In this document: in pieces, positions 1 through 34,273 of the stretch
Numbering within the stretch: the stretch's first letter is position 1
Layout: the number at the start of each line of letters is the position of its first letter
Virus record (IMG/VR): IMGVR_UViG_3300020187_000111
Location: 1-34,273 of that record
Origin: a virus
Reading direction: 5' to 3' (one strand)
Length of the DNA: 34,273 bases
Notes under the pieces: model-generated
Database searches by the model: none
The model's input: the letters and a program-made list of their open reading frames with translations, nothing else
Told to the model about the DNA's origin: nothing
Position numbers and translations under genes: made by a program

Positions 1-35
1 ATGATCTCTTCCGGCTTGTGCTTCTTGAATGGCAT
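1..35 (-). CDS. IS3-family transposase OrfA, N-terminal fragment
   Basis: Reading leftward from an ATG at 35-33, the peptide begins MPFKKHKPEEI and then leaves the window. This K-rich, KPEEI-containing start is the usual N-terminus of OrfA, the helix-turn-helix half of IS3-family transposases, which becomes the full OrfAB transposase by programmed frameshifting. Only eleven complete codons are present, so the subgroup and the integrity of the element cannot be judged. Its orientation means the IS body lies to the left of the window. Confidence 0.6.
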   Translation of the reverse strand, partial: MPFKKHKPEEI

Positions 36-80
36 CTGACGTCCCTTTCGTGGTCCAGACTATCATAGTCTCTGGGCCAC
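1..80 (-). mobile_element. End of an IS3-family insertion sequence (partial)
   Basis: The minus strand holds the first codons of an IS3-type OrfA at 35-1, preceded by about 45 bases that would be the left end of the element. The rest of the IS lies outside the window to the left. The outer boundary near base 80 is a guess from where the leader sequence stops looking like an IS terminus; the partner inverted repeat is not visible. Confidence 0.5.
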
Positions 81-170
81 TCAGCGGGGGGCAGATCAAA
101 GGTGCATGCCCACGGAGTAATTCAGATCCTTCCTGCCGAACCGCGCCGTCTCAAAGGCGGCGGCTATCCG

Positions 171-518
171 ATGCGTGTTCGAACAAAGATCGCTTTGGAT
201 GGGCTTGATGCCGCGCGTCTAGAAGCAGGGGAAAGTGCCACCTACCAGGCAATGCAGATTGCGTCGGGCAACGGCGGCGATCGCCCAAGCGAGCATAAGG
301 GACGGTCGCAGGCGCGGAACATATGGTGGCGGAAGCCCTATCATCCGATCTTCAATACCGAGTGGATGTCTTACTCGTTGAAGAATGCAGCTGCGGATAG
401 CAGAATGCTCCCCGACAACCGTTTAGCAATGTGTCGACCTCTTAACCAAGAAGCGCAGCGGCTTTGGGCTTTGATCCGCGAGGGCGAACCCGCGATCGAC
501 GCATGGTCAACCAAGTGA
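171..518 (+). CDS. Hypothetical protein, 115 aa
   Basis: The open frame begins upstream with a GTG at 102, but the ATG at 171 (MRVRTKIALDG) follows a purine-rich stretch and is the more likely start. The product is soluble and mixed in composition, with a tryptophan-rich middle (NIWWRKPYHP) and an acidic C-terminus. I recognise no domain. It lies just inside the IS3 end, so the insertion may have cut off its original upstream region. It could be a genuine small gene or the tail of a disrupted one. Confidence 0.4.
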   Translation: MRVRTKIALDGLDAARLEAGESATYQAMQIASGNGGDRPSEHKGRSQARNIWWRKPYHPIFNTEWMSYSLKNAAADSRMLPDNRLAMCRPLNQEAQRLWALIREGEPAIDAWSTK

Positions 519-677
519 ATAATGCCAGCAGACACTTGGTTGCGTTTAGTTGTCAAAAGGTTGCCTGTTTTTGACCGTTTGTAAGCAACCTGAATTCCCA
601 TCCGTTGCCACCCGCATGCCGCGATGAAAATAGCGATGCTCTCCTTGCGACCAATTCCGGTCAAGCAGGAGAACACG

Positions 678-989
678 ATGCCAACACCTACCGAGACCGA
701 ACGCTCGAAATCGCGCTTCCAGCTCTACGAGATCGACCTCCCCGCAGCACAATACCAATACACAGTGGTTGCGCATAACCTCGCCCGTGCAGTGGAGATG
801 TTCATGACGCCCGTCGACGACATCCGGGACGGTCAGATGTTCATGGTGCGGAATGTCACAAACTCGTGGATCTGCCATTCTCGCGTCGCCGCGGAGTCGA
901 CCTTCTCTCTGCTAGGCGAGAAGCGTGAGGGGTTCGTTGAATTCGACAGCAGCGAGGGGTGGTCGCGTGCGGAAGGTATCCGCCTCTAA
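678..989 (+). CDS. Hypothetical protein, 103 aa
   Basis: The start at 678 (MPTPTETERSK) is preceded by a clear AGGAG at a normal distance, and it is preferred over the longer frame from 624. The sequence has a plausible soluble fold, with alternating hydrophobic stretches (RFQLYEIDL, YQYTVVAHNLARAVEMF) and an aromatic C-terminal part. No known domain is recognisable. Codon use is in keeping with an expressed high-GC gene. It stands alone between the IS-proximal ORF and the small ORF at 1057. Function unknown. Confidence 0.6.
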   Translation: MPTPTETERSKSRFQLYEIDLPAAQYQYTVVAHNLARAVEMFMTPVDDIRDGQMFMVRNVTNSWICHSRVAAESTFSLLGEKREGFVEFDSSEGWSRAEGIRL

Positions 990-1056
990 CGCTAAGCTGC
1001 TGGGTGGCGCATCGATGTTCATACCGCTTTGACATGCTCACGCCACCCACCGGCAA

Positions 1057-1242
1057 GTGACGAAACGTCAGGTCTTCCGCGGCTTTTGGGCGTGGATGAC
1101 CTGGCGCGTTCGGTTGCAGCAGGCAACCAAGCAGACCCGCCTAGTGAATGATCTGCTGTCACCAGACACAACACTGACCAGGGCCGTTTTCGACCATCAG
1201 TTTCGGCGGGAGCTCGTCTATCGCCGACGAACTTTCGCGTGA
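1057..1242 (+). CDS. Small basic hypothetical protein, 61 aa (weak)
   Basis: A GTG-started frame encodes an arginine-rich peptide with two tryptophans near the N-terminus. There is no strong ribosome-binding site. Its 3' end overlaps, on the opposite strand, the end of the serine-hydrolase pseudogene, so the two are convergent. No family is recognised. It may be a real small gene or chance coding; confidence is low. Confidence 0.3.
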   Translation: MTKRQVFRGFWAWMTWRVRLQQATKQTRLVNDLLSPDTTLTRAVFDHQFRRELVYRRRTFA

Positions 1243-2338
1243 GCCAGGGCTACTTGAGGCGCGCTCGTTCTGTTCGTCAAGGCGCTGGGACTGGCAGGTA
1301 TCTGTTCGACAGTTTCTGCCAACGCGCTGCGAAGCGCCGAAAACTCAGCAGTATCGTCTTGGGTCTTACCGAGTCGCACCAGGACAAGGTTCTGGTTTGG
1401 TGACGCGATGACATACTGTCCGAGATGCCCGATGCACGACACCAGTGTATCAGGACCACGGCTCAGAAACAGAGCCGGTTTCGAATCTGAGCCACCTGCG
1501 CGGTTCAGCCACAGCTGCCCACCGTATTCGCGGTTTCGGGGGGAAGGCGTCTTCATGAACGCAAGCCATTCGGGGGAAACGATCTGCGTCCCGTCCGGCG
1601 CCTTGCCCGCGAGCAAGACCTGACCAAGCCGCCCATAATCGTTGAGCGTCATATAGATCAGCGATCCACCGATCTGAGTTCCAGCGCCGTCGAACTCGAG
1701 CGCCGCGCTCCTAATCCCGGCAGGCCGAACAATCGCTGTTGGGCAAAGCTCCGATACGCCTCGGCACGGATACGCGGGTCGGTGCTGGGCGTCAGCGTCC
1801 GCGTGATGATCTCGGCCAGGATGATCGTCGTGAGCGAGCTATATTCGAACTTGGCACCGGGCCGCGCCTCCAGCGGCATCCCGATCGCGCGCGCCGCCAT
1901 TGCCTGGGTGCCGCTGACGAACAGCACTTGGTTCGTGTCCGACGCTTCAACCGGTTCGCCGACCTCGGTATGCTGCAAGCCCGATGACATGTTGAGCAGC
2001 ATCCGCAGCGTAATCGCGCGGCGCGGATCATTCGCGCTATGCCATTCAGCAACCGGTGCTGGCGCATCGATCAACAGCTTTCCGTCGGTGACAAGCTCGC
2101 CAATGAGGATTGCGGTTACGGTTTTGGCCATCGACCAGCTGATGAAGCGGTTGGCGTCCGAGTAGCCAGGTGCATAGCGTTTTGCGATTACCCGCCCGTC
2201 GCGGATCATCAATGCGGCGCGCGTGTCGCCTTCGCCGGGACGAAAGAGTGGCGCAAGCGGTCCGCCATCGGCCGCCGCAGTTGAGCCGGTGGCAAACACC
2301 AAGCCGGCGATAGCGATCCACTGGCTGTTCTTTCGCAT
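1218..2338 (-). pseudogene. Beta-lactamase-fold serine hydrolase, broken by a frameshift
   Basis: Two abutting frames on the minus strand together form one serine hydrolase of the class C beta-lactamase / 6-aminohexanoate-dimer hydrolase type. The first (2338-1658) has a signal peptide (MRKNSQWIAIAGLVFATGSTA), the catalytic SxxK motif as SMAK, and a tyrosine motif region (KFEYSS). The second (1652-1218) carries the C-terminal half with the GHLGQ stretch that stands in for the KTG box in these hydrolases. Around 1722 one base is missing: restoring it gives an uninterrupted LFGPAGIRSAALEF reading into the downstream half. As written, the first frame ends in a short random tail. The gene diverges from the secreted small protein at 2363. 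It was probably a periplasmic esterase or amidase and is now probably inactive, unless the missing base is a sequencing error. Confidence 0.85.
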
Positions 2339-2362
2339 TTTCCGAGCCTAGGCTCAGGCGCA

Positions 2363-2713
2363 ATGAAAGCAAGGCGCGCTATCCTCTGGTCGCTGCTCGC
2401 ACTCGTTTTGGTTGCGGGCGGGGCAGCCTATGCTTGGGTCCGTGCGCATCGAGCGCAACTTGAACTTGGCGTCGGTTATGCAGCGCGGGTCGGGTGCGGA
2501 TGCCGCTATATGGGTGGACGAGCGCTGGCAGACTGCAAGAAGGATTTCGAGCCCGGCATGGAGCCGATCCGGCTATCAGAAAACTTCGCGACGAAGACGA
2601 TCACCGCGTCTGTTCCGCTCATCGCCAGTCGGAGCGTGCGGTATAATCCTGTACTGGGCTGCCAGCCCGAATCCTTCGCAGGGTCGCCGCTGTCGGTCCG
2701 GCCAGGACGCTGA
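2363..2713 (+). CDS. Small secreted or membrane-anchored conserved protein, 116 aa
   Basis: The N-terminus is a basic stretch followed by a hydrophobic segment (ILWSLLALVLVAGGAAYAWV), giving a signal peptide or anchor, so the product should reach the periplasm. The mature part has closely spaced cysteines (GCGCRYMGGR, ADCKKDF, LGCQPE), suggesting disulfides. Short cysteine-containing proteins of this pattern are, as I recall them, common in sphingomonads beside serine hydrolases; I have no family name to offer. The start lies 24 bases from the divergent serine-hydrolase start, so the two share a regulatory region. The link to the hydrolase is inferred from position only. Confidence 0.6.
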   Translation: MKARRAILWSLLALVLVAGGAAYAWVRAHRAQLELGVGYAARVGCGCRYMGGRALADCKKDFEPGMEPIRLSENFATKTITASVPLIASRSVRYNPVLGCQPESFAGSPLSVRPGR

Positions 2714-2987
2714 TGCTACCCGCGAAAATTTTGCACTATAGGGCTGGCTTGAGATGATGACCCGCGGTCGTCGAATTTTTATCCGCCATAATCGATAAGA
2801 ACGATGTCCTAGAAAATTGGGTGTCGTCTGACCCGGATCGTGCCTATCCGCGCAGACTTCCCAGCACGGCTGCCATCCGCGAACGCTGCTAGTCCGATTA
2901 TACATATGGTTAGGCGTCTCGGTCGTCTAGCGCGCTCGGTCAGGAACTTTGAGGGCATAGTAAATATGGTGGGTGAGGAAGCCACGC

Positions 2988-3243
2988 ATTCACGAGAAAC
3001 TGATCGATAACTCGACGCCCGCGAGAAAGGCTTTCCTCCAAATGCGCGGCGTGTTGGCACCGTTCGATACCGGTCTTCGGCGGGAACGCCATTTGAAACG
3101 GATCGTCAAGCCAAGGCGCAAGGCGTTTACAAGGGCAGAAAGCCAACAGTAGACGAGAAAGCTGTCCGCCAATTGCGGGGCGAGGGACTTGGCGCGAGTA
3201 AGATCGATACGATGCTCGGGATTAATTGCGCAAGCGTTTATTG
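2988..3243 (+). pseudogene. Serine resolvase/invertase remnant (C-terminal half)
   Basis: Two neighbouring plus-strand frames spell the second half of a Tn3-type serine recombinase. From about 3003 one frame reads IDNSTPARKAFLQM then GVLAPFDTGLRRERHLK, matching the catalytic-domain end and the long E helix. From about 3100 the next frame reads AKAQGVYKGRKPTVDEKAV and runs to a HTH-like end (LGASKIDTMLGINCASVY) with a stop at 3243. At least one frameshift separates them and the whole catalytic N-terminus is missing, so it cannot be active. The flanks 2714-2987 and 3244-3533 hold no gene I can support. It marks a former mobile element at the left edge of the CBASS locus. Confidence 0.75.
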
Positions 3244-3533
3244 AAAGATTAGCGGCTGAGTAGTCCGTACTGTTCCGTCGCCCTGTCTGGAAGTATTTCC
3301 AGAATCCGCGGCCATTTTGACCTGAATGCTGTTGATTAGCCGCTCTCCCCCCCCAAGGCAGATCAGCCATACACCATCGACGCCCGTGTCTTTGGAACGA
3401 AATCATTGGACCTTTCAGATTAACACGCCGGTGTCTTCGTCCGCTCATGTAGACTGACGCGCAATTTCCTTTCACAATTAATGGCTGGGCCAAGTAAAAT
3501 GCCATTTTCGCGCCGGAGCTGCGGTTCAGTCGA

Positions 3534-4454
3534 TTAGATTCCCGCCTTCTCAAGCCAATGCTCCGCACTGGCGTGCATTTTGTGCTCGGTATCGTCACGT
3601 CGCAGGCGGTAGATTCCAGGGAATAGGAGGACGGTCTTGGCCCGGTTCGCGAATATGGCGTCCTGTAATGCCCGCGAGCGCGCCTCGGCAGTAGCTGGAT
3701 CGGCTTGGCCCGCAATGATTTCGTTGATTAGCTTTTCGGCCTCCGCCAGAGCGCCTTCGTTGGCCCTAATCGCGTCGGTCTGTCGGAAGGCTTCCCTAAC
3801 CGTCCAAGTGATGAATGGTGCCGTTGGCACCCACGCGCCGAGGATGTAGTCAGAGAATTCGACCCTGCGCCACAGGCCGGTGACAACCAGCGCGATGACG
3901 ACAATAGTTACGACAGCCCAGAGTATGTTACGATAGATCGTTCGTAGGTCCGCATCGTATGAGACGTTGGTGCGCTGGCATACGGCCCGAGCGAGCGGCA
4001 GTGGCGCCCCGTCAACCTTGGGCGAATACCAGTCCGCGATCGGCTGCGGACCGCGCAGGTTGTCAAACCCGCGCACCGCTCGATTCGTGTCCTCCGGTGA
4101 GGGCCGCTTACCTGCGGCGAGCGCGTTCCAATTGAGGCGAAACAGCATTGTGTCGAAAAGTTCGCTCGCGCGGGCGGCGGATTTGAGCGCCTCGCGGTAG
4201 ACTCGGTCGAGGAACGCTGTGTCGGCGATCCCAAAGCAAACGGCGATAAACGAAATCAGGGGGCGGCTGTGTGGCTGGTATTGACCGAGCGTGACGCTCA
4301 GCATTGGCGCGACAAGGACCAAGATTAGCTGCGCCATCTGCCACCGGGCCGCGACCGCCCAGCGCCATTGACGCGCCTTTAGCAGCCGTAGGACAGCCGA
4401 TTGGTTCTGGCGGATGCCGATGCCTGAGCGATCAGTGTCCGCATTCTTACTCAT
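3534..4454 (-). CDS. CBASS effector, S-4TM family putative pore-forming protein
   Basis: The 306-residue product has four hydrophobic segments, in two pairs: about residues 39-57 and 64-82, then 176-194 and 203-219. A cytosolic middle (about 83-170) and a charged C-terminal tail complete it. This layout, and phrases such as RVYREALKSAARASELFDTMLF and the SYDADLR region before the second pair, match the S-4TM effector family. Members are found next to CD-NTases, where a cyclic nucleotide is thought to trigger membrane disruption and abortive death. The start is 10 bases after the stop of the CD-NTase gene, so the two form one transcript. No Cap2/Cap3 genes follow, which fits a type I CBASS. 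Family assignment is by pattern recognition; pore formation is known or proposed for the family, not shown here. Confidence 0.8.
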   Translation of the reverse strand: MSKNADTDRSGIGIRQNQSAVLRLLKARQWRWAVAARWQMAQLILVLVAPMLSVTLGQYQPHSRPLISFIAVCFGIADTAFLDRVYREALKSAARASELFDTMLFRLNWNALAAGKRPSPEDTNRAVRGFDNLRGPQPIADWYSPKVDGAPLPLARAVCQRTNVSYDADLRTIYRNILWAVVTIVVIALVVTGLWRRVEFSDYILGAWVPTAPFITWTVREAFRQTDAIRANEGALAEAEKLINEIIAGQADPATAEARSRALQDAIFANRAKTVLLFPGIYRLRRDDTEHKMHASAEHWLEKAGI

Positions 4455-4464
4455 CGTTCGGGCC

Positions 4465-5940
4465 TCATGCGATCACGACGTGGAAGGGCGGGCTCTGGCC
4501 AACCAGGCTGCGGTCGCTCTCCCGGATCACGAAGGCTTCCGCCAAGTGAACGCCGCGATATTCGAGCGGCTCCCACCGCCGCGTTCCTTCCTGCGGGGTC
4601 TCGAAACCGCCCCGTCCCTTACCGAGCGCCATTGCCACCGCCCCCGTGTTCGTGATTCTGTAACGGACGGAGTGTCCAGTCGGCAGCTCCTGGCCTTCAT
4701 TCACGTTGACGTCGAACCACAGACCGCCATTGCCGGGCACCTGCTCGAAGTCCTCGATCCGCTCACCCTCCGGCGAATGCTGGCTTGGCCGCCATATCGC
4801 GACGATTTGCACGCGACCGGAGACGATGTCCGCGCGCGGCCAGATCGGCTGTCGCATGTGCCTTGGCCGATCCAAGCTCGGCTTCCACAGCCAGCGTCCG
4901 ACACGGGATATTATGTCAACAATTTCACTGTCGTGATGGGCGTCTGATCGGATCACTCCAGCCAGAATTTCTGTAGGATCGCCGAGTTCGTCCTCGTCCT
5001 CGTCCTGACTCTCGGTTAGCGAGTAGCTGAGGATGGTCGCATCCTTTGCGAACCTATCGCCAAACACCTCGCGCCAAGCGAGGATGCTCGCGAACTTGCC
5101 CGTGGTTTCGTAGGCCACGTCGATGTTGGCGCGCAACTCGCCTACCGCCTTGCACAGATCGCCATACGCCTTGTCCGTCATGCTCGCGGCAAAGTCTTCG
5201 GACCTTAGCTCGGGATTGGGCACTTTCGGGCGATTGGGGTTGAGCCGTAACCAGTCATCCAGCCTACGCATGATTGTCCTGAGCGTGGTCGGTACGTCCT
5301 TGAAGTCGGGTGCGCCAGCGTCAGACCACTGGATGCGCTCGCCGATCATGGTCGTCAGGAGCACCGAGGGGCAGGCAAAGTCGCCGCGGACATCCCTGAG
5401 ATGTTTGATCAGCCTGGTCACCTTCCGAAACGAGTTAGCCCCCGAATACCCGTTCTTGGTGTTAAACCAGTTTGTGTATTTGACCGGCTCAGTACGCTCG
5501 AACTGGTCGATCGGACGGTTGCAGACTTCGAGTCGATCCGTAATTTGGCGGCCCCTAACGCAGGGGGCAATGTCGATCCGCCGGTCAGTCGCATAGACGA
5601 TCGTCACACAGTAATCCCAAACTTCGACCTTCTCCTTGTAAAGGCCGCTAGTCTTGAACGCCTCGCCAAGGTTATTGACGTAATCCGAGGCCGCCCATCC
5701 GTCGACTGGCTCGACGATTACGAGCAGGTCGGCGTCAAATTCCTTCCCGTCGACGGGCCGGATTATCGTGTTTTGCGCCCAGGATCCCTGTTCCACGAAC
5801 TTCCAAACGCGCGGTTGCCAGTCTGAGTCCCGGATGAAGTTCTTAATCGCCTCGACGCTGGCCTCGAGCGTATCGATGCGATGCTGATTCAGGTTGACAT
5901 TATTCGCGAGAAATTCGGAGAAATGTTTGATCAGTTTCAT
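4465..5940 (-). CDS. CBASS CD-NTase with C-terminal AGS-C sensor domain
   Basis: The start is placed at MKLIKHFSEFL (5940), behind an AAAGAGAA-type ribosome-binding site; the frame opens 34 codons earlier, but that extension looks unstructured. The 491-residue protein begins with a SMODS-type nucleotidyltransferase: GSW at 52-54, the metal-binding DAD at 69-71, and a third carboxylate at D123 in RRIDIAPCV. A helical region follows, with LIKHLRD and an SVLLTTMIGE stretch typical of CD-NTase second domains. The last ~125 residues (from about WPRADIV) form a beta-rich AGS-C domain, known from CD-NTases as a ligand-sensing C-terminus. All catalytic acidic residues are present, so it should be active on infection and make a cyclic oligonucleotide for the adjacent S-4TM effector. 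Which nucleotide it makes cannot be read from sequence. Confidence 0.88.
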   Translation of the reverse strand: MKLIKHFSEFLANNVNLNQHRIDTLEASVEAIKNFIRDSDWQPRVWKFVEQGSWAQNTIIRPVDGKEFDADLLVIVEPVDGWAASDYVNNLGEAFKTSGLYKEKVEVWDYCVTIVYATDRRIDIAPCVRGRQITDRLEVCNRPIDQFERTEPVKYTNWFNTKNGYSGANSFRKVTRLIKHLRDVRGDFACPSVLLTTMIGERIQWSDAGAPDFKDVPTTLRTIMRRLDDWLRLNPNRPKVPNPELRSEDFAASMTDKAYGDLCKAVGELRANIDVAYETTGKFASILAWREVFGDRFAKDATILSYSLTESQDEDEDELGDPTEILAGVIRSDAHHDSEIVDIISRVGRWLWKPSLDRPRHMRQPIWPRADIVSGRVQIVAIWRPSQHSPEGERIEDFEQVPGNGGLWFDVNVNEGQELPTGHSVRYRITNTGAVAMALGKGRGGFETPQEGTRRWEPLEYRGVHLAEAFVIRESDRSLVGQSPPFHVVIA

Positions 5941-6117
5941 CCGCGGTTCTCTTTCATTGGGCGGTGCGTCCAAGGATGAGCTGACTGTAATCACCGTTGT
6001 AGAAAATTGGATGTAACTGCTTCGTTTCTCGCACGCCATCAAAGATTTGTTGGTACGTGCGCGCCGATCAAATGGTCCGGGTTAGGCAATGGCTGGTGGC
6101 CGCGGCGATAGCTTCTG

Positions 6118-6327
6118 GTGCCGCACCAGCCTGCAAGGATAAGCTCGGGTTTGCTTCGCGACGTGCTGGTTCTGGCAGAGGCGCCGCTATCCGCCGATGC
6201 ACTCGCAACCTTCTTGAAGGGGCGCATGACGCCCAAGCGCCGCGCGCGGGTCGCCGAGGTAATAGATACACTGGTCGCGACAGGTGCGGCTCGCGTTGAC
6301 CGAGAGGGGCATTTCCTGCCGCAATGA
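6118..6327 (+). CDS. Small winged-helix-like ORF, possible remnant of a larger gene (69 aa)
   Basis: A GTG-started frame reads SSGLLRDVLVLAEAPLSADALATF, then a basic KGRMTPKRRARVAEVIDTL helix and ATGAARVDREGHFLPQ. This looks like a compact winged-helix or HTH module. It resembles what I recall as the C-terminal end of some large sphingomonad methylases, but I could not confirm this. A stop lies in frame a few codons upstream, so if it is a remnant the rest of the gene is gone. There is no good ribosome-binding site. It lies between the CBASS promoter region and the resolvase. Confidence 0.4.
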   Translation: MPHQPARISSGLLRDVLVLAEAPLSADALATFLKGRMTPKRRARVAEVIDTLVATGAARVDREGHFLPQ

Positions 6328-6538
6328 GCGAGAATGTTGCGTCAATCTGAGAGTCGCCGAGGCGGATGTGGCGGAACTCTGATTAGCTGCACGACCGGTG
6401 TCGTGGTTTTGATGGACACCTGTTGTCTCCTGCCTTTTCAGCGCGATAGCGCCGCGTTGTAACAGTGCGCCTAGGTCCGAAGATGCAACCTCAGAAGTTA
6501 CACCTTTAGAGGTAAGGCAAATACCCGCTAGATAGCGC

Positions 6539-6597
6539 CTCAAAAGATACGACATTGACTTGTGATACTGTCTCTTTATCAATAGGTATCTTTTGAG
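6539..6597. repeat. 12-bp inverted repeat upstream of the resolvase (candidate res/operator site)
   Basis: The arm ctcaaaagatac at 6539-6550 is repeated in inverted form as gtatcttttgag at 6586-6597, both arms perfect, spaced 35 bases apart. A further gatac core occurs between them (6564-6568). The site ends 14 bases before the resolvase start. Serine resolvases bind paired inverted half-sites just upstream of their own gene, both as recombination site and as operator, so this is the natural candidate. Confidence 0.6.
6555..6582 (+). promoter_or_regulatory. Candidate promoter of the serine resolvase
   Basis: TTGACT at 6555-6560 is followed after 16 bases by TATCAA at 6577-6582, close to a sigma-70 pattern. 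It lies between the two arms of the inverted repeat, so a protein bound there would block it. A GGAGG ribosome-binding site then precedes the ATG at 6612. Transcription start is not demonstrated. Confidence 0.45.
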
Positions 6598-6611
6598 ACT
6601 CGGAGGCCATC

Positions 6612-7187
6612 ATGAACCGCATCGCATATTATCGTGTCAGCACCGGCGATCAGTCAATCGACACACAGCGGCATGCGTTAGGCGAAGGTTTCGATCGCGA
6701 GTTTAGCGATGAGGGCGTGAGCGGTGGCACGATGGCCGCTGATCGACCGGGGTTCGGGGCATTGCTTTCCTATGTGCGTGAGGGCGATACGCTTTATGTC
6801 TATGCGCTTGACCGCTTGGGGCGTGACGCCCTCGACGTGCAAACTACTGTGCGGCGGTTACTCGATGAAGGTGTGACCCTCGACGTGCGCGGGCTTGGTC
6901 CTATCGGTCGCGGGGTCGGTGAGCTTATCGTGGCAGTATTGGCACAGATCGCGGATATGGAGCGCCAGCGCATTCGTGAGCGCTGTGACGCTGGTCGGGA
7001 TGCAGCACGCGCAGCGATAGCGGCAACAGGCCGCACACACCGGGGCAAGGCAAGCATGGGGCGTCCAAAGGCCCATGATGCGGCGGTCGTCGCCGCATGG
7101 CGAGTAGAGAACAGAGCTACGGTTAGGCAGACCATGGCACGTTTCGATATTAGCAAGGCAACCGTTGCCAGATACTGCGCGAAGTAG
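6612..7187 (+). CDS. Serine recombinase of the resolvase/invertase family
   Basis: The 191-residue protein has the full small-serine-recombinase layout. The N-terminal catalytic domain starts MNRIAYYRVSTGDQS with the nucleophile at S10 in YRVS, followed by DRPGFGALL and the ALDRLGRDALD segment. The long E helix (ADMERQRIRERCDAGRDAARAA) joins it to a C-terminal DNA-binding HTH (about 165-191, TVRQTMARFDISKATVARYC). A GGAGG site sits at the right distance. Length is normal for Tn3-type resolvases or site-specific invertases. No transposase is nearby, so it is either a stand-alone resolvase or a survivor of a lost transposon. Together with the dead copy at about 3 kb it brackets the CBASS genes. 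Confidence 0.9.
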   Translation: MNRIAYYRVSTGDQSIDTQRHALGEGFDREFSDEGVSGGTMAADRPGFGALLSYVREGDTLYVYALDRLGRDALDVQTTVRRLLDEGVTLDVRGLGPIGRGVGELIVAVLAQIADMERQRIRERCDAGRDAARAAIAATGRTHRGKASMGRPKAHDAAVVAAWRVENRATVRQTMARFDISKATVARYCAK

Positions 7188-7444
7188 CTGGATCGTCGCT
7201 TAACGCATCTCCAAACCGCAATAGGCGCGCCGGCCATCCGATCGCACTTGCCGCATCTCGGTCTTGCGCGGCACAGTCGTCGAGCAGACTGCGCGGGTTT
7301 GTCGAATGCAGCGCGCTGACCTCAATTATCTAATTTTCAAGCTCGCCGGACCGCACTCGTTGGGTTTGAAGACGCTCCGGCTTTGCATCATTCCGCCCCT
7401 GCAATGGTTGGCAAAAGCGCTCATATACTAGCGACAGTCCCGGA

Positions 7445-10294
7445 TCATTTGGCTCCTTGAAGCCTTTGCGCCCGTTTACGGGGCGTCGACGCCAGCGCAA
7501 GCAGAGCTGCCTTGTCCCGTTCATAAAGAGCAAAAAGATGCTCTACGCGGTCTCGGTCGCCCTCAAACACCTTGGCTCGGTACAGCTTATCTACGTACAA
7601 ATCTATCTTCGCGTGCGCTTTAGATAGTTCCAATGGCATCGCGACTGGGTCGTATAATTCCGAAAGCGATTGGTCCGAAAATTTTTGTCTTAAGGAGATT
7701 ACCGCCTCAGCTAATTCAGCGAGCTTTTTCTTGTTCCGTAGCACTAATGAAGGCCACGGAAATGGATTATAGTTTATACCGCTTGAATACTGTAACCGGC
7801 TTTCGAGCCGTCCTCCAACATATCGCGTCCAAGCCATATGCATTGCCGATGTGATAAGCGCAAAGTGATAGAGCTCTGCGCACTCTGTTACGAGAAGCTT
7901 GTTGCTCGGCACAGCGGGAGGCTTTAACCAACCGATCGGAATATAACGACGCTCTTCCGAGCTAACTTCTGGAACGACCAAAAACGACTTTGAAGGAATT
8001 ACAGTTACGTGAAACTTACGCGGCGTGTCAGCCAGCTTCAAGCTCATCTTACTAGCTTTTTTCAACTTCGCATTAGGCTTCGTCTTCGGCGGAATCTCGC
8101 CTTTGCGATAGCGTGTAACTGACTTTAACGCCTTCATGACCCCGGGAGCACTGCGGAGGAGCGAAGCGTCGGCAGACGCGAGAGTTAGTAGCCACCGCTC
8201 TGCGCCCCCGAGAAACTCCTCTGTGCCCATGTAAGGACGGATGAACTTTGCAATCTCTTTGGTCTCAGTGATCAGCGTCGATCGTTCGGCGGCGTTCAAA
8301 ACCAGGTAGCCCCCGTCTACGGGTTTTGTGCCAACCTGTAGCAGTGGCATCTCACCGCCTGGCGCCCTTGAACGGCTAACGACCAAGTGCCGATCTTGTA
8401 GCTTCGAGGAGTCAAACAAGTATGGAGACAGGCTTGCGTGGGTAGTCTCATCAGCCTCGGACCTGTAGGTAGAATACGAAAATAGCCTCTTCTGCTTCGG
8501 CTCCATTCCCCGCTTCATAAGGCCGACGATGACCACGTGGACGTGAGCCTTCCCTCGCGCGTCTGAACCCCACGCAAAAGTCCGGTGAGCAAAGCCGATT
8601 TCTAAGTTCCACTTGTGGAATAGAGCGGGCCATAGGGCCGCAACCTGCTCTCCCTGAGTAATCGAATTTGTCGCGACAAATGCCATCGTCGCCTTTGATT
8701 GCTGCATGTATTCCGCTGCTTTGAGGAACCACGCCGCCACAAAGTCTAGCCTAGATCCCGCAGCCCCTAGCCTTTTCATCAAATTGTTAGCTTGGCTTTG
8801 CTGATCAACTCCTCGCATGACGAACCCCACGAAAGGCGGATTGCCGATGATATGCGTACACAAGTCGAAGGGAATAACGTCACTCCACTCGCGATTGAGA
8901 GCGTCGCCTTTCTCTGGGCCACCATGGATATGCGCCGCGGCGCGCAACGGAATACGGGCAAAAACCTGACCAAACTCGCGGCTGAGCCGGTTGTTCATGA
9001 TGTGGTCCATCATCCACATCGCCGTTTGTGCAATTAACGAAGGAAACTCGTCAATTTCTAATCCATAGAACTGATCAACATCTACTTTTGAGAGAAGGTT
9101 TGCTTCTAGGTCGAGCTGGCCGTCAGGATACAGTGCATGTAAAACCTTGAGCTCTAGCAGCCTTAGCTCTCTATAAGCTATAATCAGGAAATTACCACAA
9201 CCGCATGCGGGGTCTAGAATGTTTATTTGCGCCAGTTTCTGCTGGAAGGCCAGAAGCAACGCACGCCGCCCTCTCTTGACTTGCATCAAATCAAAGAATT
9301 CATCCGTTAACTCGTCGAGAAAGAGCGGCTGGATCAATTTCATAATATTCTTTTCAGTAGTGTAATGCGCACCTTTTGCCCGCCGTTCTTTCGGGCTCAT
9401 CACGGACTGAAACAATGCGCCGAATATCGCGGGACTGATCTTTTCCCAAGAGAATTCACATGCCGCTATCAGCGTACTGCGCATTCCGGCGTCGAACGCT
9501 GGTATCGGGAGGGACTCTGCGAACAGCTGACCGTTGATATATGGAAAGCGTGCAAGATCTTCGTCGAGATTACGCTGCCGCGCGTCAATCGGCGTGTTAA
9601 GAACTTGGAAAAACTGCGACAGTAACGGCCCCAGATCTGCGCCGTCCTCGCGCGTGCGTTCACGCAAAAAGGTTTCGAACATCCCAAGTTCATCGAATAT
9701 GCCGGTATCATCAGCAAAAAGGCAGAATACGAGACGAACAAGCAGGCGTTCTAAGGGATGTCCGTGGTAACCTGAAACCTTCAAAACATCATGCAATTCA
9801 CCCATCAATTCGGCGGCAATTACATTTACGGGATCCTGATCCTTGAAAACCTTCTTTTCGACGCCGATAATGAAACCAAATACCTCAACATAGTCCGGGA
9901 GTTGGCTTAGACCGAAACTGTACTCTTCACGCGTATCAAGATCGATCAATTCAAACGAACGAAAATCGCAAAGCAATATGTATCGCGGTAACTCATCATC
10001 GCGTAAGCCAGGAAAGTACTCCAATGCTTGCTCACGAGCTTTTATCAAACTACGTCCGGCACTCTTCTGCTCAACGAGTAACTTGCCTTTCCAAAATAGA
10101 TCGATAAAGCCTTGCTTGTTACCAAGTTTTTTAACCGGTTCCTCGAAGGTTGCGACTTTGCGACGCTGGACACCAAAGATGGCGAAAAAGTCATTGTAGA
10201 AGGAGTGCGTCTCTGGCCGTTCGTTCTCAGCGATACTCCAACTACGTGCGAACTCCGCAGCGCGGACACGTATTTCATTCCAGCTGAGACGCAT
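7445..10294 (-). CDS. MmeI-like Type IIL restriction-modification enzyme (single chain)
   Basis: The 949-residue product matches the MmeI layout and length (about 920). The N-terminal endonuclease of PD-(D/E)XK type has D65 and the E75-Q-K77 pair in GFIDLFWKGKLLVEQKSAG. A helical spacer follows. The N6-adenine methyltransferase carries the SAM-binding DPACGCGNF at 361-369 and the catalytic NPPF at 485-488. The last third (after about 600) holds the target-recognition and C-terminal domains with the conserved ESRLQYSSGINYNPFPWP stretch. In this family one polypeptide both methylates one strand of its target and cuts about 20 bases away. All visible key residues are intact. The gene is clearly richer in A and T than its neighbours, a sign of horizontal transfer. 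Recognition specificity cannot be read by eye. Confidence 0.93.
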   Translation of the reverse strand: MRLSWNEIRVRAAEFARSWSIAENERPETHSFYNDFFAIFGVQRRKVATFEEPVKKLGNKQGFIDLFWKGKLLVEQKSAGRSLIKAREQALEYFPGLRDDELPRYILLCDFRSFELIDLDTREEYSFGLSQLPDYVEVFGFIIGVEKKVFKDQDPVNVIAAELMGELHDVLKVSGYHGHPLERLLVRLVFCLFADDTGIFDELGMFETFLRERTREDGADLGPLLSQFFQVLNTPIDARQRNLDEDLARFPYINGQLFAESLPIPAFDAGMRSTLIAACEFSWEKISPAIFGALFQSVMSPKERRAKGAHYTTEKNIMKLIQPLFLDELTDEFFDLMQVKRGRRALLLAFQQKLAQINILDPACGCGNFLIIAYRELRLLELKVLHALYPDGQLDLEANLLSKVDVDQFYGLEIDEFPSLIAQTAMWMMDHIMNNRLSREFGQVFARIPLRAAAHIHGGPEKGDALNREWSDVIPFDLCTHIIGNPPFVGFVMRGVDQQSQANNLMKRLGAAGSRLDFVAAWFLKAAEYMQQSKATMAFVATNSITQGEQVAALWPALFHKWNLEIGFAHRTFAWGSDARGKAHVHVVIVGLMKRGMEPKQKRLFSYSTYRSEADETTHASLSPYLFDSSKLQDRHLVVSRSRAPGGEMPLLQVGTKPVDGGYLVLNAAERSTLITETKEIAKFIRPYMGTEEFLGGAERWLLTLASADASLLRSAPGVMKALKSVTRYRKGEIPPKTKPNAKLKKASKMSLKLADTPRKFHVTVIPSKSFLVVPEVSSEERRYIPIGWLKPPAVPSNKLLVTECAELYHFALITSAMHMAWTRYVGGRLESRLQYSSGINYNPFPWPSLVLRNKKKLAELAEAVISLRQKFSDQSLSELYDPVAMPLELSKAHAKIDLYVDKLYRAKVFEGDRDRVEHLFALYERDKAALLALASTPRKRAQRLQGAK

Positions 10295-10631
10295 TCTCGC
10301 GGTACCTCTCTAAGTAGCGATTCGGCGCCAAGTTAGCATCCTCGGCTATCCGATTAACACAGCTCTATAAAATGGGTCGGTTGATCGGCGTAGACCGCTG
10401 CTGCTTTTTCGAGCGGTCTCTGATCGTGCAGCATTCTCCGCTCGCTGGCACGTGTGTCTCGGTTGGGGCGGGCTGATATGCCTAAACGATGAACAGCTCG
10501 CACGAATCGGCGGCACCGACGGCATGCACCACATCGCCGACAAACGCGCAGACCGACGCAGTATATTGAAATGTATATTTCAGACTGCCTTCAAGCAGCT
10601 AAGCCACCGCAATTACAGCACTTTTAATAAG
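10295..10631. other. Intergenic stretch upstream of the MmeI-like gene; no supported gene
   Basis: This 337-base stretch contains the promoter region of the MmeI-like gene and reaches the att repeat. The open frames in it have no ribosome-binding site or recognisable product. One plus-strand stretch (about 10475-10570) faintly recalls the N-terminus of IS5-type transposases, but the match is too poor to call. Confidence 0.6.
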
Positions 10632-10680
<49 letters not shown>

Positions 10681-12300
10681 TCATTCCAATGGCCCGTTGT
10701 GCTTAGTATTTGTGCGCTTTTTCGGTGAATCGGTCAACCGTTGTCCGGTACTATTCCGTGATTCCGTTGCAACCATGATCGAGCGCAAATCCTCCATCCC
10801 GACGTGCGCGTAACGGCTGGTGGTCCGAATATCGGTATGACCCAGGAGCTTGCCCGCGGCCTTGAGATTGCCGGTCGTGCGGATGATCCGGGTTGCGCTG
10901 GTGTGGCGCAGATCGTGGAACCGGAAATCGCTGACACCGGCATCGGCGAGCGCCTTATACCATTTGCGCGCCCATCCGCCCTTGGTGAACGGATACCGGG
11001 CACCCTTGAGACGGCGGGGTCGATCCTTGCGCGACGGGGCAGGGCGCTCGCAGACATAGGTGAACACGAACGGGCACCCGTCGACACGCGGTTGCTCGAG
11101 GAGCAGCTGCACCATCGCCGGTGACAGCGGGAAGCTGTGCAGGTTGCCGCCCTTGTTGACGATCGTCGCCTCGCCAGCACCCCAGTTGATCCGATCCCAT
11201 TCCAATCCGATCACAGCAGACTTGCGTTGCCCGCTCAGGATCGCAAACTCGACGATCGCGCGCAGGCTATCGGGCAGGGCCTCGAACAGCGCTTTTTCCT
11301 CGTCCGCCTTGAGCGCGCGGACGCGCTCTGCCGGTTCATCCAGCTTCAGCTTTCCCCATTGAATCGTGCTGACGGCATGCGTGTCGGCAACATGCCGCCA
11401 GACCCTGCGCGCCAGCTGCCACTCCCGGTTTATGCTGGCATGGGACACGCCTTCGCCGCGGCGCTTCGCAATGAAGGCGCGCCAGTCGGTCAACGTGATC
11501 GCGCTCAGCATGACGTTCTCGCCGATGATCCGGCAAAGGTTGGTAAGCTGATATTCAGTCGTGTAACCCGATGCCTCGTGCTGCCCCTTGTCGTTCCAAT
11601 AGGCCGCGCAGGCGTTGCCGAGCGTGACGCCGGGAAGGGTGCTGCTGCCAAGGGCTATCTCGCGGCGGAGGTTGTCGATGAAGGCTTGCGCATCGCGCTT
11701 CGTCTTGCATCCCGTTGAGCCATGAAACCGCTGTTTTTTGACCTGGAAATCGTACTGGAAGTACGGCGAGCGCGGGTCCGCCGGGACGTGATCGAACATC
11801 GCACGGCACCAGGTGCCATCGATCTCCGCCAGCGCGGCGAGTTCCGAGCGATCCGGATCGATTTCGATCCCGAACTCGGCGAGCCGGGCGCGGGCTATCT
11901 TGGCCATCGCCTCGACCTGGGCGACCTCGTCATCCTTGATCGGGGTTAGCCCGCGGTCGCGCGCATCGGCGATGAAGGCTTTTGCCGCGGACGTGCTGGC
12001 CGCGCCATTGGTCGCCAGCAGATCGGTCGGGATAGCGACATAATCGTCACCGCATCCGAGCACTGCCCGGTGCGCCGCGCGCCCGATATCGAAGGTCTTG
12101 CGGTTCAGCGATTCATAGTCGGGGTTCAGGCGGGGGCTCGCATGCCATGCATGGCGTGGCGATTTCGCCGTGATCAGCTTGGCGAGCGTAGCCGACAGGC
12201 TCGGCAGCGGTGCCGGGTCGCTGTGATATACGGCGCTCGGCAGCCGATGGACACCGGGACCGAGGTCGGCCTGCGCGATGTTGAAAGCGGGCGCATTCAT
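10681..12300 (-). CDS. Tyrosine integrase fused behind a truncated RecE-type nuclease
   Basis: The 539-residue frame has two unrelated parts. Residues 1 to about 178 are the N-terminal region of a phage RecE/YqaJ-like exonuclease: PSLSATLAKLI, DIGRAAHRAVLG and the metal-site start E159-x-D161-G...R166-x-M-x-D170. The D-x-K strand that should follow is missing. From about residue 180 (YFQYDFQVKKQRFHGSTG) it continues as an ordinary phage integrase, with AP2-like and SAM-like DNA-binding regions and the catalytic set R359, H462, R465, H488 and Y497. An integrase normally begins at about this QYDF strand, so a deletion has joined the two genes in frame. The nuclease part is expected to be dead; the recombinase part looks complete and would recombine the adjacent att site. 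Confidence 0.85.
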   Translation of the reverse strand: MNAPAFNIAQADLGPGVHRLPSAVYHSDPAPLPSLSATLAKLITAKSPRHAWHASPRLNPDYESLNRKTFDIGRAAHRAVLGCGDDYVAIPTDLLATNGAASTSAAKAFIADARDRGLTPIKDDEVAQVEAMAKIARARLAEFGIEIDPDRSELAALAEIDGTWCRAMFDHVPADPRSPYFQYDFQVKKQRFHGSTGCKTKRDAQAFIDNLRREIALGSSTLPGVTLGNACAAYWNDKGQHEASGYTTEYQLTNLCRIIGENVMLSAITLTDWRAFIAKRRGEGVSHASINREWQLARRVWRHVADTHAVSTIQWGKLKLDEPAERVRALKADEEKALFEALPDSLRAIVEFAILSGQRKSAVIGLEWDRINWGAGEATIVNKGGNLHSFPLSPAMVQLLLEQPRVDGCPFVFTYVCERPAPSRKDRPRRLKGARYPFTKGGWARKWYKALADAGVSDFRFHDLRHTSATRIIRTTGNLKAAGKLLGHTDIRTTSRYAHVGMEDLRSIMVATESRNSTGQRLTDSPKKRTNTKHNGPLE

Positions 12301-12396
12301 GGACGTTCTCCAATCGGATAGGCGGGGTTCGGCCCGAACCAGCCGCGCGGCAGGACTGACACGACGGTTTCACCGCTCAGCAGCAGCTTCTGCCCG
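12297..12396 (-). pseudogene. C-terminal fragment of a phage early gene upstream of the nuclease
   Basis: In the minus-strand frame ending at 12297 the peptide reads GQKLLLSGETVVSVLPRG, then WFGPNPAYPIGERP and a stop that overlaps the nuclease ATG (ATGA). That overlap is the hallmark of a real upstream partner in the recombination operon. The frame has no start of its own: at about 12396 the sequence switches to the head-morphogenesis gene on the other strand, so all but the last ~33 residues are deleted. I cannot name the original protein. Confidence 0.6.
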
Positions 12397-13026
12397 GTGC
12401 CGATCCTCGACGACGCCCTGGCCGAGTTCGACCGGCTGTTCATTCTGCTGAGACCGAACCTGCGGCGTTGGGCGGTACAGGTCGAGACGTGGCAGCGCGG
12501 CAAATGGCGCGGCGCAGTGCTGTCGGCCACCAAGGTCGATCTCGATACCCTGATCGGGCCGGATGACGTAGCGCAGACGCTGGAGCAGGCGACCGAGTGG
12601 AATGCCAGCCTGGTGAAGGACGTATCGCAACAGGCGCGGCAACGGATCGCGACTGCGGCGTTCGATGGGCTGCGGAACCGGACGCCCGCGCGTGAGGTGG
12701 CGGCAACGATCCGGGAGGCGGTCGGCATGTCGCGCACCCGTTCGCTGCTGATCGCGTCGGATCAACTCAGCAAAACGACTGCGGCGCTTGCATCGGAGCG
12801 GCGTCGTCAGGCCGGGCTCGATGTCTGGGAATGGAAGCATTCCGGCAAACTGCATCCGCGGTCGTGGCACCGGCAGCGGGATGGGTTCTATTACAGCGAC
12901 AACCCGGGGCGCGTGGGTACAGTGATCGATGGCAAGACGGTGATGGCGGCCCCCGAAGCGGGTGATTTGCCGGGGAGGCTGCCTTATTGCGGATGTCGCG
13001 AGTTGAGCGTGATGGTGTTCGATTAG
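12397..13026 (+). CDS. Phage head morphogenesis protein, Mu gpF-like (possibly 5'-truncated)
   Basis: The 209-residue product ends in the Mu gpF-type minor head domain: SGKLHPRSWHRQRDGFYY with the spaced R/H residues, followed by LPGRLPYCGCRELSVMVF with the cysteine pair and basic end. The N-terminal half is helical (LDTLIGPDDVAQTLEQATEW). These proteins sit at the portal side of the procapsid. The only available start is a GTG at 12397, without a ribosome-binding site, directly at the joint with the fragment on the other strand. The gene may therefore have lost its own start and a few codons in a deletion. The portal and terminase genes normally found upstream are absent. Confidence 0.8.
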   Translation: MPILDDALAEFDRLFILLRPNLRRWAVQVETWQRGKWRGAVLSATKVDLDTLIGPDDVAQTLEQATEWNASLVKDVSQQARQRIATAAFDGLRNRTPAREVAATIREAVGMSRTRSLLIASDQLSKTTAALASERRRQAGLDVWEWKHSGKLHPRSWHRQRDGFYYSDNPGRVGTVIDGKTVMAAPEAGDLPGRLPYCGCRELSVMVFD

Positions 13027-13199
13027 CCGATCTTCTTGAGCCCGGCAGTCGGGTACGATGCGGTGTGGTGATCGCCCTTGGATGTCGACCAAGCCACGTC
13101 AGCTATCGAAATACCGTTGGCGGTGTAAGTCTTCAGCACCGTCATCGGATCGCTGCCCGATTGGAGAACGGCGATGTCGCCAGCCTTAACTTCTTCCAT
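13023..13199 (-). CDS. YodC-like DUF2158 small protein (58 aa)
   Basis: Read leftward from an ATG at 13199 with a strong GGAGAG site, the peptide starts MEEVKAGDIAVLQSGSDPMT and ends TAGLKKIG. The GD-(I/V)-V-L-x-SGS-x-PMTV core and the C-terminal x-LKK-x are the DUF2158/YodC pattern of small beta-barrel proteins of unknown function, common in phages. It lies antisense between two plus-strand head genes, overlapping the gpF-like stop by four bases, so it is probably expressed independently, moron-like. Confidence 0.75.
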   Translation of the reverse strand: MEEVKAGDIAVLQSGSDPMTVLKTYTANGISIADVAWSTSKGDHHTASYPTAGLKKIG

Positions 13200-13231
13200 G
13201 TTCGTTCTCTCCGAGTTTTGAGAAAGCCCAT

Positions 13232-13247
13232 CCTGACGGCGGTAACC
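13232..13247 (+). repeat. 16-bp direct repeat, copy 1 (cctgacggcggtaacc)
   Basis: The 16-mer recurs exactly at 14981-14996. Here it extends into ggcggt-a-accgcc, a short inverted repeat at 13237-13249. Each copy lies about 30 bases before the start of a plus-strand phage gene (13278 and 15030). It could be a phage promoter or operator element, or the footprint of a rearrangement. Confidence 0.6.
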
Positions 13248-13277
13248 GCCCCGTCAACCCCCGCTTAATCGGGGCTC

Positions 13278-14036
13278 ATGATCTTTGCGGACCATCTGAC
13301 CCTCGACGCACCGCGCCGCACCAGCGATGGCTACATGGCTGTCCGCGCCAAGGCCGCCCGCACCGGGACCTATCAATACGCAGGCAGCGAGGTCGATCCG
13401 ACCAATGCGCACGGTCTGCGCGACCAGGCGATCGTCAACGTGCTGCGCGATGCCGACCAGGTGTTCGACGCCAAGGCGGTTCGCAGCTTCATCGGCAAGC
13501 CCATCACCGACAACCATCCGACCCAGCCGGTCACCTCGACCAACTGGAAAGACCATGCCCGCGGCACGATCATGGGCGCGGTTCGCGATGGCGAATACGT
13601 CGCGTTCGATTTGCTGCTGACCGATGCGGCTGCGATCACCGCGGTCGATTCCGGGAAGCGCGAGCTGTCGAATGGCTATTCCTCGTCGCTCGAATTCGGC
13701 GATTTCACCGCACCCGACGGCACCAAGTGCGCCGCGCGCCAGACCGCCATCGTCGGCAACCATATCGCCATCGTCGACCGGGGTCGCGCCGGTCCCGACT
13801 GCGCCATTGCCGACGCCGCGATCTGTGATGGCCGTAGTTCAGAACACGTTCGGCGAGAACATCGCGCTCGGCTACCCCGGCATGGAAGCCGACGGCGAGC
13901 TTTCCAACATCATGAGCGTCGTGCTGGAAGGCGCGACCGCATGCGCTTTCGGGCGCCCGGTCTACAAGGGCAGCGCGGATCGCTGCGGGTCGCTGACCGT
14001 GTCGGCGAACCTGCGCGGCTTCTCGATCGCGCATAA
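13278..14036 (+). pseudogene. DUF2213 phage prohead protein, truncated and reading into the next gene
   Basis: Residues 1 to about 183 are a clear DUF2213 protein, the family that serves as prohead protease/scaffold in many siphoviruses. Visible are YQYAGSEV, IGKPITDNHPTQPVT, the serine-containing RELSNGYSSSLEF and the histidine motif NHIAIVDRGRAG. After CAIADAAICD the frame runs into the next gene out of frame and ends with an arginine-rich nonsense tail at 14036. Family members are usually much longer, so the C-terminal half, including any scaffold part, has been deleted precisely up to the next gene's ATG at 13828. The proteolytic domain might still fold, but the gene is best regarded as broken. 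Confidence 0.75.
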
Positions 14037-14277
14037 GGGCAATGTCGTCACCACCGCTCGCGCGGCTGACACCTATGCTCCCGGCGACACGATCCCGGTC
14101 AAGAACCGCGGCAAGATTTGGGTCGCATCGACGACGGCAGCCGCCAAGGATGACCCGGTCTACGTGACGAGCGCAGGGGCCGTGACCAACGTCAGCACGA
14201 GCAACACCGCAGCGACCGGCTGGGTATTCGACGACACCATCACGGCTGCGGGCAACGTCCGCATCGTCCGTCGCTAA
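13828..14277 (+). CDS. Phage structural protein, capsid decoration/cement type (149 aa)
   Basis: The product (MAVVQNTFGENIALGYPGM...) is a beta-rich protein with ACAFGRPVYKGSADR, APGDTIPVKNRGKIWV and a closing GNVRIVRR. This is the layout of the DUF2190-like or Gp24-like cement proteins located just before the major capsid gene in this kind of phage. The family call is by resemblance and position. It is followed 12 bases later by the capsid gene. The ATG abuts the truncated DUF2213 coding part and has no ribosome-binding site of its own, because the native upstream DNA is missing. The reading frame itself looks complete. Confidence 0.7.
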   Translation: MAVVQNTFGENIALGYPGMEADGELSNIMSVVLEGATACAFGRPVYKGSADRCGSLTVSANLRGFSIAHKGNVVTTARAADTYAPGDTIPVKNRGKIWVASTTAAAKDDPVYVTSAGAVTNVSTSNTAATGWVFDDTITAAGNVRIVRR

Positions 14278-14289
14278 TCGGGGGATAGC

Positions 14290-14985
14290 ATGACCAAGCC
14301 CATCTTTTTCGACTCGGTACAAGCCGCAGTCGCCCATCTGATCGCTCAGGACGGGGCATCGCCCGCGTTCGTCGACGCGATCCGCTCCATCGACCTGAAC
14401 GACGCCCAGCAGGTCAACGCCTTCCTCATGCCGCAGCTGCTCACGGTCGAGCAGGGCGTCTACATGATCAAATATCCGATGGCGGATTACGCCGACTTCA
14501 TGCCGGTCGACACCGCTGGCACGATCTGGACGGCGGGTTCGGTCTTCTATTCGGGCGACATCGCCGGGAAGCCGGAATGGTTCGACGTGGCGGCGGACGA
14601 CATGCCCTACGCCGATATGTCGCGCACCCAGTTCCTGCAGGAAAACCACATGGCCGCGATCGGCTACAAGTGGAACCGCATGGATCTGGAGCGCGGTCAG
14701 CAGCTCGGCGTCAACGTCATCGCCGACAAGGCGAATGCCGCAACGACCTCCGCGGAACGGTTCATCCACAACATCGGGATGAAGGGCGATGGCCTCAAGT
14801 TCGCAACCGGTTTCGTGAACGACCCGCTCGCGACCACCGTGACGGCGACCGCGGCGATCACGCCGACGTCGGATGCCGAATCGGACATCGCCGTCATGAA
14901 CGCGGCGTTCACCTCGGTCGAGACCAACACCGGCGAGACCTATCGCGCCGACACGCTGGCAATACCGGGCACCGCTATCCCCTGA
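14290..14985 (+). pseudogene. Major capsid protein, DUF2184/encapsulin-like, C-terminally truncated
   Basis: The first ~226 residues have the DUF2184 major-capsid pattern: an N-terminal helix, LTVEQGVYMIKYPMADYADF, the FYSGDIAGKPEWFDVAADD loop and NWNRMD-type spine segments (YKWNRMDLERGQQLG). It follows a GGGGATAGC-like ribosome-binding site. After ETYRADTL the sequence stops matching a capsid and ends within seven codons (AIPGTAIP). A full family member would be about 100 residues longer, so the C-terminal axial domain is gone. The junction, near 14960, fuses the capsid gene to the leader of a tail gene. It is unlikely to assemble into capsids. Confidence 0.78.
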
Positions 14986-14996
14986 CGGCGGTAACC
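14981..14996 (+). repeat. 16-bp direct repeat, copy 2 (cctgacggcggtaacc)
   Basis: This is identical to 13232-13247. The copy overlaps the stop of the truncated capsid gene and lies 33 bases before the tail gene at 15030. Its presence on the tail-module side of the deletion junction suggests it came with the leader of the tail gene. Confidence 0.6.
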
Positions 14997-15029
14997 CTGC
15001 GCGCCCCTCGTCCATAGCGTCGCGGTGCC

Positions 15030-15707
15030 ATGAAGGTATTCCCCACCCGCCGCTTCTATTTCACCGGGGTGAGCCCCGATATCGAACGCCGAACCGTGTC
15101 TGGCGGAACGTCGATCAGTGGTGAAGAGGATCTGGTCGAGACGGACGGCGGGGGCCGGGTAGTAGTCGAGTTCACCGAGGCGTATCTGGATGCTCCGGAA
15201 GCCGCGACTGCATGGCGCGCAATCAGTGCGCAGTTTGGCAGCGGGACACGTCCGATCATCGTCCCTCTTGGCGATGCCAAGCACCAGATGATGGGCGACG
15301 TCACGACCCCTATCGGCGGGCTGCCGTGGTGGGAGGAATCCGATTTTACCGACAGCGAGCCGCATGCCACGTTGACAGCAACCGCGGCGCTTCGCGCGAC
15401 GACGATCAGCGTAGACGTGTCCGACCTCGCAAAGCCCGTCCGCCCCGGCATCTGGCTCTCGATCGACCACGCGACCTATCGGCATCGTGCCTATCCGGTT
15501 GCCGAGGTGCTGTCCGACGATGGCGCCACGGCGCTGATCAAGATTGGCATGCCGCTCCGTGAGGCAACTGCAAGCGGAACGCCAGCCGAGTTCTACGATC
15601 CGAAATGCACCATGCGCGTCGATGGCGGCATGGGATCGCCCGTCACGTTTGGATATGCCGAGGGCTCCGTCCGGTTCGTCGAGTATTTCGGGGATATACC
15701 GGCATGA
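15030..15707 (+). CDS. Phage tail protein (225 aa)
   Basis: The 225-residue product (MKVFPTRRFYFTGVSPDIERR...) is beta-rich, with an early EEDLVETDGGGRVVVEF region and a C-terminal CTMRVDGGMGSPVTFGYAEG, SVRFVEYF. Its position immediately before the fibre genes and its overall size suggest a distal-tail or baseplate component. I do not recognise a named Pfam family with confidence. It is the first gene right of the capsid deletion junction and overlaps the next gene by four bases (ATGA), so it belongs to one operon with the fibre genes. Confidence 0.65.
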   Translation: MKVFPTRRFYFTGVSPDIERRTVSGGTSISGEEDLVETDGGGRVVVEFTEAYLDAPEAATAWRAISAQFGSGTRPIIVPLGDAKHQMMGDVTTPIGGLPWWEESDFTDSEPHATLTATAALRATTISVDVSDLAKPVRPGIWLSIDHATYRHRAYPVAEVLSDDGATALIKIGMPLREATASGTPAEFYDPKCTMRVDGGMGSPVTFGYAEGSVRFVEYFGDIPA

Positions 15708-16090
15708 CGCCCGCTCAGGTCGATCTGGTCGCCGAACGTGGCACTCCCTTCGTCGATGTGACGACGTTCGAGGGGTTCGATTACAGCGCCGCGACTTTCG
15801 TACTTGAGGTGCGCGATTATCTCGACAAATCGGGCGCGGCTCGGGTCGCACTCGGAAATGCGGCACCGACAGCTCAGGGAATTTCCGTGTCAGTCACTAC
15901 GACCAACGACATCCCGAGCAGCGATATCCAGATCAGGATTAATGAGACGACGATCGAGGGACTGCCCTTCACCACCCCCCGTGGCGGCGATCTCGTCTTG
16001 CAATATGCGCTCGACATCGACGGTGGCGGGCACGGCAAGGTGCGCCGGATGAAGGGCGCTTTTATCGTGAAGGCGAGCGCCAATGGCTGA
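15704..16090 (+). CDS. Phage tail adaptor-type protein (128 aa)
   Basis: This small beta-rich protein reads ...FVLEVRDYLDKSGAARV..., then IQIRINETTIEGLPF and GDLVLQYALDIDG, and ends FIVKASANG. The same pattern, including RIN(K/E)TT, a following FP/PF turn and a hydrophobic strand plus G-x-F end, forms residues 1-130 of the esterase fibre of the second prophage (30940-29000). The two are therefore homologous tail modules, here as a free protein and there fused to a fibre. Start and stop overlap both neighbours (ATGA at 15704, eight bases at 16083). It probably links the tail tip to the fibre, by inference from position. Confidence 0.65.
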   Translation: MTPAQVDLVAERGTPFVDVTTFEGFDYSAATFVLEVRDYLDKSGAARVALGNAAPTAQGISVSVTTTNDIPSSDIQIRINETTIEGLPFTTPRGGDLVLQYALDIDGGGHGKVRRMKGAFIVKASANG

Positions 16091-17456
16091 CCGTATAATC
16101 AGGGTAGTAGAGGGGCGTACGATCGTCACGGAAGGTGCAGCGCTTATCTCGCCGTTGGTAGCGAGCGCTGCCAACAGCGCCGCGACAGCACTGGCTGCAG
16201 CATCAGAGGCCGCGATCGCCCGCGACGTAGCGGTCACCGAAGGCCCGGTATTCTACGCCACCATCGCAGCCGGTGAAGCCGCGACAGCAACCGATGCCGC
16301 GTTCGCGGTGGCGACGGGTGACGGCTATGTCTCGTGGTATCGGCGCACATCGGGCGGGTCCCTGCTGATCTTCCAGGCGCTGACGAAGGAGGGGACAGAT
16401 TCCCTTTCGATCGGTGCCACCGAGATCAAAGATGCAGCCCCCGGCGATCCATTTAGCGCCATCCTTTTCCGGCCTGCGGTAAAAGGGCGGCGTGGTGAAA
16501 CTCAGGTTAGCCCGAACGATGGTGACGGGACAAACAACGCGACAGAGCGCGACCAGTTCGCAGGCGGCGAAGTCACTGCTTACGGGTACGATCTCCGGGG
16601 CTCGCTCGGCGCTGCCAACAACATCGCATATTCGCTTCGCTACGCCCGCGTGGGCGGGGTCTGTGTCTCGGTTGATATCGCCACGTTTGCCCCCGGCTCC
16701 ACCCCGGATGTGCCGTTCCGCCTTCTGAATGAAAATGCCGGATATCACACGGAATGGGGGACCAACGGGCGGGTGAACTTCCGGCTCGGTATCACGTCTG
16801 GCGGCCCGATCGATATCGCGGGTGACGGATCGAGCGTGTTTTCTGCTGGCAATCCGCTTCCCGCATTTCGTGCGCGCGGCGATAGCCCTGCCTATGATTT
16901 GGAAGAATGGACGACTGACGGGCTGACCAGAATTAACGGCATGAGGTTCCGACTCATTGGCGGTAAGCTCTATCTGTCCACGCTAAATTCTTCGGGCGAT
17001 GCTGTCACGAATCCAATCGAGGTCGGGATGACTGGCGCGATCGTGCTGCGCGGCCCGGTTACGATCAACAGCGATAATTCTGTTCTGCCCGACTTCAATA
17101 TCGGTGTTCCAGGTGTGGGAAAATCTCAGCCTGCGGTCGACTTCAATGACAGTGACAGCGGCAAGGCGGTGCGCTTCCGGGTCGTGAACGGTATTCCATC
17201 GCTTTATTGGGTCGATGACGGCATCGTGCCGTTCGACTTCACGGCAAGCGGCGGGCCGATATTCCGCAATATCCGCGCGGACACCACGACCGGCAATTCG
17301 ATGGATGAGGTGCGTTACGACACCGCCACCAGTGAACTGGTTCGGTTCGCGTACACGCCACCGACGCTAGCTGCCGACGCCACCGACCTCGCGACCGCCA
17401 TCACACTCGTGAACCAGCTCAAGGCGCTGGAAATCGCGCGCGGGCGGGCCGTCTGA
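16083..17456 (+). CDS. Tail fibre/spike protein (457 aa)
   Basis: The N-terminus (MADRIIRVVEGRTIVTEGAAL) leads into an alanine-rich helical stalk (about residues 25-75, ASAANSAATALAAASEAAIA) as in many phage fibre shafts. The remaining ~370 residues are glycine- and threonine-rich beta strands without an enzymatic motif I can see. The gene is preceded by the adaptor-type gene and followed two bases later by a membrane protein gene, so it is the last structural gene of this element. The receptor is unknown. Length and reading frame appear complete. Confidence 0.7.
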   Translation: MADRIIRVVEGRTIVTEGAALISPLVASAANSAATALAAASEAAIARDVAVTEGPVFYATIAAGEAATATDAAFAVATGDGYVSWYRRTSGGSLLIFQALTKEGTDSLSIGATEIKDAAPGDPFSAILFRPAVKGRRGETQVSPNDGDGTNNATERDQFAGGEVTAYGYDLRGSLGAANNIAYSLRYARVGGVCVSVDIATFAPGSTPDVPFRLLNENAGYHTEWGTNGRVNFRLGITSGGPIDIAGDGSSVFSAGNPLPAFRARGDSPAYDLEEWTTDGLTRINGMRFRLIGGKLYLSTLNSSGDAVTNPIEVGMTGAIVLRGPVTINSDNSVLPDFNIGVPGVGKSQPAVDFNDSDSGKAVRFRVVNGIPSLYWVDDGIVPFDFTASGGPIFRNIRADTTTGNSMDEVRYDTATSELVRFAYTPPTLAADATDLATAITLVNQLKALEIARGRAV

Positions 17457-17458
17457 TC

Positions 17459-17896
17459 GTGATCCCCATCCTCACAGACGGCGCGCGTCTAGCAGCGTGG
17501 GGGATCGGCCTGCTGCTCGTCTGGGTAGCGACGCAGCGGCTATCCAACATGGCGCACGTCGCTATGTCGGCGCGCGGCTGGGCCCCGAAGCCACGCCTCG
17601 TCTATCGACCGGTCGGTAGCGGCGGGGATCTGCGATCGAGCCTCACGGCGTTGGCCGCGGGGCTTACCGCTCTGTTCGGCTACACGACGCCGCTTATGGG
17701 GCACGTCGCGCGCTGGTCGACGGTGATGGCCCCGCCTGCTCAATACCTCGCTGCGGTCAATTTCTTCGTGGTTGTCGAGGTGTTCGTTCTCGGTCGCATC
17801 GCGCCGAATCCGCGATATAAAATGCAGTGGGCGGGCTGCTGGTACATCGCCTCGCTGCTCATCATGGGCGTTGCGGGGGTGAATGGTGCCGGATGA
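17459..17896 (+). CDS. Phage membrane protein, lysis region (145 aa)
   Basis: The gene starts with GTG at 17459, two bases after the fibre stop. The product has about four hydrophobic segments (AAWGIGLLLVWVATQ, LTALAAGLTALFGYT, YLAAVNFFVVVEVFVLG, CWYIASLLIMGVAGV) separated by short basic loops. Its stop overlaps the next gene's ATG. It is the first of several membrane proteins in the lysis cassette and could be a holin-like or accessory protein. It resembles in size and placement the 145-aa membrane protein of prophage 2 (27100-27537), but I see no clear sequence match. Confidence 0.6.
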   Translation: MIPILTDGARLAAWGIGLLLVWVATQRLSNMAHVAMSARGWAPKPRLVYRPVGSGGDLRSSLTALAAGLTALFGYTTPLMGHVARWSTVMAPPAQYLAAVNFFVVVEVFVLGRIAPNPRYKMQWAGCWYIASLLIMGVAGVNGAG

Positions 17897-18381
17897 GGGC
17901 CGCTCCTGTCGCGCCGGGGCTGGTGGGCGCCCTGACGGCATGGCTCTGGGCTCCGACCGAAGGTGGGTTGCCGCTGATCGGGGTTGCCGTCCTGACCCTA
18001 CTATCGTGCGCGTTCGGCATGGCGTCGAGCCTTGCGCGGGTCGAGGACGCCAAGGCGTTCAAGCAGGCTCGCCGTCAATTGATCTGGAACGCGGGCGGGG
18101 TCTGGATCGCGTCATTGATGATCGCGCTGATGACGAAGTCCGACCTTCCCTGGTCGCTTGGCATCGGGCTCGGTGTCGGCATGGCAGGTACGCGGGTTCT
18201 GGAGGTGCTGGAGAACGGCGTCGTCGGACTGACGCGCCGCGTTGCTCCGGGCGCGGACGGGCTCGACGAGGTGCGCCGCGAGCTCAGCGACATTCGGAAA
18301 CAGACACAGGCAGCCATCAGCGAAGAGCGGGTGTCCAAGGATCGCAAAGCCAAGGGGGCGAATGATGACGGTACTCAATAG
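17893..18381 (+). CDS. Holin-like membrane protein with cytoplasmic helical tail (162 aa)
   Basis: Hydrophobic segments at about residues 8-45 and 70-105 are followed by a charged C-terminal helix (DEVRRELSDIRKQTQAAISEERVSKDRKAKG). Such a membrane half plus soluble coiled tail is common for phage holin-family proteins that sit directly before the endolysin. The start overlaps the previous stop (ATGA), and the 3' end overlaps the endolysin start by 20 bases, indicating tight translational coupling. Assignment as holin is by position and topology. Confidence 0.6.
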   Translation: MRAAPVAPGLVGALTAWLWAPTEGGLPLIGVAVLTLLSCAFGMASSLARVEDAKAFKQARRQLIWNAGGVWIASLMIALMTKSDLPWSLGIGLGVGMAGTRVLEVLENGVVGLTRRVAPGADGLDEVRRELSDIRKQTQAAISEERVSKDRKAKGANDDGTQ

Positions 18382-18973
18382 GGCCGCGTTCTTTGCGACC
18401 GTGCGCATGCGGCTGGGATCGCTCAACCAATCGCAGGTCGAGGGCTTCGGCGTTCTGCTCGATGCGATCGACGGCGCACCGTTGGCGCATCAGGCATACA
18501 TGCTGGCGACCGCTTGGCATGAAACCGCGGCGACGATGCATCCGATCAAGGAGATGGGCGGGCCGTCCTATTTCACGAAGATGTACGACGTGGCCGGGAA
18601 CCGCACCAAGCTGTGCATCGCGAACGGCAACACCTGCGCCGGTGATGGCCCCCGCTATTGCGGTCGCGGCTTCGTGCAGCTGACGTGGAAGAATAACTAC
18701 GCGCGGGCAGGGGCAGAACTCGGCATCGATCTAGTCGGCAATCCTGATCTGGCGATGGCGCCGGGACCGGCCGCGCGCATCATGCGGCAAGGCATGACCG
18801 AAGGATGGTTCAGCGGCAAAAAGCTGTCTGATTATCTGCCCAGCCAAGGGGTGGCTACGCATGACCAGTACGTCGCCGCGCGCCGGATCATAAATGGATC
18901 TGACCGCGCCGAACTGGTCGAGGATTATGCCCAGCATTTTGAGCGGGCTCTGCGCGATGGAGGTATCGCATGA
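18362..18973 (+). CDS. Endolysin, glycoside hydrolase family 19-like
   Basis: This 203-residue soluble protein has the chitinase-like GH19 fold used by phage lysins. It shows the catalytic glutamate in ATAWHETAATMHP, a cysteine pair in CIANGNTCAG, the RYCGRGFVQLTWKNNYARAG substrate-groove motif and NPDLAMAPGPAARIM. It cuts the glycan strands of peptidoglycan. There is no signal peptide, so release depends on a holin. The start is one of two adjacent ATGs inside the preceding gene. A second, only distantly similar GH19 lysin belongs to prophage 2 (26507-27103). Confidence 0.9.
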   Translation: MMTVLNRAAFFATVRMRLGSLNQSQVEGFGVLLDAIDGAPLAHQAYMLATAWHETAATMHPIKEMGGPSYFTKMYDVAGNRTKLCIANGNTCAGDGPRYCGRGFVQLTWKNNYARAGAELGIDLVGNPDLAMAPGPAARIMRQGMTEGWFSGKKLSDYLPSQGVATHDQYVAARRIINGSDRAELVEDYAQHFERALRDGGIA

Positions 18974-19224
18974 ACGACTCCCGCGAATGGCCGCGCCTCG
19001 TTATGTCAGCAGCGATTGTTGCTTACTTCGGTTGGGCGCTGATTGCGCATTGGTCGAACGGCATCGAGGAAACGCTCAAGAGCGCCTTTATGATCGCAGT
19101 CGGCTATTGGCTGGGATCGTCCAAAGGTAGCAGCGACAAAGCTGCGGTGTTGGCATCCGGCCCGCAACCGGTCGAGGTCGTCAACCCGACCGATAGGCCG
19201 GTGCCGACGGAGGATGCGGCATGA
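18970..19224 (+). CDS. Small phage membrane protein (84 aa)
   Basis: The start overlaps the endolysin stop (ATGA). The N-terminal half has two hydrophobic helices (RLVMSAAIVAYFGWALIAHW and TLKSAFMIAVGYWLGSSKG), followed by a proline-rich hydrophilic tail. Size and two-helix hairpin topology fit a holin or pinholin-like protein. With the two membrane proteins upstream, the cassette has three candidates for the pore, so which one sets lysis timing is open. Confidence 0.65.
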   Translation: MNDSREWPRLVMSAAIVAYFGWALIAHWSNGIEETLKSAFMIAVGYWLGSSKGSSDKAAVLASGPQPVEVVNPTDRPVPTEDAA

Positions 19225-19586
19225 CGATCCCGTGGGGCCTTATCCTGAAGCTGGGTATCCCGCTCGCGCTGATCGCCGCGATCATCGGTCAACACTTCCT
19301 TCTGGTCCGCGCAGACAGCACGATTGCAGGGCAGCGTATCCAGATCGAGCAGCAGGTGGCGGAACTCGAACGCGAAAAGCTGAAGACTGCGACGCTGGAA
19401 AAGGCCGCGACGGAACGTGCCGACGACACCGCCCACCTGGACACCATGAAGGACGACCTGACCAATGCGATCAACGCTGCACCGAAAGGCAATGCGCCTA
19501 GCCCCGCTGTTCGCGCTCTTGCCTGCGAGCGCTTGCGCCAATCGGGTAACACTTCCTCCGCCATCTATAAGCGTCAGTGCGGTTGA
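19221..19586 (+). CDS. i-spanin (Rz-like)
   Basis: The 121-residue product has one N-terminal membrane anchor (LILKLGIPLALIAAIIGQHFLL), then a long coiled coil (QIEQQVAELEREKLKTATLEKAATERADD) and a C-terminal segment with two cysteines. This is the topology of the inner-membrane spanin subunit, which spans the periplasm and joins the outer-membrane subunit to fuse the membranes in the last step of lysis. The gene starts four bases before the previous stop and overlaps the o-spanin frame by 95 bases. Confidence 0.85.
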   Translation: MTIPWGLILKLGIPLALIAAIIGQHFLLVRADSTIAGQRIQIEQQVAELEREKLKTATLEKAATERADDTAHLDTMKDDLTNAINAAPKGNAPSPAVRALACERLRQSGNTSSAIYKRQCG

Positions 19587-19785
19587 TGTCGCTGCGGCTA
19601 ATGCGGTGAAGCCTAAGCCTCATCCAGAAGCCGTCGAGGACGACGCTGTGGCTGCATCTGACAGCGCGGCTATCGAGATATGGGGCGAGACTGTATCGCG
19701 CGCATGGGGGCGGATATGCCGGACTATGGCGGGGCAGGGCGTGACGGTCGACTGTCCTGCGGCATCGGTAAAGGCGGGGAAGTAA
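19492..19785 (+). CDS. o-spanin lipoprotein (Rz1-like), overlapping Rz
   Basis: In the other frame inside the Rz gene, the ATG at 19492 starts MRLAPLFALLPASACANRV, a lipoprotein signal with lipobox ASAC. The mature part begins with a proline-containing segment (LPPPSIS) and runs past the end of Rz for 199 bases. It should be attached to the outer membrane and bind the i-spanin C-terminus. At 97 residues it is longer than classical Rz1; the extension has a cysteine near the end (TVDCPAAS). Overlapping but not embedded, this is the common intermediate spanin gene arrangement. Confidence 0.85.
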   Translation: MRLAPLFALLPASACANRVTLPPPSISVSAVDVAAANAVKPKPHPEAVEDDAVAASDSAAIEIWGETVSRAWGRICRTMAGQGVTVDCPAASVKAGK

Positions 19786-19808
19786 AAGGTAACCGCCAGT
19801 TACCTTTT
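19784..19808 (+). terminator. Perfect 10-bp hairpin terminator after the lysis cassette
   Basis: The stem aaaaggtaac (19784-19793) pairs completely with gttacctttt (19799-19808) around a five-base loop. It begins within the o-spanin stop codon and its second arm supplies the T run, so it can stop transcription from the left and, by symmetry, from the minus-strand genes on the right. Confidence 0.85.
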
Positions 19809-19863
19809 AGCTAGCTACAATCTGACCCGCGCACTTTCCACGAAACGGGGCTAACGTACAAAG

Positions 19864-20097
19864 CTACCCCACATGCATCGGCTGTGACTTCGGGTACATC
19901 CACGGTGCAACGGATAGATCGCCTGCCATGAACCGGCGGGCCCGATCGCGGAACACCTCGCGCACTTCGACGCTCTGCACTTCCCATGTTCCCAGCACGA
20001 TCGCCAGTTCAGGAAGCGCACCGGGCGGCATGGCAGCGAACATCTGGCGCGCCGTGCGCTCGGTGAAGGGGTGGCCTTCGTCAGGAACCTTGGACAC
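19864..20097 (-). CDS. Small hypothetical phage protein (77 aa)
   Basis: The start is a GTG at 20097 (VSKVPDEGHPFTERT) that overlaps the end of the upstream gene by 17 bases. The peptide contains TARQMFAAMPPGALPELAIV and VREVFRDRARRFMAGD and ends with a proline- and tryptophan-containing tail. No domain is recognised. It is the last gene of the minus-strand accessory operon of this element, facing the lysis cassette across the hairpin. Confidence 0.55.
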   Translation of the reverse strand: MSKVPDEGHPFTERTARQMFAAMPPGALPELAIVLGTWEVQSVEVREVFRDRARRFMAGDLSVAPWMYPKSQPMHVG

Positions 20098-20296
20098 GGG
20101 CGAACCTCGGATGATGCCGGAACCCTTGCGGCGTGAGTTGCCAGCGCCCTTGCCAGTAGCGGACCAGGCCATTGTCGGCGAGCCGCGCGATTGCATCAGA
20201 GGATCCCGTCAGCGCCCATCCTTCGCCATCGTGGATGGCTGTCGCGATCAGGGCTCGATCGGCCTCAGTCGTCAATGTTGCGCCGCTCCATTTCAC
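20081..20296 (-). CDS. Small winged-helix-like phage protein (71 aa)
   Basis: Read from a GTG at 20296, the product VKWSGATLTTEADRALIATA continues as GWALTGSSDAIARLADNGLV-RYWQGRWQLTPQGF. The pattern of a helix, a second helix and a beta wing ending in LTPQG is typical of small winged-helix proteins, which often bind DNA, but no named family is certain. It overlaps the upstream gene by 32 bases and the downstream one by 17, as expected for phage early operons. Confidence 0.6.
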   Translation of the reverse strand: MKWSGATLTTEADRALIATAIHDGEGWALTGSSDAIARLADNGLVRYWQGRWQLTPQGFRHHPRFARVQGS

Positions 20297-20414
20297 CAGC
20301 CGCGATATCGGCTTCCTCGCTTTCGACCTCGCACTGGTTATAGAACCGGGCCACCTCCTGGTCGGGCATAGCTGCGAGGCGGGTTTCTAGGGCGGTGCGG
20401 TCGGCGTCGTTCAT
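20265..20414 (-). CDS. Small acidic phage protein (49 aa)
   Basis: The ATG at 20414 follows a GGAGG-like stretch (cctcctgcg on the plus strand) at good distance. The peptide MNDADRTALETRLAAMPDQE continues to VARFYNQCEVESEEADIAAG and ends ERRNIDD. It is acidic and predicted helical. No function can be assigned. It lies nine bases after the methyltransferase stop, in the same minus-strand operon. Confidence 0.6.
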   Translation of the reverse strand: MNDADRTALETRLAAMPDQEVARFYNQCEVESEEADIAAGEMERRNIDD

Positions 20415-20423
20415 CGCAGGAGG

Positions 20424-21080
20424 TTACGCCGCCTCGCTCGATTCGGGAAGATAGTCGGATGCCCGCTCCAGCCGCTTCCGGCACGGCGCGATCCAGCTAA
20501 GCCGTGCTGATGGGCGCGCCATCTTTCCCGGCCCGTTGGGGTGCCAAACGATCCAGCAATAGGCGGTCGCCGTCGATCCGGTCGCGGTAAGCTTGCCCTT
20601 ATGCATGACCACGCGCTCGGTGAACTGGAGGACGTGCGCAGGCTGGTGCATCGAGAAGAGCCGGTCGAACCGCCCGACGCCTTCCAGGAACGCGGCCCGG
20701 ACGATGATCGCTGCGCCGACCCGGCTCGTCCCGATCGCGCGCTCGATGAACTGTTCGGCGAGGCGGAACGGCGGGTTGGTGATCGTCCAGTCGACCGGCG
20801 TGGGCGGCAGGCCGAAGAGATAGTCGCTGACGGGAAACCCCGCACCATAGTCGTGGACGTCGCTCGCCTCGACCGATCCGAAGACTTCACGCAGCGGCGC
20901 GACCATGTGGCCTCGATTCGCGGCGGGCTCGCGGCACGTCATCCCCGGCCTGAGCAATTCTTCCGCGGTCAGGAATTCGCACAGGGCGCGGGTGGCCCAG
21001 GGAGGGGTGGGGAAGTCGTCCAGGCTGTCGTGTGCCTCGACCCGGCGCTGCATGACGGCGGTGCTGCGGTTTTGGGTCAT
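20424..21080 (-). CDS. Phage N6-adenine DNA methyltransferase
   Basis: This 218-residue single-domain protein has the phage Dam-like pattern: an N-terminal DDFPTPPWATRALCEFL, the SAM-binding region around EPAANRGHMVAPL (51-63), an acidic VEASDVHDYG strand end and the catalytic TNPPF (101-105), with aromatic strands after it. NPPF marks amino-methyltransferases acting on adenine or cytosine N4. It probably methylates element DNA against host restriction. The start at 21080 overlaps the DUF1643 stop by four bases. Confidence 0.82.
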   Translation of the reverse strand: MTQNRSTAVMQRRVEAHDSLDDFPTPPWATRALCEFLTAEELLRPGMTCREPAANRGHMVAPLREVFGSVEASDVHDYGAGFPVSDYLFGLPPTPVDWTITNPPFRLAEQFIERAIGTSRVGAAIIVRAAFLEGVGRFDRLFSMHQPAHVLQFTERVVMHKGKLTATGSTATAYCWIVWHPNGPGKMARPSARLSWIAPCRKRLERASDYLPESSEAA

Positions 21081-21646
21081 GCTGCCCTCCACAGGATCGG
21101 GTTCTGATCCGGCGCGATGCGATGCTTGCCGCGCGCCATCGGGTGCTTCGGCGCGCCGTCCTTCGTGGTGCCCCAGCACCATAGGTCAGGATAGGGCGCG
21201 ACCCCGGTCTGGATGCCCTCGGCCAGCTGCTCAATCCACATGTCGTCCCATGCGATCGCGCCCCAGCATACGAACACCTGATCGGCGCGCTTCGCCATAT
21301 CGATCACGGCGTCATAATTGTGCTGCATCTGGTCGCGGTCGTGCCATTCCCCCGCCCAGCCAGCTTCGGCAATGCGGCGGCACTCAGCCGGGCTGGACGT
21401 GCAGAACGGGTAGAGGTTCGCAGCATCGTATCCGCCGAATCCGAACCGATGAAACCACGCGTTCCACCAGCGTGACGTTGGGTCGTCCTTCATCGCATCG
21501 GCGTCGCTCGGGTTGCAGCCGATCACCAGTGCTCGGGGGCCTGGTCCCCAGTCGAGCGTTAGACGGCGACGGACGCCGGGCGTGGGGAAGTGCGCTGATC
21601 GCCGCATGATGGGCTCGCCGAATAGGTCCGTGCCTAGGTCGTTCAT
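21077..21646 (-). CDS. DUF1643 domain protein (189 aa)
   Basis: The DUF1643 signature is plain: LVIGCNPSDADAMKDDPTSR, then WFHRFGFGGYDAANLYPFCT and a C-terminal half with FVCWGAIAW and CWGTTKDGAPKHP. Family members are phage- and plasmid-associated and their activity is not established. The gene sits between the GIY-YIG and methyltransferase genes, with four-base overlaps at both ends, so the three are one operon and probably serve nucleic-acid handling. Confidence 0.85.
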   Translation of the reverse strand: MNDLGTDLFGEPIMRRSAHFPTPGVRRRLTLDWGPGPRALVIGCNPSDADAMKDDPTSRWWNAWFHRFGFGGYDAANLYPFCTSSPAECRRIAEAGWAGEWHDRDQMQHNYDAVIDMAKRADQVFVCWGAIAWDDMWIEQLAEGIQTGVAPYPDLWCWGTTKDGAPKHPMARGKHRIAPDQNPILWRAA

Positions 21647-22068
21647 GCCCTCGCTCCCGTAACGAAACTACGCCCGTCGGTCCTGACGCGCTCGGCACGA
21701 TCACCACAGCCGATGAGGTCTAAAACCTCTGCCGTATCGGCGACATTGCGCGCGATTAGGTGCTCGGCCCAAGCGCGCTCGGCAGCTCGGACCTCATTGT
21801 AAAGGGCGGCGCTCCCCCGGAACCATTCGCCACGGATACGGCTGCTCGCAAAGCGCACATGGAGCCGCTTCTCGTCGGCGATGCTGCCCGGATATGCGCC
21901 GAGCAACGTCAGCTCTTTAAAGTGCGAGGTTTGAAGATGCGAAAGCCGCGACCTCGGGTCGGTGGCATATCCGATTTTTATCGGCCCCCTGATCCCGCAT
22001 CGGACGAAATATACGAAGCCCGAGAACGCTTCGCGAACATCCTCCGGGACTATTCCGTGATTCGTCAT
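21643..22068 (-). CDS. GIY-YIG nuclease-fold protein (MUG113/T5orf172 type)
   Basis: This 141-residue protein carries a compact GIY-YIG-like core: GFVYFVRCG, then PIKIGYATDPRSRLSHLQTS with the arginine of the active site, and IADEKRLHVRFASSRIRGEW with the glutamate. This is the T5orf172 or MUG113 variant common in phages. A C-terminal helical part follows. The start at 22068 is preferred over the ATG five codons upstream because an AAGG-containing stretch precedes it. It is the first gene of the minus-strand operon, next to the right att repeat. Confidence 0.8.
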   Translation of the reverse strand: MTNHGIVPEDVREAFSGFVYFVRCGIRGPIKIGYATDPRSRLSHLQTSHFKELTLLGAYPGSIADEKRLHVRFASSRIRGEWFRGSAALYNEVRAAERAWAEHLIARNVADTAEVLDLIGCGDRAERVRTDGRSFVTGARA

Positions 22069-22161
22069 ACCGCTGCCTTCCATGCGTATCCGGTTCGTTC
22101 CGAATAGTGCCGAAGGCCAATGGTGACTGATGACCGCTCAAACCGCAGAAATGCGGGAGAC

Positions 22162-22241
<80 letters not shown>

Positions 22242-22445
22242 ACGCGAACCGGGGCCTAGGCGGGGGCGGGGCCGGGCGCAAGCGGTGAATGCACGGGGGA
22301 GCCGATCCATCGTGAATAATCGCGATCAGCGGAAAATTGGTGGGCCCGGCACCTATCGAACTCACGCCCTTGTAGCACATCGGCGATACAGCGGAATACC
22401 CCCTCAGATACCCCCGCGTGCCGGATGCTGTAACCGGATCGCGGC

Positions 22446-23231
22446 ATGACCGGCAGCCGCTACACCGCCGCTGACGTCCGTGCCGCGCTGACGAGCCGAT
22501 ACCGCGCGCCCGAATGGGCCTGCTTCTTCGAGGTCGCGAACAGCACCGGCGCGGGCGCGACGCGGTCGGCGGATGCGATCGCTATGAGCCTCTACCCGTC
22601 GCGCGGGCTGCGCCTGCATGGGTTCGAGATTAAGGTGAGCCGGTCGGACTTGCTGCACGAACTCAGGCAGCCGGACAAGTCAGTGCCGATCCAGCGCTTC
22701 TGCGATCACTGGTGGATCGTCACGCCGCCGGACATTGTGAGGGAAGGGGAGTTGCCGCCCACTTGGGGCCACCTGGTCCTGAAGGGCAACGGCCTCAACT
22801 GCGCGGCCAAGGCGCCGCAGCTGGAACGAGATGCTTGGGAGCCAGCATTCCTCGCCGCGCTGCTGCGCCGTGGACACGAGGCACGCGAGCGCGCGATCCG
22901 CGATGGCGTCGACACCGCAATGGCTAGCGAGCGCGCGGCGATCGCGGCCGAGGTGAAGAAGCGTGTCGACCGCGAGATTCAGATGCGCAGCGCGGTCCGC
23001 GACGAAGCAGTACGGCAACTCGCGAGGATCCGCGAGGCGGCAGGGATGGACCCGGATCGATACTTTGACGGCGAGAGGTTCGGCCGGGCCATCGCCCTGG
23101 TGCATCGCGCCGGCGTCGCGGCGACCTATGGCGCGCTCAACACGCTGGAGCATCAAGCGCGATCGCTGCTGACTGCGATCGAGGCCGCGCGCGCCGTCGA
23201 CGGCGTTCAGCACGATGGGGTGCCCGCATGA
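22446..23231 (+). CDS. MmcB-like PD-(D/E)XK-fold DNA protein (261 aa)
   Basis: The N-terminal ~120 residues have the MmcB or phage-homologue pattern: RAPEWACFFEVANSTG, an aspartate in SADAIAM (D43), and GFEIKVSRSDLLHEL with E61-x-K63, i.e. a PD-(D/E)XK nuclease-like core. DHWWIVTP and PTWGHLVL follow. The C-terminal half is helical and charged (KKRVDREIQMRSAVRDEAVRQLARI). MmcB itself is a caulobacterial DNA-damage protein; versions with helical tails are frequent on phages and islands. It begins about 200 bases beyond the tRNA, outside the tRNA-Pro element. It may belong to the second prophage or to the host island. Confidence 0.7.
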   Translation: MTGSRYTAADVRAALTSRYRAPEWACFFEVANSTGAGATRSADAIAMSLYPSRGLRLHGFEIKVSRSDLLHELRQPDKSVPIQRFCDHWWIVTPPDIVREGELPPTWGHLVLKGNGLNCAAKAPQLERDAWEPAFLAALLRRGHEARERAIRDGVDTAMASERAAIAAEVKKRVDREIQMRSAVRDEAVRQLARIREAAGMDPDRYFDGERFGRAIALVHRAGVAATYGALNTLEHQARSLLTAIEAARAVDGVQHDGVPA

Positions 23232-23317
23232 CATAACCCGAAAGCCACTTCCTTAGGATCCGGAAAAGGCCATATTGGCGTTGTAGTCGATGAGCTTCGA
23301 CGACTCAGGAGGTTTCC

Positions 23318-23485
23318 ATGTTCGATCCACATGCCGCGATGAAGGATATAACGAGGGCGCGCTCGTCCGGTTACGTCACGAACAAGCATGCGGTACGCGC
23401 GCCACGGACCACTCAGCCCGACTATGAGAAAATGCGCCGTATGTCTCAGCCAGACCCAGCAGATCCAGATAAGAAAGAAGGGTAA
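23318..23485 (+). CDS. Small hydrophilic protein (55 aa), partner of the SDH-type protease
   Basis: The ATG at 23318 follows an excellent AGGAGG site. The peptide MFDPHAAMKDITRARSSGYV-TNKHAVRAPRTTQP ends in a charged KMRRMSQPDPADPDKKEG tail. It has no membrane segment and no known domain. The stop is five bases before the protease ATG, so the two genes are translated together. A short polar protein placed upstream of a Clp-fold protease might be an adaptor or substrate, but that is only a guess from position. Confidence 0.7.
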   Translation: MFDPHAAMKDITRARSSGYVTNKHAVRAPRTTQPDYEKMRRMSQPDPADPDKKEG

Positions 23486-23490
23486 GCGGC

Positions 23491-24354
23491 ATGGCGGTCA
23501 ATGGAGCTTCGGCGATAGGCGACAACCAGTTTCCCAGAACCGCCACAATCCCGGTCCAATCGCCGTTGTACTGGGTCAGCCAGAAAGACCGCTATCTTCG
23601 GCAGATGCTTATCCGGGACATCGAGGCGCTTACGGGACGCCGCTTGATCGTCTATTTCGCCAATAGGTACGTCGCTGGTGGCTCCATCGATGCCGGCGAC
23701 GTGTCCTACCTTGTCGAGCTGCTGTCGGACGTTTCGCCTGACGAACCAGTAGACTTCCTTTTAGAAACGCCTGGTGGCCAGACCGACGCCACGGAGGCAC
23801 TGATATCGATACTCCAGACCCGCATCCCTGGCTTTCGCGCCGTTATCGCAAACGCTGCCAAGAGCAATGGTACGCTCATTTCGCTCGCCGCGTCTTCGAT
23901 TGTGATGGGGGCTGCGTCTGAGCTGGGTCCGATTGACCCCGCGCTCGGTGGCACTCCCTGTTCCATCCTGGCAATGGATCAGTTCGCGATGATGAACTTC
24001 CCGCTGCACCAGCTTGGCCTGCTAGCTCTCAACCAAACGAAGAAACTCGCCGAACGCTTGCTTCGAGATGGGATGCTTTCTGATAAGCCAGGCGAGGTCG
24101 AGCGGGTGGCCCGGACGCTCGGCAGTAGAGACGTCTATTTCTCTCACGGCAGCACGATCGACCACCGCGAGGCCGCTGATCTCGGCTTGAAGATCGAATA
24201 TTTACCGCCCGAGGATGAGGTGTGGCAGCGCCTGTGGCTTCTCTACACCATGTACGACTTCGACGTAAAAAGAGACGGATACGTCAAAATCTTCGAAGGG
24301 CGTGGACGGAGCACGTCGGTATCGCCCAGTCTCCCGTCGGGCCCGACCGAGTGA
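23491..24354 (+). CDS. SDH/SppA-like Clp-fold serine protease (287 aa)
   Basis: The protein shows the serine dehydrogenase proteinase (SDH_sah) type of Clp/crotonase fold. It has YFANRYVAGGSI and VDFLLETPGGQTDATEALIS, with the glycine-rich oxyanion stretch at 94-96. AKSNGTLISLAASSIVMG follows, with the probable nucleophile S125, then ASELGPIDPALGG. No signal peptide or transmembrane segment is evident, so it should act in the cytoplasm, unlike SppA. Such enzymes may form ring-like assemblies. It lies in one operon with the 55-aa protein and between two prophages, a position seen for accessory or defence genes. Substrate unknown. Confidence 0.82.
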   Translation: MAVNGASAIGDNQFPRTATIPVQSPLYWVSQKDRYLRQMLIRDIEALTGRRLIVYFANRYVAGGSIDAGDVSYLVELLSDVSPDEPVDFLLETPGGQTDATEALISILQTRIPGFRAVIANAAKSNGTLISLAASSIVMGAASELGPIDPALGGTPCSILAMDQFAMMNFPLHQLGLLALNQTKKLAERLLRDGMLSDKPGEVERVARTLGSRDVYFSHGSTIDHREAADLGLKIEYLPPEDEVWQRLWLLYTMYDFDVKRDGYVKIFEGRGRSTSVSPSLPSGPTE

Positions 24355-24430
24355 TCTTCACCTGATAGGCCAAGGGCCAGCGGTGGACCATATTCATCCC
24401 AGGTGAAGGGCAGGGCGCTACATCGCCGCC

Positions 24431-24559
24431 ATGGCCCGACGCCCGACTTCCAAGCGCCTGCGGCGCCAGCCTCAACCGCCCCCGGTCCACCCTGATCGCC
24501 GCCACTCTCTACGGCAGCGCCTCAAGAGGTGGTGGACAATAATCCGTACTGCGTTCTGA
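24431..24559 (+). CDS. Tiny basic ORF (42 aa), weak
   Basis: The frame MARRPTSKRLRRQPQPPPVH runs to KRWWTIIRTAF. It is very basic with a hydrophobic end and might be a small membrane- or nucleic-acid-binding peptide. The ribosome-binding site is poor. The surrounding 24355-24669 stretch otherwise holds nothing I can support. Confidence 0.3.
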   Translation: MARRPTSKRLRRQPQPPPVHPDRRHSLRQRLKRWWTIIRTAF

Positions 24560-24669
24560 ACCCCGGCTCCAACTCCGACATCTCGGTACCCGCGGATAGA
24601 CACGCGGTTTGCGTTTTACGAGGCGCAGCGCAAATTGTCATAACGCGGGGAAGGGTGCATGTTCGGCTT

Positions 24670-24819
24670 ATGACCGAACCCGACCCGCGCGAACTGAATG
24701 ATGACCCCGCCGAGGTATCCGACGCCGATCTCCTGGCAGAGTACCAGCGAACCACAGGTGAGGGGCCGGAAGCCGAAGCCATCCTTGCCGAGATTCAGCG
24801 ACGCGATCTCGACATATGA
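24670..24819 (+). CDS. Small acidic protein (49 aa)
   Basis: The start is placed at the ATG giving MTEPDPRELNDDPAEVSDAD, because the longer frame upstream (GTG 24529) has no family-like features. The rest, LLAEYQRTTGEGPEAEAILA-EIQRRDLDI, is a predicted helix pair of the kind found in small phage proteins. Its stop overlaps the next ATG (ATGA), so the two tiny genes are coupled. Function unknown. Confidence 0.6.
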   Translation: MTEPDPRELNDDPAEVSDADLLAEYQRTTGEGPEAEAILAEIQRRDLDI

Positions 24820-24947
24820 GGGACCCCCGGACGTGGTTTGCAGCGCACCCAGGCGGCCTTAGCTGGATGCCGGTTAGAGCGGAGGGGTGGGGCGTGGTCG
24901 CACTGATCGTATTCATCGCCGCTGCCGCGTGGTGGAGATGGCAATAA
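24816..24947 (+). CDS. Tiny single-pass membrane protein (43 aa)
   Basis: The ATG overlaps the preceding stop (ATGA). The peptide has a polar N-terminus (MRDPRTWFAAHPGGLSW) and one C-terminal hydrophobic helix (WGVVALIVFIAAAAWWRW) ending in a basic-aromatic tail. It is too short for family assignment. Coupling to the upstream gene supports it being real. Confidence 0.55.
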   Translation: MRDPRTWFAAHPGGLSWMPVRAEGWGVVALIVFIAAAAWWRWQ

Positions 24948-25038
24948 CCTCGAGACCCATGAAACGGTTTGGCTGATACCGCTTGATCGTTGAGAACGAA
25001 AAGAGAACAAGGGGCTCCCTGATTCGACGGAGCCTATC

Positions 25039-25284
25039 ATGCCTATCCCCAGCCGTAGCATTCCACCCCACCGCCAGCGGCTGCTTGAGGTCGCATCAGC
25101 GCGGGGGCAATCGCTTGCCCACCTGTCCGCGATCCTCGGTCGCAACGCGGCGTATATTCAGCAGCACATCGAGCGGGGCTCCCCGAAGCGCCTGCATGAT
25201 GAGGACCGCCGCCGCCTGGCGATTTACCTGAACGTCGACGAGCGCGAGCTGGGTGCGCGGGATCCATGGTCCCCGCCAGCGTGA
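25039..25284 (+). CDS. Stand-alone DNA-binding domain of an S24-type repressor (81 aa)
   Basis: The product reads RQRLLEVASARGQSLAHLSA, then ILGRNAAYIQQHIERGSPKRL and DEDRRRLAIYLNVDERELG. This is the helix-turn-helix half of the LexA/cI-like S24 repressors common in alphaproteobacterial phages. Here it stops after the HTH, and no S24 peptidase domain follows in any frame; the next gene is a different protein. It may act as a non-cleavable repressor or a competitor at repressor sites. A CGGAG site precedes the ATG. Confidence 0.75.
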   Translation: MPIPSRSIPPHRQRLLEVASARGQSLAHLSAILGRNAAYIQQHIERGSPKRLHDEDRRRLAIYLNVDERELGARDPWSPPA

Positions 25285-25285
25285 T

Positions 25286-25627
25286 ATGGGGCGGACCTAT
25301 CTGCGCACGCTCGGCGATTGCGAGCACCACGGGGTCGTTCTGAAGATTACATGCGCCAGTTGCGGGCGGGAGGCGTTCGCCGCGCCTTCCGAATTTCTCG
25401 CCATCGGAAAGGCGCGGATCAAACGGCACACCCGGCTCAACGACCTTCAGGCGACACTGGTATGCCGGGGCAGCCAGGGCGTACCGGGATGCGGGGTCCG
25501 CGGCGCGGAGCTTCGGCCCCTGTGGGCGCATGAAGTGCCGGGGATCCCCGCGGGCGTTCCGGTGCTCCCGTGGCTGCGCGCCGACGATCGCGAGCGCAAG
25601 CGACTGATCCGGGTGGCGAGAAGCTGA
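25286..25627 (+). CDS. Zinc-ribbon-like phage protein (113 aa)
   Basis: The ATG at 25286 (MGRTYLRTLGDCEHHGVVLK) lies two bases after the preceding stop. It contains TCASCG and, about 60 residues on, a second cysteine pair in CRGSQGVPGCG. This is a likely zinc site with one close and one wider pair. A basic C-terminus (DDRERKRLIRVARS) suggests nucleic-acid contact. I do not recognise the family. Its stop is five bases from the end of the convergent spanin gene. Confidence 0.6.
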   Translation: MGRTYLRTLGDCEHHGVVLKITCASCGREAFAAPSEFLAIGKARIKRHTRLNDLQATLVCRGSQGVPGCGVRGAELRPLWAHEVPGIPAGVPVLPWLRADDRERKRLIRVARS

Positions 25628-25632
25628 TCGGC

Positions 25633-26184
25633 CTATCGCGTCAGCTTCGCCGCCCAGTCGACCGCGTTCTGCAGCCGGATTACCGCGGCGGTGCAGATAC
25701 CGACGTCGGCTGGCGCAACCATGACGGCCGTTCCACCGGGGCCGTCAGGCTTTCCGGCAGCGGAGGCAGCGCCGGGCAGGCCAGCGCTTGCGAGACGACC
25801 GCGATCGGCTGGACTGCCACCGGTTTCGACGCGCACGCTGTGAGCGCGAACATAGTCAGTGGCCAGCTGCTGCGCCGCAGCCATCTTCGTATGCAGATCA
25901 CGGTCGTACTCCTGTTTCAGATTGGCGAAGCGATCATCGGTCGCCCGTTTTGCGCTGATCGCTGCCGCCGTGGCGCGCTGGGTGACGGCAGCCACGTCGG
26001 CACGGGTCTGCTCGAGCGCCTGCGCGTTGCTCTTGGCGACCTGCACCGCGGTGTCGCGCTCGGTCGTCCTGGTCTGCAGCGAGGACCGGGTGGTCCAGTA
26101 TAGACCGAAGCACACGACCGCGGCGACGATCGGGTCCCAGAGGCGCAGCGCGCGCCACGCCGCCGCGAGCGTTATCCCTTCCAT
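25633..26184 (-). CDS. i-spanin (Rz-like) of prophage 2
   Basis: The start at 26184 gives MEGITLAAAWRALRLWDPIV and one membrane helix (IVAAVVCFGLYWTT). A long helical periplasmic part follows (ERDTAVQVAKSNAQALEQTR to AAAISAKRATDDRFANLKQEYDRDLH). The 183-residue length and anchor plus coiled-coil layout fit an i-spanin. The ATG overlaps the holin-like stop by one base. A complete o-spanin frame is buried within it. Confidence 0.8.
   Translation of the reverse strand: MEGITLAAAWRALRLWDPIVAAVVCFGLYWTTRSSLQTRTTERDTAVQVAKSNAQALEQTRADVAAVTQRATAAAISAKRATDDRFANLKQEYDRDLHTKMAAAQQLATDYVRAHSVRVETGGSPADRGRLASAGLPGAASAAGKPDGPGGTAVMVAPADVGICTAAVIRLQNAVDWAAKLTR
25680..25901 (-). CDS. o-spanin lipoprotein (Rz1-like) nested in Rz
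   Basis: A second minus-strand frame inside the Rz gene encodes MICIRRWLRRSSWPLTMFAL followed by TACASKPV. That is a lipoprotein signal with lipobox LTAC, then a proline-rich mature part (ACPALPPLPESLTAPVERP). At 73 residues with many prolines it is a textbook Rz1. It is wholly contained in Rz, unlike the overlapping pair of the tRNA-Pro element. Confidence 0.82.
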   Translation of the reverse strand: MICIRRWLRRSSWPLTMFALTACASKPVAVQPIAVVSQALACPALPPLPESLTAPVERPSWLRQPTSVSAPPR

Positions 26185-26510
26185 CAGACGGTTTCTTTCA
26201 GCCGCACGGCGTCTTCGGGAACCGCTGGGTCCGACGCCAGCGCGAAGAAGCGGGTGTGCGTCAGCAGGTCGCGCAGCCCGGTCCAGCCTGCGACGAGCGC
26301 CAGCATGACAAGGCCGGTGATCAGGTCGATGGTCTGATCGTTGACCAGCGCCGCGGGCAGCACGTTGCGCAGGCCGAGCGCGCCCGCCAGCGCGGCGACG
26401 CCGACGCGCAGCTGGCCCTTCGCGATCTGCGCGAGCGGCGACTGTGGAACTTCGAGGTTGAGCGGCACGGGCGTCGTGGCGGGGTCGAGTATCGTCGGCT
26501 GATCGGTCAC
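26184..26510 (-). CDS. Holin-like phage protein (108 aa)
   Basis: After a polar leader (MTDQPTILDPATTPVPLN) there are two hydrophobic segments: LRVGVAALAGALGLRNVL and LITGLVMLALVAGWTGLRDL. The tail is short and charged. Size, two helices and position between the endolysin and Rz genes suit a small holin or the Pam3-gp28-like phage membrane proteins. It overlaps the endolysin stop by four bases. Confidence 0.65.
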   Translation of the reverse strand: MTDQPTILDPATTPVPLNLEVPQSPLAQIAKGQLRVGVAALAGALGLRNVLPAALVNDQTIDLITGLVMLALVAGWTGLRDLLTHTRFFALASDPAVPEDAVRLKETV

Positions 26511-27103
26511 AAGATGATCTCCTTTGCGGTGATGAGGCGCTGTGTCCGATCGGCGAGACCATTGGTCCCACCGTTGATGCGCCGCGTGATGTTGGTGATG
26601 TCGTCCTGATCGGCGAGGGCGTTGAGGCCGTGGTCGGACCAGTATTTCGCTGCGACCAACATCCCGATCGACGGCATCGCGACAATCTCGGGACTGCCTT
26701 CGAAATCGATGCCGAGAGCCTCGCCATAGGCTCGATAGTTCCGTCGACCCGTCAGCTGGATTGGGCCCCGGCCATGGAACCGCGCTCCATCGCCCGGTTG
26801 CGAGTTGCCGAGGTCGGCGCGGCCATCATAGCGCGCGAAATACGATGAGCCGCCCAGTTCCTGCATGTACCGGAAGCCGCCGCTTTCATGCCCGACCTGT
26901 GCCATGAAGTGCGCGAGGCGGAGCGGCGCGTCGAGAATGCCGTAAGCGGGTAGATGGACCGCGGCGCCGAGCGCCAGCGCGACGGCCGTCGAGGTGTCGG
27001 CACCCATGCGCTGGAAGAGCGCGCGCAGAGTGCCGCGACCGATCTCGCCGTCGGCGCCGACGCCCAAGGCGCGCTGCATGCGTTTCGCGTCGTCTGCGTT
27101 CAT
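26507..27103 (-). CDS. Endolysin, glycoside hydrolase family 19, with N-terminal binding segment
   Basis: The start at 27103 (MNADDAKRMQRALGVGADGE) opens with a short peptidoglycan-binding-like repeat (GADGEIGRGTLRALFQ). The GH19 catalytic region follows: HFMAQVGHESGGFRYMQELG with the catalytic glutamate, SSYFARYDGRADLGN, GARFHGRGPIQLTGRRNYRA and NITRRINGG. At 198 residues it is a typical phage muramidase/chitinase-fold lysin without signal peptide. It shares family but little direct identity with the lysin at 18362-18973. Confidence 0.9.
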   Translation of the reverse strand: MNADDAKRMQRALGVGADGEIGRGTLRALFQRMGADTSTAVALALGAAVHLPAYGILDAPLRLAHFMAQVGHESGGFRYMQELGGSSYFARYDGRADLGNSQPGDGARFHGRGPIQLTGRRNYRAYGEALGIDFEGSPEIVAMPSIGMLVAAKYWSDHGLNALADQDDITNITRRINGGTNGLADRTQRLITAKEIIL

Positions 27104-27537
27104 AGCCAGAATGTCCCAACAAAGGCGCTCCACAGCGCCAGACCAACAAGGAAGACGACGAAGCCGATCGGGCGCCGCTCGGTTTCCAGCGCATGCAGCG
27201 CCGCCGACAGCAGCATCCCGATTTCGCCGAGCAGAAGGCACCCCATCCACAGCCCCTGCGTCCAGCCGGGCATCGCGATGTCGAACCAGGGCGTGAGCAG
27301 CGTGATCGGCGCCGTGGCGCGCGCGCCGTCGACGACAAGGCCGGAGGCGCGGGCCCACGATCCGAACAGCAGGCCGACCGAGGTCAGCGTGATCGCGATC
27401 CGGCTGATGAGGTAGACGCCGCGCCGATCCGGATCGAACGGGTAGAACCAGCGCCGCACGAGCCGCGCCCAGCCGAAGAAATTGCAGGCCGCCCCCAGCG
27501 TCGCCGCACCGAAAAGCCAGATCAGGAATGCGGTCAT
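27100..27537 (-). CDS. Phage membrane protein (145 aa)
   Basis: The product has four hydrophobic segments (FLIWLFGAATLGAACNFFGW, LISRIAITLTSVGLLFGSW, LWMGCLLLGEIGMLLSAALH, FVVFLVGLALWSAFVGTFW) with arginine-rich loops. It sits directly before the endolysin with a four-base overlap, so it probably assists lysis or is a membrane protein carried in the lysis operon. No family is certain. Confidence 0.6.
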   Translation of the reverse strand: MTAFLIWLFGAATLGAACNFFGWARLVRRWFYPFDPDRRGVYLISRIAITLTSVGLLFGSWARASGLVVDGARATAPITLLTPWFDIAMPGWTQGLWMGCLLLGEIGMLLSAALHALETERRPIGFVVFLVGLALWSAFVGTFWL

Positions 27538-27719
27538 CGTCCATCCACCAAGTCGTCGAGAGGTTCGCGGCGAACGGGCGAGGACGCGCGCGCCTCGATC
27601 CGGGAAGCAACGCGGTCGAGACGCGCCATGGCGACGTCCATTGCGGTTTCGTCAGGCGTGGGCCTGATCATGGCGAAGATGGCGCGGGTCATGGCTGCGA
27701 GATCCCGGAGCGGTATCAT
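27534..27719 (-). CDS. Small phage protein (61 aa)
   Basis: The start at 27719 (MIPLRDLAAMTRAIFAMIRP) overlaps the upstream stop as ATGA, and its own stop overlaps the next gene, so it is an embedded operon member. The rest is helical and charged (DVAMARLDRVASRIEARASS). No domain is recognised. Longer forms of the frame upstream lack a credible start. Confidence 0.6.
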   Translation of the reverse strand: MIPLRDLAAMTRAIFAMIRPTPDETAMDVAMARLDRVASRIEARASSPVRREPLDDLVDGR

Positions 27720-28084
27720 CGGCTTCGATCCTGTCGGTCCTTGATGACTACGAGCTCGGAGCGGACCATGTGGAGTTCCGCAGCCAATTGCCGTTCTAGC
27801 CCCTCGACCGCATCGGTCGCCCGGTCGAGCGCCGCGCCGTTGGTTTCCGCCGCTCTGGTAGCCGCCCGCGCCGCCGCCGCGCTCGCCCACAGTCGCTCGA
27901 TGAACTGCAGGAACAGCAGGAAGAACAGCGCGATCACGTAGAGGTTCGGGCCATCCGCTTGCAGCAGGATATCGCCCATATCCTTGGCGTTCGGCACGGT
28001 CGGCCCCGATGGCGAAGCGGCAGTCGTGAGCGGCAGCAGTGCTAAAGGAAGCCAGCGCCACGTCGAGAGTTTCAGGTTCACCAC
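27716..28084 (-). CDS. Phage protein with membrane anchor and coiled coil (122 aa)
   Basis: A signal-like N-terminus (RWLPLALLPLTTAAS) is followed by a second hydrophobic helix (NLYVIALFFLLFLQFIERLW). A long alanine- and glutamate-rich coiled coil ends the protein (AAARAATRAAETNGAALDRA to DAVEGLERQLAAELHMVRSE). This is a spanin- or holin-like topology, but its place at the head of the lysis operon and its second helix leave the role open. The 143 bases upstream (28085-28227) hold no gene. Confidence 0.6.
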   Translation of the reverse strand: MVNLKLSTWRWLPLALLPLTTAASPSGPTVPNAKDMGDILLQADGPNLYVIALFFLLFLQFIERLWASAAAARAATRAAETNGAALDRATDAVEGLERQLAAELHMVRSELVVIKDRQDRSR

Positions 28085-28227
28085 GCGATCACCATGGCCC
28101 CGTTGATCGACGCACGCCGTTGGTCAAAACGGAAATCATTCGACCAACCTCGCGACCATCCGCGTCTGAACATCTTTCCCGATGCGGGCCACGTACCGGG
28201 CCTCACCCATCAGCCAACTGAGGCAGC

Positions 28228-28989
28228 TCACAACGCATACTCAGCGCGCATCAGGTCAAGGATGCCGCTCAGATTGCCCGCTTCACTCGCCGCGCTCAAA
28301 TCACGGTCGAATACTAGCACCCGACCAATTTTACCGGGGAAACCGTAGCCAAAGTTCCACCCGCCAATCTCCAGAGGGTATCCAGTTGCGGGAGGTGATC
28401 CGAACCCCCCTTGCCCGATCAACCCACCAGTCGATGATAGGATGGAGCCAAGTTGGGTTTCGGCATCGTAGGTAAAGGTTTCGAGGAACGTGCCATCGGC
28501 GTAGATAGATGGTACGCCTGGGGTACTGGTGTTCGGAAACCAGCGCATGGACCCAGATACTTGACGGGCATGGATTAGGTTATCGAGTGAAGGGCCGCTC
28601 CCAAACATAACAGCTGCTGCGACTGCTGCCTCGTCGGCCGTTTGCTGTCGGACCAGCATTATCGAAAAAGAGCCGTTTGCCCGCGCAACACTGGACTGGA
28701 TCAACCGGCTAGTCCCGCGGGTGAATGCCAGCGCTGGCTTTCCGTTGATATCGGACAATACCGCATCAGCGGACCCACTTGCCGTTGTGTTCCAGGTGGC
28801 GAGCGATGCGCGATCGAGAGCGGTCCCACCTGAGAAATCGGCTGGGTCAAAGTGCATGGCGAGGCCGTTCCGCCCCGCTGCGGTCGCCAGCGCGCGGTCG
28901 AACATGGATGGCTCCAGAATTTGGATCGAACTTGCGCGAACGGTGTCGCTGTAGCGAAAATTTCCGCGGGTCGGGATGTCGGCGATCAT
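28228..28989 (-). CDS. Lectin-like (concanavalin-fold) phage tail protein (253 aa)
   Basis: After a 35-residue leader, the protein reads GLAMHFDPADFSGGTALDRA, NGSFSIMLVRQQTAD, IYADGTFLETFTYD and YPLEIGGWNFGYGFPGKIGR-VLVFDRDLS. The order of these strands, especially the closing G-x-(I/V)-GRVLVFDR-x-L element, is the laminin-G/concanavalin-like carbohydrate-binding sandwich found in phage fibres. It follows the esterase fibre by ten bases and probably forms another receptor-binding part. Confidence 0.7.
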   Translation of the reverse strand: MIADIPTRGNFRYSDTVRASSIQILEPSMFDRALATAAGRNGLAMHFDPADFSGGTALDRASLATWNTTASGSADAVLSDINGKPALAFTRGTSRLIQSSVARANGSFSIMLVRQQTADEAAVAAAVMFGSGPSLDNLIHARQVSGSMRWFPNTSTPGVPSIYADGTFLETFTYDAETQLGSILSSTGGLIGQGGFGSPPATGYPLEIGGWNFGYGFPGKIGRVLVFDRDLSAASEAGNLSGILDLMRAEYAL

Positions 28990-28999
28990 CGTGCGTCCT

Positions 29000-30940
29000 T
29001 CACGCTACCGGGAGCGCGCAATGGCTCATCCAGTTGTAGAGGGGGGTCGAACCATCGGCTGCTAGGTCGGCGCTGCTATCTCGGAAATTAGTTCGCGGGC
29101 CGCTCGTCGGACCCGCCTCATCGCCTCCCGCGCCGTACATTCCAGCTGACAACGTACCGGCGACTGCGCTGGCTAGCGTCGCGGTGATCGTGTTGCCCGA
29201 CACTGCGATTGAGCTGATCGCAACATTGGCCCCTGTGCCGTCTTTGTAGACAAGACCATATTGAGCAGCCGCGGCAACCCGCGTGGTATCAATTGCGAGT
29301 GCGCCAGCCGGGGGATTGCAGGTGATCATGAGAGCCGTCGCGCTTCGCACAGCAGAAACCATCCGCAGCGGCGTCCAGGTGCCGCCGGTCGCGATCACCC
29401 CCAGCGCGCGCCCGTGATAGTCCCCCAGCAGCCGATACCCTGCAGCGGTCAGGTGAGGGCCGTCCGCATAAGGCAGCATGTATTTCGGGCAGACGCAGAC
29501 AAACCGGACTGGATCATCGATCGACGCCTGAAGCTGCGCCAAGGTGACGGCCGACGTCGGGATGCCGCCGTAGATCGTCCACGATGATACCTGATCGGTG
29601 ACCAGCGGGACAATCGCAGTTGAATCACCCATGACCTGACGCGCGTCGGCCTGCCAGTCGCCCTGCCATTCCGTCAGGTGCCCGAGATAGGTCGCAAGCG
29701 AGTCGGCGTAGTTATTCTCGCCGTGGACGACATCAAGGGCAATCATCCGGTAATCGAGGCCAGCACCGCGGGATATCGCTGCGGCTCGGCGCATGGCGAA
29801 CAGCGCATTTCGGTACGGCTGCGTTCCCTTTTTCAGCGCCGAATAGAGTTGCCCGCCGACCCCGTGCGCAGACGCTATCACCGCGGTGTAGGGATCGACC
29901 GCGCCAAGCATCCGGTTGACCGCCTGAACCAGATGGACCTCGGTTCCGATCGAGCTCGGTCCTGCCAGATCGATGATCGAGGAAACATGGCGGTCCTCGA
30001 GCGCATAGGCTGTCGAGTTTTCGCCGGGAACGACTGAGCCGGTGAACATCAGGCCTCGACCGGGATTGAGCGCAGTCGTGCTGATCGGCGGGACACCAGA
30101 CTGGCCTATGCTGAGCGATTGTCCCTGCCCGGATATGTGCGCGATCGTCGCGATGTCATTTACGCCGGTGGCGACTGCGATTAGCGGATCGGTTGCAGCT
30201 TCGATAAGCGCGCCGATCGGACCGTCCTCGCCTACCGCGAACGGGGTGTAGCCGTCCTCGTCCAGCAATCCTTGCGGGACGTAAAGGATGCGCTTGCCAG
30301 TGCTGATCGGAAGCAGCGGGGCATCGCGCCCGATCGCCGCCGCTAGTGCGATGTCGCGCGCGGCTTCCGCGTCTGCCGCAGCAGATTCTGATCTCACAGT
30401 AAGCGGACCCAGCAGGTCTGCGCCATCGATCGAAACCGAGATTACGTCACCGTTCGAAACTGTGACGAGAGCAGAAGATACAGGTGAGATCGCTGGGGAT
30501 GTGCCGTAGCCGCTGCCACGATCAACTGGTGCCGCATCCGAATCCATAGCGCTGGCGAGAGCCCAGAAGTCACCGTAGAGTCTGGTCCTACCATCCCATT
30601 GGATCGCGAACGCTAGCTTACTGTTTTCACCTATTTCGCCGGTGTACGGGAACGCCTCGGCACTGGTCATAGTCGTCTTGTTGATCCGCATGATCAAAGT
30701 CGAGACCGGCAACCCATCGACCATCATAACGCTATCGAGCTTGATGCCCTCAGCCGCGGTCGTCGTCACTGTCGCTAGGTCGACTCGTGGCGCACCGGGT
30801 GTGTCAGGCAAGAGCCGGAATTGCGCCCGTATCGTTCCCGCCGACGCAGCCGCCGTCAGATCGACGCCGCGCACGGCGATCGTGAGCGTGAACAGTTCGT
30901 TTCGCCACGCCGCAATGGCGAGGCGTTGGGAGGATGCCAT
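29000..30940 (-). CDS. Tail fibre with SGNH/sialate-esterase-like domain (646 aa)
   Basis: The start at 30940 lies behind GGAGATAT. Residues 1-130 are a tail-adaptor domain homologous to the 15704-16090 protein. An alanine-rich helical linker (about 186-204, AAADAEAARDIALAAAIG) precedes an SGNH hydrolase. That domain shows GQGQSLSIGQSG with the nucleophile S275, ALDVVHGENN (about 401-410) and the catalytic D493-x-x-H496 in YADGPHLTAAGY. The last ~130 residues are a beta-rich C-terminal domain. Such esterases on fibres remove O-acetyl groups from capsule, LPS or exopolysaccharide during adsorption. The substrate here is unknown. Confidence 0.82.
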   Translation of the reverse strand: MASSQRLAIAAWRNELFTLTIAVRGVDLTAAASAGTIRAQFRLLPDTPGAPRVDLATVTTTAAEGIKLDSVMMVDGLPVSTLIMRINKTTMTSAEAFPYTGEIGENSKLAFAIQWDGRTRLYGDFWALASAMDSDAAPVDRGSGYGTSPAISPVSSALVTVSNGDVISVSIDGADLLGPLTVRSESAAADAEAARDIALAAAIGRDAPLLPISTGKRILYVPQGLLDEDGYTPFAVGEDGPIGALIEAATDPLIAVATGVNDIATIAHISGQGQSLSIGQSGVPPISTTALNPGRGLMFTGSVVPGENSTAYALEDRHVSSIIDLAGPSSIGTEVHLVQAVNRMLGAVDPYTAVIASAHGVGGQLYSALKKGTQPYRNALFAMRRAAAISRGAGLDYRMIALDVVHGENNYADSLATYLGHLTEWQGDWQADARQVMGDSTAIVPLVTDQVSSWTIYGGIPTSAVTLAQLQASIDDPVRFVCVCPKYMLPYADGPHLTAAGYRLLGDYHGRALGVIATGGTWTPLRMVSAVRSATALMITCNPPAGALAIDTTRVAAAAQYGLVYKDGTGANVAISSIAVSGNTITATLASAVAGTLSAGMYGAGGDEAGPTSGPRTNFRDSSADLAADGSTPLYNWMSHCALPVA

Positions 30941-30969
30941 TGAGATATCTCCGGTAGCCCGCGGGGCGA

Positions 30970-33252
30970 TCAAGGAATAACGGTGTTCTGCTTGATGTTG
31001 TGCGACAGCACGCCGTTCGAGACGTAGGTGTGCGCCCCGGTAACGGTCATCTTCACGACCTGCTGCGTGCCAGCTATCTGCGTCGCGCCGGGCACGGCGC
31101 GCATTGCGATCCATGCGCCGGTGTAAACGAGGTGGTCGCCGGTAGCGGACAGCGGGCGCCCGCCAATCTCCGCGGACCAAACGTCCTCGCTATCGACGAT
31201 CATGAATGCCTCGACCGGGAAGAATCCCCACTCAAGCGTGACCTCGTGGCGGGTGTAGACCCGTTCGCCCACAGCCCATTCGCCAGCAGGCTTTTCGACG
31301 CCAGGCGCAGCAAGCAGCGGCGTGTCGATCGTAACGCAGTTGCCGCCTGGGGGGGATGCGCCGCCGCCGTCTGCAGGCGGGCTGCCCGCGGTGGGGATCG
31401 TTGCATATCCGACATAGTGGCGCCCCGGGTGGTCCGGAGACGCGCGCGCATCGAGATCGTCCACGAACAGCTGATTGGCCACGGCACCGCCGATTCGATC
31501 GAAATCATCATATCCGATCGCCCGAAAGTCGCCGGCCGCGAGCCCGCTCGAGATCGTGGCCCCGTCAACAGCTACGTCTGCGTGCCCATCGGTGTATCGG
31601 CGCGTGTGATCGCTGATCGTGATCGTGCCATCATCCGCCGCTGTGATCGTTAGGCCGATCGGGAAAGATGTCGCGATCGCCAATTGGATCGCGGACAGGT
31701 TATCTGCAGGATAGGCGGTCGGGATACTCAGGTCGGGCGTCCGCGGCGGGGTGCCGCTTTGGCCAAGCGCGAATGGATGTTTCCCTGGTGTCTCTGATCG
31801 GCAGGTCAGTGTGACGCCGAGCGATGCCGCGTCGATCTCCCGGGTCCGAACGACGACGTCCCGACCGAACAGGTTGGCCTCTGGCAGATCAGCGGTAAGG
31901 CAGTCTCCAGGTAGATAGCCCAGCGCGTAAATCTTGAGCGGCAGCACGATGCCGTCGAGCTCGCGATCGTCGAGCATCTGCAGGACCGATAGCTTCGCGC
32001 CGAGGTCCACGTCCTGTACCAGGGGCAGCACAATCTCTTTCGGGCGTGTTCCCGAGTCCTCTCCTACATATTCAGCGACGCTGATCGCATCGAGCGGCAC
32101 GACCTCCCACCCGTGGCTTTCCAACCTGACGCGGGGGATAACCGTATTACGCCGCGTGCGCATCGATGCCGTCGACGGAACATCAATATCTCCTGCAATG
32201 TCCTCCGAAGCGATCGTCCCGATCGAAACGCGCGGGGCCGAGAACGTGCACGACAGTAGCGCGCCGATTGGCATCACCTCGCCACCGCCTGCCTGCGCCA
32301 GCATCTTGAGGATGTCCCAGTCATTATCCGCAGTCGTGTAGACAAGGCCGCCAGCCTTCCACCCGACCAGGTCGGCGTAGTTGGCCGCCTCGATCCAGCG
32401 CGTCAGGTCGATTCCCGTGATTGGTAGCCCGCCCCCGGCCATTAGAGTCCTGTTCTGGACCGCCCCGAGCGCGAACCACAGTCCGAGCAGCCAAGGATTC
32501 TCCGTATACAGGTGCGTGGACGGGTCATCGGCGCGGCATGGCCCAGCGCCCCCAACAACCGTATCATCGAGCCGGGGATCCCACGCCAACACGCCCTCGA
32601 TGACACGCCCTCGCTGTGGCACGCCGTTGGGATAGGTCTTACCGTTCGTGTCGAACTTCAGCGTCCATAGATCTGCAGCGAGCCCCGATATCTTGCTGGT
32701 CGCATCCCACCCCGGGAACGGCCCCTGCGGGCCCGCCAGCGCGCGCGCCTCAGGGCAGGCACCAAGCTGCGTATCAAGCCACATGAAGCCGTTGTACGTG
32801 CCCGATGCCGCGCCGCCGATGAACGTCACCTCAGCTTTGTCTATCAGCAGTGGGCCGACCTGGTTGACCGGGCCCATGCTAAGCACTGTCACCCAGCTTT
32901 CGAGGCTGTTTTTCGTGCCGTAATATTGTCGGTGAACGACGTTGCCGCCGACGTAAGTGCGCCCGAATACGATTGGGATGCCTGCATCTTTGTCGATCTT
33001 GAACGCCGACGGATTGCCGCCAACTGAGCCTTTTGGACTACCGCCTCCGACGGTCGCTGCAGCGAGCGACAAGACCCCGGCAGCAACGCTGGCAATCGTT
33101 GCCACCGTCGCGATACTAGCGAGTGCGGCCGCCGTTGCACTCCCGGCTACAACCGCACCGAAAAGACCGACACCGGCCGCGGCGCCGACGCCGCTGGCGA
33201 CCAATGCCACTGCGCCAACAACGAACGCGGCGGTTCTCAAGGCCTTCGCCAT
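30970..33252 (-). CDS. Tail-tip protein (J-like) with C-terminal Hint (intein-type) domain
   Basis: The 760-residue protein begins with a glycine/alanine-rich hydrophobic stretch (about 1-70) and continues as a tail-tip protein of the J/GTA type: GIPIVFGRTYVGGNVVHRQYY, GFMWLDTQLGACPEAR, DWDILKMLAQAGGGEVMPIG and many beta strands. After a Gly/Pro linker (SPPADGGGASPPGGN) the last 122 residues are a Hint domain. It has C639-V-T-I-D-T-P, the T704-G-D-H707 block, HTYVSNGVLSHN with H741, H751 and N752, and only eight residues (IKQNTVIP) after N752. All residues needed for intein-type N-terminal thioester formation and Asn cyclisation are visible. The following residue is isoleucine, so ligation is unlikely but cleavage is possible. 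Confidence 0.85.
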   Translation of the reverse strand: MAKALRTAAFVVGAVALVASGVGAAAGVGLFGAVVAGSATAAALASIATVATIASVAAGVLSLAAATVGGGSPKGSVGGNPSAFKIDKDAGIPIVFGRTYVGGNVVHRQYYGTKNSLESWVTVLSMGPVNQVGPLLIDKAEVTFIGGAASGTYNGFMWLDTQLGACPEARALAGPQGPFPGWDATSKISGLAADLWTLKFDTNGKTYPNGVPQRGRVIEGVLAWDPRLDDTVVGGAGPCRADDPSTHLYTENPWLLGLWFALGAVQNRTLMAGGGLPITGIDLTRWIEAANYADLVGWKAGGLVYTTADNDWDILKMLAQAGGGEVMPIGALLSCTFSAPRVSIGTIASEDIAGDIDVPSTASMRTRRNTVIPRVRLESHGWEVVPLDAISVAEYVGEDSGTRPKEIVLPLVQDVDLGAKLSVLQMLDDRELDGIVLPLKIYALGYLPGDCLTADLPEANLFGRDVVVRTREIDAASLGVTLTCRSETPGKHPFALGQSGTPPRTPDLSIPTAYPADNLSAIQLAIATSFPIGLTITAADDGTITISDHTRRYTDGHADVAVDGATISSGLAAGDFRAIGYDDFDRIGGAVANQLFVDDLDARASPDHPGRHYVGYATIPTAGSPPADGGGASPPGGNCVTIDTPLLAAPGVEKPAGEWAVGERVYTRHEVTLEWGFFPVEAFMIVDSEDVWSAEIGGRPLSATGDHLVYTGAWIAMRAVPGATQIAGTQQVVKMTVTGAHTYVSNGVLSHNIKQNTVIP

Positions 33253-33300
33253 CGTGCATGTCTCCGCGTCAATCTGCGCGCAATCGCTGAAGGAGGTCGC

Positions 33301-33594
33301 ATGTTTCTGTTGTTGATGCTCGCTGGGCCAATCTCGAAATTCGAGGCAAAGCCACCGCTGAACACGATTGAGAGCCGCCGACCGATGGAAGATGTCGAAC
33401 GGTGTCTGATCGACATGGATGGGCTACTGGCGCCCAACGTGTACCGTCAGCCAGACCGACCCGATCATGTGACGCTGATTTGGAAATCTCCAAACGGTAT
33501 CAGCGTAGGCAGAGTGGACATCAAACGTGTCGTTCTTGGAAGCGTCCTGACGTCATGGTTTCCAGCCAAGCAGGTTAATGCGTGCGCGGGATAG
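33301..33594 (+). CDS. Moron-like small protein inside the tail operon (97 aa)
   Basis: On the strand opposite to the tail genes, an ATG at 33301 with a perfect AAGGAGG site starts a 97-residue product. The N-terminus (MFLLLMLAGPISKFEAKPPL) may be a signal or a weak anchor; the rest is a beta-rich soluble domain (VERCLIDMDGLLAPN, HVTLIWKSPNGISVGRV). No family is recognised. Its isolation, own ribosome-binding site and reversed orientation are typical of phage morons, which often alter the lysogen. Confidence 0.7.
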   Translation: MFLLLMLAGPISKFEAKPPLNTIESRRPMEDVERCLIDMDGLLAPNVYRQPDRPDHVTLIWKSPNGISVGRVDIKRVVLGSVLTSWFPAKQVNACAG

Positions 33595-33598
33595 CCTC

Positions 33599-34018
33599 CT
33601 ACAGCCGCCAAGCTGCGACATATTCGACTGGCTGCAGAATATCGGCGCCCGATAGATCTTCGTGATACCCCAGCACCCGTCCGTTCCCCACAGCCATCGT
33701 CAGTGACCCGCCGAACACGTCTTCGCCCGGCAGCATGATAAGGTCCGCGGGCAGCGCCGCCGCGGGCGCGATCCGCGCTAGTCCAATGCTGTCGATTGCC
33801 GCGACTAGGCTATCAAACCCCAGTTTGTGGAGCGCCCGGCCCGCGCCGCCCGCGGTCCGATACCGCATCGCGCGAACCAGCGGCGAGCGATGGCCCATCC
33901 GGTAAAGAACGAACGTTCCCAACCGCGCGCAGTCTGCGGTCCCGAATGCCAGCGGCACGCCGCGGAAGCGCGCGATCGCATCAGTGGCGACTTGGCGCCG
34001 CCGCACTGCTTCGATCAC
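33599..34018 (-). CDS. Phage tail peptidase, NlpC/P60-like (DUF6950 type)
   Basis: The GTG at 34018 forms a GTGA overlap with the preceding gene and gives 139 residues: VIEAVRRRQVATDAIARFRG, then PLAFGTADCARLGTFVLY with the catalytic cysteine C30. IAPAAALPADLIMLPG and GYHEDL carry the histidine region further on. This is the small tail-associated cysteine peptidase that precedes the tail-tip gene in siphoviruses and GTAs and cuts peptidoglycan crosslinks during DNA entry. The stop lies four bases after the moron stop on the other strand. Confidence 0.78.
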   Translation of the reverse strand: MIEAVRRRQVATDAIARFRGVPLAFGTADCARLGTFVLYRMGHRSPLVRAMRYRTAGGAGRALHKLGFDSLVAAIDSIGLARIAPAAALPADLIMLPGEDVFGGSLTMAVGNGRVLGYHEDLSGADILQPVEYVAAWRL

Positions 34019-34272
34019 TGTCTCACCGTCAGGGCGAAGAGCGCTGAGCTTGTTCCGCCGCTGCCGTAGGTTATCCCCGAGGGTGGCTTCTCGACGCCCC
34101 AATACGAAGTCTTTTCGATCCCGCTCATATTGGCGAGGCCAGTCTCCCCGGGCCACACCATCCGGTGCCAGGCATCCGATAGTCGCGCGCCCCGTTCAGT
34201 GTCGTGGAAACGCTCAAGCGCGGAGACGCATCGCCATTCGACCGATCTGCTGCCCTTGCCGACGCGAAGGCG
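34015..34272 (-). CDS. Phage tail protein, C-terminal part (85 residues visible)
   Basis: The frame enters from the right edge and ends at 34015 with a stop overlapping the peptidase GTG. Visible are SVEWRCVSALERFHDTERGA, LSDAWHRMVWPGETGLANMS and YWGVEKPPSGITYG. By position it should be the distal-tail or hub protein that normally precedes the tail peptidase. The N-terminus lies outside the window, and the family cannot be settled from this piece. Confidence 0.65.
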   Translation of the reverse strand, partial: RLRVGKGSRSVEWRCVSALERFHDTERGARLSDAWHRMVWPGETGLANMSGIEKTSYWGVEKPPSGITYGSGGTSSALFALTVRQ

Positions 34273-34273
34273 A

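Follow-up and report, generated by a model that had tools for sequence, protein, structure and literature searches.

The fused gene and its two parts

The window analyzed here, that is, the whole stretch of 34,273 nucleotides of the IMG/VR record IMGVR_UViG_3300020187_000111, contains an open reading frame (ORF) in which the N-terminal part of a nuclease is continuous with a nearly complete tyrosine integrase. The frame (12300-10681, minus strand) is open throughout, over 1617 nucleotides with no internal stop, and comparison with the PHROGs splits the encoded chain into two parts, one matching exonuclease VIII (phrog_412, residues 17-175) and the other matching integrases (phrog_1, residues 177-513). 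The features of this locus are:

10681..12300, minus strand: fused ORF, 539 amino acids, ATG start
11770..12300, minus strand: N-terminal part of a nuclease of the RecE/ExoVIII type (DUF3799), residues 1-177 (phrog_412; relatives L004 and L091-L096; alignment to 3h4r)
11765..11778, minus strand: predicted deletion joint, in a short block common to the nuclease and integrase genes of relatives
10684..11769, minus strand: tyrosine integrase, nearly complete, residues 178-539 (PF00589; phrog_1; 77% identical to L002)

The phrog_412 match spans positions 141-295 of the 440 positions of the profile, and the relatives L004 and L091-L096 are 60-80% identical to the N-terminal part, over residues 16-177 at most. 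In these relatives, the nuclease is encoded by a separate gene and runs on through a D-(F/Y)-K motif and approximately 110 further residues. The Pfam domain PF12684 (DUF3799) was matched by the three full-length nuclease relatives that were scanned (L093, L004 and L182) and was not reported, at an E-value of 0.01, for the fused protein. L004 is alignable to the exonuclease VIII chain of known structure (3h4r), including the D-V-K of the latter, which we take to be catalytic. Within the fused chain, H77 and D170 are retained, whereas the D-x-K strand and everything after it are lost, and the integrase sequence YDFQ stands where this strand and the following helices would be. D-x-K is present in all seven close nucleases (alignment A5) and, by a permissive pattern applied anywhere in the ORF, in 83 of 83 nuclease loci, a set in which L095 and L096 repeat records already included. 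The initial identification of residues 1 to about 178 as the start of a RecE-type nuclease devoid of the D-x-K strand agrees with the phrog_412 match and with the relatives, which continue to D-x-K. With this catalytic strand missing, the nuclease lobe is probably inactive and partly unfolded. When the deleted 3' part of the nuclease gene was sought in the window, the best match had an E-value of 0.035 and was judged not credible.

The integrase part matches PF00589 over residues 330-502 (E-value 1.3e-22; 80.8 bits against a Pfam cut-off of 27.1), and R359, K383, H462, R465, H488 and Y497, which we take to be the catalytic residues, are all present. Translation of the integrases L002, L003, L006, L013 and L014 begins, at a start of their own, 7-9 residues ahead of the conserved S-P-Y-(F/W)-Q-Y-D-F, and S-P-Y begins at residue 178 of the fused chain; therefore, little of the integrase half is missing, and the nuclease alone is cut in mid-domain. 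The preliminary description, which held that both parts are cut in this manner and that a complete integrase begins at about residue 180, is correct with regard to the nuclease but not to the integrase, which is nearly complete, as judged by PF00589 and phrog_1, and lacks the first 5-9 residues or so. This domain may retain the ability to bind the tRNA-Pro att site and to recombine it. An in-frame ATG at codon 168, with no clear ribosome site recognizable before it in the sequence, could provide an alternative start giving a near-native integrase.

Conserved sites were counted over residues 17-175 and 180-516 in alignment A4, in which the nucleases were cut to the N-terminal part and a few integrase residues before Y180 were placed far to the left, leaving the counts unaffected. 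Among the sites that are invariant in relatives, one of 75 is changed in the integrase part of the window, with the 11 other sequences ranging from 0/74 to 9/83, and one of 62 in the nuclease part, with the 7 others ranging from 1/62 to 13/74. Private changes at invariant sites are not raised, so that the fusion event may be recent; the lack of such an excess also fits maintained function.

Relatives with separate genes

Intact, separate nuclease and integrase genes, raised in the preliminary description as something to look for in relatives, were found with the whole chain as well as with its halves as queries. In a scan of viruses with the whole chain, three loci were recovered, each matching one half: L002 (integrase, 77%), L003 (integrase, 58%) and L004 (nuclease, 73%). 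Similarly, in a whole-record search, among the best matches per record (n=12), six integrases start at query residues 173-177 and six nucleases end at 183-186. Among the 97 loci compared, including those from scans with half-alignments, matches to both halves were detected only in L095, where the integrase match is distant (28%). A genome-contig scan with the integrase alignment as the query recovered six relatives; the same type of scan, run with the full chain, returned 129 pattern hits, none of them a relative.

The relative arrangement of the two genes recurs in several of these loci. The records L091, L092, L093, L094 and L096 each end with an ORF for a PF00589 integrase, which is encoded on the nuclease strand, 2.8-5.9 kb downstream. 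A wider nuclease scan produced 80 loci, 24 of which have an integrase match in the examined stretch, including 19 with the match on the nuclease strand and downstream of the nuclease, and 56 have none; these matches were obtained with a panel of 15 integrases, with L095, L096 and L098 left out, and some are short and weak. L182 and L184 display, on one strand and unfused, the order nuclease - AAA ATPase - HTH/xis-like gene - integrase, with a window-type integrase (31-34% identical) approximately 1.4 kb beyond the stop codon of the nuclease (56-59% identical). The proteins encoded between the two genes in L182 contain AAA_24 and HTH_17 domains, both above the Pfam cut-offs; this HTH_17 gene is shared by L184, as is the AAA-like frame, which in L184 was read from the translation. 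None of the relatives examined combines a close nuclease with a close integrase, and the direct unfused parent was not found among them.

The prophage remnant and its integration site

The fused ORF adjoins one of the two copies of a 52-nucleotide repeat (51/52 identical; 10629-10680 and 22162-22213) and is flanked on its other side by phage structural genes in the opposite orientation:

10629..10680, no strand assigned: att core copy on the integrase side, immediately after the stop codon of the fused ORF
between 12301 and 12405: predicted deletion joint before the minor capsid gene, roughly placed
12397..13026, plus strand: minor capsid (Mu F-like) gene without about 77 N-terminal codons (the CDS of the relative starts at 2144, the match at 2375)
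13278..14277, plus strand: head maturation protease (DUF2213), cut and joined to a cement protein gene
14290..14985, plus strand: major capsid protein, cut on the C-terminal side (phrog_264, profile positions 16-217 of 321)
15030..16090, plus strand: tail-region genes, now beside the capsid remnant (phrog_12948 on 15030-15704)
18242..18973, plus strand: endolysin (phrog_181)
22165..22241, minus strand: intact tRNA-Pro(TGG) at the other prophage end, overlapping the second repeat copy

From the positions of the att repeats, the element is approximately 11.5 kb long. Stand-alone tRNA-Pro integrases (L002, L003, L006 from Sphingobium bisphenolivorans, L013, and that of Sphingopyxis phage VSN-002) are 51-78% identical to the fused protein over the integrase half and, unlike it, have no nuclease extension. 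Three of these loci share the tRNA-Pro att core with the window, at or within 6 nucleotides of the integrase stop: 49 nucleotides of the core directly follow the stop in L002 (100%) and L003 (98%), and 48 nucleotides of it (94%) begin six nucleotides past the stop in L013.

The remnant was compared, using window frames of at least 60 codons, to its 45-kb relative, Synechococcus phage Yong-M3-232 (OM868076), a phage in which those capsid, tail, lysis and integrase genes that the window has retained occur in the same circular order; for instance, 15704-16069 matches positions 17928-18314 of the phage. Unlike the window, Yong-M3-232 has terminase, portal, repressor and replication genes, none of which had a match among these window frames. 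The annotated exonuclease of this phage is not reported as DUF3799 and is encoded on the opposite strand, at a distance of about 8 kb from the integrase. The truncation of the capsid and protease genes was confirmed by PHROGs, and the joint between 12301 and 12405 could be placed only roughly because the peptide read ahead of the fused ORF gave no credible relative. Judging from this comparison, the carrier is an old, multiply deleted phage remnant in a bacterial chromosome, with at least three further predicted deletion joints relative to Yong-M3-232. A phage satellite or a gene-transfer element was rejected as the best reading of the element, given the truncated major capsid and protease genes and the lack of a terminase or portal match among the frames compared. 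The remnant also encodes a DUF1643 protein (21077-21646, minus strand), adjoined by a T5orf172/MUG113 protein (21643-22083, minus strand).

Outside the prophage, next to its integrase end, there are a CBASS-type nucleotide cyclase adjoining a SMODS-associated 4TM effector (3534-6042, minus strand) and an MmeI-like type IIG restriction-modification protein (7445-10294, minus strand), which together look like a defence cluster; a protein with a serine resolvase N-terminal domain is encoded between the two defence systems (6612-7187, plus strand). Past the tRNA, a second phage-like region extends nearly to the end of the window (25633-34273, minus strand) and encodes a GH19-type protein, a tail fibre (phrog_5616) and a DUF6950 protein.

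Of the 9 records checked that have integrases of the window type, 8 (L002, L003, L005, L006, L013, L169, L182 and L184, but not L170) encode an HTH_17 domain above the Pfam cut-off immediately before the integrase start or across it. The gene overlaps the integrase start in another frame in L002, L003, L006, L013, L182 and L184; in L002 and L013, ORFs farther upstream have no HTH_17, and those overlapping the integrase start have it. Among the other integrase types, HTH_17 was below the cut-off in L092, only a weak HTH_23 was detected in L091, and the ORF tested in L094 had none. We infer from their position and domain that the HTH_17 genes act as excisionases. Searches of the window with eight xis-like proteins from relatives gave weak matches only. 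The first four queries produced three matches with E-values of 0.12-0.46, two of them outside the prophage and the third an out-of-frame tail overlapping the integrase gene; the best match of the other four (E-value 0.004, 18 residues, 21427-21374) was rejected because it sits in the DUF1643 ORF. HTH_17 was also absent from the 20 prophage ORFs scanned, a set that covers the small ORFs in part, and the best match to the AAA protein in the window, with an E-value of 0.92, was judged not credible. Because the xis-like gene was not found in the window, excision is probably impaired, that is, weak or absent. The effect of the fusion on excision control that was suggested initially is plausible; the loss of the xis-like HTH gene is a more direct ground than the nuclease lobe for expecting such impairment.

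Origin of the fusion

At the junction, the window reads GACCCGCGCTCGCC, compared to GATCCGCGCCTGCC in L004 and GACCCGCGCTCGCC in L003. The latter two, taken as proxies for the parental nuclease and integrase genes, respectively, share an imperfect 14-nucleotide block with 11 of 14 positions identical at the joint, a level reached by 31 of 20000 random in-frame joints. This shared block, measured on the proxies rather than on the true parents, suggests a short-homology deletion. The deletion fusion near position 11770 put forward in the preliminary description agrees with the separate halves in relatives, their fitting order and strand, the shared block and the other deletions around it.

Very probably, prophage decay left the ORF behind as a scar when a deletion joined the front half of a nuclease to an integrase, a fusion that has been seen once. 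Under this scenario, the ancestor would have been a phage of sphingomonads or their kin that integrated at tRNA-Pro and carried the gene order nuclease - AAA - HTH - integrase beside attP. After lysogeny, an illegitimate, short-homology deletion would have removed everything between the mid-part of the nuclease gene and about codons 5-9 of the integrase gene, the reading frame being kept by chance. The integrase domain would have been retained nearly whole and the xis-like partner lost, leaving excision weak or absent.

A genuine two-domain recombinase, with a nuclease-derived lobe co-opted to bind DNA or a partner and to regulate the integrase, would be compatible with a frame open over 1617 nucleotides and with the conserved residues retained in both halves; nevertheless, we consider it extremely unlikely, no second copy of the fusion having been found in the collections searched. 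A degenerate junction pattern, with a single match in the window, was present in 0 contigs of the viral collection, where near-identical records may be omitted and the record of the window itself was not returned either, and, with no mismatch allowed, in 0 of 397 genomes sampled from a larger family. When 295 genomes of one genus and 94 of another were compared to the whole chain, single halves were matched many times, and no credible match among those listed covers both halves (four candidates scored per genome in nearly all of the former set and up to fifteen in the latter). At least 80% of the chain in one place was found in none of the 257 matching phage records and none of the 353 matching plasmid records. 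The sole listed match that reaches back to residue 149 (L114, from the 295 genomes) has stops upstream, followed by a normal integrase start. Another candidate (L150, from the 94 genomes), initially aligned over residues 53-386 with five stops, aligned only over 177-500 when searched again, with no nuclease, and two long nuclease frames (L178 and L186) proved to be extended N-terminally and to end at the normal end of the nuclease. A literature search for such a nuclease-integrase fusion listed no related report, which does not prove its absence from print. The AlphaFold2 model of the fused chain, limited by a shallow alignment (19 rows), has a pTM of 0.44, with residues 1-62 and 154-179 mostly at pLDDT <50, the integrase part mostly at 70-93, a poorly modelled segment (490-498) containing the catalytic tyrosine, and disorder from 516 onwards. 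The location of the fused ORF within a multiply deleted remnant likewise argues against a recruited lobe. Accordingly, the new recombinase architecture contemplated in the preliminary description gained no support.

That the junction is present in a single record would also be consistent with an assembly or sequencing artefact joining two places, which we regard as quite improbable. The shared block apparently comprises at most 14 nucleotides, with mismatches, below the usual overlaps of assemblers, although the true parents might share more; furthermore, a simple deletion accounts for the gene order and strand, and the remnant contains further joints of the same kind. Very unlikely, too, is a working integrase whose dead nuclease lobe would alter its partners or directionality and so keep a small, domesticated tRNA-Pro element integrated without an excisionase.

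Formation of the ORF by prophage decay has a precedent. Gene 02770 of the Streptococcus pyogenes prophage phi427.1 is described as a chimera of sections of several phage genes that arose after gene loss in a degraded prophage, and the cryptic prophages of S. pyogenes are reported to have lost regulatory and replication modules (PMC8115907). The fusion in the window reveals no new mechanism. The phage and the genes involved are different: in that study, two integrases lost the 5' part (PMC8115907), whereas the integrase in the window is nearly whole. The window illustrates cleanly how chimeric genes arise in decaying prophages, and automated annotation may take such genes for new multidomain enzymes. 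An enrichment of integrases in short prophages has been reported, together with a discussion of a deletion-shielding idea (PMC7744054). The survival of the integrase and the att sites in the window, in which terminase, portal, repressor, replication and xis-like genes were looked for and not found, fits both.

Follow-up and report, generated by a model that had tools for sequence, protein, structure and literature searches.

A viral contig of 34,273 bases, which is the window analysed here, carries on its minus strand, from 33252 down to 30970, an ORF for a J-like tail-tip protein of 760 aa. The identical protein is encoded on a second contig, IMGVR_UViG_3300020185_003923. The question raised by this locus is whether the tip protein ends in a Hint (intein-like) domain, and what such a domain does at the end of a phage tail. 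A preliminary description of the DNA had named the residues that speak for a Hint domain, i.e., C639, T704-G-D-H707, H741 and H751-N752, behind a linker GGGASPPGGN and followed by eight residues. All of these are present, and the label J-like, given at the same time, agrees well with a profile match of residues 17-552 to the PHROG 5616 tail fiber (E 3e-56). The features of the locus are collected in Table 1.

Table 1. Features of the tail-tip locus, with positions in the window.
Feature	Position	Strand	Basis
J-like tail-tip protein with C-terminal Hint, 760 aa	30970..33252	-	ORF; PHROG 5616, E 3e-56
J-like body, residues 17-552, common to Hint-less relatives	31597..33204	-	PHROG 5616; MT835566
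'HTRRYTDG' stalk domain, residues ~540-625	31378..31635	-	also in Hint-less phage proteins
Gly/Pro linker, residues 626-638, ending GGGASPPGGN	31339..31377	-	sequence; linker type recurs in relatives
Hint domain, residues 639-752, Cys1 to HN	30997..31338	-	profile to PDB, fold, TIGR01443
Cys639, predicted N-to-S acyl-shift nucleophile	31336..31338	-	Cys in 82/82 viral relatives
Block B, T704-G-D-H707	31132..31143	-	[TS]xxH in 80/82
Block F His741, within GAHTYVSNG	31030..31032	-	16/19 in unbiased sample
His751-Asn752, predicted C-terminal cleavage dyad	30997..31002	-	HN in 82/82
Lys754, +2 after Asn	30991..30993	-	Lys at +1/+2: 81/81 viral, 12/19 bacterial control Hints
Short C-terminal tail IKQNTVIP, mini C-extein	30973..30996	-	corresponding tail kept in Hint-less L260
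Tail fiber protein, next gene downstream	29003..30940	-	PHROG 4201, E 3e-79
Upstream neighbour	33602-34156		PHROG 2134, of unknown function

Because its neighbours are the PHROG 2134 match and the tail fiber protein, we place the tip gene within a tail-tip cluster. Its body is 62.5% identical to that of MT835566, which has no Hint domain. The stalk domain that follows the body yields an AlphaFold2 model with a pLDDT of 92.5, for which the PDB holds no match at E<=0.001. This domain is common to tip proteins and to small phage proteins of ~200 aa (L020-L038). A Gly/Pro linker similar to that of the window occurs in relatives either before the Hint domain or before the C-terminus. Elsewhere in the window, an ORF at 10684-12300 on the minus strand matches exonuclease VIII (PHROG 412) in its first part and integrase (PHROG 1) in its second.

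Searched as a single sequence, the tip protein gives no Pfam match for the Hint domain, because one sequence alone is too divergent; a single-sequence search of the PDB and a PF13403 search of the viral record were uninformative as well. A profile built from 14 relatives, when compared to the PDB, finds the DnaB inteins of Ssp (1mi8, E 4e-9) and Npu (4o1r, 1e-8), Tetrahymena BIL2 (7e-8) and the C. thermocellum BIL (2lwy, 3e-6). Scanned alone, the domain also scores 18.5 bits against the NCBIfam model of the intein C-terminal region (TIGR01443), where the cut-off is 15.6. The AlphaFold2 model of the domain, computed from 39 sequences, reaches a pLDDT of 90.9 and a pTM of 0.83. It has 35 PDB matches at E<=0.001, and among the matches listed all are inteins, BIL, Vint or Hedgehog. 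Foldseek ranks BIL2 (TM 0.80), the Ssp DnaB intein (0.77) and BIL 2lwy (0.77) at the top, with Hedgehog 1at0 (0.61) lower. The last 122 residues of the tip protein contain a true Hint domain, above chance, as had been proposed from the letters of the DNA.

Among the known Hint families, the A-type BIL is the one whose features the domain shows: Cys1 together with TxxH, a C-terminal HN, and a residue at +1, Ile753, that is not a nucleophile. From these residues a self-processing activity is predicted. A-type BIL domains, which reportedly go back to Amitai in 2003 and Dassa in 2004 (reviewed in PMC4031507), share with it the Hint fold and also lie in a variable stretch, similar to a linker, of a protein that is exposed at the surface. 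They differ in their carriers, which here are phage tail components, and in the C-terminal flank, which here usually comprises just 4-14 residues. For BILs, reviews describe a range of bacterial carrier proteins, with the domain in variable regions (PMC5874633). A canonical (class 1) intein does not fit, since Ile753 takes the place of Cys, Ser or Thr at +1. The Ssp DnaB mini-intein shares the fold, the active-site blocks and the existence of an in-frame empty allele at its site, whereas the tail Hint lacks an endonuclease and lies near the C-terminus, outside any conserved catalytic site. The Hog domain of Hedgehog is likewise a C-terminal Hint with Cys1 behind a secreted or surface domain. 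In contrast to Hog, the tail Hint keeps HN, and the eight residues after it leave no room for a sterol-recognition region. A pretoxin HINT (PF07591) was considered too, as some marine-phage relatives score above the PT-HINT cut-off (L099, 34.7 bits); the window domain itself has no Pfam match, and neither its eight trailing residues nor the tail-tip group as a whole offer a downstream toxin domain.

The active-site residues do not vary freely among relatives. In 82 viral Hint domains, whose loci were chosen with the block-F pattern, Cys1 and HN are found in all and [TS]xxH in 80, and a Lys stands at +1 or +2 after HN in each of the 81 domains with a readable tail. The +1 residue is Thr in 2 of these 81 and never Cys or Ser. 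Collapsing the set to 47 clusters at 80% identity leaves the picture of Cys1, [TS]xxH, HN and Lys unchanged. As the loci had been picked by block F, conservation was retested in sets that had been gathered independently of the Hint sequence. The tubular-protein set, retrieved by the upstream part of the tail protein only, has 19 Hint-bearing loci, and these carry Cys1, [TS]xxH, HN and Lys without exception; the block-F His is present in just 16 of them and hence is not invariant. Likewise, a search with the J body alone gave 15 complete tip proteins with a Hint, all of which have HN and Lys. Relatives reach down to 31% identity with the window domain, and dN/dS inside the Hint domain ranges from 0.05 to 0.54 (17 pairs). 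In case of L040 and L041, the Hint domains are 89% identical and the preceding 450 residues 50%, which points either to modular exchange or to a body that changes fast.

The Lys after HN is not a phage invention. It stands at +1 or +2 in 12 of 19 bacterial non-phage control Hints and is therefore a wider feature of such domains; several of the bacterial controls (L127-L169) end exactly in HNK at their C-terminus. Beyond the Lys, the tails diverge fast: L045 and L047 have Hints of 94% identity and different tails. This divergence argues against a precise role of the ligated tail.

The Hint domain is an optional module and not an essential part of the tail. Close relatives of the J-like protein carry it in 16 out of 32 cases and lack it in the other 16, and 46 of 65 tubular proteins have none. 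Hint-less relatives being about as common as Hint-bearing ones, its chemistry is not required for infection by such tails. The earlier suggestions that the tip is activated on adsorption, or attached covalently to a host-surface amine, find no support in these counts, and nothing was found in favour of host-surface conjugation.

The most informative Hint-less allele is the tip gene L260, a near match to the Hint-bearing L255, L258, L259 and L265. L255 and L265 read PPGGQ-[C...HN]-IKMNQPEQPSQV, and the ends of L258 and L259 are D and A. L260 reads PPGGQ-YN-KMNQPEQPSQV followed by the stop, and thus keeps both the Gly/Pro linker and the short tail in frame. Its flanking DNA is 82-91% identical to that of the Hint-bearing relatives upstream and 81-83% downstream, over 600-860 bases. 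Right of the junction, L259 and L260 are nearly identical over some 100 bases; they differ by a net 348 bases, i.e., 116 codons in frame. This is the precise in-frame insertion with a Hint-less allele that is expected of an intein, apart from a difference at the junction, of two residues (YN) against one (I). L260 accordingly looks nearly like a spliced form: a chain spliced to PPGGQ-IKMNQPEQPSQV would have I where the natural Hint-less protein has YN, and, whether or not ligation follows, what excision leaves behind would resemble the naturally Hint-less protein. Since L260 keeps the tail, the residues after the Hint belong to the host protein. The preliminary description had seen no real C-extein in them; the stretch is indeed short, but it is not a meaningless stub. 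A single empty allele such as L260 is compatible with gain as well as with loss of the Hint.

Taken together, we favour the reading that the Hint is an optional, in-frame, A-type-BIL-like element between the linker and the last residues, which excises itself by splicing or by cleavage at both ends; we put its probability at about 0.68. Cys639 would take over the preceding peptide bond to form a thioester, and Asn752, with the help of His751, would cyclise and set the tail free. On the splicing route the amine of the freed tail would then attack the thioester; alternatively, both ends would simply be cut. The Hint would in this way be removed from the tip protein during synthesis or assembly. 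All residues for the two half-reactions, Cys1/TxxH and His-Asn, are present in the window domain. A point against splicing is that, with +1 not being Cys, Ser or Thr, it could proceed only via the less efficient amine route. A-type BILs have HN and no +1 nucleophile, form a thioester at Cys1, cyclise Asn, and either splice or cleave (PMC4031507, PMC5874633). In type A BILs the freed amine may ligate, yet cleavage products dominate (PMC4031507). We infer the reactivity of the tail Hint, the timing of its removal and the balance between splicing and cleavage. In the Sphingomonas desiccabilis CP1D prophage L118, linker-IKMNTPEMPNQA would be the span expected in the J-like protein from splicing.

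A different use of the same active site is that the thioester serves N-terminal cleavage or conjugation only: the chain would be cut at C639 and then either undergo hydrolysis or be linked to an amine, provided by a neighbouring subunit or a small molecule, while Asn cyclisation merely discards the tail. The invariant Cys1 and nearly invariant TxxH, the short and variable tails beyond the Lys, and BIL2 of the Tetrahymena BUBL locus as nearest fold match speak for it. We nevertheless regard it as unlikely, as Hedgehog-type chemistry does not need the HN and the following residue that every relative keeps, no partner gene is conserved across architectures, and Hint-less relatives are common. Conjugation could also take the form that the thioester is attacked by the nearly universal Lys that follows His-Asn, or else by an amine from an adjacent tail subunit, so that the tip is left with an isopeptide-linked or cross-linked end. 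This is a rather improbable variant; if true, it would give phage tails an enzyme-free covalent step of assembly or display.

It is also improbable, and a little more so, that the Hint does not react at all and serves as a structural or binding tip, with its old active site retained. The distal C-terminus of a receptor-recognition protein would be a suitable place for such a tip. However, an invariant Cys1 and HN and a near-invariant TxxH down to the most distant relatives are hard to explain without catalysis, and one stop codon could remove a useless C-terminal domain.

The ease of such removal bears equally on the notion of a degenerate mini-intein, i.e., a selfish insert that stays active only because an inactive copy harms the tail, and from which the phage gains nothing. 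A polymorphic presence, with an empty site, and the optional occurrence in several tail families would suit it. Against this, inteins occupy conserved core sites and carry C/S/T at +1, the 114-residue domain holds no homing endonuclease, and eight residues from the end a nonsense mutation would delete it. We give this notion very little weight; it differs from the self-excising optional module in benefit and shares its chemistry.

Finally, the tubular proteins seemed to suggest a Hint that works in trans. In ten PHROG 376 loci two genes follow each other closely (gap -4, -1 or +3), with the Hint closing the first, and this pair corresponds to one gene, tail tubular protein B, in phages such as HTVC035P and MZH0603, with a seamless junction, much like a split intein. 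The product of the second gene would then use its N-terminus to attack the thioester on the upstream protein. A census of 65 complete loci (among L175-L246), scanned by the upstream part alone, counts 43 that are split without a Hint, 19 split with a Hint and 3 unsplit; the split therefore neither needs nor marks the Hint, and as the gene after the tip protein follows a spacing of its own and lacks a conserved N-terminus, ligation of a fractured tail protein is the least credible of the explanations. The split (e.g., L060, L075, L189) lies at the FCCH/nozzle junction, and the first piece ends in a Pro-rich, Gly-rich linker.

How far does the module extend beyond the window? Among annotated phages, MT835519 is the sole record in which a tail protein bears a domain clearly related to that of the window. 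A block-F pattern scan of uncultivated viruses revealed 151 relatives; the 80 best loci among them were retained. Three prophage copies of the Hint were located in Sphingomonas and Stakelama genomes. Strong matches occur in 3 out of 301 sampled genomes of the family to which the S. desiccabilis genome (G001) belongs, as expected for a phage-borne element. A 72 kb contig, IMGVR_UViG_3300048851_000184, has two Hint-bearing tip genes (L046 and L048) separated by about 45 kb, which may belong to two related prophages arranged in tandem.

The carriers are diverse. Besides J-like tip proteins (PHROG 5616, 31 and 1101), they comprise a complete gpI-like protein (PHROG 32 match, 4-198 of 203), the N-terminal part of the PHROG 376 tail protein and a PHROG 863 fiber, and in marine-phage proteins without a PHROG match the Hint is internal. 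A C-terminal Hint on complete gpI-like proteins, encoded beside a J-like gene, was observed in L066, L069, L071, L072, L074 and L079, and likewise in L083, L085, L087, L096 and L101. Internal Hints followed by long C-terminal regions are seen in viral structural-like proteins (L094, L099, L100, L103-L110, L116), several of which share a GPGDGVSDSIPATIGGKQPARLA-type C-terminal segment. A dedicated partner gene was sought in the neighbourhoods of the Hint-bearing genes; what these neighbourhoods have in common, architecture by architecture, does not go beyond the usual tail genes. The tail tip of lambda contains gpI together with gpJ in three copies each (PMC11101478). Homologues of both carry a fused Hint, whereas the lambda proteins, as represented by PHROG profiles, have none.

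From a biological point of view, A-type-BIL-like domains are optional and probably self-excising modules of phage tail proteins. If this is true, protein-splicing chemistry is built into at least three unrelated structural proteins of phage tails (tip J, gpI and tubular protein B), and splicing extends beyond the DNA enzymes and terminases in which phage inteins are usually annotated. The phage inteins found in the open literature searched reside in terminase, helicase or reductase genes only, and this literature, with most subscription journals and the original BIL papers outside it, gave no report of Hint or intein-like domains in phage tails. The tip gene with and without the Hint forms a natural pair of alleles for probing the role of a BIL in its host protein, a question as old as the description of BILs. 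A possible yield are small tags that cleave themselves and differ in what they require at the C-terminus, namely a Lys directly behind the Asn.

A minor observation concerns the very end of these proteins. Hint-less relatives close with a Gly-rich linker and a short peptide that often ends in IP, such as RYNQNEAIP in L253. In the tubular protein, the first piece often ends in NEQIP, DERIP or ELIP, and the tail of the window protein ends likewise. Ile-Pro ends are thus found in unrelated tail proteins with or without a Hint (L253, L256, L193, L199, L217, L218 and window 30973-30996), and the Gly-rich linker with its Ile-Pro end is a possible shared docking end.
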